NCBI GenBank assembly: GCA_030651695.1
Contig: JAUSCD010000012.1
Coordinates: 372,001-436,000 of the forward strand
Source: Pseudohongiella sp.
GTDB taxonomy: Bacteria; Pseudomonadota; Gammaproteobacteria; Pseudomonadales; Pseudohongiellaceae
DNA length: 64,000 nucleotides
Direction: 5' to 3'
Position 1 is the first letter of the stretch, and the number at the start of each line of letters is the position of its first letter. This document shows positions 1-64,000 of the stretch, in pieces. The notes beneath the pieces are model-generated. The model did not search any database, was not told the DNA's origin, and was given only the letters and a program-made list of their open reading frames with translations. A program made the position numbers and the translations under genes.

Positions 1-2132
1 TGCTGTTTGGCTGTTATGAAATAGCTTGCATTCAACCTGGGAGCCCATTCGGTCGCTTCGAACGATGTCATGCGTGTGCCCCCGCGATGCACCAACCAGG
101 CTTCCCGATCGCGATAACTGACATTCATCTCAGTCACAAACCGATCATTAGGCTGCCACTGGAATCCCGCGCTGTAATTGATGTTCGCAGGCCCCAGATC
201 TTCTTCCGCGTTACCAATGCCAAAATTGTAGCTAAGCGGCCTGGAGCGATCGCTGGACCAGTTGGCATCATATGACCAGCGGTGCGGAATCTTGTAAGTA
301 CCATTGCCACGGCTCAGGCGATCATCCACCCTGGCAGGAAAATAACGCACATTAAGATTAAGCTGGGTATTGTCGTTGAAACTCATGTTCTGGCCGGCAA
401 ACAGGCCCAGACGAACCGGACGACCATCGCCATTCCACTGGTTGATGATGTTAAAACTACGTGTTCTCGAGCGATAAGCCGCAGACGCTGACTCGGTCAG
501 GCTGAAGCGATAATCCAGCATCTGGTGATCATTGCGCTGCAGGTAGCCGACGTCGTTGATATCCAGCTTGTCGTCGAAAAATGTGCCGGTAAATGTGTGT
601 TGTACCCCACGGGCCGGACGATAGTTGAGATCGAACATGGTGCCGCTGCCGGTGACACCGTCGACATCGCTGTGCAGAAGCTGACCATCAAACACCCATC
701 GGGTATCTGCCGAGAAGTACGACACATCGACTCCGTTTACCGTGGCATCACGGCCAGGGTGCTGCAGCCGGGTGCCTATCCAGCCTATACCTCGGCGACC
801 ACCGCCGCTGGTATCTTCGTACAACAGACGACCGATCGCAAAGTCACGCCCGGTTGCGTTTAACCGCACTGCGCTGCCGTCGGCTGCCGTGCCACGGATA
901 ACGGTATCGTCTTCTGCAGCCAACAAGGTGCCGTACCGCCAGTTGCCTTGAGAGCCGGTCACTTTGACAGCCCCAAGCAGCTCGCTAGGCGAATTGCGAT
1001 CGGTGACGCTGGTCTGGACACCTGCCGGGATATCAAAAACCGGCGCAGCACCAATACGACGCGTATTCAGCGTAGTGATCGGGCCAAACGGACTGCCGTT
1101 GTTGCGCGGATGGGTGGCAAAGACATCCTGGCCTTCAATAAAGAAAGTCCGTTTTTCAGAGAAAAACGTTTCAAATGCACTCAGGTTAACCACCACTTCA
1201 TCCGACTCAACAGTTCCGAAATCCGGATTGATCGTGGCTGACAACTGAGTATTGGAATTCGGGCGCCAGTAAAGATCGGCGCCTGTACGATATTTTGTAT
1301 CATCAGACAGATTGTTGTGGGTCGCAGACGCATAAGGATAAAACGTGAACTGCGTGCGCGGATTGATACCGCTGAGCTCGAACTTCTGGAACGCGGACAG
1401 ATACTCCGGATTGGTGTTCGGCAGTGCTGGCCAGGACCAGGTTTCATTGCGGGAGGTCACCATACGCTCGGTATAGATACCAATTTGCCTGGTCTCACCG
1501 GCCTCCGGCAGCTGCATCATACCCCAGGGTATAAACATCTCGGTCGACCAGCCGTTGTCCAGTTCCTGCGTCACGGCGTCCCACGGACCATCCCAGTCAC
1601 GGCCAATCTGCTTCTCTGGCAAAATGGTGCCATCGGACAAAGTGCCACCCAGATTGATGCGTAGAAAATATCCGTATAGGCCCTGTCCTGATGTGTCGAT
1701 AGACAACACGTATCCATCCCGCTGTACCCCATCATCACGTGAGCTCATGCGCGCGACCAGCGTATCCGGATCCTGATAGTTCATAGCCCCGACATAAATG
1801 CCACGCTCGTTGTAAAAGATCCGCGTTTCAGTCCGCAGCGGAGCAGGTGCAAGCGTGTCGGGATTGATGACACGCATGCCGTCAAAAGCAGGAATACTTT
1901 GCCAGACAGATTCATTGAGAAAGCCGTCCAGCTGGATGTCGCCCTGATCACCGTCAATGCGGATCATCTGGACAACGCCGCTGGCCGTGGCGCGACTGGT
2001 GTCGGGAAGATTGTTGCTGCTTTGCGCCAGAACGGCACTGCTCGTGAGCACGGCAATTGAAGAGAATGCGGCGACAACGCCGCCGACAAAAACCGGAGAC
2101 TTGAAGGTCAAAAATTGTGGGGTCAGTTTCAC
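1..2132 (-). CDS. DUF5916 / CBM9-like outer-membrane protein, partial (C-terminus beyond window)
   Basis: The frame is open from a GTG at 2132 down to the window edge, about 710 residues, so the C-terminus is missing. The first 35 or so residues form a signal peptide ending in a Val-Leu-Ala-Gln site, which supports the GTG start; an AAGG lies 10 bases upstream. After a linker comes a family-9 carbohydrate-binding-like domain (IDGDQGDIQLDGFLNESVW, then a characteristic GWSTEMFIPW), followed by a long region rich in Asn, Arg and aromatic residues with alternating polar and hydrophobic residues, as in an outer-membrane beta barrel. This order matches DUF5916 proteins, which are exported and often sit near peptidase or polymer-use genes. 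The substrate is unknown. The gene faces away from the small membrane protein gene at 2362. Confidence 0.8.
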   Translation of the reverse strand, partial: MKLTPQFLTFKSPVFVGGVVAAFSSIAVLTSSAVLAQSSNNLPDTSRATASGVVQMIRIDGDQGDIQLDGFLNESVWQSIPAFDGMRVINPDTLAPAPLRTETRIFYNERGIYVGAMNYQDPDTLVARMSSRDDGVQRDGYVLSIDTSGQGLYGYFLRINLGGTLSDGTILPEKQIGRDWDGPWDAVTQELDNGWSTEMFIPWGMMQLPEAGETRQIGIYTERMVTSRNETWSWPALPNTNPEYLSAFQKFELSGINPRTQFTFYPYASATHNNLSDDTKYRTGADLYWRPNSNTQLSATINPDFGTVESDEVVVNLSAFETFFSEKRTFFIEGQDVFATHPRNNGSPFGPITTLNTRRIGAAPVFDIPAGVQTSVTDRNSPSELLGAVKVTGSQGNWRYGTLLAAEDDTVIRGTAADGSAVRLNATGRDFAIGRLLYEDTSGGGRRGIGWIGTRLQHPGRDATVNGVDVSYFSADTRWVFDGQLLHSDVDGVTGSGTMFDLNYRPARGVQHTFTGTFFDDKLDINDVGYLQRNDHQMLDYRFSLTESASAAYRSRTRSFNIINQWNGDGRPVRLGLFAGQNMSFNDNTQLNLNVRYFPARVDDRLSRGNGTYKIPHRWSYDANWSSDRSRPLSYNFGIGNAEEDLGPANINYSAGFQWQPNDRFVTEMNVSYRDREAWLVHRGGTRMTSFEATEWAPRLNASYFITAKQ

Positions 2133-2361
2133 GTGGCGGCTACCTTGTTTTTATAATCGGCAGGAGTATAGCAGCTTTGTTTTTATGCCCGGGCGGGGAA
2201 CTGACACACAATCTCACTGAGTTTCACATTGTCACAAATGTCCGCGTTTATTTCATGATTGCCATATTTGCTCAGAACTTTTCCATGATTTGTTGATCCT
2301 AATGTCGTATCGCTGTGTTTAATTATTCAGTGACAATTCATATAGCAGTTGAGGTCACGCC

Positions 2362-2517
2362 ATGCGCATGTTCAAACGGAAAATAAATCCTATATTCGTC
2401 GAGGATGAACAATACAATTGGGGGGAGCGCCGCAGTGGCTTGCGTGTGCTTCTGGCAGTGATGTTTTTGGGAGTACTGGTTGCTCTGGTACTGATACTGT
2501 CTTCGCTACCCCTCTAA
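2362..2517 (+). CDS. small single-pass membrane protein (51 aa), unknown function
   Basis: ATG start with a GAGG ribosome-binding site at 2351-2354 and a 51-codon frame ending in TAA. The first 28 residues are charged (MRMFKRKINP onward) and the last 22 are almost entirely hydrophobic (Leu, Val, Met, Ala), predicting one transmembrane helix with the basic end in the cytoplasm. A strong stem-loop terminator follows 16 bases after the stop. Good ribosome site, tight terminator and sensible topology argue that it is real. No family was recognised. It could be a small accessory subunit of a membrane complex, but the neighbours do not say which. Confidence 0.55.
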   Translation: MRMFKRKINPIFVEDEQYNWGERRSGLRVLLAVMFLGVLVALVLILSSLPL

Positions 2518-2532
2518 AAATTCACAGATAAA

Positions 2533-2566
2533 AAAAAGCAGAGTGATCAAGCCACTCTGCTTTTCT
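2533..2566. terminator. bidirectional rho-independent terminator
   Basis: A perfect 12-bp stem, AAAAGCAGAGTG paired with CACTCTGCTTTT, with a loop of about 7 bases. The A and T tracts at the two ends let it work in both directions, closing the small membrane protein gene on the plus strand and the cytochrome b operon on the minus strand. Confidence 0.85.
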
Positions 2567-2593
2567 ATTTGCCCTGCCTGCTTGTCAACTCTA

Positions 2594-3016
2594 TTAAATA
2601 GCGCTTTTGTACATAGGCTCTTGTGATACTTTCTCTGGTTCTGACGAAGGCCTGAACACTTCGCTGTAAAGGAAGAAGTCCGTCAGCACTGCCCTCAGAT
2701 GAATCGACGCATTCAGATTGTCGATCAACTCTGAACTCATTCGGGTTTGTGACAACACAAACCGGATCGCGGCGCTGGCCTTACGAATATCTTCTGCAAT
2801 CACTTGCTCATATTCATTGTGACCGTCTTTGAACGCATCAGCCACGTTGGCCATCGCCGTCAGCATGCCTTCCAGCGTCGGCCTGGCATGTGGGGTTGGA
2901 GAATCCGATTCGATATGTGGCGGCCGCCCTTGAGCGGCATACGCCAGTAAAAACTCGTAACCTGATTCTACAACCTCGATTTCCTGGTCCAGATTCTTAA
3001 CGTCGGTCAACTTCAT
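2594..3016 (-). CDS. hypothetical protein (140 aa) coupled to cytochrome b
   Basis: The start is the ATG at 3016, which overlaps the stop codon of the upstream cytochrome b gene as ATGA; a GTG at 3025 is a second option. The product is soluble, mostly helical and acidic, with no signal peptide and no cysteines. No conserved domain was recognised by eye. Four-base overlap with a membrane cytochrome b gene suggests translational coupling and a joint function, for example a cytoplasmic chaperone or maturation factor for a redox complex, but that is inference from context only. A terminator follows at 2533-2566, so the two genes form a complete unit. Confidence 0.6.
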   Translation of the reverse strand: MKLTDVKNLDQEIEVVESGYEFLLAYAAQGRPPHIESDSPTPHARPTLEGMLTAMANVADAFKDGHNEYEQVIAEDIRKASAAIRFVLSQTRMSSELIDNLNASIHLRAVLTDFFLYSEVFRPSSEPEKVSQEPMYKSAI

Positions 3017-3762
3017 ACCTTCCACTTGTTCAAATCGTGATTGGCTTTAGCTTCGTCTTCGGAAATCCAGCCCTTCACCATTGAGCGGGTGTAGAAGAAT
3101 TTTTCCGGACGAACCGCAAAGTAAATATGTATCGCCGTGAACGCTATCAGCGACAACGTCGCCAGTCCGTGCAACAGGAACATAAGACCCAGCTGGGCCT
3201 CATCCGCCACCGCAGGTCGCTCCCAGAATGGTGTGCGAATATGCATGAACAGAATCACGCCGGTCACTATCACCAGCAATACCAGAATAGTCATTGCCCA
3301 ATGCATGCCCTTCTGCTCAAAGGAGTATTTGCCGGGTTTGCGACTTTCGTCAAAAGGTTCCGAAAAATCAGCTGGCGTCATGATCATGGACTTGAAGTCC
3401 TGCCAGAACGATGCGCGAATGATGTGGAAGATCACAACAAAGGTCAGCACCAGGCCAGCGATCCAGTGAATGTCCAGCCATGCGAAGCGAATGCCAACAA
3501 TCGGCATAATACCGGTTGCGATCAAAACCAGCACGGACGCAGCCATAATCCAGTGGAAAGCACGGTCAATGGCGCCGTGACGGCTGATTTTGCGGCCTTC
3601 AGAAGAAGGTTTGGCTTTTTTCTTTGCCAGCGCAGCCATAAAAATCGCGTGAGCCGCAAGCAGCACCAGAATGGCGACTGATACAACCCATAACAAGTCC
3701 CAGGCCACACCCAGAATGACTTCATCGCCCCATACGTCTCTTTTATAACGAACTATTTCCAC
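3013..3762 (-). CDS. cytochrome b561-type / formate-dehydrogenase-gamma-like membrane subunit
   Basis: A 249-residue protein starting at GTG 3762, with GAGGGG eight bases upstream. It has about five hydrophobic segments. Haem-ligand-type histidines fall in or at the ends of the helices: the HGAIDRAFHW segment, DIHWIAG with a downstream FHIIRA, KGMHWAM, and LHGLATL with AIHIYF. This spacing matches the b-type cytochromes of Ni/Fe-hydrogenase and formate dehydrogenase gamma subunits, which pass electrons between quinone and a periplasmic or cytoplasmic dehydrogenase. No dehydrogenase or Fe-S subunit lies next to it here, so the partner is unknown. The only operon neighbour is the 140-residue unknown protein downstream. 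Confidence 0.8.
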   Translation of the reverse strand: MEIVRYKRDVWGDEVILGVAWDLLWVVSVAILVLLAAHAIFMAALAKKKAKPSSEGRKISRHGAIDRAFHWIMAASVLVLIATGIMPIVGIRFAWLDIHWIAGLVLTFVVIFHIIRASFWQDFKSMIMTPADFSEPFDESRKPGKYSFEQKGMHWAMTILVLLVIVTGVILFMHIRTPFWERPAVADEAQLGLMFLLHGLATLSLIAFTAIHIYFAVRPEKFFYTRSMVKGWISEDEAKANHDLNKWKV

Positions 3763-4074
3763 TCTGTATCCCCTCAGCTAGTAGCTATTGTTTTTTTAGG
3801 TGCGTTCCCGACACCGTTGAAGTTGAAGTTATTGTAGTTCAGCGGTGCAGCGAAGCACCAGTAAGGACGTAGACGAAAAGCTGGTACCCGTACCACAGGC
3901 GATGTCACCCTTAATATAACGTCGGCGAGTCAGTTCAGGATTCACAGGCCGGCTGCCCTCCCTTATTCTTGTTTATTGATAGTGGGAAATGACGGGATTT
4001 TGTGAAGTGGAAGAGTAATCCAGACACTGGCTTTTATCAAGCCACCAGAGCCAGGCGCTACAGTTCGTCACGGC

Positions 4075-4102
4075 TTGACATATTTTTGTTCAGTGGTATT
4101 GT
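4075..4102 (+). promoter_or_regulatory. candidate sigma70 promoter of gltBD
   Basis: A perfect TTGACA at 4075-4080 is followed by a 16-base spacer and TATTGT at 4097-4102. It is the best promoter-like pair upstream of gltB and would give a leader of about 215 bases. A second AT-rich box (TATAAC) near 4300 could allow another, shorter transcript. Confidence 0.5.
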
Positions 4103-4123
4103 GTCCAGCCCCCGTAAAACAGC

Positions 4124-4292
4124 GCACCATGCTTTACCCTGTCCGGCCGATCCCGGACGCGCAGTACGCGGGGCGCAGGCCATCACCCCGGGCCTAGTCA
4201 AATCAATAACTTCTAAATTCACGCATCTCCCGGTTGGCAATGCTAAATGGTGCACCTTGTTAGGCGGGGAGAGTTGACGGTGGCCAAACCGG
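4124..4292 (+). promoter_or_regulatory. structured 5' leader of gltB with competing pairings
   Basis: Several segments can base-pair. GCACCAT (4124-4130) pairs with ATGGTGC (4247-4253). GTCCGG (4141-4146) pairs with CCGGAC (4153-4158). TCTCCCG (4226-4232) pairs with CGGGGAGA (4265-4272) with one bulge. CCGGTTGGC (4230-4238) pairs with GCCAAACCGG (4283-4292) with one bulged A. The last two pairings use the same 5' strand and exclude each other, and the first interleaves with both. This is seen directly; a regulatory role is inference. It does not resemble the glutamine (glnA) motif that I know. Confidence 0.35.
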
Positions 4293-4326
4293 AAACACTA
4301 TAACGAATAAACGAGACTTAGCGACA

Positions 4327-7300
4327 ATGACTGATCAAGCCCAATTTACCCACAAGTTTGGTTTCCCGGCGAAGACAGGTCTGTATGACCCGGCTAATGA
4401 AAAGGACTCCTGCGGTGTAGGTTTTGTAGCGGATATCAAGGGCCGTGCCAGTCACCAGATCATGCTGGACGCTTACCATCTGAATTCGCGCATGGATCAC
4501 CGAGGCGGATGCGGCTTTGAAGCCAACACCGGCGACGGCGCAGGCATCCTGATGGCGCTGCCGCACTCATTTTTTGCCAATATCGCCCAAAAAACCCTGA
4601 ACAAAGCATTGCCAAGCGCAGGCAACTACGCCGTCGGCAATATTTTCCTGCCGCAGATCGCCAAAGAGCGTGAATTCTGCCGCGACACTATCAATCGTAT
4701 CATCGCCGAAGAAGGCCAGAGTTTACTCGGCTGGCGTGTGGTGCCGGTTGATGCTGCCGGTGCAGATGTAGGTCCTGCCGCGCGCATGGCGCAGCCGCAC
4801 ATTGAGCAGCTTTTTATTGCAGCTGCCGACGGGCTTGACCAGGATGCCTTTGAGCGTGCGCTATATATCATTCGCAAGCGCTTTACACACAGGCTGCGCA
4901 GCGACAGTTCGCTGAGTGAGGCCCAGATGCTTTACGCCTGCAGTCTGTCGACCAAAGTTATTGTATATAAAGGTATGCTGACCCCAGGCCAGCTGTTCCC
5001 GTTCTATAAAGATCTGACCAACCCGGCCTGCCAGACTCACATGGCCATGGTGCACTCGCGTTTCAGCACTAACACTTTCCCGTCATGGGATCGTGCCCAG
5101 CCAAACCGCTTTATGAGTCACAACGGTGAGATCAACACGCTGCGCGGCAACGTCAACCAGATGGTTGCGCGCGAAGGCATGCTGTCCAGCCCGCTGTTTG
5201 GCGACAAGCTCAAAGAGCTGTTCCCGATCATTGATGCGGACTGCTCAGACTCCGGCTCTTTTGACTCGGTGCTTGAGTTTATGCTGCTGTCCGGCCGTTC
5301 GCTGCAGGAATCCGTGATGATGATGATCCCGGAAGCGTGGCAGTCAGACGTCAATATGTCTGCTGACAAAAAAGCATTTTATGAGTTCCACTCCGCACTG
5401 ATGGAGCCGTGGGACGGCCCCGCGTCTATCGTGTTCTCGGACGGGAAATATATCGGCGCTGTGCTTGACCGTAACGGACTGCGACCCAGCCGTTACTACG
5501 TGACCCACGATGACAAGGTCATCATGGCGTCCGAAGTCGGCGTGGTGCATGTTGATCCGGCCAACGTCAAACTCAAAGGCCGCCTGCAGCCGGGTAAAAT
5601 GTTCCTGCTCGATTTTGAGCAAGGCCGCATGATTCCTGACGCTGAGCTCAAAGCTACATTTGCGGCCAAGCGTCCATACGGCGAATGGCTGGCCAATCAG
5701 AAGATTACGCTGGATCAACTGGCCGACGGCAACGAAGCACACTCGCTGGAGTCTGACAACGTACTGCCGCGTATGCAGGCCTTCGGTTACACCACCGAAA
5801 CCATGCAATTCATGCTGTTGCCTATGATCACTGAGGCCCGTGACCCGCTGGGCTCTATGGGTAATGACTCGGCGCTGGCCTGTCTGTCTGACAAGCCACG
5901 CATGATCTATGACTATTTCAAGCAGCTGTTTGCGCAGATTACCAACCCGGCTATCGACTCAATCCGCGAAGAAGTGGTGATGTCGCTGGAATGTTTTATT
6001 GGCCCGGAAGGCAACCTGCTGGAAACCAATGAGAAACAGGCCCATCGCCTGAGCCTGAAGCACCCGATTCTGTCCAACAAGCAGCTGCAGACCATCCGTA
6101 ACATGGATTTCAAAGGTCTGCGCAGCAAAGTGATCGATATCACTTACGATGCCAAAGCTGACAAAGGCTATGTTGCGGCGCTGGACCGCATTTGCGCAGA
6201 AGCCAGCCAGGCCATTAGCGAAGGTTACGCCTTTGTTATTCTGTCCGACCGTAAAATCGGCAAAGGTCAGATTGCAATCAGTGCGCTGGTTGCCTGTGGT
6301 GCAGTACACCATCATCTGATTCGCCAACATGAGCGCACCCGTATCGGTCTGATCGTGGAAACCGGCGAAGCCCGCGAAGTGCACCATCACTGCCTGCTCG
6401 CAGGTTTCGGTGCTGATGCCATCAACCCGTATCTTGCGTTTGAATCACTGTGGCAGGCACAGCTTGATGGCCTGCTGGGCAGCGATTACGAAACCGAAGA
6501 CAAGATTGTGTATGCCTACAAAAAAGCAGTTGGTAAAGGCATGCTCAAAGTCATGGCCAAAATGGGCATTTCAACGCTGCAGTCTTACAAAGGCGCGCAG
6601 ATTTTTGAAGCGGTTGGCCTGGCTGACGACATCATCAACCGATGTTTCGTGGGTACTGCCAGCCGGGTGCAAGGCGTTAACTTTGACACGCTGGTCGAAG
6701 AAACTGAGCGACGTCACCGCCTGGGCTTCCCATTATCCGAAGCCAATCGCATTCCGGTGCTGAACAACCCTGGCGACTTCCACTGGCGTAACGGTGGCGA
6801 AGGCCATATGTGGGATCCCAGTGCTATTTTCAATCTGCAGGTTGCTGCACGCAACAACAGTCCGGACGCCTACAAAATATTCGCAAAATACACCAATGAG
6901 CAGACAACACGCGCCTGCACATTGCGTGGATTGCTGGATTTCCGCAAAGGCATCAAAGCCATTGCGTTGGACGAAGTTGAGCCGGCCAAGGAGATCGTTA
7001 AACGTTTTGCAACCGGCGCTATGAGCTTTGGCTCGATTTCTCCGGAAGCTCACGAGAGCCTGGCTATTGCCATGAACCGTATGGGCGGCAAATCCAATAC
7101 CGGTGAAGGCGGCGAGGATCCGGCACGTTTCCAGCCAATGCCAAACGGCGACTCCAAGCGCTCGTCTATCAAGCAGGTTGCATCCGGCCGTTTTGGTGTA
7201 ACCATCTGGTACCTTAGCAATGCAGATGAGCTTCAGATCAAAATTTCACAAGGCGCCAAGCCTGGTGAAGGCGGCGAGTTGCCAGGCGGAAAAGTAGACG

Positions 7301-8895
7301 AACAAATTGCACGTCTACGTTATTCAACTCCCGGCGTGGGGTTGATTTCCCCACCTCCGCATCACGATATCTACTCCATTGAAGATATTGCACAGCTCAT
7401 TCACGACCTGAAAAACGCTAACCGCAAGGCGCGCATCAGTGTGAAGCTGGTATCCGAAGTGGGCGTGGGTACAGTTGCTGCCGGTGTCACAAAAGCCAAA
7501 GCTGAGCACCTGGTAATTGCCGGTCATGATGGCGGCACCGGTGCATCACCACTGACCTCGATCAAACACGCAGGACTGCCGTGGGAGCTGGGTCTGGCTG
7601 AAACTCACCAGACTCTGGTAATGAACAACCTGCGTTCGCGTGTAGTCGTACAGACTGATGGTCAGCTGAAAACCGGCCGTGACGTTGCCATCGCAGCATT
7701 GCTGGGCGCTGAAGAATTTGGTTTTGCGACCGCGCCACTGGTCACACTGGGCTGCATCATGATGCGCAAGTGTCATTTGAATACCTGCCCGGTTGGTGTA
7801 GCGACTCAGGATCCTGAACTGCGCAAGAAGTTCAAAGGCCAGCCCGAGCACGTAGTGAACTACCTGTTTATGGTGGCCGAAGAGCTGCGTGAAATCATGG
7901 CCAGCCTTGGTATGCGCAAACTCACTGATATGGTGGGCCGCGTCGACCTGCTGGAAAGCCGCGAAGCAATCAATCACTGGAAAGCCAGTGGCCTGGATTT
8001 GAGCAACATCCTCAAGCCAGCCACCGCTGTGTTCCCGAACACCGGAACTTACCAGACCATTGAGCAGGATCACGGCCTTGAAAAAGCACTGGACCAACAG
8101 CTGATTGAGCTGGCGAAACCTGCACTGACCACAGGCGACAAAGTAAATATTGAACTCCCTGTGATCAATATCAACCGCGTAGTGGGCACCATGCTGTCCA
8201 ATGAGGTGGCCAAACGTTGGGGCGAGCAGATGCTGCCTGACGACACCATCAATATCAAACTGCACGGTTCTGCCGGTCAAAGTCTGGGCGCCTGGCTGGC
8301 AAAAGGCATCACTCTCACCGTTGAAGGTGATTGCAACGACTTCGTGGGCAAAGGCCTGTCTGGTGGAAAAATTATTGTGTATCCACCTAAAAACAGCACC
8401 TTCAAACCGGAAGAGAACGTCATTGCCGGTAACGTGAACCTCTACGGCGCCACCGGTGGCGAGGCTTATATTCGCGGTATTGCGGCCGAGCGTTTTGCGG
8501 TTCGCAATAGCGGCGCCACTGCGGTAGTTGAAGGCATTGGTGATCACGGTTGCGAATATATGACCGGTGGCCGGGTTGTGATTCTGGGTGAAACCGGCCG
8601 CAATTTTGGCGCAGGCATGAGCGGCGGTGTTGCTTACGTGTGGAACCCGAACAACGATTTCGAGCGCCAGTGCAACAAAGAAACCTACGGGCTGGAGTCA
8701 GTCATCGACAGCGCGGATGTGGCAGAACTGAAGGCAATAATCAGCAGACATCTGGATTACACCGGCTCTACCGTTGCGAAAAAGATTCTGGATAACTGGG
8801 ATCAGTCGGTGCAGCAGTTCGTGAAGGTAATGCCGACAGATTACAAACGTGTACTGGCTGCGATGGTAGCCAAAGAGCAGCCACTTGCCGTTTAA
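4327..8895 (+). CDS. gltB: glutamate synthase, large (alpha) subunit
   Basis: A 1522-residue protein, the usual length for bacterial GltB. It takes ammonia from glutamine and, with GltD, reductively transfers it to 2-oxoglutarate to make two glutamates. The catalytic cysteine of the class II glutamine amidotransferase domain is Cys29 (KDSCGVGF), preceded by a 28-residue propeptide that is normally removed. The central and FMN-binding synthase domains follow. The [3Fe-4S] cluster ligands are Cys1143, Cys1149 and Cys1154 (CIMMRKCHLNTCPVG). The C-terminal glycine-rich beta-helix domain is complete. It forms an operon with gltD 95 bases downstream, and a long leader lies upstream. Confidence 0.98.
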   Translation: MTDQAQFTHKFGFPAKTGLYDPANEKDSCGVGFVADIKGRASHQIMLDAYHLNSRMDHRGGCGFEANTGDGAGILMALPHSFFANIAQKTLNKALPSAGNYAVGNIFLPQIAKEREFCRDTINRIIAEEGQSLLGWRVVPVDAAGADVGPAARMAQPHIEQLFIAAADGLDQDAFERALYIIRKRFTHRLRSDSSLSEAQMLYACSLSTKVIVYKGMLTPGQLFPFYKDLTNPACQTHMAMVHSRFSTNTFPSWDRAQPNRFMSHNGEINTLRGNVNQMVAREGMLSSPLFGDKLKELFPIIDADCSDSGSFDSVLEFMLLSGRSLQESVMMMIPEAWQSDVNMSADKKAFYEFHSALMEPWDGPASIVFSDGKYIGAVLDRNGLRPSRYYVTHDDKVIMASEVGVVHVDPANVKLKGRLQPGKMFLLDFEQGRMIPDAELKATFAAKRPYGEWLANQKITLDQLADGNEAHSLESDNVLPRMQAFGYTTETMQFMLLPMITEARDPLGSMGNDSALACLSDKPRMIYDYFKQLFAQITNPAIDSIREEVVMSLECFIGPEGNLLETNEKQAHRLSLKHPILSNKQLQTIRNMDFKGLRSKVIDITYDAKADKGYVAALDRICAEASQAISEGYAFVILSDRKIGKGQIAISALVACGAVHHHLIRQHERTRIGLIVETGEAREVHHHCLLAGFGADAINPYLAFESLWQAQLDGLLGSDYETEDKIVYAYKKAVGKGMLKVMAKMGISTLQSYKGAQIFEAVGLADDIINRCFVGTASRVQGVNFDTLVEETERRHRLGFPLSEANRIPVLNNPGDFHWRNGGEGHMWDPSAIFNLQVAARNNSPDAYKIFAKYTNEQTTRACTLRGLLDFRKGIKAIALDEVEPAKEIVKRFATGAMSFGSISPEAHESLAIAMNRMGGKSNTGEGGEDPARFQPMPNGDSKRSSIKQVASGRFGVTIWYLSNADELQIKISQGAKPGEGGELPGGKVDEQIARLRYSTPGVGLISPPPHHDIYSIEDIAQLIHDLKNANRKARISVKLVSEVGVGTVAAGVTKAKAEHLVIAGHDGGTGASPLTSIKHAGLPWELGLAETHQTLVMNNLRSRVVVQTDGQLKTGRDVAIAALLGAEEFGFATAPLVTLGCIMMRKCHLNTCPVGVATQDPELRKKFKGQPEHVVNYLFMVAEELREIMASLGMRKLTDMVGRVDLLESREAINHWKASGLDLSNILKPATAVFPNTGTYQTIEQDHGLEKALDQQLIELAKPALTTGDKVNIELPVININRVVGTMLSNEVAKRWGEQMLPDDTINIKLHGSAGQSLGAWLAKGITLTVEGDCNDFVGKGLSGGKIIVYPPKNSTFKPEENVIAGNVNLYGATGGEAYIRGIAAERFAVRNSGATAVVEGIGDHGCEYMTGGRVVILGETGRNFGAGMSGGVAYVWNPNNDFERQCNKETYGLESVIDSADVAELKAIISRHLDYTGSTVAKKILDNWDQSVQQFVKVMPTDYKRVLAAMVAKEQPLAV

Positions 8896-8904
8896 CACGT
8901 GAGG

Positions 8905-8950
8905 GCCGGCACGTCACGGGTGGCTATGATAGCAACCTCGCGATGCCGGC
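8905..8950 (+). promoter_or_regulatory. nested intercistronic stem-loop between gltB and gltD
   Basis: GCCGGCA (8905-8911) pairs perfectly with TGCCGGC (8944-8950). Inside it, GGTGGCTA (about 8919-8926) pairs with TAGCAACC (about 8930-8937) with one mismatch. There is no T-tract, so it is not a classical terminator. It may stabilise the upstream message or tune the gltB:gltD ratio. Confidence 0.5.
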
Positions 8951-8990
8951 TGTCTGTTTAAGAAAAATTTTGAAAGATTAAGGTTTAGAC

Positions 8991-10427
8991 ATGGGCAAAC
9001 CAACTGGTTTTAAAGAATTTGACCGTCGCACTGTGCCATACCGTGCGCCAGCCGAACGGCTGCTGGACTACAAGGAAATTTACACCAATCCTGACGAGAA
9101 ACACCTGGCTACTCAGGGTGCCCGCTGCATGGATTGTGGCGTTCCGTTCTGCCAGTCAGATCATGGCTGCCCGGTGTATAACCTGATTCCCGAGTGGAAT
9201 GATCTGATTTATAAAGGTCAGTGGCGCGAAGCGCTGGATCGCTTGCACAAAACCAATAACTTCCCAGAGTTTACCGGCCGCGTCTGCCCGGCTCCGTGTG
9301 AAGGCTCCTGTGTATTGGGCTTGAATAATCCGCCAGTCACAATCAAGAATATTGAAAACGCTATTATCGACAAAGGTTTTGAGAATGGCTGGGTACGTGC
9401 CAATCCACCCACATTCCGTACCGGTAAAAAAGTTGCTGTCATCGGTTCCGGCCCTGCTGGACTGGCCGCGGCTGCACAGCTTAATCAGGCTGGCCACGAA
9501 GTAACCGTTTACGAGCGCGAAGACCGCATCGGCGGTTTGCTGATGTACGGCATTCCCAATATGAAGCTGGAAAAAGACGTTGTACAACGTCGTGTTGACC
9601 TGCTGGCGGAAGAAGGCATCAAGTTTGTAACCGGAGTGAATGTCGGCGGCAAAGGCGTGAATGGCCTGCCGGTAGAAGAACTTCTGCAAAAAGTCGATGC
9701 CCTGTGCCTGAGCACTGGCGCCACTACAGCCCGCGACCTGAAAATCCCCGGCCGGGAAGGCGAAGGCGTACATTATGCGATGGAGTTCCTCACTGCAAAT
9801 ACGCGCAGCCTGCTGGACTCTGATTTAGAAGATGGCAATTACATCAGCGCCAAAGGCAAGAATGTTATTGTGATCGGTGGCGGTGATACCGGTACTGACT
9901 GTATCGCAACCTCACTGCGCCACGTTTGCAAGTCGCTGGTCAATTTTGAAATCATGCCGCGCCCGGGCAGTGAGCGTCCTGCTGACAATCCCTGGCCGCT
10001 ATGGCCAAAAATTTATCGTGTTGACTACGGTCATGAAGAAGCCGCGCACCGCGACGGCCAGGATCCGCGCGTTTACTCCATCAGTGGCAAAGAATTTATC
10101 CGCGATGAAAACGGCAAACTGCTGGGCATCAACACAGTTGCAGTAGACGCTAACTTCCAGGAAATACCCGGTACTATCAAGTTCTGGGAGGCTGATCTGA
10201 TTCTGCTGTCCATGGGTTTCCTCGGACCGGAGCAGTACATAGCTCAGCCACTAGGGCTGGAAGTTGATGCACGCTCCAACTACAAAGCCGATTACAACGA
10301 TTTCCGTACCAGTCATACCAAAGTGTTTGCGGCTGGCGACTGTCGCCGTGGACAATCATTGGTAGTACGGGCGATTGATGAGGGCCGCAAGGTCGCTGAA
10401 GCCATCAACAGATTCCTGAGCGCCTGA
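8991..10427 (+). CDS. gltD: glutamate synthase, small (beta) subunit
   Basis: A 478-residue protein of typical GltD length. It oxidises NADPH and passes electrons through FAD and Fe-S clusters to GltB. The N-terminal half has the cysteine-rich cluster-binding region (CMDCGVPFC near residue 45 and the later CPAPCEGSC). Two dinucleotide-binding motifs follow: [12 protein letters not shown] for FAD and [11 protein letters not shown] for NADPH. The C-terminal [12 protein letters not shown] segment closes the FAD site. An AAGG precedes the ATG. A strong terminator lies at 10472-10503, so gltBD is a two-gene operon. Confidence 0.97.
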
Positions 10428-10471
10428 GCACCTGCCAGCGGGTCTTCAAGCTTTAAGGAAGATATGTAATC

Positions 10472-10503
10472 AAGCCGGAAGTCATTGGATTTCCGGCTTT
10501 TTC
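10472..10503 (+). terminator. rho-independent terminator of gltBD
   Basis: A perfect 9-bp stem, AAGCCGGAA (10472-10480) with TTCCGGCTT (10491-10499), a 10-base loop, and a run of T interrupted by one C. Confidence 0.85.
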
Positions 10504-10516
10504 ATTTTGAGGCTTG

Positions 10517-10525
10517 TGCTACACT
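10517..10525 (+). promoter_or_regulatory. candidate extended -10 promoter for the NatAB-type operon
   Basis: TGC followed by TACACT at 10520-10525 forms an extended -10 element about 70 bases before the start of the ABC ATPase gene. There is no good -35 box. Confidence 0.35.
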
Positions 10526-10592
10526 CAACGCATTGCCAGGGGCAGACACCACATTCGCCACCCCATGCGCCAATTGCATATTTCGGATACTG

Positions 10593-11549
10593 ATGATGTC
10601 TGACCCGGTGTTGTCGTTAACTAACGTCTCTAAACGCTACGGTGATTTTACCGCCGTGAACGCCATCAATCTGAGTATTCCGCGCGGCTCAGTGTATGGT
10701 TTTCTGGGCCCAAACGGCGCCGGCAAAACTACAACCATTCGCATGATTCTGGATATCATCCGGCCTGATGAGGGCGAGATTCAGGTGCTCGGCGCCAGCT
10801 CCGCCATGCATGTTCGCGAGCGAATTGGTTATCTGCCAGAAGAAAAAGGTTTGTACAAAAAAATGAAGGTCTGGGCGATCATCGCCTACTTTGCCACACT
10901 CAAGGGTATGCATAGACGCGAGGCAAAAACCCGCGCCTATGAGCTGCTGGAAAAGTACGGCCTGAAGGATTTCGCCAATTCCAGCGTGGAGTCCCTGTCC
11001 AAAGGCATGGGGCAAAAGGTGCAGGTATTATCGTCCATTGCCCACAATCCGGAACTGGTAATCCTGGACGAGCCATTCTCCGGCCTTGATCCGGTTAATC
11101 AGGAAGTGCTTGAGCAATTGATACGTGACCTGAAAGAAAACGGGCAGACCGTAATTTTTTCGACTCATATCATGCAACATGCAGAACGTCTTTGTGAAAG
11201 ACTTCTGCTCATCACGCAGGGCCGCAAAGTTTTTGACGGTACCGTCGACGAAGCCCGCGCGATCATTCCACGACGCGTGATCCTGGAATGCACCAACGAT
11301 ATCAGTACCCTCGCACAGATCGAAGGCGTACTTTCCGTTCAGGAGCTGCCCATTGGTAATGATGGACGCCTTCACGGTACACGCCAATGGGAGCTCTATG
11401 TGAAGGAACAGACAGACCCTCAGCAGATCCTGCAATACTGTTTCCAGAACCGCATCAATCTCAGTCGTTTTGATTTTACCCAGGCCAGTCTGCACGATGT
11501 GTTCATGCATCTGGTAGGCCCGGAAGCGCGGGAGCACAACTTCCGATGA
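10593..11549 (+). CDS. ABC transporter ATP-binding protein, NatA-like
   Basis: About 318 residues. The frame is open further upstream to 10485, but that part overlaps the gltD terminator, so the ATG at 10593 (or 10596) is the likely start. Walker A is GPNGAGKTTT, the signature is LSKGMGQK, and Walker B is LVILDEPFSGLDP, followed by the H-loop in FSTHIMQHAE. The C-terminal roughly 90 residues form the extra domain (DUF4162-like) found in NatA and DrrA ATPases. Together with the permease 10 bases downstream it should drive export, possibly of sodium or a lipophilic compound. The substrate cannot be read from the sequence. Confidence 0.88.
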   Translation: MMSDPVLSLTNVSKRYGDFTAVNAINLSIPRGSVYGFLGPNGAGKTTTIRMILDIIRPDEGEIQVLGASSAMHVRERIGYLPEEKGLYKKMKVWAIIAYFATLKGMHRREAKTRAYELLEKYGLKDFANSSVESLSKGMGQKVQVLSSIAHNPELVILDEPFSGLDPVNQEVLEQLIRDLKENGQTVIFSTHIMQHAERLCERLLLITQGRKVFDGTVDEARAIIPRRVILECTNDISTLAQIEGVLSVQELPIGNDGRLHGTRQWELYVKEQTDPQQILQYCFQNRINLSRFDFTQASLHDVFMHLVGPEAREHNFR

Positions 11550-11559
11550 GAGTGTACAA

Positions 11560-13158
11560 ATGAGAGTCACGCTGCTGATTGCATCCCGCGAATATCTCGA
11601 GAACGTTAAAACCAAGGGTTTCTGGATCGGTGTGTTATTGGTCCCAATTGTCTTTTTTATTATTTTCCATGTCTCCAGTCGCCTGGCGACAGCAACACCT
11701 ACCCGTTATTACCTGCTGATCGATCAATCTGGCCAGTACGCTGAATCTGTAGACATTGCTATCCGCCGCGAACATCAAAGACGGGTAATGCAGGATTTTA
11801 TGCGGTATCTGCAGGAGAACCGCACTGACCTCTCAGGCACAGCGCTGAGCCGCGAACCCGCAACACAGCTTGATCAACTGATTGATGACTTTGGCAATGA
11901 TGAGGTTGCAACGCTGGATGAGTGGCTCAGCAATGGCGGACTTGATTTTGCACTGCAAATGTCACGTGCCTATTTACGACCCGATGCCCCGGCATTTACA
12001 GAGCCCCGCCCACAGTTCATTGCTGCACCGTTGCCAGCAGAGCTGGATGTCAGCGCCCCGGCTCAAACTATTGTTGACACCCTTCGCCCCTATCTCAACG
12101 GCGAGCGCCGTCTGCAAGTAAACGGCGAGGCTGTGAGTCTTTTTGCTCTCATTCTGATACCCGGCCAGGTAGACGCTGATATTGTGCGACCCGCAACCCT
12201 GCAAAGGGTGATAGTAGATGGCGGTGGTCCGAGAGGGGTGCAGTACTGGGCAAGCAACCTCACGGATACCCGCTTGCCCAATGCGATACAGACCAGCATC
12301 AACAATGCGATCCGACAGCAGGAATACACCAGTCGCGGCATTGATATTACTCAAGTGAGAGACGTACAGCGCACCAGACTTCCGCTAAGCAGGCTGGACC
12401 CCGGCAAGGCAGCGGGATCTGAAGAAGTCAGCCTTGCTGACACTTTCCGGCAGTGGGCACCCATGGGTTTTGTGTATCTGATATTCATCTCGCTGATGCA
12501 AAGCGTCCAATACCTGCTAAGCAACACGATAGAAGAAAAATCCAACCGCATCATTGAAGTCCTGCTGGCCTCGGTGACACCCGGCGAGCTGATGATGGGA
12601 AAACTGTTGGGCATCGGCGCGACCGGCATCACCACGATCCTGGCATGGATTGTCTCGTTTTTCGCTTTTTTGCAGCTTTATCAGACTGTCGAGACCGTCA
12701 TGATGGTGCAAGTGCTTGATGTGCTGTTGAGTTCCGATCTTATTCCGCGTTTTGTGTTTTATTACCTGTGCTGTTATGCACTTTATGCCGGCATCTTTCT
12801 GGCGATTGGCAGCCTGTGCAATACCCTCAAAGAAGCTCAGAGCCTTATGATGCCTTTGATGATGGTCCTGGTGATTCCAATTCTGACCATGAGTTTTATT
12901 GCTCAGGATCCCAACGGCACGCTGGCACGGGTGATGTCGTGGATTCCGTTGTTTACACCGTTCACCATGATGAACCGGGCTGCAGCACAGCCGCCAATGT
13001 TTGATGTTGTGGGCACAACTTTATTACTGGTTTTTACCACCATTGCGGTTCTGTGGTTATCCGGACGTGTATTCCGTCAGGGCATCCTGCGTACGGGTCA
13101 ACCACCGCGCATCATTGAACTGTGGCGCATGATGCGTCGTCGCAGCAGCAGAAGCTAA
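11560..13158 (+). CDS. ABC-2 type permease, NatB-like
   Basis: A 532-residue membrane protein. One transmembrane helix lies near residues 20-40, then a large extracytoplasmic domain of about 250 residues, then a block of five to six helices from about residue 305 to 510. This layout matches NatB-type ABC-2 permeases that pair with NatA ATPases. The motif EEKSNRIIEVLLASVTPGEL near residue 325 is the coupling segment typical of the family. The gene starts 10 bases after the ATPase gene, in the same operon, and is followed 12 bases later by an AI-2E family permease. Confidence 0.88.
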   Translation: MRVTLLIASREYLENVKTKGFWIGVLLVPIVFFIIFHVSSRLATATPTRYYLLIDQSGQYAESVDIAIRREHQRRVMQDFMRYLQENRTDLSGTALSREPATQLDQLIDDFGNDEVATLDEWLSNGGLDFALQMSRAYLRPDAPAFTEPRPQFIAAPLPAELDVSAPAQTIVDTLRPYLNGERRLQVNGEAVSLFALILIPGQVDADIVRPATLQRVIVDGGGPRGVQYWASNLTDTRLPNAIQTSINNAIRQQEYTSRGIDITQVRDVQRTRLPLSRLDPGKAAGSEEVSLADTFRQWAPMGFVYLIFISLMQSVQYLLSNTIEEKSNRIIEVLLASVTPGELMMGKLLGIGATGITTILAWIVSFFAFLQLYQTVETVMMVQVLDVLLSSDLIPRFVFYYLCCYALYAGIFLAIGSLCNTLKEAQSLMMPLMMVLVIPILTMSFIAQDPNGTLARVMSWIPLFTPFTMMNRAAAQPPMFDVVGTTLLLVFTTIAVLWLSGRVFRQGILRTGQPPRIIELWRMMRRRSSRS

Positions 13159-13170
13159 GAGGATACTGTT

Positions 13171-14211
13171 ATGCGTCGAGACATGGAAAAACTGACATTC
13201 ATCTGGTTTCTGCTAGCTCTGAGCGTGTTGTTTGTCTGGATTCTGCTACCGTTCTGGAGCGCCATTTTCTGGGCGTGTGTAATGTCGTTGCTGTTTAAAC
13301 CAGTACAGCGAAGACTGACAACGGCTTTTGGCAACCGCGCCTCAATTGCAGCCGTGTGTACGGTGTTGATAGGCTTTGTGGCGGTAGTGATGCCGGTAAT
13401 TGGCATCGCGTTCGGCTTCGTCCGTGAAGGTGCACAGCTCTATGAGTCAATTGAGGCTGAGCAGATCAGCCCTCAGGCCATCCTTGACCGCATCGGGAAT
13501 GCAGTTCCCTTCCTGCCCGAAATTTTCAGTCGGCTGGGCATTGATGTCGGCAGCATCCGCGATTATCTGTCTGCGTCGGCAACCGGCCTTAGTCAGATAC
13601 TATCGCAGCAGGCGTTGAATTGGGGGCGCGGAACGCTGAACTTTACGATCGGCCTCGGATTGATGCTGTATCTGAGCTTCTTCTTGTTGCGAGACGGCGA
13701 CACCATCGTCGTCTGGCTTCGCCGGGCAGTACCATTGAGCAATGAGCGCCGCCAGCTGTTGTTTGAGAAATTCGCTGAAGTGACACGCGCCACAGTCAAA
13801 GGCAATCTGGTCGTAGCAATGGTGCAGGGCGCTCTGGGTGGCCTCATATTCTGGGCGCTGGGTATTCCTGCGCCACTGATGTGGTCCGTGATTATGGCTT
13901 TCCTGTCGCTGGTGCCTGCCGTAGGTGCATCACTGGTGTGGATACCCGTAGCGATCTACCTCTACGCCACCGGCGACGCTGCAAAGGCATCCATTCTTGT
14001 GGCGTATGGCGCTTTGGTCATCGGCCTTGCAGACAATGTGCTGCGCCCCATACTGGTAGGCCGTGACACCAAGCTGCCTGACTACATTGTTTTGTTCTCC
14101 ACGGTAGGCGGACTGAGCATAATGGGCATCAACGGCTTTGTGATAGGACCTCTCATCGCCGCGCTTTTCCTGAGCTTCTGGAGTATTTTCATCAGGGAAT
14201 TTAACAACTAA
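13171..14211 (+). CDS. AI-2E family transporter (UPF0118)
   Basis: A 346-residue polytopic membrane protein with about seven to eight hydrophobic segments, in pairs at the N-terminus, then a soluble central domain (about residues 75-150), then a cluster of helices. The C-terminal DNVLRPILVGRDTKLP motif and the nearby glycine-rich helix are typical of this family. Members include the TqsA autoinducer-2 exporter and Na+/H+ antiporters, so the substrate is open. A GAGG ribosome site precedes the ATG. It lies 12 bases after the permease gene and is probably cotranscribed with it. Confidence 0.88.
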   Translation: MRRDMEKLTFIWFLLALSVLFVWILLPFWSAIFWACVMSLLFKPVQRRLTTAFGNRASIAAVCTVLIGFVAVVMPVIGIAFGFVREGAQLYESIEAEQISPQAILDRIGNAVPFLPEIFSRLGIDVGSIRDYLSASATGLSQILSQQALNWGRGTLNFTIGLGLMLYLSFFLLRDGDTIVVWLRRAVPLSNERRQLLFEKFAEVTRATVKGNLVVAMVQGALGGLIFWALGIPAPLMWSVIMAFLSLVPAVGASLVWIPVAIYLYATGDAAKASILVAYGALVIGLADNVLRPILVGRDTKLPDYIVLFSTVGGLSIMGINGFVIGPLIAALFLSFWSIFIREFNN

Positions 14212-14291
14212 GTCTGGCCAGGCGCTTCTGGTCGCTGCAACTGCCGTGGTGCTGGGGTAGAATACCGACCTCTGTTACCGGGAGTTGAACT

Positions 14292-15101
14292 TTGAAAAAC
14301 AGTCATATCGCGTTTATCGGCGCTGGCAACATGGCCAACAGCCTGATCCGTGGCCTGCTGGCCAAAGGTGTACCGGCCACCAACCTGCACGCAACCGACA
14401 TTGATACCAACAAACTGACGGAGATCAAAAACGAGTGCGGCATCCAGATCGGCTCGACAGCTGAGGTTGCAGCCGTGGCTGATGTGATCGTCCTCGCAGT
14501 CAAGCCTCAGGTCATGGCAACAGTGTGCGAAGGCCTGCGCTCAGACATCAAAAACCCCGGCTGTCTGATCATATCCATTGCCGCCGGCATTCCTGTAGCG
14601 TCTCTGCAGACATGGCTCGGTGGATCACGCGCCATCGTTCGTTGCATGCCTAACACTCCTGCGCTGGTAGGCGAAGGAGCTACCGGATTGTTTGCCAATA
14701 CACAGTGCAGCGCCGACGATATCGCGCTCGCAGGCGACATACTTTCTGCTGTCGGTATTACCTGTTGGTTGCGCTCTGAAAACGATATAGACACCGTGAC
14801 CGCGCTGTCTGGCAGCGGCCCGGCTTATTTTTTCCTGATGATGGAAGCCATGGAGAAAGCCGCCATTGCACTCGGGCTGGACGCCGGGGTTGCCCGCCGG
14901 CTCAGTATTCAGACTGCTCTGGGCGCTGGCAGGCTCGCCGCAACCAGCGATGTGGCGCCGGATGAGCTGCGCCGTCAGGTGACTTCGCCCGGTGGCACCA
15001 CAGAACAAGCGTTGTTATCCTTTCAGCGCGATGGTTTTGAGCGTATTGTCGCCTCTGCGATTGAGGCAGCACAGCAACGTGCCGCCCAATTGGCCAAATA
15101 A
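14292..15101 (+). CDS. proC: pyrroline-5-carboxylate reductase
   Basis: A 269-residue enzyme, the usual length, catalysing the last step of proline synthesis. It begins at a TTG with GGGAG eight bases upstream. The N-terminal Rossmann motif is IAFIGAGNMANSL. The C-terminal family signature covers the LSGSGPAYFFLMMEAM segment and the later TSPGGTTEQALLSF segment. In many gammaproteobacteria yggS precedes proC; here yggS is absent, and a separate promoter region (14212-14291) separates proC from the permease gene. yggT follows 50 bases downstream. Confidence 0.96.
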   Translation: MKNSHIAFIGAGNMANSLIRGLLAKGVPATNLHATDIDTNKLTEIKNECGIQIGSTAEVAAVADVIVLAVKPQVMATVCEGLRSDIKNPGCLIISIAAGIPVASLQTWLGGSRAIVRCMPNTPALVGEGATGLFANTQCSADDIALAGDILSAVGITCWLRSENDIDTVTALSGSGPAYFFLMMEAMEKAAIALGLDAGVARRLSIQTALGAGRLAATSDVAPDELRRQVTSPGGTTEQALLSFQRDGFERIVASAIEAAQQRAAQLAK

Positions 15102-15151
15102 CATGAATGGGGCAAGCTGAGCGGGCCCAATAAAGTACAAGAGATCTCACC

Positions 15152-15730
15152 ATGAATGCACTTGGCAATATCGGCAGTTTGTTAGTCAGCACTCTGGGCA
15201 CACTTTACATGCTGGCTATTCTGCTGCGTTTTCTGCTGCAGCTGTCACGCGCGGACTTCTACAACCCGATCACTCAGATGATTGTGCGTTTTACAGATCC
15301 TGGGGTGCTGGTGCTGCGCCGTTTTATACCCGGTTATCGGGGCATTGACTTTGCGACGCTGGTCTTTGCGTTTCTGGTTGAGTGCGCGCTGATCTGTGCG
15401 CTGATAATGCTGGCGGGCATTGCGCTGCCTGGTGTTGGGCTGATCATTGCGTGGGCGTTCGCCGGCATCCTCAATTTCACACTGGATATCTATTTCTGGT
15501 CATTGCTGATTTCGATTGTGGCCAGTTTTATAGCTCCGTTCAGTGATCACCCCGCACTGGTGCTCCTGCGTCAGCTGACAGAGCCCGTTATGGCTCCGTT
15601 CCGCCGTCTGCTGCCATCGATGGGCGGTCTTGATCTGTCGCCAATTTTTTTATTCCTCAGCATCCAGATTATTAAAATCATGTTGGTCGCCCCTATTGGT
15701 GCCAACCCGGCGTTTGTGCCGGGCATGTGA
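15152..15730 (+). CDS. yggT: YggT family membrane protein
   Basis: A 192-residue protein of two repeated halves, each with two transmembrane helices and an amphipathic loop containing a PxxRRxxP-like segment (VLRRFIPGYRGIDFATL and PFRRLLPSMGGLDLSP). That duplication is the mark of YggT. The family is linked with osmotic tolerance and membrane organisation, but its biochemistry is not settled. It sits between proC and a DUF167 gene, the classic order, and its stop overlaps the DUF167 start as ATGA. Confidence 0.93.
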   Translation: MNALGNIGSLLVSTLGTLYMLAILLRFLLQLSRADFYNPITQMIVRFTDPGVLVLRRFIPGYRGIDFATLVFAFLVECALICALIMLAGIALPGVGLIIAWAFAGILNFTLDIYFWSLLISIVASFIAPFSDHPALVLLRQLTEPVMAPFRRLLPSMGGLDLSPIFLFLSIQIIKIMLVAPIGANPAFVPGM

Positions 15731-16050
15731 TGTCAGAGAAGGCAGCGTTATGGTATCGCTGGCACAACGGCTGCCTGATTCTGAACTGTCGTGTACAGCC
15801 TCGTGGCGGCCGCGACGGTTTTGGTGAAGTACACGGAGACGAGATTAAACTCCGCATCAGTGCGCCGCCGGTGGACGGAAAAGCCAACGCACATCTGATA
15901 AAATTCCTGGCTGGCGAGTTTGCCGTGCCACAACAGAACATCAGCATCATCAAGGGAGAAAGCAACAGACAGAAACAGATCAGCATCTGCAAACCCGGCC
16001 GGTTACCTGAACTCACCGGACTCGCATTGCCACCGGAAACCAGCCGGTAG
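15730..16050 (+). CDS. DUF167 / YggU family protein
   Basis: A 106-residue protein. The ATG at 15730 overlaps the yggT stop as ATGA; a GTG one codon upstream is less likely. The core RISAPPVDGKANAHLIKFLA and the later IIKGESNRQKQI are the DUF167 signature. The structure is known for the family but the function is not. The C-terminal 20 or so residues after the core are not conserved. The conserved proC-yggT-yggU order supports the call. Confidence 0.92.
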   Translation: MSEKAALWYRWHNGCLILNCRVQPRGGRDGFGEVHGDEIKLRISAPPVDGKANAHLIKFLAGEFAVPQQNISIIKGESNRQKQISICKPGRLPELTGLALPPETSR

Positions 16051-16091
16051 ATTTTTGATCGTTCTTTCTTTGCAGAGGAACATACAACACC

Positions 16092-17282
16092 ATGCCTGAT
16101 TTTCTTCCTGAGAATTCCGTCGGAATTGTTAAGCCAGAACTGTTTCATTTTGACGAACCACTGACACTGCGCAGCGGCAAAGTTCTGAAAAGTTACGACC
16201 TGATGGTGGAAACCTATGGTGAGCTCAACGCCGACAGATCCAATGCCATCCTGATTTGTCATGCACTCAGCGGGGATCACCATGCCGCCGGATATCACAG
16301 CATGGCTGATAAAAAACCAGGCTGGTGGGATGTGTGTATCGGTCCGGGCAAACCAATAGATACCCGACATTTTTTTGTTGTCAGCCTTAATAATCTTGGC
16401 GGCTGCGCTGGCAGCACCGGCCCAGCCTCAATCAATCCCGACACCGGCACCTGGTATGGCCCGGACTTTCCCGTCGTTACTGTGCGCGACTGGGTACATA
16501 GCCAGGCTCGACTCGCTGACAGACTGGGCATTCAGCAATGGGCTGCCGTTGTTGGCGGCAGCCTTGGTGGCATGCAAGTCATGCGCTGGTCCATCAGTTA
16601 TCCGGAGCGTGTTCGCCACGCCATTATGCTTGCGGTTGCGCCCAAACTGTCTGCACAAAATATTGCCTTCAATGAGGTGGCACGCCAGTCCATCACCGGC
16701 GACCCGGATTTTCACGCCGGCCGTTACCGCGATCACGGCGTCATCCCGAAAAAAGGGCTGATGCTGGCACGCATGGTAGGACATATCACTTATTTGTCCG
16801 ACAGCGCCATGCGTGAAAAATTTGGCAAAGCTACCCAGGAAATCAAAGAGGCATCGTTAAATCTTGGCCGTGATCTGCGCGCAGGAAAACTGAGTTTTGG
16901 TTTTGATGTGGACTTCCAGGTGGAAAGTTACCTGCATTATCAGGGCGAGCGATTCTCGGAGACCTTTGATGCAAACTCGTATTTGTTGATGACAAAAGCT
17001 CTGGATTATTTTGATCCCAGCGTCGACTACGATGGTGATCTCAGCAAAGCATTTGCCAACAGCAATTGCCGTTTCCTGCTGGTGTCTTACAGCACGGACT
17101 GGCGATTTCCGCCTGCACGCACACAGGAAATCGTGACTGCGCTGCTAAAAGCAGGCAAACAGGTCAGTTATCTGGATATTGAGGCTGACGAAGGCCACGA
17201 CGCATTCCTGCTGCCGGTGCCAAGATATATGCAGGCCATGACCACCTACCTGAACCGTGTCAAACAGGAGGTGCAGAGCTGA
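16092..17282 (+). CDS. metX: homoserine O-acyltransferase (MetX family)
   Basis: A 396-residue alpha/beta hydrolase that activates homoserine with acetyl- or succinyl-CoA at the start of methionine synthesis. The nucleophile is Ser157 in GGSLGGMQ. The catalytic Asp and His fall in the C-terminal part ([11 protein letters not shown] and DEGHDAFL). In Pseudomonas-type metX-metW pairs the enzyme is often a succinyltransferase; the sequence alone does not decide the acyl donor here. metW overlaps its stop codon by one base. Confidence 0.95.
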
Positions 17283-17890
17283 TGCGAGCTGATCTCGAGA
17301 TTATTCAGAAGTGGATCAAACCTGGCAGTCGTGTCCTCGATTTGGGTTGTGGTGACGGTAGTTTGCTGGGATATCTGCGGGATAATAAACAGACTATTGG
17401 TATCGGTCTTGAAATCGATGACACCAAGATAGACAGCTGCCTTGGCAAAGGCATTGATGTAATTCAGCAGGATCTTAACAAAGGCCTGGGCAATTTTGTG
17501 TCACAAAGTTTTGACACCGTATTGTTGACGCAAACACTACAGGCAGTGCATTACCCTGATATGCTGGTAGAGGAAATGTTGCGCGTAGGTAAAAATTGCA
17601 TCGTGACCTTTCCAAACTTCGGCAACTGGAAAAGCCGTGCGCACATAGCGTTTAAAGGCCGTATGCCGGTGTCTGATTTTATGCCATATCAGTGGTACGA
17701 CACACCCAATATCCATTTCTGTACCGTGCGCGACTTTGACGATTTCTGTCGCCACAAGAACATCAATGTCATCACTCGCACGGTAGTGGACAACAAGCAC
17801 CGCGACAGCGCCGTTATCCGCGCCTTCCCTAACCTGTTAAGTGAAATCGCGATCTACCATTTCTCGCGTGGCCAGCAAGGCAATCCGTGA
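17282..17890 (+). CDS. metW: methionine biosynthesis protein MetW
   Basis: A 202-residue methyltransferase-fold protein. Motif I ([12 protein letters not shown]) lies at about residue 20, and the family segments [11 protein letters not shown] and [16 protein letters not shown] are present. MetW is required for full activity of the adjacent MetX in several proteobacteria. The start overlaps the metX stop (TGATG), so the two are translationally coupled, and rdgB overlaps its own stop as ATGA. Confidence 0.95.
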
Positions 17891-18513
17891 TGCAAAAGAT
17901 TGTTCTGGCCAGTAGCAATGCAGGCAAGTTGAAAGAGCTGCAGTTTTTATTGTCGGCCTTGCCGGTTCTCGTTGTGGCTCAATCAGAACTTGGCATCGAT
18001 GATGCCGAGGAGACAGGTCTCACGTTTATAGAGAATGCCATCCTCAAAGCACGCCACGCCAGCGCCATCAGCGGACTACCAGCGATCGCTGATGACTCCG
18101 GACTGGCAGTTGATGCACTCGGAGGTGCGCCGGGAATTTATTCTGCACGCTATGCGGAGCTTCCCGCGAACATAAAAGGTGTTGATCGCGACCAGGGCAA
18201 TAATCTGAAACTGCTGAACGCCCTGAAAGACATCCCGGACGACAACCGGGGCGCACAATTTCATTGTGTGCTGGTGTATCTGCGTCACGCGGCTGACCCT
18301 ACACCACTGGTTTGTCACGGACAGTGGCGCGGCACCATTCTGCACAAAGCAGCTGGCGACAACGGCTTTGGTTACGATCCGCTGTTTCTGGTTCCCGAAC
18401 GCGGCTGCAGCTCAGCTGAATTATCCGCTGCTGACAAGAACCAATTGAGCCACCGTGCGCAAGCCAGTCGCATGTTGCTGGATGCACTCAAATCGCGTTA
18501 TGGCATTTCGTGA
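17890..18513 (+). CDS. rdgB: non-canonical purine NTP pyrophosphatase (RdgB/HAM1)
   Basis: A 207-residue enzyme that hydrolyses dITP, ITP and XTP to keep deaminated purines out of DNA. The first residues ([17 protein letters not shown]) match the family N-terminus, so the ATG at 17890 is preferred over the GTG one codon earlier. [20 protein letters not shown] carries the catalytic Asp, and [11 protein letters not shown] binds the base. It overlaps both neighbours by four bases, in the widespread metW-rdgB-hemW order. Confidence 0.97.
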
Positions 18514-19751
18514 GCACACTTCCGTCTGACGACAATAGCGCCGACTCTACCTCAATTGCCGCGACGCTGACATTGCCACCATTAAGTTTATACATTCACG
18601 TACCATGGTGTGTGCGCAAATGCCCCTACTGTGACTTCAATTCACATGAACATGAAGGCGCGGGTGGTTTGCCAGAAGATGACTACATCACCGCGCTGCT
18701 GGATGATCTGCGACATGATCTGAAGTATGTACAGAATCGCGAGATCCACAGCATTTTTATTGGCGGTGGCACACCCAGCCTGTTGTCAGCACGTGCCTAT
18801 GACCGCTTGCTGAATGACCTGCAGAAGTCGCTCACCTTCAGCCATGATATTGAAATCACGCTGGAGGCGAACCCAGGCACGGCGGAGCGCGAGAAGTTTG
18901 CAGATTATTTTTCTGCTGGTATCAATCGACTTTCATTGGGTATCCAGAGTTTTGATCCGCAACAACTAAAAAATCTCGGACGCATTCACGATCAACACGA
19001 TGCTGAACGGGCGATAGAGTACGCACGCAGCGCAGGTTTCGAAAGACTGAACCTGGACCTGATGTACGGTTTGCAGGATCAGAGCCCGGAAGCCGCAGTG
19101 GCCGATTTGCGAAAAGCGATCAGTTTTGCTCCAGAACACTTGTCCTGGTATCAACTGACCATTGAGCCCAACACCGAATTTTATAAAAAAACACCGCCAT
19201 TACCACCAGAGGATGCATTGATCGAGATGCAAGACGCAGGCCTGTCCCTTTTGCACGATAATGGTCTGATGCGCTACGAGATTTCAGCTTTTGCCCGCGC
19301 AGGTGAAGAATCCAGACACAATCTGAACTATTGGCGTTTTGGCGACTATATGGGCATTGGCGCCGGCGCCCACGCCAAACTGACCGAGCCGCACAAAAAC
19401 CGCATCCTGCGCCTGCGTAAACGCAAACAACCAGGGCACTACCTGCAGGCAGCAAAACATAGCCTGTCCCAGGCCGATAGCAACCTGCTAGTGCGCTACC
19501 CCTACATGGCCGATGCCAGTCCGATTGAGGCCGAGGACCTGCCAGTCGAGTTTTTACTCAATGCACTGCGCCTGCGCGAGGGATTCACTGTCAGTCAATT
19601 TGAATCACTCACCGGGCTGCCTTTCAGCCGCCATTCAAAGCAGGTAGAATCCTTGCAGCATCAAGGGCTTCTGACAGTGGATGGCGAGCGGATCAGCACC
19701 ACCGAGCGTGGTTACCAGTTCCTCAATACTGTTCTGGAAGCGTTTCTTTAA
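18510..19751 (+). CDS. hemW: radical SAM family haem chaperone HemW
   Basis: A 413-residue protein starting with a GTG that overlaps the rdgB stop. The radical SAM cluster ligands are Cys34, Cys38 and Cys41 ([11 protein letters not shown]), with the HemW-type extra Cys absent from the CxxxCxxC. The GGGTPS SAM-binding motif is near residue 90. The C-terminal HemW domain is present ([20 protein letters not shown]). Family members were long annotated as oxygen-independent coproporphyrinogen oxidase, but HemW inserts haem into respiratory proteins rather than oxidising porphyrinogen. Confidence 0.95.
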
Positions 19752-19781
19752 ACTCTGATCTTTTAATCCGGGTGTCATACC

Positions 19782-20957
19782 ATGTCCGCGCACGCTGCCC
19801 ACAAAACACGAAAGCTGATGGAACACATGCAGTGTTTATTGAGCCTGCCTACCATCAGTTCAAATTCGGCTGCGCTGGATATGAGCAATATGCCCGTCAT
19901 CAATTACCTGGCAGAGCAGTTCAGCGCGCTGGGTTTTGAGTGTGAAATCGTGCCGTGCGAAAGCACCAACGGAAACGTAAAAGCCAACCTGATTGCGTCG
20001 CTGGGAAAAGGTCCTGGCGGGCTGGTACTGGCCGGGCATACTGATACCGTTCCTATGGACGCTGAATTGTGGTCAGTTGATCCTTTGGCTGTAACTGAAA
20101 AGGACAACCGCCTCTACGGTCTTGGCAGCACCGACATGAAAGGCTTTTTTGCGCTGATTCTGGAGGCTGTACAGCCGTTTCTGGGTCAGCCGCTGCAACA
20201 ACCCTTGATTGTGCTGGCGACTGCCGATGAAGAAACCTCCATGTCCGGAGCCAGAAAAATCGCGGAAATCGGCAGACCCAAAGCGCGTTATGCCATCATT
20301 GGGGAACCCACCGGCATGAAACCCATTCGCGCACACAAAGGCGTGATGATGGAGACCATTCGCCTGCAAGGCCGCAGCGGCCACTCCTCCGACCCCAGTC
20401 TCGGCATCAACGCTATGGAAGCGATGCACGATGTGCTGAGTGAGTTGATGAAGTATCGCGCGGAATTACAACAGCGTTACCACAACCCCCTATTTGCCAT
20501 CGACAAACCCACCATGAACTTCGGTTGTATTCATGGCGGTGACAATCCCAACAGAATTTGTGGCCATTGCGAACTGGAATTTGATATCCGTATGTTGCCG
20601 GGCATGGAAGCTGAACTGCTGCGCACAGAAATCGACAGCCGATTGAGACCACTGGCTGAACGCTGGAAGGTCGGTTTTGAATTTACTCCACTGTTTCCCG
20701 GTGCACCCGCGTTTATGTGTCCGGCAGAAAGTGATTTGATCAGAACCGCCGAACGTCTGACTGGCCATGCCGTCGGCACGGTTGCCTTTGGCACCGAAGC
20801 GCCGTTCCTGCAGAATATGGGCATGGATACCATAGTGCTGGGGCCGGGCGATATTGATCAGGCGCATCAGCCAGACGAATATCTGGCGCTGGATCGTGTG
20901 CAGCCCTGTATAAATATGCTGCGCAGTTTTATTACCCATTATTGTGTCAAACCCTGA
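19782..20957 (+). CDS. argE: acetylornithine deacetylase
   Basis: A 391-residue M20-family zinc hydrolase that releases ornithine from N-acetylornithine. The metal ligands appear in order: AGHTDTVP (His, Asp), GLGSTDMKG (Asp bridging both metals), the ADEETSMSGA Glu pair, and the late TEAPFLQNMG segment. The length is typical of ArgE. It lies 30 bases after hemW and 26 bases before argA. The argE-argA pair defines a linear arginine pathway here. Confidence 0.93.
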   Translation: MSAHAAHKTRKLMEHMQCLLSLPTISSNSAALDMSNMPVINYLAEQFSALGFECEIVPCESTNGNVKANLIASLGKGPGGLVLAGHTDTVPMDAELWSVDPLAVTEKDNRLYGLGSTDMKGFFALILEAVQPFLGQPLQQPLIVLATADEETSMSGARKIAEIGRPKARYAIIGEPTGMKPIRAHKGVMMETIRLQGRSGHSSDPSLGINAMEAMHDVLSELMKYRAELQQRYHNPLFAIDKPTMNFGCIHGGDNPNRICGHCELEFDIRMLPGMEAELLRTEIDSRLRPLAERWKVGFEFTPLFPGAPAFMCPAESDLIRTAERLTGHAVGTVAFGTEAPFLQNMGMDTIVLGPGDIDQAHQPDEYLALDRVQPCINMLRSFITHYCVKP

Positions 20958-20983
20958 TTAAAGAATAAACGGAACAAAAACTC

Positions 20984-22309
20984 ATGGATAATCTTTCGCA
21001 ATACATTGACTGGTTCAGACATTCATCCAGTTATATCAATGCCCATCGCAAGAAGGTGTTTGTAGTATTGCTGACCGGGGAAACGATTGCGCACGAAAAT
21101 TTCAGCCATATTGTGCATGACATTACGCTGCTGCACAGCCTGGGGGTGAAACTGGTACTGGTACACGGCGCTCGCCCGCAAATTAATGCAGCACTGACGA
21201 ACGCCGGGCATGAATTGCGTTACCACAACAGTTTACGCATTACAGACAGCGATGATCTGGTACTGATCAAACAAACCGTCGGCGCAATGGCTATTGATAT
21301 CGAAGCCGAGTTTTCCATGGGCCTGGCCAATTCGCCGATGCACGGTGCTGACATCAAAGTCAGTCGCGGGAATTTTATTACTGCGCGTCCGCTGGGTATC
21401 ATCGACGGCGTGGATTACGCGCTTACAGGTGTAGTACGCAAAGTGAATGCTGAGGCCATCCTTCAGCATCTCGACAAAAACAGTATCGTGTTGTTGTCCA
21501 ATCTGGGTTATTCGCCAACAGGTGAAGTGTTTAATCTGTCTGCAGAAGATGTGGCTACCGAAGTCGCTATTTCCATGCAGGCGGAAAAACTTATCCTGTT
21601 TGTTCCGCAATGTGGTGTCAGTAACAAAAACGGCGAAATGTTGAGCACGCTCAGCCCGGTTGCAGCAGAGGCCTTGCTCAAAGACATTCCCGAGGACAAT
21701 ATCCAAAGTAAAAACGGTACGCTGGAGTCATTGGCTGCCGCAGTCAAAGCCAGCAACAAAACCGTTCATCGCTGCCACCTGATCAGCTTTGCTGACAATG
21801 GTGCTCTGATACAGGAAATGTTTACACGCGAAGGCAACGGCACGCTGGTATCCAAAGACAATTTTGAGTGGCTGCGTCAGGCCACCATTGATGATGTCGG
21901 CGGCATTCTGGAACTGATCGCGCCACTGGAAGCAGCGGGTATTCTGGTACATCGTTCACGCGAATTGCTGGAAGCCGAAATCGATTATTTCAAAGTGATC
22001 GAGATGGAAGGCATGATCATTGCCTGTGCTGCCATTTATCCACTGGATGAAGACAGCGGGGAGATTGCTTGTATCGCCATCCACAAGGACTATCAGGAAA
22101 GCGGGCGTGGTGATCATTTGATGCGCGCGCTGGAAAAACAGGCGCGCAAACAAGGCCTCACAAAGGTGATAGTGCTGACTACGCAAACTGCACACTGGTT
22201 TTTGGAGCGCGGTTTCGAGCCCATTGCGATCAGCGATCTGCCAACGAAGAAGCAGCAGATGTATAACTATCAGCGCAAATCAAAAGCGTTTATGAAAATA
22301 CTACGATAA
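20984..22309 (+). CDS. argA: N-acetylglutamate synthase
   Basis: A 441-residue protein with an N-terminal amino-acid-kinase-like domain (about 1-290; VLVHGARPQINAAL) that binds arginine for feedback control, and a C-terminal GNAT acetyltransferase domain (about 295-441; CIAIHKDYQESGRGDHLM). This two-domain plan is the classical proteobacterial ArgA, which makes N-acetylglutamate from acetyl-CoA. A response regulator gene follows only 26 bases downstream, so the arginine genes may be cotranscribed with the start of the nitric oxide signalling locus. Confidence 0.96.
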   Translation: MDNLSQYIDWFRHSSSYINAHRKKVFVVLLTGETIAHENFSHIVHDITLLHSLGVKLVLVHGARPQINAALTNAGHELRYHNSLRITDSDDLVLIKQTVGAMAIDIEAEFSMGLANSPMHGADIKVSRGNFITARPLGIIDGVDYALTGVVRKVNAEAILQHLDKNSIVLLSNLGYSPTGEVFNLSAEDVATEVAISMQAEKLILFVPQCGVSNKNGEMLSTLSPVAAEALLKDIPEDNIQSKNGTLESLAAAVKASNKTVHRCHLISFADNGALIQEMFTREGNGTLVSKDNFEWLRQATIDDVGGILELIAPLEAAGILVHRSRELLEAEIDYFKVIEMEGMIIACAAIYPLDEDSGEIACIAIHKDYQESGRGDHLMRALEKQARKQGLTKVIVLTTQTAHWFLERGFEPIAISDLPTKKQQMYNYQRKSKAFMKILR

Positions 22310-22335
22310 CACAAGCACCGGAGCAGCAACTTGCC

Positions 22336-23052
22336 ATGGATGTAAGAAAATCGATTGTTATTGTAGAAGATGACAAGTTGTATGGACGGGTACTGGACTA
22401 TCAGCTTAACAGCCTTGGATACCATTGCACGCTCATTAACTCCGGACATCGTCTGCTTGAAGAGTTGCCCAGCCTCAAATTACCGGACTTGTTTATTTTT
22501 GATTATTTTCTCGGTCTTGATGAACCCACAGGGCTTACTCTCTGTCGCCATGTGCAGAGTTTTTGTGATGTTCCAATCATGGTACTTACTGGCAACAATA
22601 AACTTGAAACCCTTGTCAGTTGCCTGAAAGCCGGCGCTGACCAATACATCCACAAACCCTGCGACATCAGAGAGCTGGATGCACGAATCATCGCCTCATT
22701 GCGTAAAGCGCCGGCTACAAATAGCGGCAAGATGCGTGAGCTCAAACTGCAACTGGATAAAGATATTGGATTGCAGTGGTCAGATCAGATGCTCAGGCAC
22801 AGCAACGGCACCAGCGTCAAACTCACCGACAAAGAAATCGGATTGCTTGAGCTTTTTGTGAACAGCCCGGAAAGGTACATAGAACGAGATGATGCGTTTC
22901 AGGTCCTTTATGGGTATGAGATGCAACCATCCAACCGGTCTATAGATGTGTTAGCAGGTAAATTGCGCAAAAAGCTCGCGATCCTGGATCCGGGTTATAT
23001 AGTAAGAACCATGCGTGGCAGGGGTTATGCACTGGTTAAAGCTCAAGAATAA
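22336..23052 (+). CDS. OmpR/PhoB-type response regulator
   Basis: A 238-residue protein. The receiver domain (about 5-125) has the acidic pair E11-D12-D13, the phospho-acceptor Asp56, the Thr of MVLTGNN and the Lys of HKP. The C-terminal winged helix (about 140-236) shows the usual LTDKEIGLLELF and RTMRGRGYALV segments. It should bind DNA when phosphorylated. It starts 26 bases after argA and 125 bases before an Hpt gene. In this setting it is the likely transcriptional output of the NO-sensing phosphorelay, but its partner kinase is inferred from position. Confidence 0.92.
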   Translation: MDVRKSIVIVEDDKLYGRVLDYQLNSLGYHCTLINSGHRLLEELPSLKLPDLFIFDYFLGLDEPTGLTLCRHVQSFCDVPIMVLTGNNKLETLVSCLKAGADQYIHKPCDIRELDARIIASLRKAPATNSGKMRELKLQLDKDIGLQWSDQMLRHSNGTSVKLTDKEIGLLELFVNSPERYIERDDAFQVLYGYEMQPSNRSIDVLAGKLRKKLAILDPGYIVRTMRGRGYALVKAQE

Positions 23053-23177
23053 GAAACCGGATCGCTGAGCCTGTCCGATTGTAATTATTTGTAAAAAGCC
23101 TCCTGCGTTTGCTGCCGGGATTTACTATGCTCGATTACTGCAAAAGTAATCACACTGATTCCGAAGATGTATAAATA

Positions 23178-23564
23178 ATGAATAGTACCTCGTCAATGCT
23201 GTTTGATAGTACTGCGCTACCGTCATCTTTGGGCACATCTGATGCGGACGTGTTGGTTCAATTCTATGAGATGTTCCTGCAAACCACGCTGGAATACTGG
23301 AGTGATCTGGACACGGGTAGTAACCCGCCTGATCTGACGCTGGTACGTCATACCGCTCATAAACTAAAGTCCTCTTCCGCCAGTATGGGAGCGCTGGCAC
23401 TGGCGCAGTCACTGAAAGAGTTGGAATTGGTGGCTGCTGAAGGCGATCTGCTGAAAGTCAGCCAGAAAACTGATCAGACCAAGCTTGTACTGGATGCTAC
23501 TGTAAAAATTGTACAGCAGAGGCTGGGCAGTTTGGAGCAGCAGTTAGCACGCACTCCCGGATAG
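23178..23564 (+). CDS. stand-alone Hpt phosphotransfer protein
   Basis: A 128-residue all-helical protein. The Hpt motif TAHKLKSSSASMGA places the phosphorylatable histidine at His61, and the downstream helix ALAQSLKELELVA completes the four-helix bundle. No kinase or receiver domain is attached. Both hybrid kinases of the locus end in a receiver domain without an Hpt domain of their own, so a separate Hpt protein is needed to pass phosphate to the OmpR-type or EAL-type regulators. This one is the obvious candidate. Confidence 0.9.
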   Translation: MNSTSSMLFDSTALPSSLGTSDADVLVQFYEMFLQTTLEYWSDLDTGSNPPDLTLVRHTAHKLKSSSASMGALALAQSLKELELVAAEGDLLKVSQKTDQTKLVLDATVKIVQQRLGSLEQQLARTPG

Positions 23565-23617
23565 CAGCAATACTTGCGGCTCATTAACAGTCACCTTTTT
23601 CATGGGAAGCCTCTGCG

Positions 23618-24175
23618 ATGTACGGACTGATTCATAACTCCCTGCGGGCGATGGTGAAAACGGAACTGGGTAATGACGCGTGGGCGGAGATTGTTGAGGC
23701 TGCCGGACTGTCTGAAAAAGACTTCCTGTCGCTCAAAAGTTACGACGATAGCGTCGTCCTGGCGCTGCTTGCTGCCACTCATAAAACAACCGGCCGCAGC
23801 GTCAACGACCTGCTTTACGATTTTGGACGCCACTTTATCAAACACACTGCCTTTGGGCATTATTCCGCTGTGATGAGCATGCATGGTTCCAGCGTGTGGG
23901 AGCTGTTAGATAGCCTCAACCACATGCATGACCGTATAGCGTCGTCATTCCCCGACTACGCACCCCCTTCGTTCCAGCTTCTCGGGTCCGGGGATGGTTC
24001 GTATGAGCTGACCTACTCCAGCACGCGACAGGGACTGACGAGTTTTGTCCGGGGACTTATCGCGGGCCTTGCTGACCACTTTTCAGTTGTAATCGACATC
24101 AACGTGCTGGAAGACGCGTGTTCTGATCAGGGGCAAATTACACGCTTCAGTTTAAAGGCCATTGAGCCCACATGA
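23618..24175 (+). CDS. hnoX: H-NOX haem nitric oxide sensor
   Basis: A 185-residue protein of typical bacterial H-NOX length. It begins with the family hallmark MYGLIHNSL. The probable haem ligand is His104 in LNHMHDRI, by comparison with Shewanella H-NOX, and the haem-propionate-binding YxSxR motif is present as Y133-S135-R137 (YSSTR). H-NOX proteins bind NO at a ferrous haem and then control a cognate kinase or cyclase. The stop overlaps the start of the hybrid kinase as ATGA, matching the known H-NOX/kinase pairing. The symbol hnoX is descriptive. Confidence 0.95.
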   Translation: MYGLIHNSLRAMVKTELGNDAWAEIVEAAGLSEKDFLSLKSYDDSVVLALLAATHKTTGRSVNDLLYDFGRHFIKHTAFGHYSAVMSMHGSSVWELLDSLNHMHDRIASSFPDYAPPSFQLLGSGDGSYELTYSSTRQGLTSFVRGLIAGLADHFSVVIDINVLEDACSDQGQITRFSLKAIEPT

Positions 24176-25779
24176 GCTTGTCCCCCTCACCTGCTCTGGA
24201 CAGTGTCTTTCCGCTGTACCTTGTTATGGATCAAGATGGCACAGTCAGATTCATCAGCGACCAATTGGCTGAGGAGATCGGCAATGCTTGCCTGGGGCAG
24301 AAATTTGCTGAATGGTTTATTGTAAAGAGACCCATCCTTGCCGCACATGTACCGGAATTCAATCTGTTACAGCGCCAGATGTTTCTTTTTATTACCAAGG
24401 ACGGCACATTTGCCATGCGCGGGCAGCTGTTAGTTCCAGCACCCGATGACAGCAATATCACTATGGTAATCACGCCATGGCTCACCTGGATGCAGGAGAA
24501 TCGCCCTGATCGGCTGGTATCCCCGAAAAGTTATCCGGTCGCTGATGCGCAACTGGAACTTCAGCTGTACCTGAGCACACAGCAAATGATGATGGACGAC
24601 ATGAATGGACTGTTGCTGGATCTGCAAAAGGCCACGAATCAGGCTATCGCCGCGAGTTCCGTCAAGTCACAGTTTGTAAACCATATCAGCCACGAATTAC
24701 GTACACCGCTGAATGGCATACTGAGCGCCGCTGAATTACTCAAATATGAATCAGCCAGCCCGCATGCCCGGCAGCTGATAGACGTGATCCGCAAATCCTC
24801 TGACGCACTGCTGGGGATTATCAATCAGATTCTTTATTACTCGCAGATCAGCTCTGGCAACCTGACACTGGCGATCAAACAGTTTGATCCGGCACAGCTA
24901 TGTCGTGATGTGTTGCAGATCATGTCGGTACTTGCCAGGCAAAATAACATCACGATCGAGGTCAAAATTCACAGACTTCTGCCCGCAAGCGTGTCTGCTG
25001 ACGCCCAGCGTATCCATAATGTGTTGTTGAACCTGGTCGGAAACGCCATCAAACACTGTGAAGGCGCGGATGTGGTTGTCAGCGTCAGCATACGGCCTGA
25101 AAGTCTGCCCGCGTCTCCCAGGTTATTGTTCGAAGTCCAGGATAGCGGGCCTGGTGTACCACCCGCTGACCGCGACCGTATATTTGAACCCTTCGCAACG
25201 ATAGCCGGCCGGAAATTACACGGAGAATCAGCATCGGGACTGGGTCTGGCAATCGTAAAATCTGAAGTCACTGTATTGGGTGGCGATATAGGCATCGGAG
25301 ACACTCCGTCCGGAAAGGGTAGTCTGTTCTGGTTCGATGTGCCTGTAGAGTTAATCCACCAGGCTCAGGTAACAATCCCTCCCGAGGATTCGGCAGTCAA
25401 ATTGTCGGGCAGGGTGTTGGTGGTGGATGACAACAACATCAATCTGAAACTCTGTAAACTGCAGATTGAAAGATTTGGACTACACGTTGATGCGGCCGAT
25501 TCAGCCGCTGATGCAATTGCACTCGCCACCGGTAATCAATATCAGCTGATATTGATGGATATCCAAATGCCGGGTATGGACGGCAAAGAAGCGGCCGCCG
25601 TGGTGCGTCAGTTGCCACAATATACACAGACACCGATTATTGCCTGGACAGCCAATGCCTGCGAGATCGAGGCCAAGTCTTATCAGTCATCCGGATTCAA
25701 CGATACCCTTGTCAAGCCTGTGACCACTGAATCACTGCGCTCAATGCTCGTCAAATGGATGCCTGGCGGGCAACGCTGA
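24172..25779 (+). CDS. hnoK: H-NOX-associated hybrid histidine kinase (HNOBA-HisKA-ATPase-REC)
   Basis: A 535-residue soluble protein. The first 150 or so residues resemble the H-NOX-associated (HNOBA) domain also found in soluble guanylate cyclases: FPLYLVMDQDGTVRF, FIVKRPI, and AMRGQLL. A short helical linker leads to HisKA with His174 (SHELRTPLNG), then the ATPase domain (SGLGLAIVKSE), then a receiver with Asp463 (LMDIQMPG). It has no transmembrane segment, consistent with control by the cytoplasmic H-NOX encoded directly upstream. In Shewanella and Vibrio, NO-bound H-NOX inhibits autophosphorylation of such kinases. The terminal receiver implies a phosphorelay through an Hpt protein. Confidence 0.9.
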   Translation: MSLSPSPALDSVFPLYLVMDQDGTVRFISDQLAEEIGNACLGQKFAEWFIVKRPILAAHVPEFNLLQRQMFLFITKDGTFAMRGQLLVPAPDDSNITMVITPWLTWMQENRPDRLVSPKSYPVADAQLELQLYLSTQQMMMDDMNGLLLDLQKATNQAIAASSVKSQFVNHISHELRTPLNGILSAAELLKYESASPHARQLIDVIRKSSDALLGIINQILYYSQISSGNLTLAIKQFDPAQLCRDVLQIMSVLARQNNITIEVKIHRLLPASVSADAQRIHNVLLNLVGNAIKHCEGADVVVSVSIRPESLPASPRLLFEVQDSGPGVPPADRDRIFEPFATIAGRKLHGESASGLGLAIVKSEVTVLGGDIGIGDTPSGKGSLFWFDVPVELIHQAQVTIPPEDSAVKLSGRVLVVDDNNINLKLCKLQIERFGLHVDAADSAADAIALATGNQYQLILMDIQMPGMDGKEAAAVVRQLPQYTQTPIIAWTANACEIEAKSYQSSGFNDTLVKPVTTESLRSMLVKWMPGGQR

Positions 25780-25897
25780 ATCAAGCAATCGCTGTTCAAA
25801 AATGGCTGGCTGGCAGAACCCCATACCGTCAATTGTAAAAACCTGTAAAGACTCCCTGCCTTGCTGGCAACTTCATTGCGATAATTTACACAACGCA

Positions 25898-25941
25898 GAG
25901 ACAAGGCGTGCGTTTCAGGTTGCCTGAAACTGCCGCGTCTC
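25898..25941. promoter_or_regulatory. two-tier inverted repeat upstream of the chemoreceptor gene
   Basis: GTTTCAGG (25912-25919) and CCTGAAAC (25923-25930) form a perfect 8-bp inverted repeat with a 3-base centre, flanked by GAGAC (25898-25902) and GTCTC (25937-25941). It sits in the 218-bp gap between the two halves of the NO locus. It could be an operator or an RNA hairpin. No T-tract follows. Confidence 0.45.
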
Positions 25942-25997
25942 GCCATAAAGAACCGATTTATACAGTGAACTCTTAGTCTTTTCAGGAAACATATCAA

Positions 25998-27659
25998 ATG
26001 CACATGCGTCTATCCAATCTGCTCCGCCTGAGTTTTGGATTTGTACTGGTACTGATGGCCACCATGACGATCATCGGCGTTATCAATGTTAACAATGCTG
26101 ACCGCATACTGGCTGAAGTCAATGAAGTGGACAGTCGCAAACAACGCTTTGCGATTAACTTCCGTGGCAGCGTACACGACAGGGCAATTTCAATCAGAGA
26201 TGCCGTGCTGGCAACAACGCAAGAGCAGCGCGCTCCACATCTTGCAGATATAAAAAGACTGGAACAATTTTACGCAGATTCCGCGCGCGAACTTGATGCC
26301 ATTTTTGATAACAACACAGTGGTAACGCAGACCGAGATAAGATTGTTGCAGGATATCAAGACAATTGAACAGCGGACTCAGTTGCAGGCCTACCAGGTTC
26401 TCGACTTGCTTGCACAAAGCCAGAATGATATGGCAATGCGTCTGCTCACTGACAGCACATCACAACTTTTTTCGGCATGGCTCGCCAGCATCAACACATT
26501 TATTGATCACCAGGAGTCCGACATACAATCCAAAGTCGACGAGGTCCGGGCAACAACCGGACGCTTCCAATGGCTTATGATCTCGGTGACGTTAATTGCA
26601 TTCATATTGGTGGGCGGTGTTGTGATGCTGTTGACCCGACACTTGAAAAAGACAATAGGTGGAGAGCCTGGTTACGCCGCCAGTATGATTCGTCAAATGG
26701 CAGCAGGGAATCTTGACCTCACCATTAAAACCAATTATCCCGACAGCATTATCGGCGCTACTGTTACCCTGCAGAAGGATCTGATCCGTATCATCTCTGA
26801 ACTGGAAACAACTGCTGAAGCGATCGCAATGGCATCCGGACAATTAACCAGCACTGCGCGTTCCAATCAGGAACAGTCTCATGACCAGCGTGCCCAGACT
26901 GACCAGGGTGCATCAGCTATAAGTGAGATGACGATGACAATCCACGAGGTCGCCAGGCATTCAGCCGACGCCGCTCATACAGCCAATACGGCTGCCGCTG
27001 AAAGCCGGATTGGTGAAAAAGAAGTAGCTGCCACCATCAAGAGTATCGGAGAACTGGCTGAGCATATCGACGAGTCATCGCGCGTTATTGGTCAGTTGTC
27101 CACTGATACACAACTTATTGGTACGGTCCTCGATGTCATAGAAAGTATTGCGGAACAAACCAATCTGCTGGCGCTCAATGCTGCAATTGAAGCGGCACGG
27201 GCAGGTGAACACGGTCGAGGCTTCGCTGTGGTAGCTGACGAGGTGAGAGCACTTGCCAGCCGCAGCCATAGCTCAACCAGGGACATTCACTCCTTGATCG
27301 AGAACATGCGATCAAGTGCCAACGGTGCTGTTGACGTCATCGCCAAGGGCCGTTTGAAAGCTGAAGACAGTGTGTTGCAGGCTAAACGTGCTGGCGAATC
27401 ACTTACCCGGATCAACGTGTCAGTTGATGGCATTGATGCCATGAACACCCACATCGCCAGCGCGACTGAGGAGCAATCTTCAGTTGCTAACGAAATCAGC
27501 AGAAACTTTAACAGCATCAAAGGGCTCGCCGAACTGGCGGAAATCTCCTCTGGCGGGATTACATCTGCCAGCGCTCAGCTCACGGAAACCGCCGAGCATT
27601 TGCGCAAGATCGTTGGCAAGTTTCAGCTCCCTGTTTTGCAATTTCGACAGATGCGTTGA
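25998..27659 (+). CDS. methyl-accepting chemotaxis protein
   Basis: A 553-residue chemoreceptor. The first transmembrane helix is at about residues 8-28, a periplasmic helical region of about 160 residues follows, and the second helix is at about 192-213. A HAMP-like segment comes next (KKTIGGEPGYAASMI), then the signalling domain with its hairpin tip near residues 386-420 (EQTNLLALNAAIEAARAGE). An AGGAAA lies about 10 bases before the ATG. No pentapeptide for CheR binding is seen at the C-terminus. No recognisable haem domain is present, so any response to NO would be indirect or through an unrecognised ligand domain. Confidence 0.93.
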   Translation: MHMRLSNLLRLSFGFVLVLMATMTIIGVINVNNADRILAEVNEVDSRKQRFAINFRGSVHDRAISIRDAVLATTQEQRAPHLADIKRLEQFYADSARELDAIFDNNTVVTQTEIRLLQDIKTIEQRTQLQAYQVLDLLAQSQNDMAMRLLTDSTSQLFSAWLASINTFIDHQESDIQSKVDEVRATTGRFQWLMISVTLIAFILVGGVVMLLTRHLKKTIGGEPGYAASMIRQMAAGNLDLTIKTNYPDSIIGATVTLQKDLIRIISELETTAEAIAMASGQLTSTARSNQEQSHDQRAQTDQGASAISEMTMTIHEVARHSADAAHTANTAAAESRIGEKEVAATIKSIGELAEHIDESSRVIGQLSTDTQLIGTVLDVIESIAEQTNLLALNAAIEAARAGEHGRGFAVVADEVRALASRSHSSTRDIHSLIENMRSSANGAVDVIAKGRLKAEDSVLQAKRAGESLTRINVSVDGIDAMNTHIASATEEQSSVANEISRNFNSIKGLAELAEISSGGITSASAQLTETAEHLRKIVGKFQLPVLQFRQMR

Positions 27660-27703
27660 TGCCCACTTAAGACTCTCCTGATAAAACGTTTTCCGGAATT
27701 TTT

Positions 27704-28957
27704 ATGCCGTCAGATACACACAGTAAAACTGTCACCCGTCAGAATAGTAGCCCTGACCTGCCGATTATATTGGTAATAGATGATGACATCATGTTTCAGC
27801 AGCAGGTCAGGTTCATACTGAGCGGACGCTACCTGATGCGGAGTGCACTTAAGGCTGACGCTGACGATCTGTTTACTGACATCAGCGCTGACACCATCAT
27901 ATTGGATCTGAACATGCCCGGTGTAGACGGCGTGTCATTTATCAAGACGATTGCGACACTCGATCCCAAACCAAAGCTTTTGATTGCCAGCGGACATGAT
28001 CTTGCAATACTGGAACTGGCTAAAACCACTGCCATTATGTATGGTCTGTTCCAGACTGAGATTCTGCAGAAACCGCTGAATAAAACAGGTTTATTACGTG
28101 CACTGGCACAATTGGATCGTATGCCTGCCGCACATGACTACGGCAACATAGCGCCGCGGGTTTTTTCTGACGATGACATTCATGCCGGGTTTGTCGCAAA
28201 TCAATTTACTGCGCACTACCAACCTCAGGTCTCCATAGTCTCGGCGGAGGTGACAGGGCTGGAAGCGCTGGCCAGATGGGATCATCCTGATTTCGGCAGA
28301 TTATCTCCGGCTTCGTTTATTGACCAGATCGAAAATTCGCAATACGCCGTGGCTTTTACATTGTTCATTGCTGAGAAAGCTGTTCAGGACACGTTGCAGT
28401 TGGAACTGGATACCGGCATCGCGTTAAAGGTCAGTGTTAATGTGCCGCCCCGGGTTTTGGAGTCGGAGACCCTGATAGAAGAACTCACACGTATTCTGGA
28501 GCACTATGATTTTCCTGCCCACAGATTCCAGTGTGAGATTACGGAAAGAGGGCTTGAGAATCCTGACCCTGTAATCCTGACGTCCATCGCACGTTTGCGA
28601 ATGAAAGGCGTACAGTTTTCTATCGACGACTTTGGTATCGGTCAATCCGGACTTTCAAAATTGAAGTCCCAGGCTTTTGATGAGGTAAAAATAGACCGTT
28701 CTTTTATAAATGACCTGTCCAGCTCCAAAGGGTCACGCTCAATTGTGGAAAGCATTATTCAATTGTCCAGACTGGTAGGTTTCCGCATTGTTGCGGAGGG
28801 TGTTGAAGACAAGCTTACGTTGAAACACAGCAGAATTCTTGGCATTCAAAATGTTCAGGGCTACTACTTCGCCAAACCCATGGCCGCCACAGCTCTTGCA
28901 CAGTGGATTACGGAATGGAACTCACAAGGCAATAAAAGTCGCGAGAAAAATCAATGA
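27704..28957 (+). CDS. response regulator with EAL cyclic-di-GMP phosphodiesterase domain
   Basis: A 417-residue protein. The receiver (about 20-140) has the acidic cluster DDD, phospho-acceptor Asp68 (LDLNMPG), the Ser of IASGH and the Lys of LQKPL. The EAL domain (about 165-405) keeps the catalytic set: EAL in GLEALARW, Asn in VSVNVP, Glu in CEITERG, the DDFGIG pair, Lys in EVKIDRSF and Glu in AEGVE, so it should hydrolyse cyclic-di-GMP. It resembles HnoB-type outputs of H-NOX circuits in Shewanella. The nosP-like gene overlaps its stop as ATGA. Confidence 0.93.
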   Translation: MPSDTHSKTVTRQNSSPDLPIILVIDDDIMFQQQVRFILSGRYLMRSALKADADDLFTDISADTIILDLNMPGVDGVSFIKTIATLDPKPKLLIASGHDLAILELAKTTAIMYGLFQTEILQKPLNKTGLLRALAQLDRMPAAHDYGNIAPRVFSDDDIHAGFVANQFTAHYQPQVSIVSAEVTGLEALARWDHPDFGRLSPASFIDQIENSQYAVAFTLFIAEKAVQDTLQLELDTGIALKVSVNVPPRVLESETLIEELTRILEHYDFPAHRFQCEITERGLENPDPVILTSIARLRMKGVQFSIDDFGIGQSGLSKLKSQAFDEVKIDRSFINDLSSSKGSRSIVESIIQLSRLVGFRIVAEGVEDKLTLKHSRILGIQNVQGYYFAKPMAATALAQWITEWNSQGNKSREKNQ

Positions 28958-30078
28958 AATCACCACACTTTACGTCTGACGGTTCGCTGGAAAGTCTTCA
29001 ACTTCTTTTGCAAAATATGCTGGACCGTGGCAATCCCGACGGCATTGTTATACTCGGTTGCGTTGAAAACGACATTGATGAGGATTGTGCAGACCAATTT
29101 TTCAGACGCATCGAGATACCTGTTGCCGGCGGCCTTTTTCCGGCACTGATTCATGATCAGCACGTCCGAGAGACAGGGTGGTTGGTATATGCCGTTCAGG
29201 GCCAATTATCAGTGAGTTACAGATCCAATATTTCTCAAAATACCAGTAATCCCGGCATCAACAGACAGGCTCTGGCAGTAGCGGTTGACACAGATGCCGA
29301 TATCAGGCTGGTGATAGTGGATGGGCACTCAACCAGTATTTCTTCCTATCTGACAGATGTGTACTCTACCAGTAACGTTACAAGCAAATTTATAGGTGGC
29401 GGTGCAGGCAGCCTGGCAAATGCAACTCAACGCTGCATCATCAGTAACAATGGCCTGGCTCGTGACGCCGCCATTGTAGTACAGGTAGCGAGTGAAGCCG
29501 GCGTAGGCGTTTCACATGGCTGGCGTGCTGCGTCGTCTGTACTTCGGGCAACGTCAACGAGTGGAAGTACCGTGCAAGAACTAAATTTTCGTCCGGCACT
29601 CGAAGTCTACAGCGAAATTATAGAATCAGAATTTAATACAACCATAGATCCCTCGGACCTCATAGCTACTGCCAGCATGTTCCCGCTGGGAATAAGACGA
29701 ATAGGCGGCTCCACGGTTGTTCGCGACCCTATAGCAAGCACCGACACCGGCGGCCTTATTTGTGTCGGCGAGTTTGATGAAAACTGTTTTGTGTATGTAT
29801 TAACGTCCAATATGACAGAGTTGCTGGAATCAACAGCCAGCGCAACCAGGCAGGCCGATGCGGATTTGATAGGACAGGCGGAGCATAAAGTTGTATTTGA
29901 CTGCATTTCCCGTTTCCTGCTGATGAAAGATCAGTTCGACGCTGAGCTCACTATGTTGAGTAGCGGTGGTGTGTCCGTTACCGGCGTACTTTCCATCGGG
30001 GAAATTGCGAGCAGTAGCGACGGCTTCCTCGAGTTTTATAACAAAACAACCGCCATTGTTGCATTTCCAGGGGACTGA
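28954..30078 (+). CDS. nosP: FIST-domain protein, NosP-like nitric oxide sensor
   Basis: A 374-residue soluble protein with FIST_N (about 50-190) followed by FIST_C (about 215-365). Family segments seen include FIGGGAGSLANATQRCI, GVSHGWRA and the C-terminal FLEFYNKTTAIVAF. NosP proteins are FIST-domain haem proteins that bind NO and control an adjacent histidine kinase in Pseudomonas, Vibrio and Shewanella. Here a large hybrid kinase starts four bases downstream, the same arrangement. Haem binding is inferred from the family; FIST proteins can also bind other small ligands such as amino acids. Confidence 0.82.
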   Translation: MKSPHFTSDGSLESLQLLLQNMLDRGNPDGIVILGCVENDIDEDCADQFFRRIEIPVAGGLFPALIHDQHVRETGWLVYAVQGQLSVSYRSNISQNTSNPGINRQALAVAVDTDADIRLVIVDGHSTSISSYLTDVYSTSNVTSKFIGGGAGSLANATQRCIISNNGLARDAAIVVQVASEAGVGVSHGWRAASSVLRATSTSGSTVQELNFRPALEVYSEIIESEFNTTIDPSDLIATASMFPLGIRRIGGSTVVRDPIASTDTGGLICVGEFDENCFVYVLTSNMTELLESTASATRQADADLIGQAEHKVVFDCISRFLLMKDQFDAELTMLSSGGVSVTGVLSIGEIASSSDGFLEFYNKTTAIVAFPGD

Positions 30079-30082
30079 CAAA

Positions 30083-32659
30083 TTGCTGGATATTGAGGTA
30101 GAGGTACTTTTTGAGATCTCGCTTAGCGTTGGGGGTACGCTTGATCTGGAAGCAGGCGCTCATGAGTTTTTAACAAAAAACGTTAAATTACTGAATCGGA
30201 TGGGCGGCGCGGTCGTGCAGGTCTCGGAGGATAACATCCATGTCCTGAGCAGTTTTCCTGAGTCGTTTGTGGACGACATCACCATACACAATTTTCTGAA
30301 TACGTCTGTACAGCAGTCACTGAGCATCCCAGAGCAAAATGCCAGCAGACGGCTGAGTCTCCATGGCAGAGACGTCTGCTGTGATTTTTTCACCATTCCG
30401 GATTTTGGTGTTCTGGTATTGTGTGGAAAACCACTTGATTTGAGCAAAAACTTTGAGGGGAACTTCAGACACATACTGAAAAAGTTTTCTGCTGCCTGTC
30501 ATGCCTGTATTCTGAGCGCGGACAACATGCAGAAGTCCAGAAGGCTTGAACTGGCCACCAAGTCGGCCAGGCTCGGTACCTGGGAACTGGATATCGCCAC
30601 AGGCAACATTCGTATTGACCATAGAATACGGGAACTGATCGGTCTGACAGAAGATCGCTTTGATTATTCGTTGCATGAATTTTTTGACTATGTACACGCT
30701 GATGACAAAGCCACCGTCATCGCACATGTCGGCAATTACATAGCGCAGGAAGTCGACGAGCCGACAGAATACTATTTCCGGATATATCGATCCGACGGAG
30801 AAGTTCGCAAAATTGCTTCCAATGCTATTTTGTTGTTCGACGGCGCCAAAGCCAGCAAACTGGTGGGTGTCAACTACGATGTAACGGAGGAAGAACTGGC
30901 GCTGACGCAATCCATGCATCGCTCGCGTCTGGAAAATCTGCTGGTCTCGATATCATTTGATCTGATAAAGAATCAGTACGATGCATTGGATGAGGTAATC
31001 ACTGCAGCATTGTGTAAAGCAGCTGAATTTGTTGGCGCAGATCGCGCCTACCGGTTTTCTTACGACCTGGAGAGTCAAACTACAAGCAATACCCACGAGT
31101 GGTGTGCAGAAGGGATCACGCCTGAGATTGCCAATTTGCAGAATATCCCTGTTGATGCCATTCGTCTATGGATAACGTCTCACCGCGCGGGTCTGCCATT
31201 TTTTGTAAAAAGCGTGCAAGAGTTGCCACACGGCCATGCCTTGCGTGACATACTTGAGCCACAGGGGATCAAGTCTCTTGTCACTATACCACTGATGCAG
31301 AATGACAACTGTGTAGGTTTTATAGGTTTTGATGCTGTCAACCACGAAAGACTATGGACCGACGTTGATCTGACGTTGTTGAAGTTGCTGGCAGATCTGC
31401 TTGTAAACGCTGACGTTAAACTTAACCATGAGTTACTTATCCGCTCACAGAACTTTGCGTTGACTGAGGCACGTGACCACGCTGAAAAATTGGCTGAGGA
31501 AGCCAATCAGGCGAGCCTGGCTAAATCCCACTTTGTTGCCCGTGTAAGCCACGAAATAAGAACACCACTGCACGCCATTCTCGGCCTCGCGGATCTTGTG
31601 TTGGCGGAATCACCCGCTCCTCAAATTCAACAACTGACCACAACCATCAGGGAGTCCGGTGGAGTTCTGCTTGCACTGATTAATGATGTGCTGGATTTCT
31701 CTAAAGCAGAATCCAATGAGGTGGTTCTGAATGTTGTAGAATTTAGTCTTTCTGAACTGCTTTCGTCTCTGGACTCGATGTTTCGTCCGATGGCCGATAA
31801 AAAGAATCTTCAGTTCAGAATTGTAACTACTCTTGACCAACACACGATCTATAGAGGAGACAAGCTCCGAATACGTCAGATCATGACTAACCTGTTGAGC
31901 AACGCGATCAAGTTTACGTCCGGTGGTTCAATCACAGTTTGTGTAAGCGCGCATTACGACACAGAACAGCGACTGCGGTTTGAAGTCAGTGACACCGGGA
32001 TGGGTATCCCTCAGCAGGATCTGCACAAATTGTTTCAGCCGTTCTTTCAATCATCAAATACCGACTCTCTGATGCTGAGCGGCACCGGACTGGGCTTGAC
32101 GATTTCAAACGCACTGGCTGAGCGCATGAACGGCCGCATCAACGTAGAAAGCGTACAAGGCAAGGGGTCGCGATTTACCTTTGAAGTCCCACTGTTGCAG
32201 CTGAGTTCAGCAAATGTATTGGAGCATCCCCATTCCGGCCGTATCGAAGGCGGGTCGCTGCAGGAAATACGTGTTCTAGTGGCAGAGGACAACCCGGTAA
32301 ACACACAGCTCATCAAGGCCTTCCTTAAAAGCGTCACCCGGAGTCTGGTATGTGTAAGCGACGGACAGCAGGCCTACGAAGCCATCCTGGACGAGGCTGA
32401 CGGTTTTGATGTAATTCTGATGGACTGCAATATGCCGGTCATGGACGGATTTGAAGCATCCAGAGCTATCCGCGCTGCTGAAAAGGGGCGACGGCGCACA
32501 CCCATCATCGCAGTCACCGCAGGGGCGATGGAAGGCGACAAAGCTGAGTGTCTTGCTGCCGGAATGGATGATGTGCTTGCTAAACCATTTGGAAAAAACG
32601 ACTTGCTGGAAATCCTGCAACTCTGGGTAGGTCAGCGCTCCAATACCACAAAGCTGTAA
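30083..32659 (+). CDS. nahK: hybrid histidine kinase beside NosP (PAS-GAF-HisKA-ATPase-REC)
   Basis: The likely start is the TTG at 30083, four bases after the nosP stop with AGGGG upstream, giving 858 residues; the frame stays open into nosP but that part is shadow. An N-terminal helical domain (1-150) is followed by PAS (about 155-272), GAF (about 300-442), HisKA with His490 (SHEIRTPLHA), an ATPase domain (GTGLGLTISN near residue 670) and a receiver with Asp781 (LMDCNMPVMD). No transmembrane helix is present. The position fits a NosP-associated kinase. Like the H-NOX kinase it lacks an Hpt domain. Its 3' end overlaps the convergent folA gene by 28 bases. Confidence 0.88.
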   Translation: MLDIEVEVLFEISLSVGGTLDLEAGAHEFLTKNVKLLNRMGGAVVQVSEDNIHVLSSFPESFVDDITIHNFLNTSVQQSLSIPEQNASRRLSLHGRDVCCDFFTIPDFGVLVLCGKPLDLSKNFEGNFRHILKKFSAACHACILSADNMQKSRRLELATKSARLGTWELDIATGNIRIDHRIRELIGLTEDRFDYSLHEFFDYVHADDKATVIAHVGNYIAQEVDEPTEYYFRIYRSDGEVRKIASNAILLFDGAKASKLVGVNYDVTEEELALTQSMHRSRLENLLVSISFDLIKNQYDALDEVITAALCKAAEFVGADRAYRFSYDLESQTTSNTHEWCAEGITPEIANLQNIPVDAIRLWITSHRAGLPFFVKSVQELPHGHALRDILEPQGIKSLVTIPLMQNDNCVGFIGFDAVNHERLWTDVDLTLLKLLADLLVNADVKLNHELLIRSQNFALTEARDHAEKLAEEANQASLAKSHFVARVSHEIRTPLHAILGLADLVLAESPAPQIQQLTTTIRESGGVLLALINDVLDFSKAESNEVVLNVVEFSLSELLSSLDSMFRPMADKKNLQFRIVTTLDQHTIYRGDKLRIRQIMTNLLSNAIKFTSGGSITVCVSAHYDTEQRLRFEVSDTGMGIPQQDLHKLFQPFFQSSNTDSLMLSGTGLGLTISNALAERMNGRINVESVQGKGSRFTFEVPLLQLSSANVLEHPHSGRIEGGSLQEIRVLVAEDNPVNTQLIKAFLKSVTRSLVCVSDGQQAYEAILDEADGFDVILMDCNMPVMDGFEASRAIRAAEKGRRRTPIIAVTAGAMEGDKAECLAAGMDDVLAKPFGKNDLLEILQLWVGQRSNTTKL

Positions 32660-33132
32660 TCATAAGGATTCGCGCCGGAGGCTGAAAAATCCTCCCGCCC
32701 CAGTTCCTCCCATTGCTCCAGATCGATTTCCGGAAAGTACGCATCACCTTGCACTTCAGCATGCACCTGCGTCATGTACAGACGATCTGCTCTGGGCAGC
32801 GCCAGCGCATAAATTTCTGCGCCTCCCATCACTACTGCTTCTTCAATACCATTGATGATACAAATATTTTCAGCATGACGAATGGCGGCATCCAATGAAT
32901 CCAGTACTTTCACACCTTCAATCTGCAAATCCGGCTGGCGACTGATCACAATATTAGTGCGTCCCGGCAACGGCCGGCCGATCGATTCATAGGTTTTGCG
33001 ACCCATAATAATGGGTTTACCCATGGTGACCTTCTTAAAGTATTTCAGGTCCTCAGGCAGATACCAGGGGAGCGCATTGTTGCGGCCAATCACGCGGTTG
33101 CGTGACATTGCCCAGATCAGCGCCAGCCTCAC
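32632..33132 (-). CDS. folA: dihydrofolate reductase
   Basis: A 166-residue enzyme that reduces dihydrofolate to tetrahydrofolate. It starts at GTG 33132, overlapping the thyA stop. Family residues are clear: the N-terminal [20 protein letters not shown] with the Met20-type loop, the active-site acid in [18 protein letters not shown] and [12 protein letters not shown] for NADPH. It is the last gene of the rppH-ptsP-lgt-thyA-folA run, and its end overlaps the convergent hybrid kinase gene by 28 bases. Confidence 0.97.
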
Positions 33133-33923
33133 ACTGCCACCGGCGCAGGGATATGGGGGTGTGCCTGATATCCCACAATTTCGAAATCTTCAAATTTGTA
33201 ATCAAAAATTGAATCCGGACGGCGTGTGATCCTGAGCTGAGGCAGCGCCATAAATTCACGACTGAGTTGTAAATGCGCCTGTTCAAGATGATTGCTGTAC
33301 AAATGCGTGTCCCCACCCGTCCAGATAAAATCACCCGGCTCCAGATCACACTGCTGTGCAACCATATGGGTCAAAAGTGCATACGACGCAATGTTAAACG
33401 GCACACCCAGAAAGGTATCTGCTGATCGTTGATAAAGCTGGCACGACAGCTTGCCGTTTGCCACATAAAACTGGAACAGAGAATGGCACGGCGGAAGTGC
33501 CATCTGATCCACATAAGCCGGATTGTAAGCAACTACCATCAGACGACGCGAATCAGGATTCTTCTTGATCTGCGCAATCACATTGCTGATCTGATCCACT
33601 GACTTGCCGTCCGGGGCAGGCCAGGAGCGCCACTGGAAACCATACACCGGGCCGAGATCACCGTTTTCATCGGCCCATTCATCCCAGATCGAGACGCCGT
33701 TTTCTTTCAGATAACGGATATTGGTGTCCCCGGTCAGAAACCACAACAGCTCATGAATAATGGAACGCAGATGCAGCTTTTTGGTGGTCAGCAGCGGAAA
33801 CCCTTTCTGCAGATCAAATCGCATCTGATGACCAAACACGGACAATGTGCCTGTGCCGGTACGGTCTGTTTTGACTGCACCTTCATCCAGAATGCGTTGC
33901 AGAAGTTCATGATACTGTTTCAT
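33129..33923 (-). CDS. thyA: thymidylate synthase
   Basis: A 264-residue enzyme, the same length as E. coli ThyA. It methylates dUMP using methylene-tetrahydrofolate, producing the dihydrofolate that FolA recycles. The catalytic cysteine lies in [11 protein letters not shown], and the nucleotide-binding [18 protein letters not shown] and GDTHLYSNH segments are present. It overlaps both lgt and folA by four bases, so the genes are translationally coupled. Confidence 0.98.
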
Positions 33924-34738
33924 ACCGACCTCTTCGTCTGAGCCTCAGGTGTCTTGCGATATGCGTAAACCATCAGTGCCGCGCCAGCAATAATCATCGG
34001 GACTGAAAGAATCTGCCCCATGGTGAGCCAGTCCAGCGCCACAAACCCCAGCCAGGAATCAGGCTCGCGGAAAAACTCTACAAAGAATCTTTGCACTCCG
34101 TAACCCAGGCCAAACAATCCGGCGACAGCAAAACGCGGACGCGGTTTCGACGAGAACCACCACACTACTGCAAACAACACAACGCCTTCAAGAAATGCCT
34201 GGTACAGCTGGGAAGCATGGCGCGGTAGCTGATCAACATGCGGGAACACCATGCCCCACGACACATCCGTAGGACGGCCCCAGAGTTCACCACCAATAAA
34301 ATTGCCGATGCGGCCAATGCCCAAACCCAGCGGCGCAAATGGAGCAATAAAATCCAGCACATCAAAATAGTTTCTCTTGATGCGGCGCGAATACAGATAA
34401 AACGCCAGCATTACACCGAGAAAACCGCCGTGGAAAGACATACCGCCTTCCCATACCCTCAGGAGCCACACCGGATCAGAAATAAAGCGGTCAAAATTGT
34501 AGAAAACCACCGAACCGACGCGCCCGCCAAGCACAGCACCAAGCGCACCGTAAAAAACCAGATCCGACAATTGGTCATCGGTCCAGCCTTTGGATGCCGT
34601 AGCAATGCCTGTCCGTGTACGATAACGCGCAAGCATCCAACAGGCGCTGAACGCCACAATGTACATGATGCCGTACCAATGTACGGTCAGGGGCCCCAGC
34701 GAGAAAGCAACGGGATCAATATCGGGGTAGGTCAGCAT
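33920..34738 (-). CDS. lgt: phosphatidylglycerol:prolipoprotein diacylglyceryl transferase
   Basis: A 272-residue inner-membrane enzyme with about seven helices. It attaches diacylglycerol to the lipobox cysteine of prolipoproteins. The Lgt signature is [14 protein letters not shown] near residue 140, and HGGFLGV lies before it. The gene lies 9 bases downstream of ptsP and overlaps thyA, the common gammaproteobacterial order. The DUF1499 lipoprotein encoded at 63.3 kb is one probable substrate. Confidence 0.97.
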
Positions 34739-34747
34739 GAAAATCTC

Positions 34748-37018
34748 TCATCGGGAAGAGCGCAACAGGCGGTCAACACCGGCATTGTACAGCGCCAGGT
34801 CGACGCAGCGGCGGATACTTTGTGCATCCGTCATCTGCATCACGTCAGCAAGTACTGACTTTGCTGTTTCCAGCGTCATGGCACGGATCACGGCTTTAAC
34901 ACGTAACAAGGTTGAGGCGTTCATCGACAGAATGTCAAAACCCATTGCCATCAGAAGAATTGCGGCACCCGGATCTCCCGCCATCTCACCACAAATACTG
35001 ACCTGCTTACCTTCTGCGTGAGCGCCATCCACAACCTGTTGCAAGGCATACAGTACTGCGGGATGGAATGACGAATAAAGATCCGCCACCCGGGGATTGT
35101 TGCGATCTACCGCCAGCAGATACTGGGTCAGGTCGTTACTGCCCACCGACACAAAATCCACAATCTGGCAAAGCGCTCGGGTCAGATAGACAGCCGCTGG
35201 CAATTCGATCATGACACCAATCGGTGGCATCATCACCTCAAGGCCTTCTTCCTGAAGTTCGCGGAAAGCACGCTTGATAATCTGAATCGCGCTATGAACT
35301 TCCTGCAGATTCGACACCATGGGCAACATGATCTGCAGATTGTTCAGGCCTTCACTGGCACGCAGCATGGCACGCGCCTGGGCGATAAAAATCTCGGGGT
35401 GATCAAGCGTAACCCGGATACCCCGCCAACCGAGAAAGGGGTTTGCCTCTTCAATAGGGAAATATGGCAGAGCTTTGTCGCCGCCCACATCCAGCGTACG
35501 CATGGTGACTTTTTTGGGCGCAAAAGCCTGCAATTGCTCGCGATAAATCGCTGCCTGCTCATCTTCGCTAGGGAAGCGTTCACTCAGCAGGAATGGCACT
35601 TCTGTGCGGAACAGGCCTATGCCCTCGGCGCCGTGATCAAGTGATCTCACCACATCGCTCATCAGACCTGTGTTCACCCATAATCTGACCCGATGATCGT
35701 CAGGGGTAATACAAGGCAGATTGATCAACACTTCCAGGCCGCGAACGAGCTGCTCTTCTTCTTTGATGACTTCGCGGTAACGTACCATCAACTGTTCGGA
35801 AGGATTGCTGTAAACAGTGCCGTTATAACCGTCCACTATCAGCAGGCGGCCATCAAGTTTGCGGTATGGCAGGTCAACGGCGCCCATAACAGTGGGGATG
35901 CCCATGGTGCGCGCCAGAATGGCAACGTGGGAATTCCCTGAGCCTTTGACGGATATAATGCCGACCAGTTTTTCCCGCGGGACCTCCATCAGCATGGACG
36001 GAGCCAGCTCTTCACCGACTAGAATTGTGTTATCCGGGTATTCACGGGGCGTGGCAGCCTCACTTTCCTGGAGGTAAAACAGCACCCGGCTGCAAAGATC
36101 CTTGATGTCCGCTGCGCGCTCGCGCAGATAAGGATCTTTCATTTGCTCAAACGACTTGACGTGGTCGATGGCCACTTCGGCCAGCGCGCCCTGAGCCCAG
36201 TGGCCCTGGCGGATGAGTTCGATCACCTCGCGGCCAAGCGCATCATCATCGAGCATACGCAGATACACTTCGAACAACTCACGCTCTTCCGGGCGCAGCT
36301 GATGCCCAACCGACGCACTGAGCTGGCGAATATCTTCGCGCACTGCTTCCAGCGCAATGTTGAAATCTGCGATTTCCGTCTCGATATCATCAGCCTGTCG
36401 GACTGGGATCAGATTCAGATCAGCCTGCAGGAAAACTACAGCAGCTGTTCCTATAGCAACGCCGGAGGCGCCTGAAATGCCATCAAAACAGGTATCCGAG
36501 CGGCGCTGTCCGGATGGGCTGGTACCCTGAATTGCTCCGGTGGCCTCTGCTGCAGCAATGACACCAGCCAATTGCGCCGACAAAGTAATCAGGAATGCTT
36601 CTTCTCCGGCATCAAAACTGCGTTTTTCCTGATGCTGCACAACAAGGACACCCAACACCTTGCGATGGTGGATGATGGGCACGCCCAGAAAAGAACTGAA
36701 TTGCTCCTCACCAGTCTCCGACAGATAGTGGTAATTGGGGTGTGACTGCGCATCTACCAGATTCACAGGCTCGGCATTGCGCGCCACCAGACCAACCAAG
36801 CCTTCGTCCAGTTGCAGACTGACGTGGCCCACAGATTCTTTACGCAGCCCCTCGGACGCCATCAGCACATGGCAACTGATGTCGGTATCCAACAGATAGA
36901 CAGAACAGACCTGAGTGGTCATAGCTGCGCGCACACGCGAGACGATAACGTCGAGCGCGGACTGCAGGTCCTTGGCGGAATTCACCTCCTGGACAATTTC
37001 TCGCAATCTGTCGAGCAT
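34748..37018 (-). CDS. ptsP: PTS-Ntr phosphoenolpyruvate phosphotransferase (EI-Ntr)
   Basis: A 756-residue protein. A GAF domain occupies about residues 1-150, then the EI N-terminal domain, the phosphohistidine swivel domain (GSGNSHVAILARTMGIPT) and the C-terminal PEP-binding barrel (DVGGDKALPYFPIEEANPFL, and the VSVGSNDLTQYLLAVDR signature). The N-terminal GAF distinguishes PtsP from the sugar-PTS enzyme I. It feeds phosphate to NPr and EIIA-Ntr for nitrogen and potassium control. It lies 30 bases downstream of rppH. Confidence 0.97.
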   Translation of the reverse strand: MLDRLREIVQEVNSAKDLQSALDVIVSRVRAAMTTQVCSVYLLDTDISCHVLMASEGLRKESVGHVSLQLDEGLVGLVARNAEPVNLVDAQSHPNYHYLSETGEEQFSSFLGVPIIHHRKVLGVLVVQHQEKRSFDAGEEAFLITLSAQLAGVIAAAEATGAIQGTSPSGQRRSDTCFDGISGASGVAIGTAAVVFLQADLNLIPVRQADDIETEIADFNIALEAVREDIRQLSASVGHQLRPEERELFEVYLRMLDDDALGREVIELIRQGHWAQGALAEVAIDHVKSFEQMKDPYLRERAADIKDLCSRVLFYLQESEAATPREYPDNTILVGEELAPSMLMEVPREKLVGIISVKGSGNSHVAILARTMGIPTVMGAVDLPYRKLDGRLLIVDGYNGTVYSNPSEQLMVRYREVIKEEEQLVRGLEVLINLPCITPDDHRVRLWVNTGLMSDVVRSLDHGAEGIGLFRTEVPFLLSERFPSEDEQAAIYREQLQAFAPKKVTMRTLDVGGDKALPYFPIEEANPFLGWRGIRVTLDHPEIFIAQARAMLRASEGLNNLQIMLPMVSNLQEVHSAIQIIKRAFRELQEEGLEVMMPPIGVMIELPAAVYLTRALCQIVDFVSVGSNDLTQYLLAVDRNNPRVADLYSSFHPAVLYALQQVVDGAHAEGKQVSICGEMAGDPGAAILLMAMGFDILSMNASTLLRVKAVIRAMTLETAKSVLADVMQMTDAQSIRRCVDLALYNAGVDRLLRSSR

Positions 37019-37048
37019 ATGGGATGGTGCTCAGGCGTCCGGGACGCC

Positions 37049-37537
37049 TTATGAATTGATAAAACGGTTCAGGGGCTTGACCAATTGTTTCAGCGCCTGG
37101 CGATATACCTCACGCTTGAACTCGATCACCTGACTCAGCGGATACCAGAAACTGACCCATTGCCAGTCATCAAACTCCGGCGATACATGCTGGTTGGACA
37201 GACAGATACGCGACTCGTCTCCACGCAAACCCAACAAAAACCACTTCTGCTTCTGGCCTATACAGACCGGATTGGAATTTTGTCTTATGTAGTGTCGGGG
37301 CAGCTGATAATACAGCCAGTCCCGCGTACTGGAGAGGATTTCCACGTCCCTGGCTTCAAGCCCGACTTCTTCTTTTAATTCCCTGTACATAGCCTGCTGA
37401 AGACGCTCGCCATGACGGATGCCACCCTGCGGGAACTGCCAGGCATCCTGACCAATACGTTTGGCCCACATCACCTGACCTTTCTGGTTGCAGATGATAA
37501 TACCGACATTCGGCCTGAAACCTTCAGCATCGATCAT
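37049..37537 (-). CDS. rppH: RNA pyrophosphohydrolase
   Basis: A 162-residue Nudix enzyme that removes pyrophosphate from the 5' end of mRNA and so opens it to decay. The start [15 protein letters not shown] matches the family. The Nudix box is [20 protein letters not shown] with the catalytic glutamates. It is the first gene of the rppH-ptsP-lgt-thyA-folA operon and faces away from the HAD phosphatase gene. Confidence 0.97.
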
Positions 37538-37668
37538 GTGGTATCCCGGGTCTCTTGTGATTTGGCTTTCGACAGGTGAGCATTCGTCCGAATACTGGTC
37601 TTATGGCAGCATTGACAGCTCCGCATTGTTTCACAAATTCGCGCAGCAAAAAAGCGCGACTCTCAGGT

Positions 37669-37674
37669 TATAAT
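37669..37674 (+). promoter_or_regulatory. candidate -10 box (TATAAT) of the HAD phosphatase gene
   Basis: A perfect TATAAT lies 38 bases before the start of the HAD gene. No convincing -35 box lies 16-18 bases upstream. Confidence 0.45.
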
Positions 37675-37711
37675 CGCCCGCTTTCAACCTTACCCTCCGG
37701 ATAATTTGAAT

Positions 37712-38377
37712 ATGACCAGGCTGGCAATTTTTGACCTTGATAACACACTACTGGGAGGTGACAGTGATCACGCCTGGGGCGAGTATCTTATTCATGCAGG
37801 CCTGGTGAACGCGGATGAACATCGTCGCCGCAACGACGGTTTTTACGCGCAGTACAAAGCTGGCGTGCTGGATATGAACGAGTATCTGGAGTTTGCGATT
37901 GCGCCGGTGGTGGGTTTCAGCCCTGAGCGTCTGACAGCCTTACATGCCGAATTTATGAAGCTGTTTGTTGAACCTATGATGCTGCCTGCTGCCCAGACCC
38001 TGGTTAACAAGCACAAAGTTGAGGGCGACCTGTGCCTGATCGTCACTGCTACCAACCGGTTTGTGACGGGCCCGATTGCTGAGCGACTGGGCGTGCACGA
38101 CCTGATAGCCACCGATCTGGAAATCAAAAACGAAGTGTTCACCGGCAAGATCTCTGGCATCCCATGCTTTAAAGCCGGCAAAATCAACAAATTACAAGAC
38201 TGGCTGACTGAGCGGGGAGATACATCGCTGGGGTTGCACAACAGCATTTTCTACAGCGACTCCTTTAACGATATTCCGCTGCTGGAAGTGGCTGCGGAAG
38301 CCGTCGCCGTGGATCCGGATGACACGTTGCGGGCCCACGCCGACAGCAAAGGCTGGCGTGTGATCAGCCTGCGCTGA
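37712..38377 (+). CDS. HAD-IB family phosphatase, SerB-like
   Basis: About 221 residues from the ATG at 37712; a TTG two codons earlier is possible. HAD motif I is FDLDNTLLGG (nucleophile and acid Asp), motif II is the Thr of LIVTATNRF, motif III is the Lys of GIPCFKAGK, and motif IV is FYSDSFNDIPLL. The helical cap of about 60 residues matches the SerB/HAD-IB group, which includes phosphoserine phosphatases and histidinol-phosphate phosphatases. The substrate is not decided by the sequence. It converges on the ACT protein gene with one base between stops. Confidence 0.9.
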   Translation: MTRLAIFDLDNTLLGGDSDHAWGEYLIHAGLVNADEHRRRNDGFYAQYKAGVLDMNEYLEFAIAPVVGFSPERLTALHAEFMKLFVEPMMLPAAQTLVNKHKVEGDLCLIVTATNRFVTGPIAERLGVHDLIATDLEIKNEVFTGKISGIPCFKAGKINKLQDWLTERGDTSLGLHNSIFYSDSFNDIPLLEVAAEAVAVDPDDTLRAHADSKGWRVISLR

Positions 38378-38378
38378 C

Positions 38379-38897
38379 TCAGTCTGCAATCAAACTCAGA
38401 TCAACGATCAGATCATCTGCCAGTTGTTCAAGCTCGGCCCGCAAGGAGTCGATATCCAGACCAGCAGGAATATGCAGGACTGCGCTGGCCTTGAAAAGAA
38501 TGTCTGAAGACATGGGTGCCGGTCCGCATTCGGTTTCCAGATCGTCGACGTTGACATGCTGGCGCGCCAAGGCGCCAGAGATGTCGCGTATGATACCGGG
38601 ACGATCATTGCCAACCAGACTGAGTCGCAAACTGCGCATCACGGCCTCAGGCTCAGCATGAGCTGAGCGCTCTACCACCAGCTTCAGTTTGGGAGACAAC
38701 GCATCCAGAGCTGAGATCAACTGGTCTGCTCTGCCCTCGTCCACACTGACACGCAATATGCCGGCAAATTTTCCTGCCAGGCGCGACATATTGCTTTCCA
38801 GCCAGTTGCCCTGATTCTGCGCCACAATCTGCGCCAGCGACTCAACCAGGCCCGGCTGGTCATTCCCTATCAGTGTCAGTACCAAAAACGTTTTCAT
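38379..38897 (-). CDS. GcvR-like tandem ACT-domain protein
   Basis: A 172-residue protein of two ACT domains, at about 1-80 and 88-170. Each begins with a typical strand-turn-helix (LTLIGNDQPGLVESLAQ and LSLVGNDRPGIIRDIS), where the Asn-Asp-x-Pro-Gly loop forms the amino-acid site. This plan matches GcvR, the glycine-responsive partner of the GcvA regulator of glycine cleavage. No gcv gene lies nearby, so the regulatory target is unknown; other ACT-pair regulators are possible. Confidence 0.8.
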   Translation of the reverse strand: MKTFLVLTLIGNDQPGLVESLAQIVAQNQGNWLESNMSRLAGKFAGILRVSVDEGRADQLISALDALSPKLKLVVERSAHAEPEAVMRSLRLSLVGNDRPGIIRDISGALARQHVNVDDLETECGPAPMSSDILFKASAVLHIPAGLDIDSLRAELEQLADDLIVDLSLIAD

Positions 38898-38935
38898 GCA
38901 CTACCTCTGCTGGCCGCCTGTGAAGGCCGCTGAAT

Positions 38936-40087
38936 TCAAGCTTCAATCATGACCCGGCGCGGGAACTGACCAAACTCTTCCCAGTAACTTACCCGTTCCG
39001 GCAGATCTTCTGCCACCGCCTGGGTGTGCCCGTTAATATCAGTCACGCGCGACACAATGGTGTGCTCGCCGGGTGCGGCACCCGACCAATCCAGATGGAA
39101 CGGTTTCCAGCTGTACTGGCTGGCTTGCGGGTCGATGGTCGCCTGTTGCCAGGCACCGCCGTCAATGCTGACCTCGATACTGCGCAGCGGCGTCCCGTCA
39201 TTCAACGCAAAACCACTGATGCGATGGCTGTTCCCAAGTTGGCTGACCCGAACGATCACAGACTTCAGGTTCATGCGAGCCACCGAATTTTCCACCCAGC
39301 GCTCCTGGCCACCTACCATCTCACGCTTCAGCGTTACGTAATCCCGGCCCATAAAACGGCCCATATAGCGTGTATCCTGAACATGAATCTGCGTCAGCCA
39401 TTTTACGTTGGCGACACCGTAAAAACCGGGGATCAACAGGCGAACCGGGCGGCCATGATGAACGTCCAGCGGCTGACCATTCATTTCGTAAACAATCATA
39501 TTGTCCGGGCGCATCGCATCTTCAACGGACAGGCTGCGCGCAAATGCTTTTTCCACCTGACGACCACGGATTTCTTCGGTGCCCATATCGCCACCAAAAA
39601 ATACCACTTCACGACCCGCCGCCTGCACACCAGCCTGTTCCAGCAGGGCGGGCAAACTGATTCCGCGCCAGCGTGCATTTCCGACCAGACCATGGAACAT
39701 GCGGTTACCGTTACCACCACATTCGAAACCTGCATCAATTTCCTTGCCAGGCAAGGCTCGCAGCTCATCCAGTGTAAAACTGAGCTCTCGGTCCACCAAG
39801 CCTGTGAGGTTCAGTTTGTAACTACTAACATCCAGTTCGGGCTGCCCATAATGCTGGACTACGTAAAAGTCATGGCTGTGGAAGCTGTTGATTTGCCGGG
39901 TATCAATAATGTGAGTGCGCCCTGGCTGGCGCTGGCCCGGGTCGTAACCATCAGGCACATCCAGAAATCGCATCACGCGCTCTCCCTGCGCGAGCGCGAA
40001 CCACGGAAAACCCGATGTTGCTGCGATCAGGCCTGCGCCAACGCCTGCTTTTAAGAGCTGCCTGCGACTTTCGTTGTCTGCCGTCAT
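38936..40087 (-). CDS. Tat-exported sulfite-oxidase-family molybdopterin oxidoreductase
   Basis: About 383 residues from the ATG at 40087, chosen over a GTG at 40096 because AAAGG lies about nine bases upstream. A Tat signal (RRQLLKAG) precedes a hydrophobic stretch ending in ALAQ, so a cofactor-loaded enzyme should be exported to the periplasm. The molybdenum-ligand cysteine lies in GFECGGNGNR, and the HGLVGNARWRGISL and HGRPVRLLIPGF segments are typical. The C-terminal dimer domain is present from about residue 285. Family members oxidise sulfite or similar substrates, passing electrons to a c-type cytochrome; none is encoded next door. Confidence 0.9.
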   Translation of the reverse strand: MTADNESRRQLLKAGVGAGLIAATSGFPWFALAQGERVMRFLDVPDGYDPGQRQPGRTHIIDTRQINSFHSHDFYVVQHYGQPELDVSSYKLNLTGLVDRELSFTLDELRALPGKEIDAGFECGGNGNRMFHGLVGNARWRGISLPALLEQAGVQAAGREVVFFGGDMGTEEIRGRQVEKAFARSLSVEDAMRPDNMIVYEMNGQPLDVHHGRPVRLLIPGFYGVANVKWLTQIHVQDTRYMGRFMGRDYVTLKREMVGGQERWVENSVARMNLKSVIVRVSQLGNSHRISGFALNDGTPLRSIEVSIDGGAWQQATIDPQASQYSWKPFHLDWSGAAPGEHTIVSRVTDINGHTQAVAEDLPERVSYWEEFGQFPRRVMIEA

Positions 40088-40138
40088 GTCGTACACCTTT
40101 ATTATTGATTTAGCTGATTGTTGTTAATGACCCGGAAT

Positions 40139-41434
40139 TTAATGCTGATGTCCGCCAGGCCCGTGTACGTGGCGATGCGCAACCTCTTCTGCAGTCGCCG
40201 GCCTCACGCCCAACACTTCAATCTGATAGTGCAACGTGCGTCCTGCGTAAGGATGGTTGGTGTCGAGATCAACATTGAACTTGCCTACCTTGATCACCAG
40301 AGCGTTTTTTGCACCCTTGTTGGTTTTGACCGACACAATCGTACCCGGAACAAGGTTTTTAGGGTTGGGATTGCCCAGCAGGTGCTTGATTGGCAGCCTC
40401 AGTAGCTCGTTAGAGGTGCGCGGACCATAGGCCAATTCCGGCGGCAAGGTAATGTTTATGGCATCACCGGCTTTTTTGCCCGCCAGCGCCTGCTCAAGGC
40501 CGGCAACAACGTTGCCGTGTCCGTGCAAATAGAATAGCGGTTGCCGTCCAAACGATTCCTCCAGCCATGGGGAGGCGGAGCCATCTGGTCTGATTTCACG
40601 CAGGCGGTAATGGAATGCCACCACACGATTGACGTCCACCCGCAAGGTCAGATGCTGAGGCGGCTCCTGAACCGAGCTAAAGCTGATAGCCGCGCCTTGC
40701 ACAGACGTTTTTACCGCTGGAGCGGCCTCAACGGCAGCCTTCTCCGGAGCAGTTTTGGTGGATGCTTTTTTCGCTGCAGCTTTCGGCATTGCCGTTTTTG
40801 AGGTCGGGGTCTTTTTGACGTCAGGTGCCTGATTTACTGCTGGTGCAGCTTTTTTATTCGCTGACTTTGTTTCAGCCGGCCTAGCTGTTTTCGCTGATGT
40901 TGCCGTTACTGATTTCGTTGAGGGCTTGGCTGAGCCGGCTTTTTCTGCTTTTTGCTCTACCGTTTTGGCCGTAGCCGCTTTAGGAGCAGAGGCTTTGACG
41001 GTGGATGCTTTTTTGGCCGGAGACACAGCCTTGGCCACAGCTACCGGCTGTTTGGTGCCTGCCACAGCCTTTTTGCTTTCGACAGGTTTTTTAGCCGCCG
41101 CTTTTGGCGAAGCTGCTTTTTGGGGTGTTTCCTGTTTTTTGGGCGCAGCCGCTTTCTTTGGCGCAGCCACTTTCTTTGGTAAAACCACTTTGCTCGCTGG
41201 TTTTTTAGCTACCGGCGCGGCTTTTTTGGCCGGCGCTTTGTTATCTGATTTTGCGCCTTTGTCCGCTTTTACGACCTTCGCTGGTTTCTTTGGATCAGGC
41301 TTGGCTGCAGCAGCTGTTTTGGGCACAACCGCTTTGGCTGCTGCCGGCTTTGCTTTTTTCACCTTTTCTGGTGCCGCTTTACCCGCAGATTTTTTGGCTG
41401 GCGCGACTTTAGTTGTGTTCTTGGATTCCGTCAT
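40139..41434 (-). CDS. SlyD-like FKBP peptidyl-prolyl isomerase with Lys/Ala/Pro-rich N-terminal tail
   Basis: A 431-residue protein. Residues 1-248 are almost entirely Lys, Ala, Pro, Val, Ser and Thr, in AAKKP-like repeats resembling histone H1 or AlgP tails. Residues 249-431 form an FKBP domain of the SlyD type with an insert in the flap (LHGHGNVVAGLEQAL, ELAYGP and the NHPYAGRTLHYQIEVL core), ending in a His-rich tail (HRHVHGPGGHQH) that could bind nickel or zinc. The tail would bind nucleic acid by charge. The ATG at 41434 follows a GAGAG site. The long low-complexity tail may vary in length between strains. Confidence 0.85.
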   Translation of the reverse strand: MTESKNTTKVAPAKKSAGKAAPEKVKKAKPAAAKAVVPKTAAAAKPDPKKPAKVVKADKGAKSDNKAPAKKAAPVAKKPASKVVLPKKVAAPKKAAAPKKQETPQKAASPKAAAKKPVESKKAVAGTKQPVAVAKAVSPAKKASTVKASAPKAATAKTVEQKAEKAGSAKPSTKSVTATSAKTARPAETKSANKKAAPAVNQAPDVKKTPTSKTAMPKAAAKKASTKTAPEKAAVEAAPAVKTSVQGAAISFSSVQEPPQHLTLRVDVNRVVAFHYRLREIRPDGSASPWLEESFGRQPLFYLHGHGNVVAGLEQALAGKKAGDAINITLPPELAYGPRTSNELLRLPIKHLLGNPNPKNLVPGTIVSVKTNKGAKNALVIKVGKFNVDLDTNHPYAGRTLHYQIEVLGVRPATAEEVAHRHVHGPGGHQH

Positions 41435-41634
41435 GGCGAACTCTCTTTGTCAGGAGCACCGATTCTATCAGATTGCCTGCGCGATAAAAGAGAGTCGCTG
41501 TATTCAATACTGCGTCCGAAAGCAGCCGGGCAAAAATAATTAGTCTTCATTCGGGCAGTGCGATACATTCATGAGGTCTATCCACAGGACAGACGCAGCA
41601 ACTATATGCCAACAACCAACACGGAGGCTCTGAA

Positions 41635-42054
41635 ATGTCACTGAAAGGCACCAAAACTGAAGCTAACCTGATGGCGGCGTTCGCCGGCGAATCCCAAGCC
41701 AACCGACGCTATCTGTATTTTGCCCAGAAAGCCGATGTAGAGGGCTATAACGATGTTTCTGCACTATTCCGCTCTACGGCTGAAGGTGAAACGGGCCATG
41801 CACATGGCCACCTTGAATACCTGGAGGAAGTGGGTGATCCGGCGACCGGCATGCCCATCGGCAGCACTGCCGATAACCTGCGATCTGCAGTAGCAGGCGA
41901 AACTCACGAATATACCGATATGTATCCCGGCATGGCTAAAGATGCCCGCGATGAAGGTTTTGATGAAATCGCCGATTGGATGGAAACGCTGGCCAAGGCA
42001 GAACGCTCTCACGCCAACCGGTTCCAGAAAGCACTTGATTTGCTGGATGCATAA
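41635..42054 (+). CDS. rubrerythrin family diiron protein (no rubredoxin domain)
   Basis: A 139-residue four-helix-bundle protein with GGAGG eight bases before the ATG. The diiron ligands are the repeated Glu/His motifs: [28 protein letters not shown] and [10 protein letters not shown]. It contains no cysteine, so the rubredoxin domain of full rubrerythrins is absent. Such proteins reduce hydrogen peroxide when a partner supplies electrons. The Fe-S protein encoded 84 bases downstream may be that partner. Confidence 0.93.
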
Positions 42055-42061
42055 CTGACGC

Positions 42062-42083
42062 GGTATTGGCTAAACCCAATACC
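42062..42083 (+). promoter_or_regulatory. stem-loop between the rubrerythrin and Fe-S protein genes
   Basis: GGTATTGG (42062-42069) pairs perfectly with CCAATACC (42076-42083) around a 6-base loop. It lies just after the rubrerythrin stop and has no T-tract, so it may stabilise the message or only partly terminate. Confidence 0.5.
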
Positions 42084-42092
42084 ACCGTCTGT

Positions 42093-42137
42093 ACCTCAAG
42101 GTCCCATACCTCAAGGCCCCATACCTCAAGGTCTCAT
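42093..42137 (+). repeat. three tandem 15-bp repeats carrying AAGG ribosome-site-like motifs
   Basis: The unit ACCTCAAGGTCCCAT occurs at 42093-42107, 42108-42122 and 42123-42137 with one change in the second and one in the third. Each copy holds CAAGG, and only the last is correctly spaced (about seven bases) before the ATG at 42139. Confidence 0.9.
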
Positions 42138-42138
42138 T

Positions 42139-43467
42139 ATGGCGGATGAAAAGCGGGAAGGCGGTCTGAGCGCGCCAATAAGATACCCTCTGAATCAGCA
42201 CGGCGAAAAGTTTTACGACAAGCCGGATCTGCATCAGGAACTGGAGCGCGTGTACGACATCTGCCACGGCTGTCGGCGGTGTGTCAGTTTGTGTAATTCA
42301 TTCCCCACGCTTTTTGATCTTGTTGACAACAGCGAGTCCATGGAAGTGGATGGCGTTGCTGTTGCGGATTATCAGAAGGTGGTTGACCAGTGCTATCTGT
42401 GCGACCTGTGTTACCTGACAAAATGTCCGTATGTACCTCCGCATGAATGGAATCTGGATTTTCCTCATTTGATGTTGCGCGCAAAAATTGTCAACTATGA
42501 AGATGGCAATTCGAAATTCCGCGACCGGTTGATCACAAGCACTGACATGGTTGGAAAAGCTGCCACACTTCCCATCATCAACGGCATTGTGAATGCCGCA
42601 AAAGAAAACAGGACAGTTCGCGGAATACTTGAGAAAGCTCTCGATATTCACCAGGACGCCTGGTTGCCCGCATATGCCAGACCCACGTTACAGGATTCAC
42701 TTTCCAAAGCGGTCGGGCAAACAGACAGCTCTGCACCTCAGAATGGAAAAGTTCTGTTATTCGCAAGCTGTTACTGTAATTTCAACGAACCCGGCGTAGG
42801 CGAGAGCCTGTACAAAGTGTTGCGCCACAATGACGTGACTGTGAGCCTGATGGCCCGTGAACACTGCTGTGGAATGCCAAAGCTTGAACTGGGCGATCTC
42901 AGATCAGTCGAAATGCTAATGCAGAAAAATATCCCGGAACTGTATGAGAAGGCCAAGGAAGGCTGGGATATTATTGCCGCCGTTCCTTCTTGCGTGCTGA
43001 TGTTCAAACAGGAACTCCCTCTGCTTTATCCTGATGACGAGCGCGTAAAAGCGGTAGCAAAAGCGTTTAAAGATCCGTTCGAATATTTGTCAAAAATGCA
43101 TAAAGCCGGAAAATTGAATACAGAGTTTAAAAATAATCTTGGCAACGTCACTTACCATGTCGCCTGCCACCAGCGTGTACAAAACATAGGACCTAAAACC
43201 CGACAGATTCTGGAGCTTATTCCAGGCACAGTCGTTAAATCCATTGAGCGCTGCTCTGGCCACGACGGCACCTATGCCGTAAAAAAGGAATCGCGCGAGT
43301 TCGCAAATAAAATTGTAGCGCCTATAGTGAGGCAGATTAAACAGCAGACGCCCGACCACTTCGGCAGTGACTGCCCGGTAGCCGGCCGGCATATAGAAAC
43401 CAATCTTGCCAACGGGCAGGAACACGAACACCCCTTGCAGCTGCTGTGCAAGGCTTACAGTATTTGA
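42139..43467 (+). CDS. heterodisulfide reductase-like / GlpC-like Fe-S oxidoreductase
   Basis: A 442-residue protein. Two [4Fe-4S] motifs lie near the N-terminus: Cys42-x2-Cys45-x2-Cys48-x3-Cys52 (CHGCRRCVSLC) and a second CYLCDLCYLTKCP. Two cysteine-rich CCG-type domains follow (EHCCGMP with SCYCN, and CSGHDGTYA with HVACHQR). This matches the GlpC and HdrB-related family that moves electrons to quinone or thiol partners. It has no membrane helix. It is flanked by rubrerythrin and a DUF3501 gene, a recurrent grouping that suggests an electron-transfer unit for peroxide reduction. Confidence 0.88.
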   Translation: MADEKREGGLSAPIRYPLNQHGEKFYDKPDLHQELERVYDICHGCRRCVSLCNSFPTLFDLVDNSESMEVDGVAVADYQKVVDQCYLCDLCYLTKCPYVPPHEWNLDFPHLMLRAKIVNYEDGNSKFRDRLITSTDMVGKAATLPIINGIVNAAKENRTVRGILEKALDIHQDAWLPAYARPTLQDSLSKAVGQTDSSAPQNGKVLLFASCYCNFNEPGVGESLYKVLRHNDVTVSLMAREHCCGMPKLELGDLRSVEMLMQKNIPELYEKAKEGWDIIAAVPSCVLMFKQELPLLYPDDERVKAVAKAFKDPFEYLSKMHKAGKLNTEFKNNLGNVTYHVACHQRVQNIGPKTRQILELIPGTVVKSIERCSGHDGTYAVKKESREFANKIVAPIVRQIKQQTPDHFGSDCPVAGRHIETNLANGQEHEHPLQLLCKAYSI

Positions 43468-43476
43468 GAAGTTGTC

Positions 43477-44061
43477 ATGAAGAAGTTGACCATTGCCAGT
43501 GTTGGTACGTTTGACCAGTATCAGCAGCAACGAGCGTCAATCCGGCAGGCGATCATCGAACATAAAAAAAATCGACGTGTGCCGCTTGGACCCAATGCCA
43601 CTCTGCACTTTGAAGACTACATGACGATGAAATACCAGGTGCAGGAAATGATACGCGCAGAGCATCTGAGGGATGCCGGAGCAATATCAGAGGAACTTGA
43701 TGCTTACAACCCGCTGATTCCTGATGGCAGCAATCTCAAGTGTACGTTCATGATCGAGTTCCCGGATGAAGCCGAGCGCCGTCAGCAGTTAAAATTACTG
43801 ATCAATCTGGAGCAGCATGTGTTTATCCAGATAGATGGATTCGAACCGGTGCCACCAGTCGCAGACGAAGATCTTGAGCGATCCACCGAAGACAAAACAT
43901 CTGCCGTTCACTTCATGCGCTACGAGTTTTCGCAGGAGATGATCCAGGCAGCAAAAAAAGGTGCTACGTGGGCAATTTACAGTGATCATCCTGCATACCA
44001 GCATCGTATCGAACCCCTGCCTGACAATATCGCCAGCTCCCTTTGCCGGGACTTTGACTGA
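43477..44061 (+). CDS. DUF3501 family protein
   Basis: A 194-residue soluble protein. The segments KNRRVPLGPNATLHFEDY and QVQEMIRAEHLRD, and the C-terminal ATWAIYSDHPAYQHR, match DUF3501 as I know it. The biochemical role is unknown. Families of this kind accompany rubrerythrin and GlpC-like Fe-S proteins in many gammaproteobacteria. It lies nine bases after the Fe-S gene and is almost certainly in the same operon. Confidence 0.85.
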   Translation: MKKLTIASVGTFDQYQQQRASIRQAIIEHKKNRRVPLGPNATLHFEDYMTMKYQVQEMIRAEHLRDAGAISEELDAYNPLIPDGSNLKCTFMIEFPDEAERRQQLKLLINLEQHVFIQIDGFEPVPPVADEDLERSTEDKTSAVHFMRYEFSQEMIQAAKKGATWAIYSDHPAYQHRIEPLPDNIASSLCRDFD

Positions 44062-44123
44062 CAGGCAGGGTGTGATTGGTGTATACTGCCCGACTTTTCA
44101 CGGTTAACACCAAGGTTGATGTA

Positions 44124-44300
44124 ATGTCTAGCAAATCCAAAAAAGACCTGCCTGTCTGCGACCGGAATGAACTTGCGCGCCAGATGGATGCTTTCCTGAA
44201 GTCGGGTGGCAAGGTGCAGCAAATCCCTACTGGTACCAGCGGCCAGACTCATACCCGCGGACCTCGTCAGATTATCCTCAGTCACAAAACAGCCAATTGA
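44124..44300 (+). CDS. small SutA-like protein (58 aa)
   Basis: ATG at 44124 with AAGG at 44112-44115. The protein is basic and mostly unstructured, with a short helix: ELARQMDAFLKSGGKVQQIP. That block resembles the core of SutA, a small Pseudomonas protein that binds RNA polymerase in slow growth, though the acidic N-terminal and C-terminal tails of SutA are missing. The similarity is by eye and the function is not settled. A TATACT box at 44082-44087 may be its own promoter, so it need not belong to the DUF3501 operon. Confidence 0.5.
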   Translation: MSSKSKKDLPVCDRNELARQMDAFLKSGGKVQQIPTGTSGQTHTRGPRQIILSHKTAN

Positions 44301-44305
44301 TCGTT

Positions 44306-44343
44306 TTGCAGCCGCGACATTAAAACCAGTGCCGCGGCCGCAA
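44306..44343. terminator. stem-loop between convergent genes
   Basis: TTGC and GCCGCG (44306-44316) pair with CGCGGC and GCAA (44333-44343) with one A-C mismatch and a loop of about 16 bases. It lies between two converging genes, so a termination role is likely, but there is no T-tract on either side. Confidence 0.4.
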
Positions 44344-44349
44344 TAGTCC

Positions 44350-45255
44350 TTAATCAAATCCCAACTGAGTGACGTCGTAGCCCTTGTTTTGCAGCTGCTC
44401 TATGAGGCCGTGCTCTCCAACCAGATGAGCGACGCCAACCAGCACAAACTCTGTCCCATCCTCTGTAAACATGGCTTCTACCTGCGGCATCCAGTTGTTA
44501 TTCCTCCGGACCAGCAGGCTGTCGTACAAAACAGGCGTATCTTCAAGCATCGGCTCTATAAATTCCGCACTTAGTGCAGCCGTATCGCCACCCCGCCAAG
44601 CTTGTACGATACGCTCTATGGATTCGCCTATCTGACTGAAATCTTTCACAGAATACATCACGAACTCGCTTTCGTAACCTTCCCCCATAGCCGCCAGCAT
44701 GGCAATTTGTTCATCAATGGTCTCCAGTTCCCCTCTTGGCTTGCCATCCCCGAGCGCGCGGGTGAAGTAATACGAATCCACTCCTTGTGGCGTAAAACCC
44801 AGCTTCTGGAATTCCAGAACAGAGAGCGTACTGATCAATAAACCAGGTTTGAAATTCTGCAGCATTGCCATCGGCAGACCGGTGGACTCAACATACGCAC
44901 TGAGCGCGGCGTACGAGTCAGCATCAAGCACTGTGCTGAGTGAACGGCCATCCTGGTAAGTGAGCTCCCGCAACATGCGTTGCTGCAGGCCCATATCGCT
45001 CATCCCGCCGATGTCGGTTTCAAAAAACAGCCTTTCTGAGGCAACATAGGCCTGGTCATAGGCTGCCGGCAAAGGATAGTCTTGCTGCCTGAGCAAGTGC
45101 ACGGTGCCTGCTATGTATACATCACTGTCGCCGTCACTTATGCGCCACACTGATGTTTGCGCTTGAAGAGAAAACGAGGCCAGCGTGGTGCCGGCGACCA
45201 AAAAACATGCGAACATGAGCGCTCTGCTCCCTACTGACATCTTACCTGATACCAT
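44350..45255 (-). CDS. TraB/GumN family protein, exported
   Basis: A 301-residue protein with AAGGA seven bases before the ATG. The first 33 residues form a signal peptide (FACFLVAGTTLASFSLQAQ). The family start VWRISDGDSDVYIAGTVHLL and the C-terminal FVLVGVAHLVGEHGLIEQL, with conserved His residues in GTVHLL and GVAHLVGEHG, match TraB/GumN proteins, proposed to be metalloproteases. The true activity in bacteria is uncertain. It is a single-gene unit. Confidence 0.9.
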   Translation of the reverse strand: MVSGKMSVGSRALMFACFLVAGTTLASFSLQAQTSVWRISDGDSDVYIAGTVHLLRQQDYPLPAAYDQAYVASERLFFETDIGGMSDMGLQQRMLRELTYQDGRSLSTVLDADSYAALSAYVESTGLPMAMLQNFKPGLLISTLSVLEFQKLGFTPQGVDSYYFTRALGDGKPRGELETIDEQIAMLAAMGEGYESEFVMYSVKDFSQIGESIERIVQAWRGGDTAALSAEFIEPMLEDTPVLYDSLLVRRNNNWMPQVEAMFTEDGTEFVLVGVAHLVGEHGLIEQLQNKGYDVTQLGFD

Positions 45256-45340
45256 TTGTCATTCCTTTTCAATAAGTTACTAATTAATAATCCGATAATT
45301 CAACCGCACCACGGACTACCTGTTATGAAGAGAGACCTGA

Positions 45341-45694
45341 TTGGCCATACTTCTGTTTAAGCTGCGCAATGTGCCAGATGATGAGGCCTCAGAGGTTCGT
45401 GATCTGCTGACAGAGCACGACATCCCTTTTTATGAGACAACCGCCGGCAACTGGGGAATCTCCATGCCTGCGATCTGGTTGCACAATGATGAACATTACA
45501 TCCGGGCCCGATCAGTCCTTGATGCCTATCAGCATGAGCGCGCCAGCCGGATGCGCGAACAGTATCTGGCCGACAAGTCTGCAGGGCGGGCTGAAACCCT
45601 GACAAGCCTGATTCGCAAGGACCCGCTCAGGACACTGGGCTACCTTGTACTTATCGCTGCGGTGATCTACCTTTCTATAAGTATCTTTTACTGA
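45341..45694 (+). CDS. DUF6164 family small membrane-anchored protein
   Basis: A 117-residue protein starting at TTG 45341, with GAGAG about eight bases upstream. The N-terminal 80 residues (LLFKLRNVPDDEASEVRDLL, YETTAGNWGIS) match DUF6164 as I know it, a ferredoxin-like-fold domain with no known activity. A single transmembrane helix ends the protein (about residues 97-115). The last codons are part of a 20-bp tandem duplication. Confidence 0.75.
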   Translation: MAILLFKLRNVPDDEASEVRDLLTEHDIPFYETTAGNWGISMPAIWLHNDEHYIRARSVLDAYQHERASRMREQYLADKSAGRAETLTSLIRKDPLRTLGYLVLIAAVIYLSISIFY

Positions 45695-45714
45695 CAATAA
45701 GTATCTGTTACTGA
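45677..45714 (+). repeat. tandem duplication over the DUF6164 stop codon
   Basis: ATAAGTATCTTTTACTGA (45677-45694) is repeated as ATAAGTATCTGTTACTGA (45697-45714), with one mismatch and a period of 20 bases. The second copy carries the same stop context after the gene has ended. Confidence 0.85.
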
Positions 45715-45836
45715 GCTCTCATACGGCAGTGTCCTCTGGTAGAAACATAGTTGAGACAAACACTGTCCGTATTTAGTTTTTTAAATTGATAACTATTTAT
45801 CTATTTAAAACGCCAATCGACAGCATATCTCCGGCG

Positions 45837-46775
45837 CTACCGCGCTCTGCCTATACTTTCCCTGACCGGCGTCACTCCCTTTAGATTACGCAGGCAATGC
45901 ACCGTTGCGAGCGACATAAAATCCTGCAAATAAGCCTGTTCCAGTTGTTCTGCACGGACCGCCGCGTACAACGTAGGCCAGATACCATGATCCCCAGCTG
46001 ATCGCGCAGAAATCAGTCCCTGCTCCAGGTAGTCCGCTAAAACCCAATTAGGAAGTGCACACACACCCAGACCGCTCGCAACCAGCTGAACCATCATCAA
46101 AGTCAATTCGGTGTGACGCACCGCTGCAGGCGAAATGCCGGCGGGATGCAGAAAACAATTAAAAACATCCAGTCGCTCCCGCGCAACCGGATAGGTTATT
46201 AGTGTTTCATCTGTCAGATCCCTGGGTTGCACACGCTCATGTTTTAACAAGCGATGGTCATTGGCCAAAGCAATCTGCATCTCGTAAGTGAACAGAGGCA
46301 GATAGCTGATGCCAGTGATCGACTGCGGATCTGATGTGATCACCAGGTCCACCTCACCTCGGGCGAGCGCAGGCAGAGGCTCAAACAGGAACCCTCCTGA
46401 AAAATCCAGCGCGACTCCCGGCCATTGCCGCCGGAAGGTATCCAGCACCGGCATCAGCCAGTTAAAGCAGCTGTGGCATTCGATAGCCATATGCAAGCGC
46501 CCGGCGTCGCCGTGCAGCAGTTTTTGCACATCACGCACCGCATCGTCTACTTTGCCCAGCACCTCGTCGGCCAGCGCCAGCAATCTCTGGCCGGGTTCAG
46601 TAAAGCGCAAAGGGCGGCTTTTACGCATAAACAGCTCACAGCCCAGACGCGTCTCCAGATCTTTTATCTGATGTGACAAGGCAGATTGCGTCACACACAG
46701 GCGCTCGGACGCCTCCACCAGGCTGCCCGTATCACGCAAGGTGACTAATGTTTTTAAATGCCGTATTTCCAACAT
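45837..46775 (-). CDS. metR: LysR-type regulator MetR
   Basis: A 312-residue protein with an N-terminal helix-turn-helix (about 1-60; HLKTLVTLRDTGSLVEASE) and a C-terminal effector domain. Many segments match E. coli MetR: CVTQSALSHQIKDLETRLG, IECHSCFNWLMPVL and LITYPVARERLDV. MetR activates metE with homocysteine as coactivator. The gene is divergent from metE, 141 bases apart, the classic arrangement. A perfect inverted repeat lies 11 bases upstream of its start. Confidence 0.95.
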   Translation of the reverse strand: MLEIRHLKTLVTLRDTGSLVEASERLCVTQSALSHQIKDLETRLGCELFMRKSRPLRFTEPGQRLLALADEVLGKVDDAVRDVQKLLHGDAGRLHMAIECHSCFNWLMPVLDTFRRQWPGVALDFSGGFLFEPLPALARGEVDLVITSDPQSITGISYLPLFTYEMQIALANDHRLLKHERVQPRDLTDETLITYPVARERLDVFNCFLHPAGISPAAVRHTELTLMMVQLVASGLGVCALPNWVLADYLEQGLISARSAGDHGIWPTLYAAVRAEQLEQAYLQDFMSLATVHCLRNLKGVTPVRESIGRAR

Positions 46776-46785
46776 AACGAATTCC

Positions 46786-46808
46786 TGATGGTGGCTTAAG
46801 CACCATCA
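46786..46808. promoter_or_regulatory. inverted repeat, candidate MetR operator
   Basis: TGATGGTG (46786-46793), a 7-base centre GCTTAAG, and CACCATCA (46801-46808) form a perfect 8-bp inverted repeat between metR and metE. LysR-type sites are usually inverted repeats in such divergent regions. It does not match the TGAA-N5-TTCA consensus of E. coli MetR, so assignment is by position. A second, weaker repeat (TTTTCA and TGAAAA) lies nearer metE. Confidence 0.5.
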
Positions 46809-46916
46809 TATCAAAATATTTTCACTTTAAAGTTGAAAAACATCAGTTTGATTCATGATGGCTTCCCCGACAAAATGCTCCCCTCACAAATTCAAACCAC
46901 ATCTACGGAGAAACTC

Positions 46917-49223
46917 ATGGCAGGCACGCTTATACAGACTCACAGTTTGGGATTCCCGCGCGTCGGGGTGATGCGCGAACTGAAATTCGCACTGGAGTCC
47001 TATTGGCGCGGCGATATCACCTCAGCCGCATTGCAGCAGGCAGGGCAGGACCTCAGACACAGGCACTGGGCTGTGCAGGCCGAAGCTGGCATCGACCTCA
47101 TACCGACAGGTGACTTCGCCTGGTACGATCAGGTCCTGACCATGTCAGCGACCTTGGGCAATATCCCGCCGAGGCATCGCAAAAACGGACAACCGACTGA
47201 CATTGACACATTGTTCCGGGTGGCACGCGGCAACAGCGGTGACTCAGCACCAGTCCCTGCCAGTGATATGACCAAATGGTTCGACAGTAACTACCACTAT
47301 CTGGTCCCTGAGTTTCAAGCAGACCAGAGCTTTTCGCTTGAGTGGCGTCAGATTATTGATGAAACACGCGAAGCCGTTGCTTTGGGCTTCAGGGTCAAGC
47401 CCGTCATCATCGGCCCACTGACCTACCTGTGGCTAGGTAAAGAGATGACTTCAGACTTTGATCGTCTGGAGTTGTTGCCTGCATTGTTACCTGTATATCA
47501 ACAGCTGCTGCAGGAACTCGCCAATGCAGGAGCAGAATGGGTGCAGGTCGACGAACCCGCTCTGGTACTGGACTTGCCAGCATCCTGGCTGCGCGCATAC
47601 GAAAAAGCCTATTTCCAGCTTCAGCGCAGCCCGGCGAAAATTCTGCTGGCTACTTACTTCGACGCGCTGGAAGAAAATCTGCAGACAGCTGTCAACCTTC
47701 CTGTGGCCGGTTTGCATATTGATGCTGTGCGCGCTGTTGCTCAAATAAAACCGGTGCTTGACTGGCTGCCCGCTGACAAAGTCCTTTCTATCGGCATAAT
47801 CGACGGCCGCAATATCTGGCGCAATGACCTGCGCAAATCCCTGCTCGTTCTGGAAACTGCACACAAGAAACGTGGCGACCTGTTGTGGGTGGCGCCATCC
47901 TGTTCGCTGCTGCATGTGCCTCTCGATCTGACGCCGGAAGCAAAGCTGGATCACCAACTCATTGAATGGCTGGCTTTTGCACACCAGAAGCTCTATGAGC
48001 TGGCAACACTCAACCGCCTGCTGCGCGGCAATGGCAGCACATCCGATCAGCGCGCCTTGCTTGCCAGCGACCATGCTGTCAGCTCGCGACGCACTTCCGG
48101 CAAAGTGCACAGGCCCGAGGTGAATACGCGGCTGCGCGGCATAGAGCAAAGCAGCTGGAAAAGAAAACAGAGTTTTGCGCAACGTATTGTGGAACAACAG
48201 GCACGTCTTGCTCTACCTCTGTTCCCGACAACCACTATCGGATCGTTCCCGCAGACGTCGGATATTCGCCGGACCCGTCTGGAATATAAAACCGGTGTGA
48301 TTGACGAAGCAACGTATCGCAGCCGGATTCAAGCGGAAATTGCTGACGCCATCAAGCGCCAGGAAGCACTGGATATAGACGTGTTGGTGCATGGTGAAGC
48401 CGAGCGTAATGACATGGTGGAATACTTCGGAGAGCAATTGGCTGGCTATGCTTTCACGCAACAGGGCTGGGTCCAGAGTTATGGCTCACGGTGCGTGAAA
48501 CCACCCATCATCTTTGGAGATGTGTTGCGCGAACGACCAATGACTGTTGAGTGGATACAATATGCGCAGTCGCTCACCAACAAACCTGTCAAAGGAATGC
48601 TGACTGGCCCGATCACCATGCTGTGCTGGTCTTTTGTGCGTGACGACCAACCGCGCAAAACCACTGCCTGGCAAATCGCGCTGGCGCTACGTGATGAAGT
48701 GCTGGATCTTGAAGCAGCCGGGGTGCAGATCATTCAGGTAGATGAGCCAGCCATTCGCGAAGGACTGCCGTTACGGAAACAACAACAGGCCGAGTATCTG
48801 GACTGGGCTGTGAAGGCCTTCCGTCTGAGCACTTGCAGCGTTCGCGATGAAACCCAGATTCACACTCATATGTGTTATTCGGAATTTAACGACATCATCG
48901 CGGCGATTGCCGATCTGGACGCTGACGTGATAACCATCGAAACCTCAAGATCTGCCGGTGAGCTGATCCAGGCGTTCGAGAACTTTGACTATCCCAATGC
49001 CATCGGACCGGGTGTATACGACATTCACTCGCCGAATCTACCTGAAATCAGCAACATGATTCATTTAATCAGCCGTGCTGCAGCCCGGATTCCTGTTACA
49101 CGATTATGGATTAATCCCGATTGCGGTCTCAAAACAAGGGCTTGGGCAGAAACCGAGACCGCCCTGCAGTGCATGGTCAAGGCAGCAAAACATCTTAGAA
49201 ATCAACATGTAGAAAGCGCCTAG
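46917..49223 (+). CDS. metE: cobalamin-independent methionine synthase
   Basis: About 768 residues from the ATG at 46917, which has GGAG at 46907-46910; the frame is open 84 bases further up, but those residues are not family-like. It transfers a methyl group from 5-methyltetrahydrofolate-triglutamate to homocysteine. The N-terminal half begins [14 protein letters not shown]. Zinc ligands in the C-terminal barrel include His651 and Cys653 (THMCYSEF) and Cys736 (NPDCGLKTR). The folate and homocysteine-binding [10 protein letters not shown] segment is present. MetR is divergent and probably activates it. Confidence 0.96.
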
Positions 49224-49265
49224 AGATCCCGGGATGAATACCCGATAACTGTGAGGCATGATCGG

Positions 49266-49305
49266 ATAGAGCGAGGTCATGCCGCCATTGATACATTAAA
49301 TCTAT
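49266..49305. promoter_or_regulatory. partial OxyR-like motif upstream of ahpC
   Basis: ATAG (49266-49269), seven bases, TCAT (49277-49280), ten bases, ATAC (49291-49294), seven bases and CTAT (49302-49305). The OxyR consensus is ATAG-N7-CTAT-N7-ATAG-N7-CTAT, so two of four quarters match exactly and the central spacing is three bases too long. Weak, but its place before ahpC fits. Confidence 0.3.
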
Positions 49306-49423
49306 CGTCTATTAATATATATTTGATTTCCCCAAAACGCCGTCAGGCACTATCATTCGCACCGTTCACTAAAGCAGCCTCTATGCTTTTTATTCGATGG
49401 CTACACGGTAAAGGAGTCAATAC

Positions 49424-49987
49424 GTGTCTTTGATCAATACAGAAATCAAACCTTTCAAAACAACTGCGTTTCACAATGGCGAGTTTGTTGAAGTTACCGA
49501 AGCCACCCTGAAGGGCAAATGGTCAGTGGTATTCTTCTACCCTGCAGACTTCACCTTTGTGTGCCCAACCGAACTGGGCGACCTCGCTGACAACTACGCT
49601 GAATTCCAGAGCCGTGGTGTTGAGATCTATGCTGTGTCCACTGACACACATTTCACTCACAAAGCCTGGCATGACAGCTCTGACACAATCCGCAAAATCC
49701 AGTATCCGATGGTCGGCGACCCCACTGGCACCATCACCCGCAACTTCGAAGTGATGATCGAAGAAGCAGGTCTGGCTGAGCGTGGTACGTTTGTAGTCGA
49801 TCCTGAAGGCAAGATCCAGATCGTCGAGATCACAGCTGGTGGCATTGGCCGTGACGCAACTGAGCTGCTGCGTAAAGTCAAAGCGGCTCAATACGTTGCC
49901 TCTCACCCAGGTGAAGTATGCCCGGCCAAGTGGAAAGAAGGCGAGGCCACACTGGCACCGTCTCTGGATCTGGTAGGCAAGATCTAA
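49424..49987 (+). CDS. ahpC: alkyl hydroperoxide reductase peroxiredoxin subunit
   Basis: A 187-residue typical 2-Cys peroxiredoxin, starting at GTG 49424 with AAGGAG seven bases upstream. The peroxidatic cysteine is Cys47 (FTFVCPTE) and the resolving one is Cys166 (GEVCPAKW). The length and both sites match E. coli AhpC. It reduces hydrogen peroxide and organic peroxides using AhpF, encoded 124 bases downstream after a terminator. Confidence 0.98.
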
Positions 49988-50001
49988 AGCTTGCGCCCAA
50001 A

Positions 50002-50034
50002 CGGTAGCCCGGGCGTTATCAGTCCGGGCTACCG
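50002..50034 (+). promoter_or_regulatory. 11-bp stem-loop after ahpC
   Basis: CGGTAGCCCGG (50002-50012) pairs perfectly with CCGGGCTACCG (50024-50034) around an 11-base loop. No T-tract follows, so it may protect the 3' end of the ahpC message. Confidence 0.6.
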
Positions 50035-50053
50035 GGGGCTGCGGTGCGACGTG

Positions 50054-50079
50054 AAAAATGGCTCCCGGCCATTTTTTTT
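50054..50079 (+). terminator. rho-independent terminator between ahpC and ahpF
   Basis: AAAAATGGC (50054-50062) pairs with GCCATTTTT (50068-50076) around a 5-base loop, followed by more T. It should let ahpC be made in excess of ahpF. Confidence 0.75.
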
Positions 50080-50111
50080 GTGCCCGAAATTCGTAATTTG
50101 AGGAAAATGTG

Positions 50112-51665
50112 ATGTTAGACGCCAGCATGAAAACCCAATTGAAGGCTTATCTTGAAAAAGTGACACGGCCCTTTGAGATTGTCGCGTCGCTTGATGACAG
50201 TGACAAGTCCCGCGAACTTCTGTCACTGCTCCAGGACATTACCAGCCTGTGTAGCAAGATTACATTGCGCGAGGATGGCCAGGATGTCCGCCGCCCTTCT
50301 TTCAGTTTGCAACGCTCTGATGCAGAAATGCATCTGCGGTTTGCCGGCATCCCGATGGGTCACGAATTCACCTCACTGATTCTGGCGCTGCTACAGACCG
50401 GAGGACATCCGCCCAAGTTGTCTGACGAGAAAGTTGCCCAGGTCAAAGCACTGAAAGGAGACTTCGTATTCGAAACTTTCTTCTCACTCTCATGCCAGAA
50501 TTGCCCGGATGTAGTTCAGGCACTGAATGTAATGGCTGTGCTGAATCCTGATATCAAACACGTAGCAATAGATGGTGCCCTGTTCCAGAAAGAAGTAGAT
50601 GAACGGCAGATCATGTCTGTTCCCAGCGTTTTTCTGAACGGAGAGTTATTTTTTCAGGGCCGCATGGGCGTAGATGTGATTCTGGCGAAAATTGATACTG
50701 GCGCAGCCAAACGTGAAGCGGAAAAACTTAATGAAAAAGAGCCTTTTGAGGTTCTTATTGTAGGGGGCGGCCCAGCTGGCGCAGCTGCCGCCATTTACGC
50801 CGCACGCAAAGGCATTCGCACCGGCGTGGCCGCGGAACGTTTTGGTGGTCAGGTGCTGGACACGATGGCGATCGAGAACTTTGTGTCCGTACAAGAGACA
50901 GAAGGACCGCGGCTGGCGCGACAATTGGAAGAACACGTTAAACATTACGATGTAGACATCATGAATCTGCAGCGCGCCGCCGCGCTGATTCCTGCAACAG
51001 AGCCGGGCGGGTATCATGAGATTCGGTTTGACAGCGGTGCTTCCGTTAAAGCCAGATCAGTTATTCTTGCTACAGGTGCACGCTGGCGCGAGCTGAACGT
51101 TCCCGGCGAGCAGCAATACCGTAATAAAGGTGTTGCATACTGCCCGCACTGCGATGGCCCTCTGTATAAAGGTAAAAACGTTGCTGTAGCAGGTGGTGGC
51201 AACTCCGGCATAGAAGCTGCCATCGACCTGGCAGGAATCGTCAATCATGTCACCGTGCTGGAGTTTGCCGATAGCTTGCGGGCTGATGAGGTGCTGCAAC
51301 GCAAACTTCGCAGCCTGCCCAATGTCGACATTATTACCATGGCACAGACTATGGAAGTGGTTGGGGACGGTCAGAAAATGACTGGACTGATATACAAGGA
51401 CAGGCGCAGTGAAGAGCTGCATACACTTAAACTGGATGGCGTTTTTGTACAGATCGGTCTGTTACCTAACAGCGAATGGTTGAAGGGGACTGTTACCACC
51501 ACTGCCCACGGCGAGATCGAGATTGATTCCAAAGGCAGCACCAATATACCCGGAGTTTTCGCCGCCGGCGACGTCACCAATGTGCCGTACAAGCAGATTA
51601 TTATAGCAATGGGCGAAGGATCCCGATCGGCGTTGAGCGCCTTCGATTATCTGATTCGCCACTGA
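50112..51665 (+). CDS. ahpF: alkyl hydroperoxide reductase flavoprotein subunit
   Basis: About 517 residues from the ATG at 50112; a GTG one codon earlier is less likely given AGGAAA at 50101. Order: tandem thioredoxin-fold N-terminal domain with Cys128-x2-Cys131 (CQNC), then a thioredoxin-reductase-like part with FAD motif ([17 protein letters not shown]), redox pair Cys344-x2-Cys347 (CPHCDGP) and NADH motif ([13 protein letters not shown]). It passes electrons from NADH to AhpC. The N-terminus [17 protein letters not shown] matches E. coli AhpF closely. Confidence 0.98.
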
Positions 51666-51745
51666 CATCCCGCACGGGCCCGGACCAAGTCCTGTTGTCA
51701 CCTACGAGGAACGAAAAAGGATTTCAAGGACGCAATACGCTTTGA

Positions 51746-52651
51746 TCAATACATACCTTTAACGTTCATCTGCAGTGAGAACAGGCTGGTTCTGGCTGTT
51801 ACAAATAATACGTCGCGGTTTTCGCCTCCGAACGTCATATTAGCCGGTGCCAGCGGAAACTCTATCGATTGCAGCAGCTCGCCCTGCGGGCTGTAGATCG
51901 TAATATTGCGTCCCCCGGTCAGATACAAATTGCCGCGCTCATCCAGCGCCAGCCCATCAGAACCTTGTCCAGCCAACAGCCTTTTATCCGCTATCTGGCC
52001 CGGTGCTGTAATGGTGTAAGCAAAGGTCTGATTGCCAATATGATCTGCCACATAAAGGGTCGATCCATCCTGCGTACCAATAATACCATTGGGCTTGGTC
52101 AGATCTGTAATAATCGCCTGCGCTTCACTTGCGCCGGGCGCCAGGTAATACACGTAATAACCGGGCTGCGGATTATTGGATTCATCGCCATAGCGTGGGT
52201 CTGTAAAATAGATACCACCAGAGGCATCAAGCCATAAATCATTTGGGCTGTTGAGTGGAGCCCCATTGTGTTGATCGATTACGACACTGACATTAGCCTG
52301 TGAATCCATACGCGTGATTCGTCCGGCCCCGCCTTCGGCACCAAATAATTCCCAATTGCTGTTAAAAAACAGACCATTGGTGCCATTGGTATTTTCACGA
52401 AATGTCTCTAACTCACCGCTCACTGACCAGGTATGAATACGGCTGGCCGGAATATCGGAAAAGTAGATGTTGCCCTGCTCGTCTGCAGCAGGGCCTTCTG
52501 TGAAAATAAAACTGTCTGCCAGCAATTGTACAGAGGCGTCAGGTGCCACCAAAGAGTCGTCCTGAGCATGTGAGACGGAAACGATCATCACGCCGGCAAG
52601 AGTCAGAAAACCCAATTGCTGCCAGATACGGCTACCATTTAAAGTACTCAT
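51746..52651 (-). CDS. SMP-30/gluconolactonase/LRE family protein, exported
   Basis: A 301-residue six-bladed beta-propeller protein with a signal peptide of about 29 residues (FLTLAGVMIVSVSHAQ). Metal-binding positions of the family are visible: Glu in FTEGPAADE, Asn-Asp in SPNDLWLD, and Asp in LYVADH. Such enzymes open lactones or hydrolyse organophosphates in the presence of calcium or zinc. The substrate is unknown. It lies 27 bases downstream of the SDR gene, on the same strand. Confidence 0.87.
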   Translation of the reverse strand: MSTLNGSRIWQQLGFLTLAGVMIVSVSHAQDDSLVAPDASVQLLADSFIFTEGPAADEQGNIYFSDIPASRIHTWSVSGELETFRENTNGTNGLFFNSNWELFGAEGGAGRITRMDSQANVSVVIDQHNGAPLNSPNDLWLDASGGIYFTDPRYGDESNNPQPGYYVYYLAPGASEAQAIITDLTKPNGIIGTQDGSTLYVADHIGNQTFAYTITAPGQIADKRLLAGQGSDGLALDERGNLYLTGGRNITIYSPQGELLQSIEFPLAPANMTFGGENRDVLFVTARTSLFSLQMNVKGMY

Positions 52652-52678
52652 AACAATCCTCTCATTTATTAAAAAGTA

Positions 52679-53407
52679 TCAGCCACGACCAAGAAATGGC
52701 TGTCTGTGATCCAGCACAGTTGCATCAATTATCGTTGCGTTTTTAGGCATGCTCAGCATCAATACGGCCACACGTGCTATATCAGCAACGTCCATTTTAG
52801 GCTCATCAATCACTGATGCAGGCGCATTGTCCCAGATATCGGTGTAGACGTTACCCGGGTGCAGACAACTGACCATAATGCCAAGTTCGCGGCCCTCAAC
52901 AGCCAGCGCACGGGTCATGCCCTGTAATCCAAATTTACTGGTGGTATAAGGTACTGATCCAAAGCGTGGAACCTGACTGGAAATACTGCCTATATTAAGA
53001 ATACGACCACCGCCATTGCCCTTCATTACCCGAAAGGCTTCGCGACTGTACAAAAAGGCTCCCGTCAGATTGGTGTCCATCACCATCTGAAAGTCTTTTG
53101 CCCGGAGATTTTCGACAGCACCGGCACGCGCAATGCCGGCGTTATTGATGACGGCATCCACTTTGCCAAACAGTGCAATTGCTTTTTCAAAAACAGCTTG
53201 CGTATCTGACTCGCTGGCTGCATCTGCCGGGAGACCATGCGCATTGGCGTCATCCAATTTGGCCAAGGCCTGATCAACACTATTATGTGATCTGCCAGTG
53301 ATCAGCACACGTGCGCCTTCCGATAAAACCGCTTGTGCTATCGCAAAGCCTATCCCTCGTGTGCCGCCAGTAATAATAACAACTTGTCCCGCCAATAACT
53401 GCGTCAT
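52679..53407 (-). CDS. short-chain dehydrogenase/reductase
   Basis: A 242-residue SDR. The cofactor motif is GGTRGIGFAIA near residue 14, the NNAGIARAG motif follows near residue 90, and the catalytic Ser and the YTTSK Tyr-Lys pair come near residues 140-160. The Arg in the TGRS segment after the second strand favours NADP(H). The substrate is unknown. It is in a likely run with the RND adaptor (upstream) and the lactonase-like gene (downstream). Confidence 0.9.
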   Translation of the reverse strand: MTQLLAGQVVIITGGTRGIGFAIAQAVLSEGARVLITGRSHNSVDQALAKLDDANAHGLPADAASESDTQAVFEKAIALFGKVDAVINNAGIARAGAVENLRAKDFQMVMDTNLTGAFLYSREAFRVMKGNGGGRILNIGSISSQVPRFGSVPYTTSKFGLQGMTRALAVEGRELGIMVSCLHPGNVYTDIWDNAPASVIDEPKMDVADIARVAVLMLSMPKNATIIDATVLDHRQPFLGRG

Positions 53408-53466
53408 GCCGGATGCTTCTCCTGTGTGGTTCTGATCTGGAACAGGAGAAGGACAATATCATTTCA

Positions 53467-54804
53467 CTAATGGCTTGACCACTGCACAGCCAACTCTGTT
53501 GCTGGCGCCAGATCCAGCACACCAGCGAGAGCATCAACCGGGCTCACCAGCATGCCAGTAACAGCCGTCGGCAACTGCGACACCATTATGCGATCACCCC
53601 GATTGAGCTGAGCGGAACGCACCAGCAACTGGTAGTTACCATGCTCGTCCTGATATTCTCCCACACGCTCGACACTCAGTGCTTCCAGACGGCTGTTGCT
53701 GATTCTGTAGATACGACCATTGTCATACAGCGCGTGCATCGGCACAGAGATCACATCCGGCTCTGCCGGCAAACTAAGACTGAGTTGCAATACCGTTCCC
53801 AGCGCCAGTACCGCATCTGCCTCGACATTAAAAAATGCATCGATACCACCCAGGCCTGGCTTGATGTCACCGGAGAGCCCCGCGAGTTCAAAACCGTAAC
53901 GCACACCACCCAGCCTGGCTTCCGCGAACACGCTCTCGCCTTCATTCAGTGATTGCCTCAGACGATGTGCAATCTGCGCCGGAATGGCTGCACGGATCTG
54001 CAGACCTTCATAATCCGCCAGACGCAGCATGGATGCGCCGCTGCCAACGCGGTCACCCACTGCCACTTCAATTGCAAGCACCCTGCCGGAAAAGGGTGCC
54101 GCCATCATTGCATAAGAGAGCTCCAGCTGAGTGCGCTCTAGCCGCGTTCTGGCCTCTGCTACCAAGGCTTCTGCATAGGCGATCTGGTGAGGAAATTCGC
54201 GCAAGGTTGCGATATGCCTTGCCAGTGTCATTGCACGCTCATTGGCTTCCTGACGGATTTCATCAAGTTGCGCATCTGCGATCATGCGCTGATTATGCAA
54301 AGACACAAAACGCTCAAGCTTGGATGCTGCCAGACTTGCCTGGGCCTCGTGATGCTGCGTCAGCTCGCGCGCCAATTCATAGTTACTGACAACCGTTGCC
54401 CGATTGGCGTCAGCTTGCAGTAACGATGATTCAGCCGCACGTACATTCAGCCTGAGCTCTGCATCATCCAGACTCATTAGAAGCTCTCCGCGCTCGACCC
54501 AGTCGCCTTCTTTAAAATGGATGGCAGATACCGTGCCTGCAACCGGCGCGCGCAGGTTCGCCGTCTGTACGGTTTCGAGTTTACCGTAGACCTGCAGGTT
54601 CGGCGTCATCAAAGCCGGAATTGCCTCCCTGTAACTGACCGGCCATTCTTTTTCAGCTCTGGTCTCGGGGGACGCACTGGGCCCTGTCGCAACAATTAAA
54701 GCACTGATTGAAATCAGCGCCCCAAACACCAGCACCCCGCCCAGGCGGGTTCCGATATTGCGCAGACGTGGCAATGTGCGGACAACTTGTATTTTTTCGA
54801 ACAT
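53467..54804 (-). CDS. RND efflux periplasmic adaptor (membrane fusion protein)
   Basis: About 445 residues from the ATG at 54804, with AAAGGAAA upstream; the frame stays open for 47 codons into the pump gene but those are not family-like. An N-terminal membrane anchor (VLVFGALISISALIVA), a lipoyl-like half-motif (LRAPVAGTVSAIHFKEGDW), a long coiled-coil hairpin of about 100 residues and the second half-motif (MAAPFSGRVLAIEVAVGD) follow. Then come the barrel and membrane-proximal domains. It should link the RND pump to an outer-membrane channel. No TolC-like gene is in the window. Confidence 0.9.
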   Translation of the reverse strand: MFEKIQVVRTLPRLRNIGTRLGGVLVFGALISISALIVATGPSASPETRAEKEWPVSYREAIPALMTPNLQVYGKLETVQTANLRAPVAGTVSAIHFKEGDWVERGELLMSLDDAELRLNVRAAESSLLQADANRATVVSNYELARELTQHHEAQASLAASKLERFVSLHNQRMIADAQLDEIRQEANERAMTLARHIATLREFPHQIAYAEALVAEARTRLERTQLELSYAMMAAPFSGRVLAIEVAVGDRVGSGASMLRLADYEGLQIRAAIPAQIAHRLRQSLNEGESVFAEARLGGVRYGFELAGLSGDIKPGLGGIDAFFNVEADAVLALGTVLQLSLSLPAEPDVISVPMHALYDNGRIYRISNSRLEALSVERVGEYQDEHGNYQLLVRSAQLNRGDRIMVSQLPTAVTGMLVSPVDALAGVLDLAPATELAVQWSSH

Positions 54805-54806
54805 GA

Positions 54807-57800
54807 TCAGTTTCCTTTCTGAATATTGAATGTGCCAACAGCAGGCATCAGTCTTGTAAAATGCAGTTTTATACGCTCTATGATGACAATCATTGCCGGC
54901 ACCACCAACAGAACCAGCAAGGTACCAAAGGCCAGACCAAAACAAAGCGTCACAGCAATAGGCACCATATAAATGGCGAGACTGAAATTTTCAAACATCA
55001 ACGGTGACAGTCCTGCAATGGTGGTCGCTGATGTCAGAATGACTGCACGAAAACGCGCCAGGGCCGCAGACCTGACAGCCTGTATCAAATCAGACCCGGC
55101 GGCCTGTGCACGACGCAGAAAACTCACCAGTACAATTGAGTCGTTGACAATTACGCCCGAGAGTGCAAAAAATGCCAGCATCGACATAACCCCGATATCC
55201 ACTCCTATAGCCCAGTGCCCGACAATGGCGCCTGTCAAAGCCAGCGGAATGGCGGTCATTACTGCCAGGGGCCAGAGGTATGAACTGAATGACCAGGCCA
55301 GAATCAGATAGATGAAGATCAAGGTCAGCATACCGCTCATCTGCATTGTCTCAAGCAACTGCTGGTTGCGCAGACTCGCTCCACCCAGCTCGGAGCTAAG
55401 GCCATAACGTTGATTGATGTCCGGTAAAGCCTCGGCACGAACACTTGAAAGAACGCGCTCGGCATTGTTTACCTGACTGTCAACCGATGCGCTGACCATG
55501 ACCGCCAGATAGCCGTTGTTGTGATTGATCACATCAATCCCCCGGCGTGTTGCCAGATCCGCGACCATTCTGAGCGGCACAATTTCTCCGGCTGGTGTTC
55601 TGACCGGAAATTGCTGCAGCGAATTGATGTGATCGCGTTCGCTCTCAGGCAGTGTGACCATCACTTCAAGCTCGGCATTATCCAGATTGAATATCTGTAC
55701 GCGATTACCAAAATATGCGCTGCGCAACTGCTGGCCCAGCGATGCCGTAGTCAGTCCCAACGCCGCGCCCTGTGCATTGAGAGAAAAGATCATCTGGTCT
55801 TTGCCGTACGGCAAATTGTCAAATACATTGCTGACACCTTCGTACGCCAGTAACGCAGCCTGGAGTTCTTCTGAAGCCAGTTTGAGACTACTCAGGTCCG
55901 CCCCGCGCAACACCAGTGAAATATCCGGCTGACCACCGTTGGCTCCGCCCCTGACCTCAAGCACCAGTTGCTCTACAAATGGTGGTTTGCTGACCCGTTG
56001 CTGCCACTGGTTCACAAAAGACTGAGGGGAAATTTCGTACTCGTCTTCCCATGCGTATTCGATACGCATGGATGCATACTGTTGACCTGATTTTCTTTCC
56101 TGATTCAGTCGCGCCGTTCTGAAACCTGAATAGTATCCGTTGATATTGCGCTCACCATTCTGCGTATCAATTTCTTTTAATGTCTGTTCAAGGTGTTGCA
56201 TGAACTGACGACGCTGGGTCTCTGTCGCGTCCATAGAGAAGCTGACGTTGGCTTCCAGCATTTGCAAGCTCATACCAGTAACGACGTTCAGACCTACACG
56301 ACCACTGGCAACCAGGCTGAAGGAGAGAACTACGCACCCTAACACGGCTATCATTGTGTTAAACGGGCGGGCCAGTGCGTAGTCCAGGACAGGTGCGTAA
56401 CAGCGGTCACGTACATAATAAAACGCCCGGTCAAAAGCTAAACGTGCAGATGGCTTTTTGTCACGTTTCATGCGGCTGAAACTGTGTTTCAGATGACCAG
56501 GCAAAACCAGAAAACATTCGATGAGAGAGGCTACGATAACGCAGAACAGCACCATGGGCATGGTCTGAATTACAGCACCCATGTCACCACCACCAATCAA
56601 TAATGGTACAAATGCTGCAAGCGTCGTCATGGAGGACGTCAGTACCGGCATCAGCATGCGTTTGGCAGCGCCCGCTGCAGCATCTTCTGCAGACAAGCCT
56701 TGTTCATACAACGTAACGGCGTCTTCACCCACGATGATGGCATCGTCGACAACAATACCGAGAGCCATGATGAAGGTTATCAGCGCAAGAATATTGATGC
56801 TGCCATCGAACCAGTAGTAATAGAGCAGCGTGGCAAACAGGAAACTGACAGGAATTCCTGCCATCACCCACCAGGCTGTACGGGTATTCAGAAATACAAA
56901 CAAGGTCAGCGCTACCAATACCAGACCCGACCAGGCGTTGCTGAAGATCACCGCAAGTTGCTCCGTCAGCAGTTTCCAGACTTCCTGATAGATCTCAATG
57001 CTGACGCCTGCCGGCAGTTGCGCCCGTGTTGTTTCCAGCCACTGCTGAAGCGCTGCAGCAGAGTCAAGCGCATCTGAGTCCGACAGACGATAGAGATTCA
57101 TTTCAATGGCAGGTTTGCCATCACGACTGAGTGAAGCCTGGCCTGCACGCGGGCGCTTTTCGATTTCGGCAATATCTCCGAGGCGAACCAGCTGATTGCC
57201 GGGACCCAGCGGCAATTCCAATTGCTCAAACTCATAGCTGCTTCGTCGCTGGTCAAGCGCACGCAATTGCATTTCGCCCTGGTTACGGGCAACCACGCCG
57301 GCTGGCAGATCTGTGCTGCGCTGGCGCACAACGGCCGCCAGCGAATCCAGCGTTGTGTTCAAGGTCATCAGATTGGCGCTCGATACCTGAATGGCGAGTT
57401 CTTCTTCAGGCAGGCCAACAAACTCTATGCGCTCCACACCGGCAGCATACAATTCACGCTCAAATCGACGCGCCATTGGCAACAATTCCTGAATGCTGCT
57501 GCCGCCCACCAACAGCAATGACGCTATGTTTTCGTATTCGGTGCCACGTCGTGCAGTGATGGGCTCCATGTCGGACGGAAGATTACGCACTTGAGCAATA
57601 CGGTCATTTACCATATCCAGCGCTTTGCTGAGATCGGTTTCAAATGTAAATTCCAGGAAAAAATTGGCTGCCCCCTGAGTGCTCGTGGAGCGCATCTGCT
57701 GCAGCTCAGTCACAGTGCGCAACTGCTGCTCCAGAGGGATGACTATCAATTGTTCGACGTCTTCCGCAGAGGCACCGGGCCAGTTCGCTCTGATCAGAAT

Positions 57801-57941
57801 ATTGGGCCACTCAACAGAGGGGTCGAGTTGGGTATTGATACGGCTGCCAGCCCAAAGACCAGACAGGATCATCATGATCATGACGAGATTGGAAGCCACT
57901 TTGTGGCGGGTGAACAGATCGATAAGGTTGTTGCTGGTCAT
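54807..57941 (-). CDS. RND family efflux pump (AcrB-like)
   Basis: A 1044-residue protein with twelve transmembrane segments and two large periplasmic loops, the usual RND plan. The proton-relay aspartates are visible in helix 4 (ALGIVVDDAIIVGEDA), and the conserved Pro-Gly-x-Ser start of the first periplasmic loop (NWPGASAEDVEQ) is present. The substrate class is not clear; it does not carry the CzcA metal signature. The stop is two bases from the start of the adaptor gene, so the pair is coupled, though the order pump-adaptor is less common than adaptor-pump. Confidence 0.92.
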   Translation of the reverse strand: MTSNNLIDLFTRHKVASNLVMIMMILSGLWAGSRINTQLDPSVEWPNILIRANWPGASAEDVEQLIVIPLEQQLRTVTELQQMRSTSTQGAANFFLEFTFETDLSKALDMVNDRIAQVRNLPSDMEPITARRGTEYENIASLLLVGGSSIQELLPMARRFERELYAAGVERIEFVGLPEEELAIQVSSANLMTLNTTLDSLAAVVRQRSTDLPAGVVARNQGEMQLRALDQRRSSYEFEQLELPLGPGNQLVRLGDIAEIEKRPRAGQASLSRDGKPAIEMNLYRLSDSDALDSAAALQQWLETTRAQLPAGVSIEIYQEVWKLLTEQLAVIFSNAWSGLVLVALTLFVFLNTRTAWWVMAGIPVSFLFATLLYYYWFDGSINILALITFIMALGIVVDDAIIVGEDAVTLYEQGLSAEDAAAGAAKRMLMPVLTSSMTTLAAFVPLLIGGGDMGAVIQTMPMVLFCVIVASLIECFLVLPGHLKHSFSRMKRDKKPSARLAFDRAFYYVRDRCYAPVLDYALARPFNTMIAVLGCVVLSFSLVASGRVGLNVVTGMSLQMLEANVSFSMDATETQRRQFMQHLEQTLKEIDTQNGERNINGYYSGFRTARLNQERKSGQQYASMRIEYAWEDEYEISPQSFVNQWQQRVSKPPFVEQLVLEVRGGANGGQPDISLVLRGADLSSLKLASEELQAALLAYEGVSNVFDNLPYGKDQMIFSLNAQGAALGLTTASLGQQLRSAYFGNRVQIFNLDNAELEVMVTLPESERDHINSLQQFPVRTPAGEIVPLRMVADLATRRGIDVINHNNGYLAVMVSASVDSQVNNAERVLSSVRAEALPDINQRYGLSSELGGASLRNQQLLETMQMSGMLTLIFIYLILAWSFSSYLWPLAVMTAIPLALTGAIVGHWAIGVDIGVMSMLAFFALSGVIVNDSIVLVSFLRRAQAAGSDLIQAVRSAALARFRAVILTSATTIAGLSPLMFENFSLAIYMVPIAVTLCFGLAFGTLLVLLVVPAMIVIIERIKLHFTRLMPAVGTFNIQKGN

Positions 57942-58234
57942 TATTAGGCACTACCGTGTGGCTGGTTATTCAAGACTGACTGTCGTTGAATAACTGCAAT
58001 ACACAAATCGTGCCAGTTTTTAATTGCTTGTTATTTATAGAAAAATATTTTGCTGTGTGACGCAGATTACAAAGTTCTGGTGATATATACCAACTGTTGT
58101 TTTTCCTGGCTATGTCCAGATGTCAGGCGACTACACTATTGCGATTTTGCTGGCTCATCCGGTAAAGGCTGGCAGTTCTGCTCGCGCGTTACGGGCAGGC
58201 CGGCCTCCAGGCCCTCTTGACGTCCCGCACTCAG

Positions 58235-60076
58235 TTACTGATAACCCTTTGCCTGCAGTTCAAATAGCGTAGCGTACTGACCACCCAGCGCCAGCAGACT
58301 GCTGTGATCGCCTTCTTCCATGATCTTGCCCTGATCCATCACCAGAATATGATCAGCGATGCGAACCGTGGAAAACCTGTGCGAGATGATGATGGAGATG
58401 CGATTACCGGTCAATTCGCGAAAGTGGGCAAATATTTCTGCTTCAGCTTTTGCATCAATGGCTGCGGTTGGCTCATCCAGAATCAATACTTCCGCACGGC
58501 TGCGCATAAACGCGCGGGACAGTGCGATTTTCTGCCACTGTCCGCCGGATAACTCTTTGCCGTCGCGGAACCAGGTGCCTAGCTGCGTGTCGTATTGCGC
58601 TGGCATCTGGCGGATAAAATCAGCCGCCAGTCCTTTTTCAGACGCCACTGTGACCAAATCTTTATCGCCCATGAAGTCCTTATCGCCGACACCGATATTC
58701 TCTCCAACCTTGAGCTGGTAGCGCGCAAAGTCCTGGAAAATCACGCCGATTTTTTCGCGCAAGGCATCGATATCCCAGTCCTGCAGATCAATACCTTGAA
58801 ACACAATCCGGCCGTGAGTAGGTGTATACAGACGGGTTAACAGCTTAATCAGCGTAGTTTTGCCTGAGCCATTTTCACCCACGATGGCGAGGCTTTCACC
58901 GGCCCGAATATGCAGGCTGATGTTATCCAGCGCCGGAGTCGTGCTGCCCGGATAATAGAAACTGACGTTTTCAAACCGAATGCCGTCCGCAATATCCAGA
59001 CCCTCGGTTTTATTGCCGGACGGTTCCGGAACGTTGTGCCCGAGATACTCAGTCAGATTGGATAAATACAGATTGTCTTCATACATCTTGTTAATGGATG
59101 CCAGACAACTGGTTACGGCACCCTGGCCCTGACGGAACACAGCGATGTACATGGTCATCTGACCCAGCGTAATGGCGCCAGCGACAGCAGCAAATGCAAC
59201 CCAGCCATAAGAGAAATAGAATGCAGCACTGGCAACCAGACCCAGCACGTATCCCCAGAAGCCGCGGCGCAGAACCAGACTGCGATCTTCCTTGTAAATG
59301 TTTTTAAAGATATCCACATAACGCTGCAGAAACAGACGCCCTAACTGCATAAGCTTGACTTCTTTAACCCCGTCTTCGCGCGTCAGCACCATTTCCAGAT
59401 AAACCTGCATACGGCGTTCCGCCGAACGGCTGCGCTGGTTGCGGAATGCTTCACCGGAAAAACGCGCTTCGGCCACAAACGCCGGAACCCCTGCAAAGCC
59501 CAGCAGCAGCACCGCCCAGGCAGAAAACTGCCAGAGCAAAAAACCATAACTGATCAGCGAGATGCCATCACGAACCAGATCAAAGGTAGCAATAACCAGG
59601 CTTAACGGGCGGCTGGACGCTTCACGGCGCGCACGTACCAACTTGTCGTAATACTCGGAGTCTTCAAAGTTGGCGAGCTCCAGTGTCAGCGCCTTTTCCA
59701 GAATCATGACGTTGACTTCGTTGCCCAGCAGCGCACGCAGAATTGACTGGCATACATTGTTGATTTTCAGGGCGCCGGTCATCAGCACCACCAACCCGGC
59801 TTCCATCAGTACATAACGCAAGAGATCGGATTTAGCCTGCTCATGCAACTCGCCTTCAGACTGGATCGCTGTCACCACGGCATCCACGATCAGTTGTCCC
59901 ACCCAGGCAATGGCGGCGGGTAACAGGCCGGCAAACAAGGTTGCCAGAGCCATTACAATGGTCAGAAAGGGGCTGGCGCGCCAGACAATCTCAACGGCGA
60001 TGCGACTGTATTTAAAAACAGATGCAAAGCGGGTAAGCCAGGCGAACGGAGAAATAACAGGTAGGGTTGATTTCAA
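58235..60076 (-). CDS. ABC exporter, fused permease-ATPase
   Basis: A 613-residue protein. The first 350 or so residues hold about five to six transmembrane helices, and the ATPase domain follows: Walker A GENGSGKTTLIKLL, signature ELSGGQWQKIALSRA, Walker B EVLILDEPTAAIDA and the switch His in IIISHRFST. It should work as a homodimer or with a partner half. Its substrate is unknown; related half-transporters export lipids, peptides or toxins. It is alone on this strand between the RND pump and a methyltransferase-like gene. Confidence 0.9.
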   Translation of the reverse strand: MKSTLPVISPFAWLTRFASVFKYSRIAVEIVWRASPFLTIVMALATLFAGLLPAAIAWVGQLIVDAVVTAIQSEGELHEQAKSDLLRYVLMEAGLVVLMTGALKINNVCQSILRALLGNEVNVMILEKALTLELANFEDSEYYDKLVRARREASSRPLSLVIATFDLVRDGISLISYGFLLWQFSAWAVLLLGFAGVPAFVAEARFSGEAFRNQRSRSAERRMQVYLEMVLTREDGVKEVKLMQLGRLFLQRYVDIFKNIYKEDRSLVLRRGFWGYVLGLVASAAFYFSYGWVAFAAVAGAITLGQMTMYIAVFRQGQGAVTSCLASINKMYEDNLYLSNLTEYLGHNVPEPSGNKTEGLDIADGIRFENVSFYYPGSTTPALDNISLHIRAGESLAIVGENGSGKTTLIKLLTRLYTPTHGRIVFQGIDLQDWDIDALREKIGVIFQDFARYQLKVGENIGVGDKDFMGDKDLVTVASEKGLAADFIRQMPAQYDTQLGTWFRDGKELSGGQWQKIALSRAFMRSRAEVLILDEPTAAIDAKAEAEIFAHFRELTGNRISIIISHRFSTVRIADHILVMDQGKIMEEGDHSSLLALGGQYATLFELQAKGYQ

Positions 60077-60145
60077 AATAGACTTCTTATCACAGTTTTA
60101 ATGTCCGCGGCTGTATCAAACCGCCGCGGACACAAAGCAAGCAGT

Positions 60146-60874
60146 TTACGGTTTCATCAGTTTGAGCAGTATACGATCGGTATTGCGCCCCAGACTTTCA
60201 TCAAACGGACCGGCGGTACGCGGATCACTGTCCACGTAAAGCGCATCGCTGACACCCACTATATGGAAACCGGCTTCAGTCGCGGCCTGAGCCACAGTGT
60301 CCAGCGGGATGCGGTGCAGCGCGGCATTGTCAGCGCCGAGATTACCCCGGTGATCAGCAATACCCAGTATGCCACCTGATTTTAATACGTCTTTGATAGC
60401 AGCCAGCATTGCCATGGCGTTATCAGGGTTGGCGTTGTAGACATCATGGAAGTTCAGGTGCGTAATCGCCAAATCTACGCTACCGGGCGCAACCCCCAGC
60501 TGATCAAAGGTATTCTCTACCCGCTCGACGTTATTCAAACGACCATTAACACGGCTGTTTACTGTCTCCGCTGTTGTGCCACGCGCCAGCGACGCCGGGT
60601 TGTTTTGCATCAGCACCTTGCCTTGCGGACCAACTGCATGCGACAGCACTTCGGTGTACCAGCCACCGGATGCCATCACATCCATCACCGTCATGCCTTC
60701 TTCCAGCCCGAGAAAACTCAGCACCGCAATGGGTTGACGCGCTGCATCCAGCGCTTTGTCGGCATCGCTGCGATCCGGCGAATTCAGCGCCGCTGCCAGA
60801 CGTGCTTCATCAATAGCAAAGGCCTGTCCGCACATCAGCGCGGCGGCTGCAAAAACGCTTATCAATTTTTTCAT
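60146..60874 (-). CDS. exported SAM-methyltransferase-like protein (COG4798 type)
   Basis: A 242-residue protein with a clean signal peptide (MKKLISVFAAAALMCGQAFA). The mature part has a methyltransferase fold with motif I VMDVMASGGWYTEVL, a motif IV-like ITHLNFHD, and a post-motif GGILGIADHRG. The family is common in gammaproteobacteria and alphaproteobacteria, yet SAM is not known to be available in the periplasm, so enzymatic activity as a methyltransferase is doubtful. It lies 69 bases upstream of the ABC exporter and may be cotranscribed with it. Confidence 0.85.
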   Translation of the reverse strand: MKKLISVFAAAALMCGQAFAIDEARLAAALNSPDRSDADKALDAARQPIAVLSFLGLEEGMTVMDVMASGGWYTEVLSHAVGPQGKVLMQNNPASLARGTTAETVNSRVNGRLNNVERVENTFDQLGVAPGSVDLAITHLNFHDVYNANPDNAMAMLAAIKDVLKSGGILGIADHRGNLGADNAALHRIPLDTVAQAATEAGFHIVGVSDALYVDSDPRTAGPFDESLGRNTDRILLKLMKP

Positions 60875-61116
60875 GGTGATACCCCTTTTTTCCTGTTTTT
60901 TAAGCTAATTATCAGTCATGCGCCCGTACGCGAGCGGCATTGATCACGGGCAACAGCATAGGCCAAAAACCTGCGTGAATACAGAATTGATTAAACAGCA
61001 GGGGTGAGTAGTGATCTTTTTCAGGGGGATTGGGAATGAGATGCGGGTCAGTAAGGAGTAATGTATGACTTGTAATTGAAAGGCCTGGCAACGCGCAGCC
61101 ACTGGCACCATCAACC

Positions 61117-61305
61117 TCAGTGCAGCCGACGGCTTTCCATCAACTCTTCTTCAAACAGCTTCTTCACACGCAGCAGCTCCTGCATATCACCTTCTGACGT
61201 CAGCAGCGGGAGATGGTTCTCAATATCCATAATCAGATTGGTAATACTACCTGTGTCCAACGCACTCAGATCAACGTCGAACGGCCAGGATGAATCATGT
61301 CTCAT
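61117..61305 (-). CDS. small hypothetical protein (62 aa)
   Basis: ATG 61305 with a strong AGGAG seven bases upstream. The product is acidic and predicted to be helical, with heptad-like leucines in the second half (MQELLRVKKLFEEELMES), which may form a coiled coil. There is no signal peptide and no cysteine. No family was recognised. It sits between the methyltransferase-like gene and the UbiH-family gene, both on the same strand. Confidence 0.5.
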   Translation of the reverse strand: MRHDSSWPFDVDLSALDTGSITNLIMDIENHLPLLTSEGDMQELLRVKKLFEEELMESRRLH

Positions 61306-61430
61306 GGTTATCTCCTAAAATACAGATGCGCATACACGGACGTACGCTCAAGAAACGCACTCAATGGCACACCCCAAAAAGTGGCGGCAATCAGGGCATA
61401 CCTTGGTTTTCGTCCATTGGCGGGAAAGCT

Positions 61431-62693
61431 TTAGCTGATTTTGATGCCGGAACCCATGGCTTCACGGATCAATTGATGTTTGAGCATGGGCCATTGGTTG
61501 ACCGCTTTCATACCGGTATTACGCAGCCATCGCACGGCCAGCGGCTGGTCGGCATAAAGACGTTTGAAACCTTCCATCATGAGCATCATGGACAGGTTGT
61601 GGGGTTTACGAAGTCGCTGATAACGGGCAAGAACAAGCGGGTCTGCCGGATCACGTCCGGCAGCTTTGCCCTTTATCAGCTCGCGGGCCAGCACAGCGAC
61701 ATCTGCCAGACCCAGATTGGCACCCTGACCGGCTAATGGATGAATGCTGTGGGCAGCGTCGCCCACCAGAACAGTCCGGCCCTGCACATAGTCCACGGCA
61801 TGACGTTGTGTCAGCGGAAAGCTGATTCGTGTGCTGGTTTGTTGTATCTGACCTAACCAGTGTTCGCTGGCATAAGACAGCGTCTGACAGAAGGCCTCGT
61901 CCGGCAAACCCATCAAGGCCTGCGCGCGCAACGGCAACACCGACCAGACGATGGAACACCAGTGCCCGGCCTCATCATCCGGCGCTGCCAGCGGCAGAAA
62001 GGCCAGCACACCATCATCCATAAAAATCTGTCTCGCGCATTGGCCATGTTTTTGTTCCGTGCGTACAGAACAAACAATGGCTTCATGCTCGTAATCCCAT
62101 TCCCGCGTTGTAAAACCCGTCATTGCACGCACAGGTGATTGTGCGCCATCCGCTGCGATTAACAATCGGGTGGTGAGCTGCCGGCCGCTGTCCAATGTCA
62201 GTTGGACGACCGACTGATCATTGCTCACGGCGTCGACTCTGGCAGGCATCACACAATCCAGCATAGGTTGTGTCTGCAACTTTTGATGCATAGCTGCAAC
62301 GCAGATGCGGTTCTCGACGATATGGCCGAGAGCGCTGGCGTGTATATCTGCGGCACAGAAGTCGATACTGCCGGTACCATCGGTCTCACGCACGTGCATA
62401 TGAGTGTAGGGACTGGCCCGCCACTGAACCATGGTCTGCCAGACACCTATGGATTCAAACAATTCGCGGGACGCAGGCGTAATGGCGCTGACTCTGGCGT
62501 CAAACTCAGGAGTAGCCGACGCGGAGCCGGAGATCGGGTCATTAACCAGCGGTTGGCCAGCCTGCACAGGTTGACTGTCAATCAACGCCAGACGCAGACC
62601 GCTGTCGCGAAGTAAAAGCGCCATGGCGGCGCCGATCAACCCTGCGCCTACAATCACCACGTCATAATCAGCTGCTGTGCCGGCTGCGCTCAT
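61431..62693 (-). CDS. UbiH/UbiI/COQ6 family FAD-dependent monooxygenase
   Basis: About 420 residues from the ATG at 62693, preceded by GGAGG; the frame is open far upstream but over the MaoC gene, so that part is shadow. The FAD motif is VVIVGAGLIGAAMALLL at about residues 12-28, the mid-protein DGAQSPVR segment follows, and the second FAD contact is GDAAHSIHPLAGQGANLGL near residue 310. Such enzymes hydroxylate the ring of ubiquinone precursors. Which ring position is unclear by sequence. A second family member starts at the right edge on the same strand. Confidence 0.9.
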   Translation of the reverse strand: MSAAGTAADYDVVIVGAGLIGAAMALLLRDSGLRLALIDSQPVQAGQPLVNDPISGSASATPEFDARVSAITPASRELFESIGVWQTMVQWRASPYTHMHVRETDGTGSIDFCAADIHASALGHIVENRICVAAMHQKLQTQPMLDCVMPARVDAVSNDQSVVQLTLDSGRQLTTRLLIAADGAQSPVRAMTGFTTREWDYEHEAIVCSVRTEQKHGQCARQIFMDDGVLAFLPLAAPDDEAGHWCSIVWSVLPLRAQALMGLPDEAFCQTLSYASEHWLGQIQQTSTRISFPLTQRHAVDYVQGRTVLVGDAAHSIHPLAGQGANLGLADVAVLARELIKGKAAGRDPADPLVLARYQRLRKPHNLSMMLMMEGFKRLYADQPLAVRWLRNTGMKAVNQWPMLKHQLIREAMGSGIKIS

Positions 62694-62807
62694 CCATCCT
62701 CCAGCGTCCTCCAGTCTGCGGTTGCCGCCAGTAGCATTCTGATCAATACTGGCCGCCTTTGTTGCAGACTTTACCATTAAAACGCTATGAAACAGGAGCC
62801 CTTTGCT

Positions 62808-63305
62808 ATGCCCGACCAAATGTCCGCACCCGTCACAACCGGGCAACTCAGCCCCGAAGCTGCACGCGCCCTCATCGGCACCGAAACCGGTATCAGCCAG
62901 TGGCACGAAATCAGTCAGAAACAGGTCGACCAGTTTGCTGAAACCACTGGTGACTTCCAGTTTATCCACCTGGATGCTGAGCGGGCAAAAAAAGAAACTC
63001 CTTTTGGCGGCACCATTGCACACGGTTATCTGACACTGTCTCTGCTCAGCATGTTGGGCGCAGAAGCCGGAACAGTAAGACTGGCCGGCACCCGCATCAC
63101 CATCAATTATGGTCTGGATAAAGTGCGTTTTCTGAATCCGGTTCGTGTTGGCTCGCGTATCAGAGCCAGATTTGTATTGGTCAGTATTGATGAAAAAAAT
63201 CCCGGCCAGTTTCTGATCAAGAATCAGGCGACCGTGGAAATTGAAGGCCAGGACAAACCTGCCATGATCGCCGAATCACTCAGTCTGGCGATTACTGGTT
63301 CATAA
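62808..63305 (+). CDS. MaoC-like (R)-specific enoyl-CoA hydratase
   Basis: About 165 residues from the ATG at 62808, with AGGAG nine bases upstream; an earlier ATG at 62787 has no ribosome site. The hydratase-2 motif is present: Asp and His in FQFIHLDAERA and the following IAHGYLTLSL. These hotdog-fold enzymes hydrate trans-2-enoyl-CoA to (R)-3-hydroxyacyl-CoA. No polyhydroxyalkanoate gene is nearby, so the pathway is open. It is divergent from the UbiH-family gene. Confidence 0.9.
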   Translation: MPDQMSAPVTTGQLSPEAARALIGTETGISQWHEISQKQVDQFAETTGDFQFIHLDAERAKKETPFGGTIAHGYLTLSLLSMLGAEAGTVRLAGTRITINYGLDKVRFLNPVRVGSRIRARFVLVSIDEKNPGQFLIKNQATVEIEGQDKPAMIAESLSLAITGS

Positions 63306-63339
63306 ACCTGATCGACTGATACCCGGAGAGAACAACCGC

Positions 63340-63789
63340 ATGAAATTTCAACGAGGATTTTTAATTGTGGGACTCCTGACTCTGATTGGCTGTGCAGGCG
63401 ACAGACCAACTACTCTGGGCGCTCAGAACAACCAGCTGGCGGCTTGCCCTGACTCACCCAATTGCGTTTCCAGTTTTGATACGCGAGAAAGCCACGGCAT
63501 TTCACCTCTGCAGGGAAATCTTGATCAGGTGCGTGCAGTTCTGGCGCAGATGCCCAGAGCCGAGATCATCACCGATAGCGGCAATTATCTGCATGTTGAA
63601 TTCACCAGCCGCCTGATGGGTTATGTGGACGATGTTGAGTTTCTGGCAGATGCCTCACAATACATTGTTCATGTTCGTTCGGCTTCTCGTTTAGGTTACA
63701 GCGACATGGGTGTGAACCGGGAACGTGTGGAGACGATTCGTGAAACAATGCTGCCTGAAATCTTTTTTTCGAGTACCCGCAGAGACTAA
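63340..63789 (+). CDS. DUF1499 family lipoprotein
   Basis: A 149-residue protein. A lipoprotein signal ends in LTLIGC, where the Cys would be lipidated after Lgt action. The mature part has the DUF1499 core: ACPDSPNCVSSFD and the conserved YVDDVEFLAD and SASRLGYSDMGVNRERVE. The function is unknown. It lies 34 bases after the MaoC gene. Its stop overlaps that of the convergent UbiH-like gene by four bases. Confidence 0.9.
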   Translation: MKFQRGFLIVGLLTLIGCAGDRPTTLGAQNNQLAACPDSPNCVSSFDTRESHGISPLQGNLDQVRAVLAQMPRAEIITDSGNYLHVEFTSRLMGYVDDVEFLADASQYIVHVRSASRLGYSDMGVNRERVETIRETMLPEIFFSSTRRD

Positions 63790-64000
63790 ATCCGAGTACG
63801 TCGATCAGTCATACCCATCGCCTGCCGGGCAAACCAGTGCCTGGCCGGCGGCAGTAACTCCATTCCCAGCAATCCCATATTGCGTCCCAGCGCCAGTAAC
63901 GGATTGGTGTTGGAAAACAAACGTGTAGTCAGATCACTGAACATGACAGTTTGCTGCTGATCAGCCTGCTGGCGTTTTTCATATTGTTGCAACCAACTGT
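63786..64000 (-). CDS. UbiH-family monooxygenase, C-terminal part (start beyond window)
   Basis: Only the last 71 or so residues are in the window. The end reads like the C-terminus of UbiH/UbiF-type enzymes (LFSNTNPLLALGRNMGLLGM and the final ARQAMG). The catalytic part lies to the right. A second UbiH-family gene on the same strand starts 1.1 kb downstream, with the MaoC and DUF1499 genes on the other strand between them. Confidence 0.75.
   Translation of the reverse strand, partial: SWLQQYEKRQQADQQQTVMFSDLTTRLFSNTNPLLALGRNMGLLGMELLPPARHWFARQAMGMTDRRTRI

Follow-up and report, generated by a model that had tools for sequence, protein, structure and literature searches.

The locus at positions 22336-32659 of the Pseudohongiella sp. 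stretch that we analyzed (64,000 nucleotides, hereafter the window) raises the question of whether two soluble sensors, an H-NOX protein and a FIST protein, feed a single phosphorelay, and whether both of them sense nitric oxide (NO). Our search of the same genome identified one HNOB match and one FIST match, both located inside this locus, and reading frames and Pfam domains bore out the eight consecutive plus-strand genes of the preliminary description, with every claimed domain present except HNOBA (Table 1). The most likely start of the second kinase gene, HK2, is the TTG at 30083, giving a protein of 858 aa, since the same spacing, 4 bp past the FIST stop at 30078, is seen in three relatives; this spacing and the end of the FIST gene speak against a reading of HK2 from 29966. 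Promoter and terminator scans stayed near the shuffled level (9 against a mean of 12.6, and 11 against a mean of 8.8), an Rfam scan of positions 20000-34000 gave nothing above the gathering score, and a tRNA search of the whole window gave no match.

Table 1. Genes and domains of the H-NOX/FIST locus, in window coordinates.
Feature	Coordinates	Strand	Domains, residues and remarks
OmpR-type response regulator	22336..23052	+	Pfam REC and Trans_reg_C; REC D56; 26 bp after argA
Free-standing Hpt protein	23178..23564	+	Pfam Hpt 43.7 bits; phosphoacceptor candidate His61
H-NOX	23618..24175	+	Pfam HNOB 145.8 bits; His104, Pro117, Y133-S135-R137; single Cys
Hybrid kinase HnoK	24172..25779	+	HisKA-HATPase-REC; His174, REC Asp463; 4-bp overlap with H-NOX
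4HB-type chemoreceptor	25998..27659	+	4HB_MCP and MCPsignal; missing from G031 and G032 loci
REC-EAL (EAL2)	27704..28957	+	REC Asp68; EAL, DDFG, KID and EGVE motifs present
FIST protein, non-NosP subfamily	28954..30078	+	FIST and FIST_C; 4-bp overlap with EAL2; H188, C161, C270, C317
PAS-GAF hybrid kinase HK2	30083..32659	+	PAS-GAF-HisKA-HATPase-REC; His490, REC Asp781; likely TTG start
N-terminal GAF-fold FIST-partner domain of HK2	30083..30535	+	Without Pfam match

Judged by its sequence, the H-NOX protein looks intact, with its heme-site residues kept. Its HNOB match lies above the Pfam cut-off of 25.5 bits, its residues 1-167 align to Nostoc H-NOX, and the residues that we take to be the proximal His, the Pro and the YxSxR heme motif are conserved, i.e., His104, Pro117, Y133 and R137 are kept in 11 of 11 aligned H-NOX rows and S135 in 10 of 11, with T in the remaining one. 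The kinase encoded beside it had been labelled HNOBA-type, a label that we do not retain, as HNOBA scores 19.3 bits against a cut-off of 23.4 and the orthologue of this kinase in G031 gave no HNOBA match at E<=0.001. H-NOX matches on plasmids were just 24-28% identical, and our set of 58 H-NOX loci includes overlapping stretches from the same places. The genome also contains a match to NnrS, a protein linked to NO.

The FIST protein belongs to the FIST family by its two Pfam domains and by the FIST fold of its structure model, which matches FBXO22 (8ua3_C, E 4.1e-9, TM 0.50); a sequence search of the PDB for FIST relatives gave none that was convincing (best E 0.14). The protein had also been described as NosP-like. 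We reject its assignment as a NosP equivalog, as it scores 34.1 bits on model NF041558, where the cut-off is 450, while two of eight other FISTs scanned with the same model pass (L056 with 557 and L026 with 486; L067, with 62.1, and L132, L133, L038, L034 and L111 fail). HK2 scores 124.6 bits on the NahK model NF041831, for which the cut-off is 1500. Since the FIST protein is not a NosP by the curated model, the dual-input NO circuit that had been proposed is just half grounded: NO sensing is a candidate function of this protein, and an amino-acid or redox ligand is possible. Amino acids have been suggested as ligands of FIST domains. Residue H67, within the GGxFPxxIH stretch, is unlikely to be a heme ligand, because four of the five archaeal and Salinibacter members carry Y, F, D or V at this position.

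What sets this FIST subfamily apart is its company. The N-terminus of HK2 contains a domain of approximately 150 residues with a GAF fold, which is missed by Pfam, and in leave-one-locus-out searches, which reused the columns of our alignment A4 without realigning, this partner domain was found with the subfamily FIST in 24 of 24 loci, and in 23 of these in the gene directly after FIST, although these loci do not count as independent, with four from a single genus and further pairs of close relatives. The rows of A4 were picked after a first search that missed L129 and gave several weak matches (for L128, E 0.012), and rows from outside the genus share 17-28% identity with the window domain. 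Plasmid loci, which are out of sample, provide a clean test of the pairing: the partner domain is present with all five subfamily FISTs, from haloarchaea and Salinibacter, and with none of the three other plasmid FISTs. Membership was set by a long FIST-profile match, with E 1e-86 or better in the five and no better than 1e-46 in the remaining three. The GGxFP pattern, which most of the subfamily carries, occurs in four of these five and not in Salinibacter. Among 33 other FIST loci, no partner domain was found in flanks of approximately 1.5 kb; a FIST frame could be placed in 23 of the 33, all 23 with a same-strand frame near its end, some of which may be chance frames, and the NosP-model scan covered only L056, L067 and L026 of this set. 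At L130 the FIST lies in two frames, and four contigs carry two labels each: L110 is also L034, L109 is L035, L108 is L036 and L124 is L038. Within the 15 genomes of the genus, the partner domain occurs in all five that contain a subfamily FIST and in no other, and we identified one orphan partner domain with no FIST next door (G154). The position of this domain, ahead of outputs of different type, makes it a specific candidate docking site for FIST.

Our survey demonstrated that the locus is present, with varying content, in 4 of the 15 genus genomes (the window and G028, G031 and G032, two of these three contigs ending inside the cluster), and since three other genomes hold the same kind of cluster, it is not a chance arrangement. 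Parts of it also occur separately. For example, G106 contains an H-NOX gene with OmpR, Hpt-like and REC-EAL genes, i.e., half of the locus alone, and in G029 the subfamily FIST is approximately 36 kb from an H-NOX that is 23% identical to that of the window. In addition, 21 of the 24 subfamily FIST loci have no H-NOX in their flanks (up to 10 kb, some less). In G304 and G362, which are from another family, H-NOX adjoins a regulator/FIST/kinase operon, and we regard this as an independent case. Enriched co-occurrence is not general in the order, where HNOB and FIST are found together in 25 of 390 genomes against 25.9 expected. In the phylum, among the matches listed, no HNOB-FIST pair other than that of the window is closer than 20 kb (G574 is just over 20 kb); linkage distances in order and phylum were read by eye, and order co-occurrence was counted. 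A weak FIST match in G101, which overlaps an argA-like frame, was left out of the FIST gene counts. The directions of gain, loss and transfer among these loci are what we infer.

Examination of the signaling genes showed two hybrid kinases without an Hpt domain in Pfam scans, together with a separate Hpt protein containing a candidate His, and because Pfam finds no such domain in HnoK or HK2, each would need an external Hpt. The genome contains five Hpt matches, with the window Hpt and one other in open frames under 150 aa; the second short frame counts against the window Hpt as the common carrier. We consider it fairly probable that the locus encodes a composite phosphorelay, in which the pairs H-NOX/HnoK and FIST/HK2 converge on the one local Hpt and drive the OmpR-type regulator and the REC-EAL protein. 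H-NOX would bind NO at a heme held by His104 and then control HnoK; the FIST protein would bind its own ligand, with NO or heme being possible, and regulate HK2 by docking to its N-terminal GAF-fold domain, the direction of control being predicted in both pairs. The local Hpt, as the likely common phosphate carrier, would then pass phosphate to two putative targets, namely the OmpR-type regulator and the REC-EAL phosphodiesterase, in the latter case altering the breakdown of c-di-GMP. The REC-EAL copies EAL1 and EAL2 are 50-56% identical, and the kinase copies HK1 and HK2 49-54%, a likeness that points to duplication of a module. The chemoreceptor, which had been proposed as a taxis output, is an input component and is missing from two of the four loci, so we do not regard it as a taxis output of the relay or as a core output. 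What stands of the preliminary description is a conserved locus with an H-NOX, a FIST protein, two hybrid kinases, one Hpt and two response regulators, but not the third output.

If the FIST protein were a divergent NosP that senses NO, the locus would be a true dual NO circuit, a reading that we regard as possible but hold with some doubt. FISTs with NosP-model scores as low as 38.8 and 28.7 bits do lie beside H-NOX in G304 and G362, in a gene order like that of nosRPK. A His at position 188 is shared by all 29 subfamily members and by 11 of 12 high-scoring other FISTs, with C317 invariant in both sets (29/29 and 12/12). Against this, the window protein falls far short on that model, one of the two NosP proteins that pass it has Q at position 188, the FISTs of G304 and G362 both have S there, and the partner domain was not found in the 33 other FIST loci described above. 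A ligand of another kind, i.e., an amino acid, redox state or a metal, would have the locus integrate NO with metabolic state, and this too is a tentative reading. It draws on argA, which is directly upstream in 3 of 3 loci with a visible upstream side and lies approximately 6 kb from the G029 FIST, on the opposite strand; this adjacency may, however, reflect a neutral insertion spot. Cys161 and Cys270, which are present in 27 of 29 subfamily members and missing from both NosP rows, are consistent with such a ligand, Cys317 being general. The proposal of FIST as a small-ligand sensory domain, which PMC11185555 credits to Borziak and Zhulin 2007, agrees with it, but the FIST domain of FBXO22, as described in the same paper, has no obvious ligand pocket.

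It is rather unlikely, in our view, that the locus consists of two independent systems side by side, with the Hpt serving HnoK only and HK2 using another carrier. The two halves do occur apart in other genomes, and a 218-bp gap separates the HnoK and chemoreceptor genes; both halves are, however, together in four genomes of differing content, and HK2 has no Pfam Hpt domain of its own. Beyond the composite phosphorelay, we give about even weight to a broader proposal, namely that the FIST subfamily (mostly GGxFP, with H188, C161, C270 and C317) and its GAF-fold receiver form a sensory module of two genes that is general, occurring in haloarchaea as well as in several bacterial phyla, and that plugs into kinases or GGDEF-EAL enzymes; in Pseudohongiella it would have become linked to an H-NOX phosphorelay, with the two soluble sensors sharing one Hpt. 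The Pseudohongiella locus is a compact natural case, in which a single phosphate carrier may receive the signals of two such sensors.

Comparison with known systems shows that H-NOX/FIST co-location is not new, and we reject the idea of an unprecedented linkage. A 2022 review places FIST near group-1 hnox genes (PMC8738867, section 10 and Fig. 6 legend), with neither gene order nor mechanism in the passage concerned; this precedent is for group 1, to which the window H-NOX may belong, and the G304 and G362 loci provide further cases. In the NosP/NahK/NarR, NosP/VpsS and nosRPK systems, as in the window, the FIST gene is beside that of a soluble kinase (PMC11237717, PMC6769237, PMC4398556, PMC12570481), with a c-di-GMP-type response regulator also present in NosP/NahK/NarR and nosRPK, and in nosRPK the FIST protein controls its kinase in an NO-dependent manner (PMC12570481). 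Unlike the FISTs of these systems, that of the window is far below the NosP model, and its kinase HK2 carries the N-terminal GAF-fold domain, which was not found in the 33 other FIST loci scanned for it. How a FIST signal is handed over to kinases without a recognized sensory domain is left unanswered in the relevant passages of PMC12570481, PMC6769237 and PMC8846402. The H-NOX/HnoK/HnoB network (with HnoC and HnoD) of Shewanella oneidensis and Vibrio cholerae resembles the other half of the locus, in that H-NOX is beside its kinase and the outputs are a REC-EAL phosphodiesterase and a transcription factor (PMC8738867, PMC8846402). The H-NOX group of these two species has three conserved zinc-ligand Cys residues (PMC7108781), as against the one Cys of the window H-NOX, and, unlike that network, the window locus adds an Hpt as well as a FIST protein paired with a hybrid kinase of its own.

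Gene coordinates and Pfam domains confirmed the eight genes of the preliminary description, and we consider the observation of the locus sound. Our search of the whole genome identified single HNOB and FIST matches, both at this locus, which starts 26 bp downstream of argA. Genes are densely packed in two stretches, i.e., H-NOX/HnoK, with a 4-bp overlap, and REC-EAL/FIST/HK2, where REC-EAL and FIST overlap by 4 bp and 4 bp separate FIST from the start of HK2, the hybrid kinase that follows it. This start is likely, from the sequence, to be a TTG, and a TTG lies equally far from the FIST stop in the stretches L034, L035 and L036. HK2 overlaps a convergent frame, which we take from its sequence to be dihydrofolate-reductase-like. 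H-NOX residues 1-167 can be aligned with Nostoc H-NOX, and alignment showed His104, Pro117 and the Y-S-R motif all to be present. REC-EAL carries the motifs EAL, DDFG, KID and EGVE. HnoK, the hybrid kinase beside H-NOX, had been called an HNOBA-type kinase, an assignment we do not retain, as its HNOBA match in Pfam is sub-threshold.

Features and loci, with coordinates and residues
Feature	Coordinates	Content	Remark
Window locus	22336-32659 (+)	OmpR, Hpt, H-NOX, HnoK, MCP (chemoreceptor), REC-EAL (EAL2), FIST, HK2	without EAL1 and HK1 (extra copies in relatives)
Hpt		H61	residue inspection
HnoK		H174/D463	residue inspection
HK2		H490/D781	residue inspection
OmpR		D56	residue inspection
REC-EAL		D68; EAL, DDFG, KID, EGVE	residue inspection
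HK2 start	30083	TTG	likely
FIST sites	29434-29904	C161, H188, C270, C317	nearly invariant in subfamily
HK2 3′ end	32632-32659	convergent 3′ ends	28-bp overlap
G028 locus		OmpR, Hpt, EAL1, HK1, H-NOX, HnoK, MCP, EAL2, FIST, HK2	contig ends inside OmpR and HK2
G031 locus			without HK1 and MCP
G031 EAL1 (L035)	11344-12570		DDFG missing
G032 locus			without HK1 and MCP; contig end in HK2
G106:C52 (L042)	6641-12523	OmpR-like, Hpt-like, REC-EAL, H-NOX, hybrid kinase, second OmpR-like	
G304 (L132)	6110-11850	H-NOX/kinase; regulator/FIST/kinase	divergent
G362 (L133)	7041-12774	H-NOX/kinase; regulator/FIST/kinase	divergent
Tepidimonas thermarum (L130)	5921-7049	FIST	split over two overlapping frames
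G154 (L147)	7593-9206	hybrid kinase with partner domain	no FIST gene in surrounding 19 kb

Across the family, 22 of 137 genomes contain HNOB and 9 a FIST match, one of which (G101) overlaps an argA-like frame. H-NOX and FIST are separated by 3-5 kb in 4 of 15 genus genomes (the window, G028, G031 and G032). The REC-EAL and kinase genes look like a duplicated block, because EAL1 and EAL2 are 50-56% and HK1 and HK2 49-54% identical; the G031 EAL1 is unlike the other EAL copies in its missing motif and may therefore be inactive. The taxis output proposed previously is not supported as a core function, since MCP is absent from two of these loci and is thus an optional component. In G029, a subfamily FIST lies near argA, ~36 kb from a distant H-NOX (23% identical); G025 contains another H-NOX and no FIST; and the G020 FIST falls outside the subfamily (31.4 bits to its profile). 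In G106, from another genus, OmpR, an Hpt-like gene, REC-EAL, H-NOX and a hybrid kinase cluster without FIST. Judging by gene content rather than a tree, the core that arose first may have been the H-NOX half, and this cluster may resemble a FIST-free ancestor. Its REC-EAL and kinase, the latter with its own Hpt domain, were assigned by Pfam and the remaining genes by BLAST only.

HK2 residues 1-165 gave no Pfam match at E<=1, and of ten such N-terminal segments eight had no match and two chance-level matches (E 0.12, 0.22). A profile built on this N-terminus detected related N-termini beside other FISTs of the window-type subfamily; in a leave-one-locus-out search, this FIST-partner domain was present in 24 of 24 subfamily loci, in 23 of them in the gene immediately 3′ of FIST (in L113 the kinase is upstream), within hybrid kinases, a plain kinase or a PAS-GGDEF-EAL protein. 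It was found in 0 of 33 other FIST loci (290 frames, about 1.5-kb flanks), 0 of 58 H-NOX loci (608 frames, some stretches overlapping the same places) and none of 91 frames of G304/G362. Plasmids provided a clean test: tblastn returned eight FIST records, and the next gene carried the domain for all five of the subfamily (four haloarchaea and Salinibacter ruber), with the domain absent at the other three (two Microvirga, Halomontanus). Six of 56 relatives, window included, contain it: the five subfamily-FIST genomes, with two copies in G028, and G154, where an orphan lies beside a hydrolase in a genome without a match in our order-wide FIST search. Its AlphaFold2 model (pLDDT 90.5) gave GAF-containing proteins as top Foldseek matches (best E 8.8e-6, TM about 0.5-0.6). 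The haloarchaeal plasmid stretches L149-L151 and L153 share FIST subfamily and domain, which may have been exchanged between archaea and bacteria, a suggestion made here without a tree.

The proposed dual-NO circuit is half supported: H-NOX has its heme-motif residues, and FIST, for which NO is one of several possible ligands, scores 34.1 bits against the curated NosP model (cut-off 450). Two of eight other FISTs scanned reached this cut-off (557 and 486 bits) and six fell below. Alignment showed H188 and C317 in 29/29 and C161 and C270 in 27/29 subfamily members; the three non-subfamily plasmid FISTs also have H188 and C317, the G304/G362 FISTs have S at position 188, and both aligned NosP proteins lack C161 and C270. 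These four residues possibly form a redox, metal or heme site, and their conservation would be compatible with chemistry at a heme, a metal or thiols; an amino-acid cue would be in keeping with the proximity of argA. The FIST model (pLDDT 89.3) matches the FBXO22 FIST domain. The split Tepidimonas gene has either undergone a frameshift or been missequenced.

Read most economically, the locus would hold two sensor-kinase pairs, H-NOX/HnoK and FIST/HK2, that converge on its single Hpt. In characterised cases, H-NOX inhibits the partner kinase when NO is bound, and the effect of NO-loaded NosP on its kinase is inhibitory in some and stimulatory in others (PMC8738867, PMC12570481, PMC6769237); control at this locus could therefore have either sign.

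Among 390 genomes of the order, FIST occurs in 99, HNOB in 102 and both in 25 (25.9 expected); the two lie <=20 kb apart, with distances judged by eye, in 3 of these 25: the window, G304 and G362. In the latter two (family f29), the divergent operons are 1.6-1.7 kb apart, and the linkage is independent of the window's, with FIST from another subfamily. A domain scan showed the G304 regulator to be REC-HD, and its operon has the order published for nosRPK (PMC12570481). Neither the Pseudohongiella locus nor the partner domain is described in the literature searched, which leaves some relevant papers outside its coverage. The premise that the two sensors are kept at separate loci gives way to G304/G362 and to a 2022 review, which lists FIST among families <=5 genes from group-1 hnox (PMC8738867). 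H-NOX/FIST linkage is thus of a known type, and what the analysis adds, as a correlation among sequences, is a FIST subfamily paired with an unnamed GAF-fold domain across bacteria and archaea.
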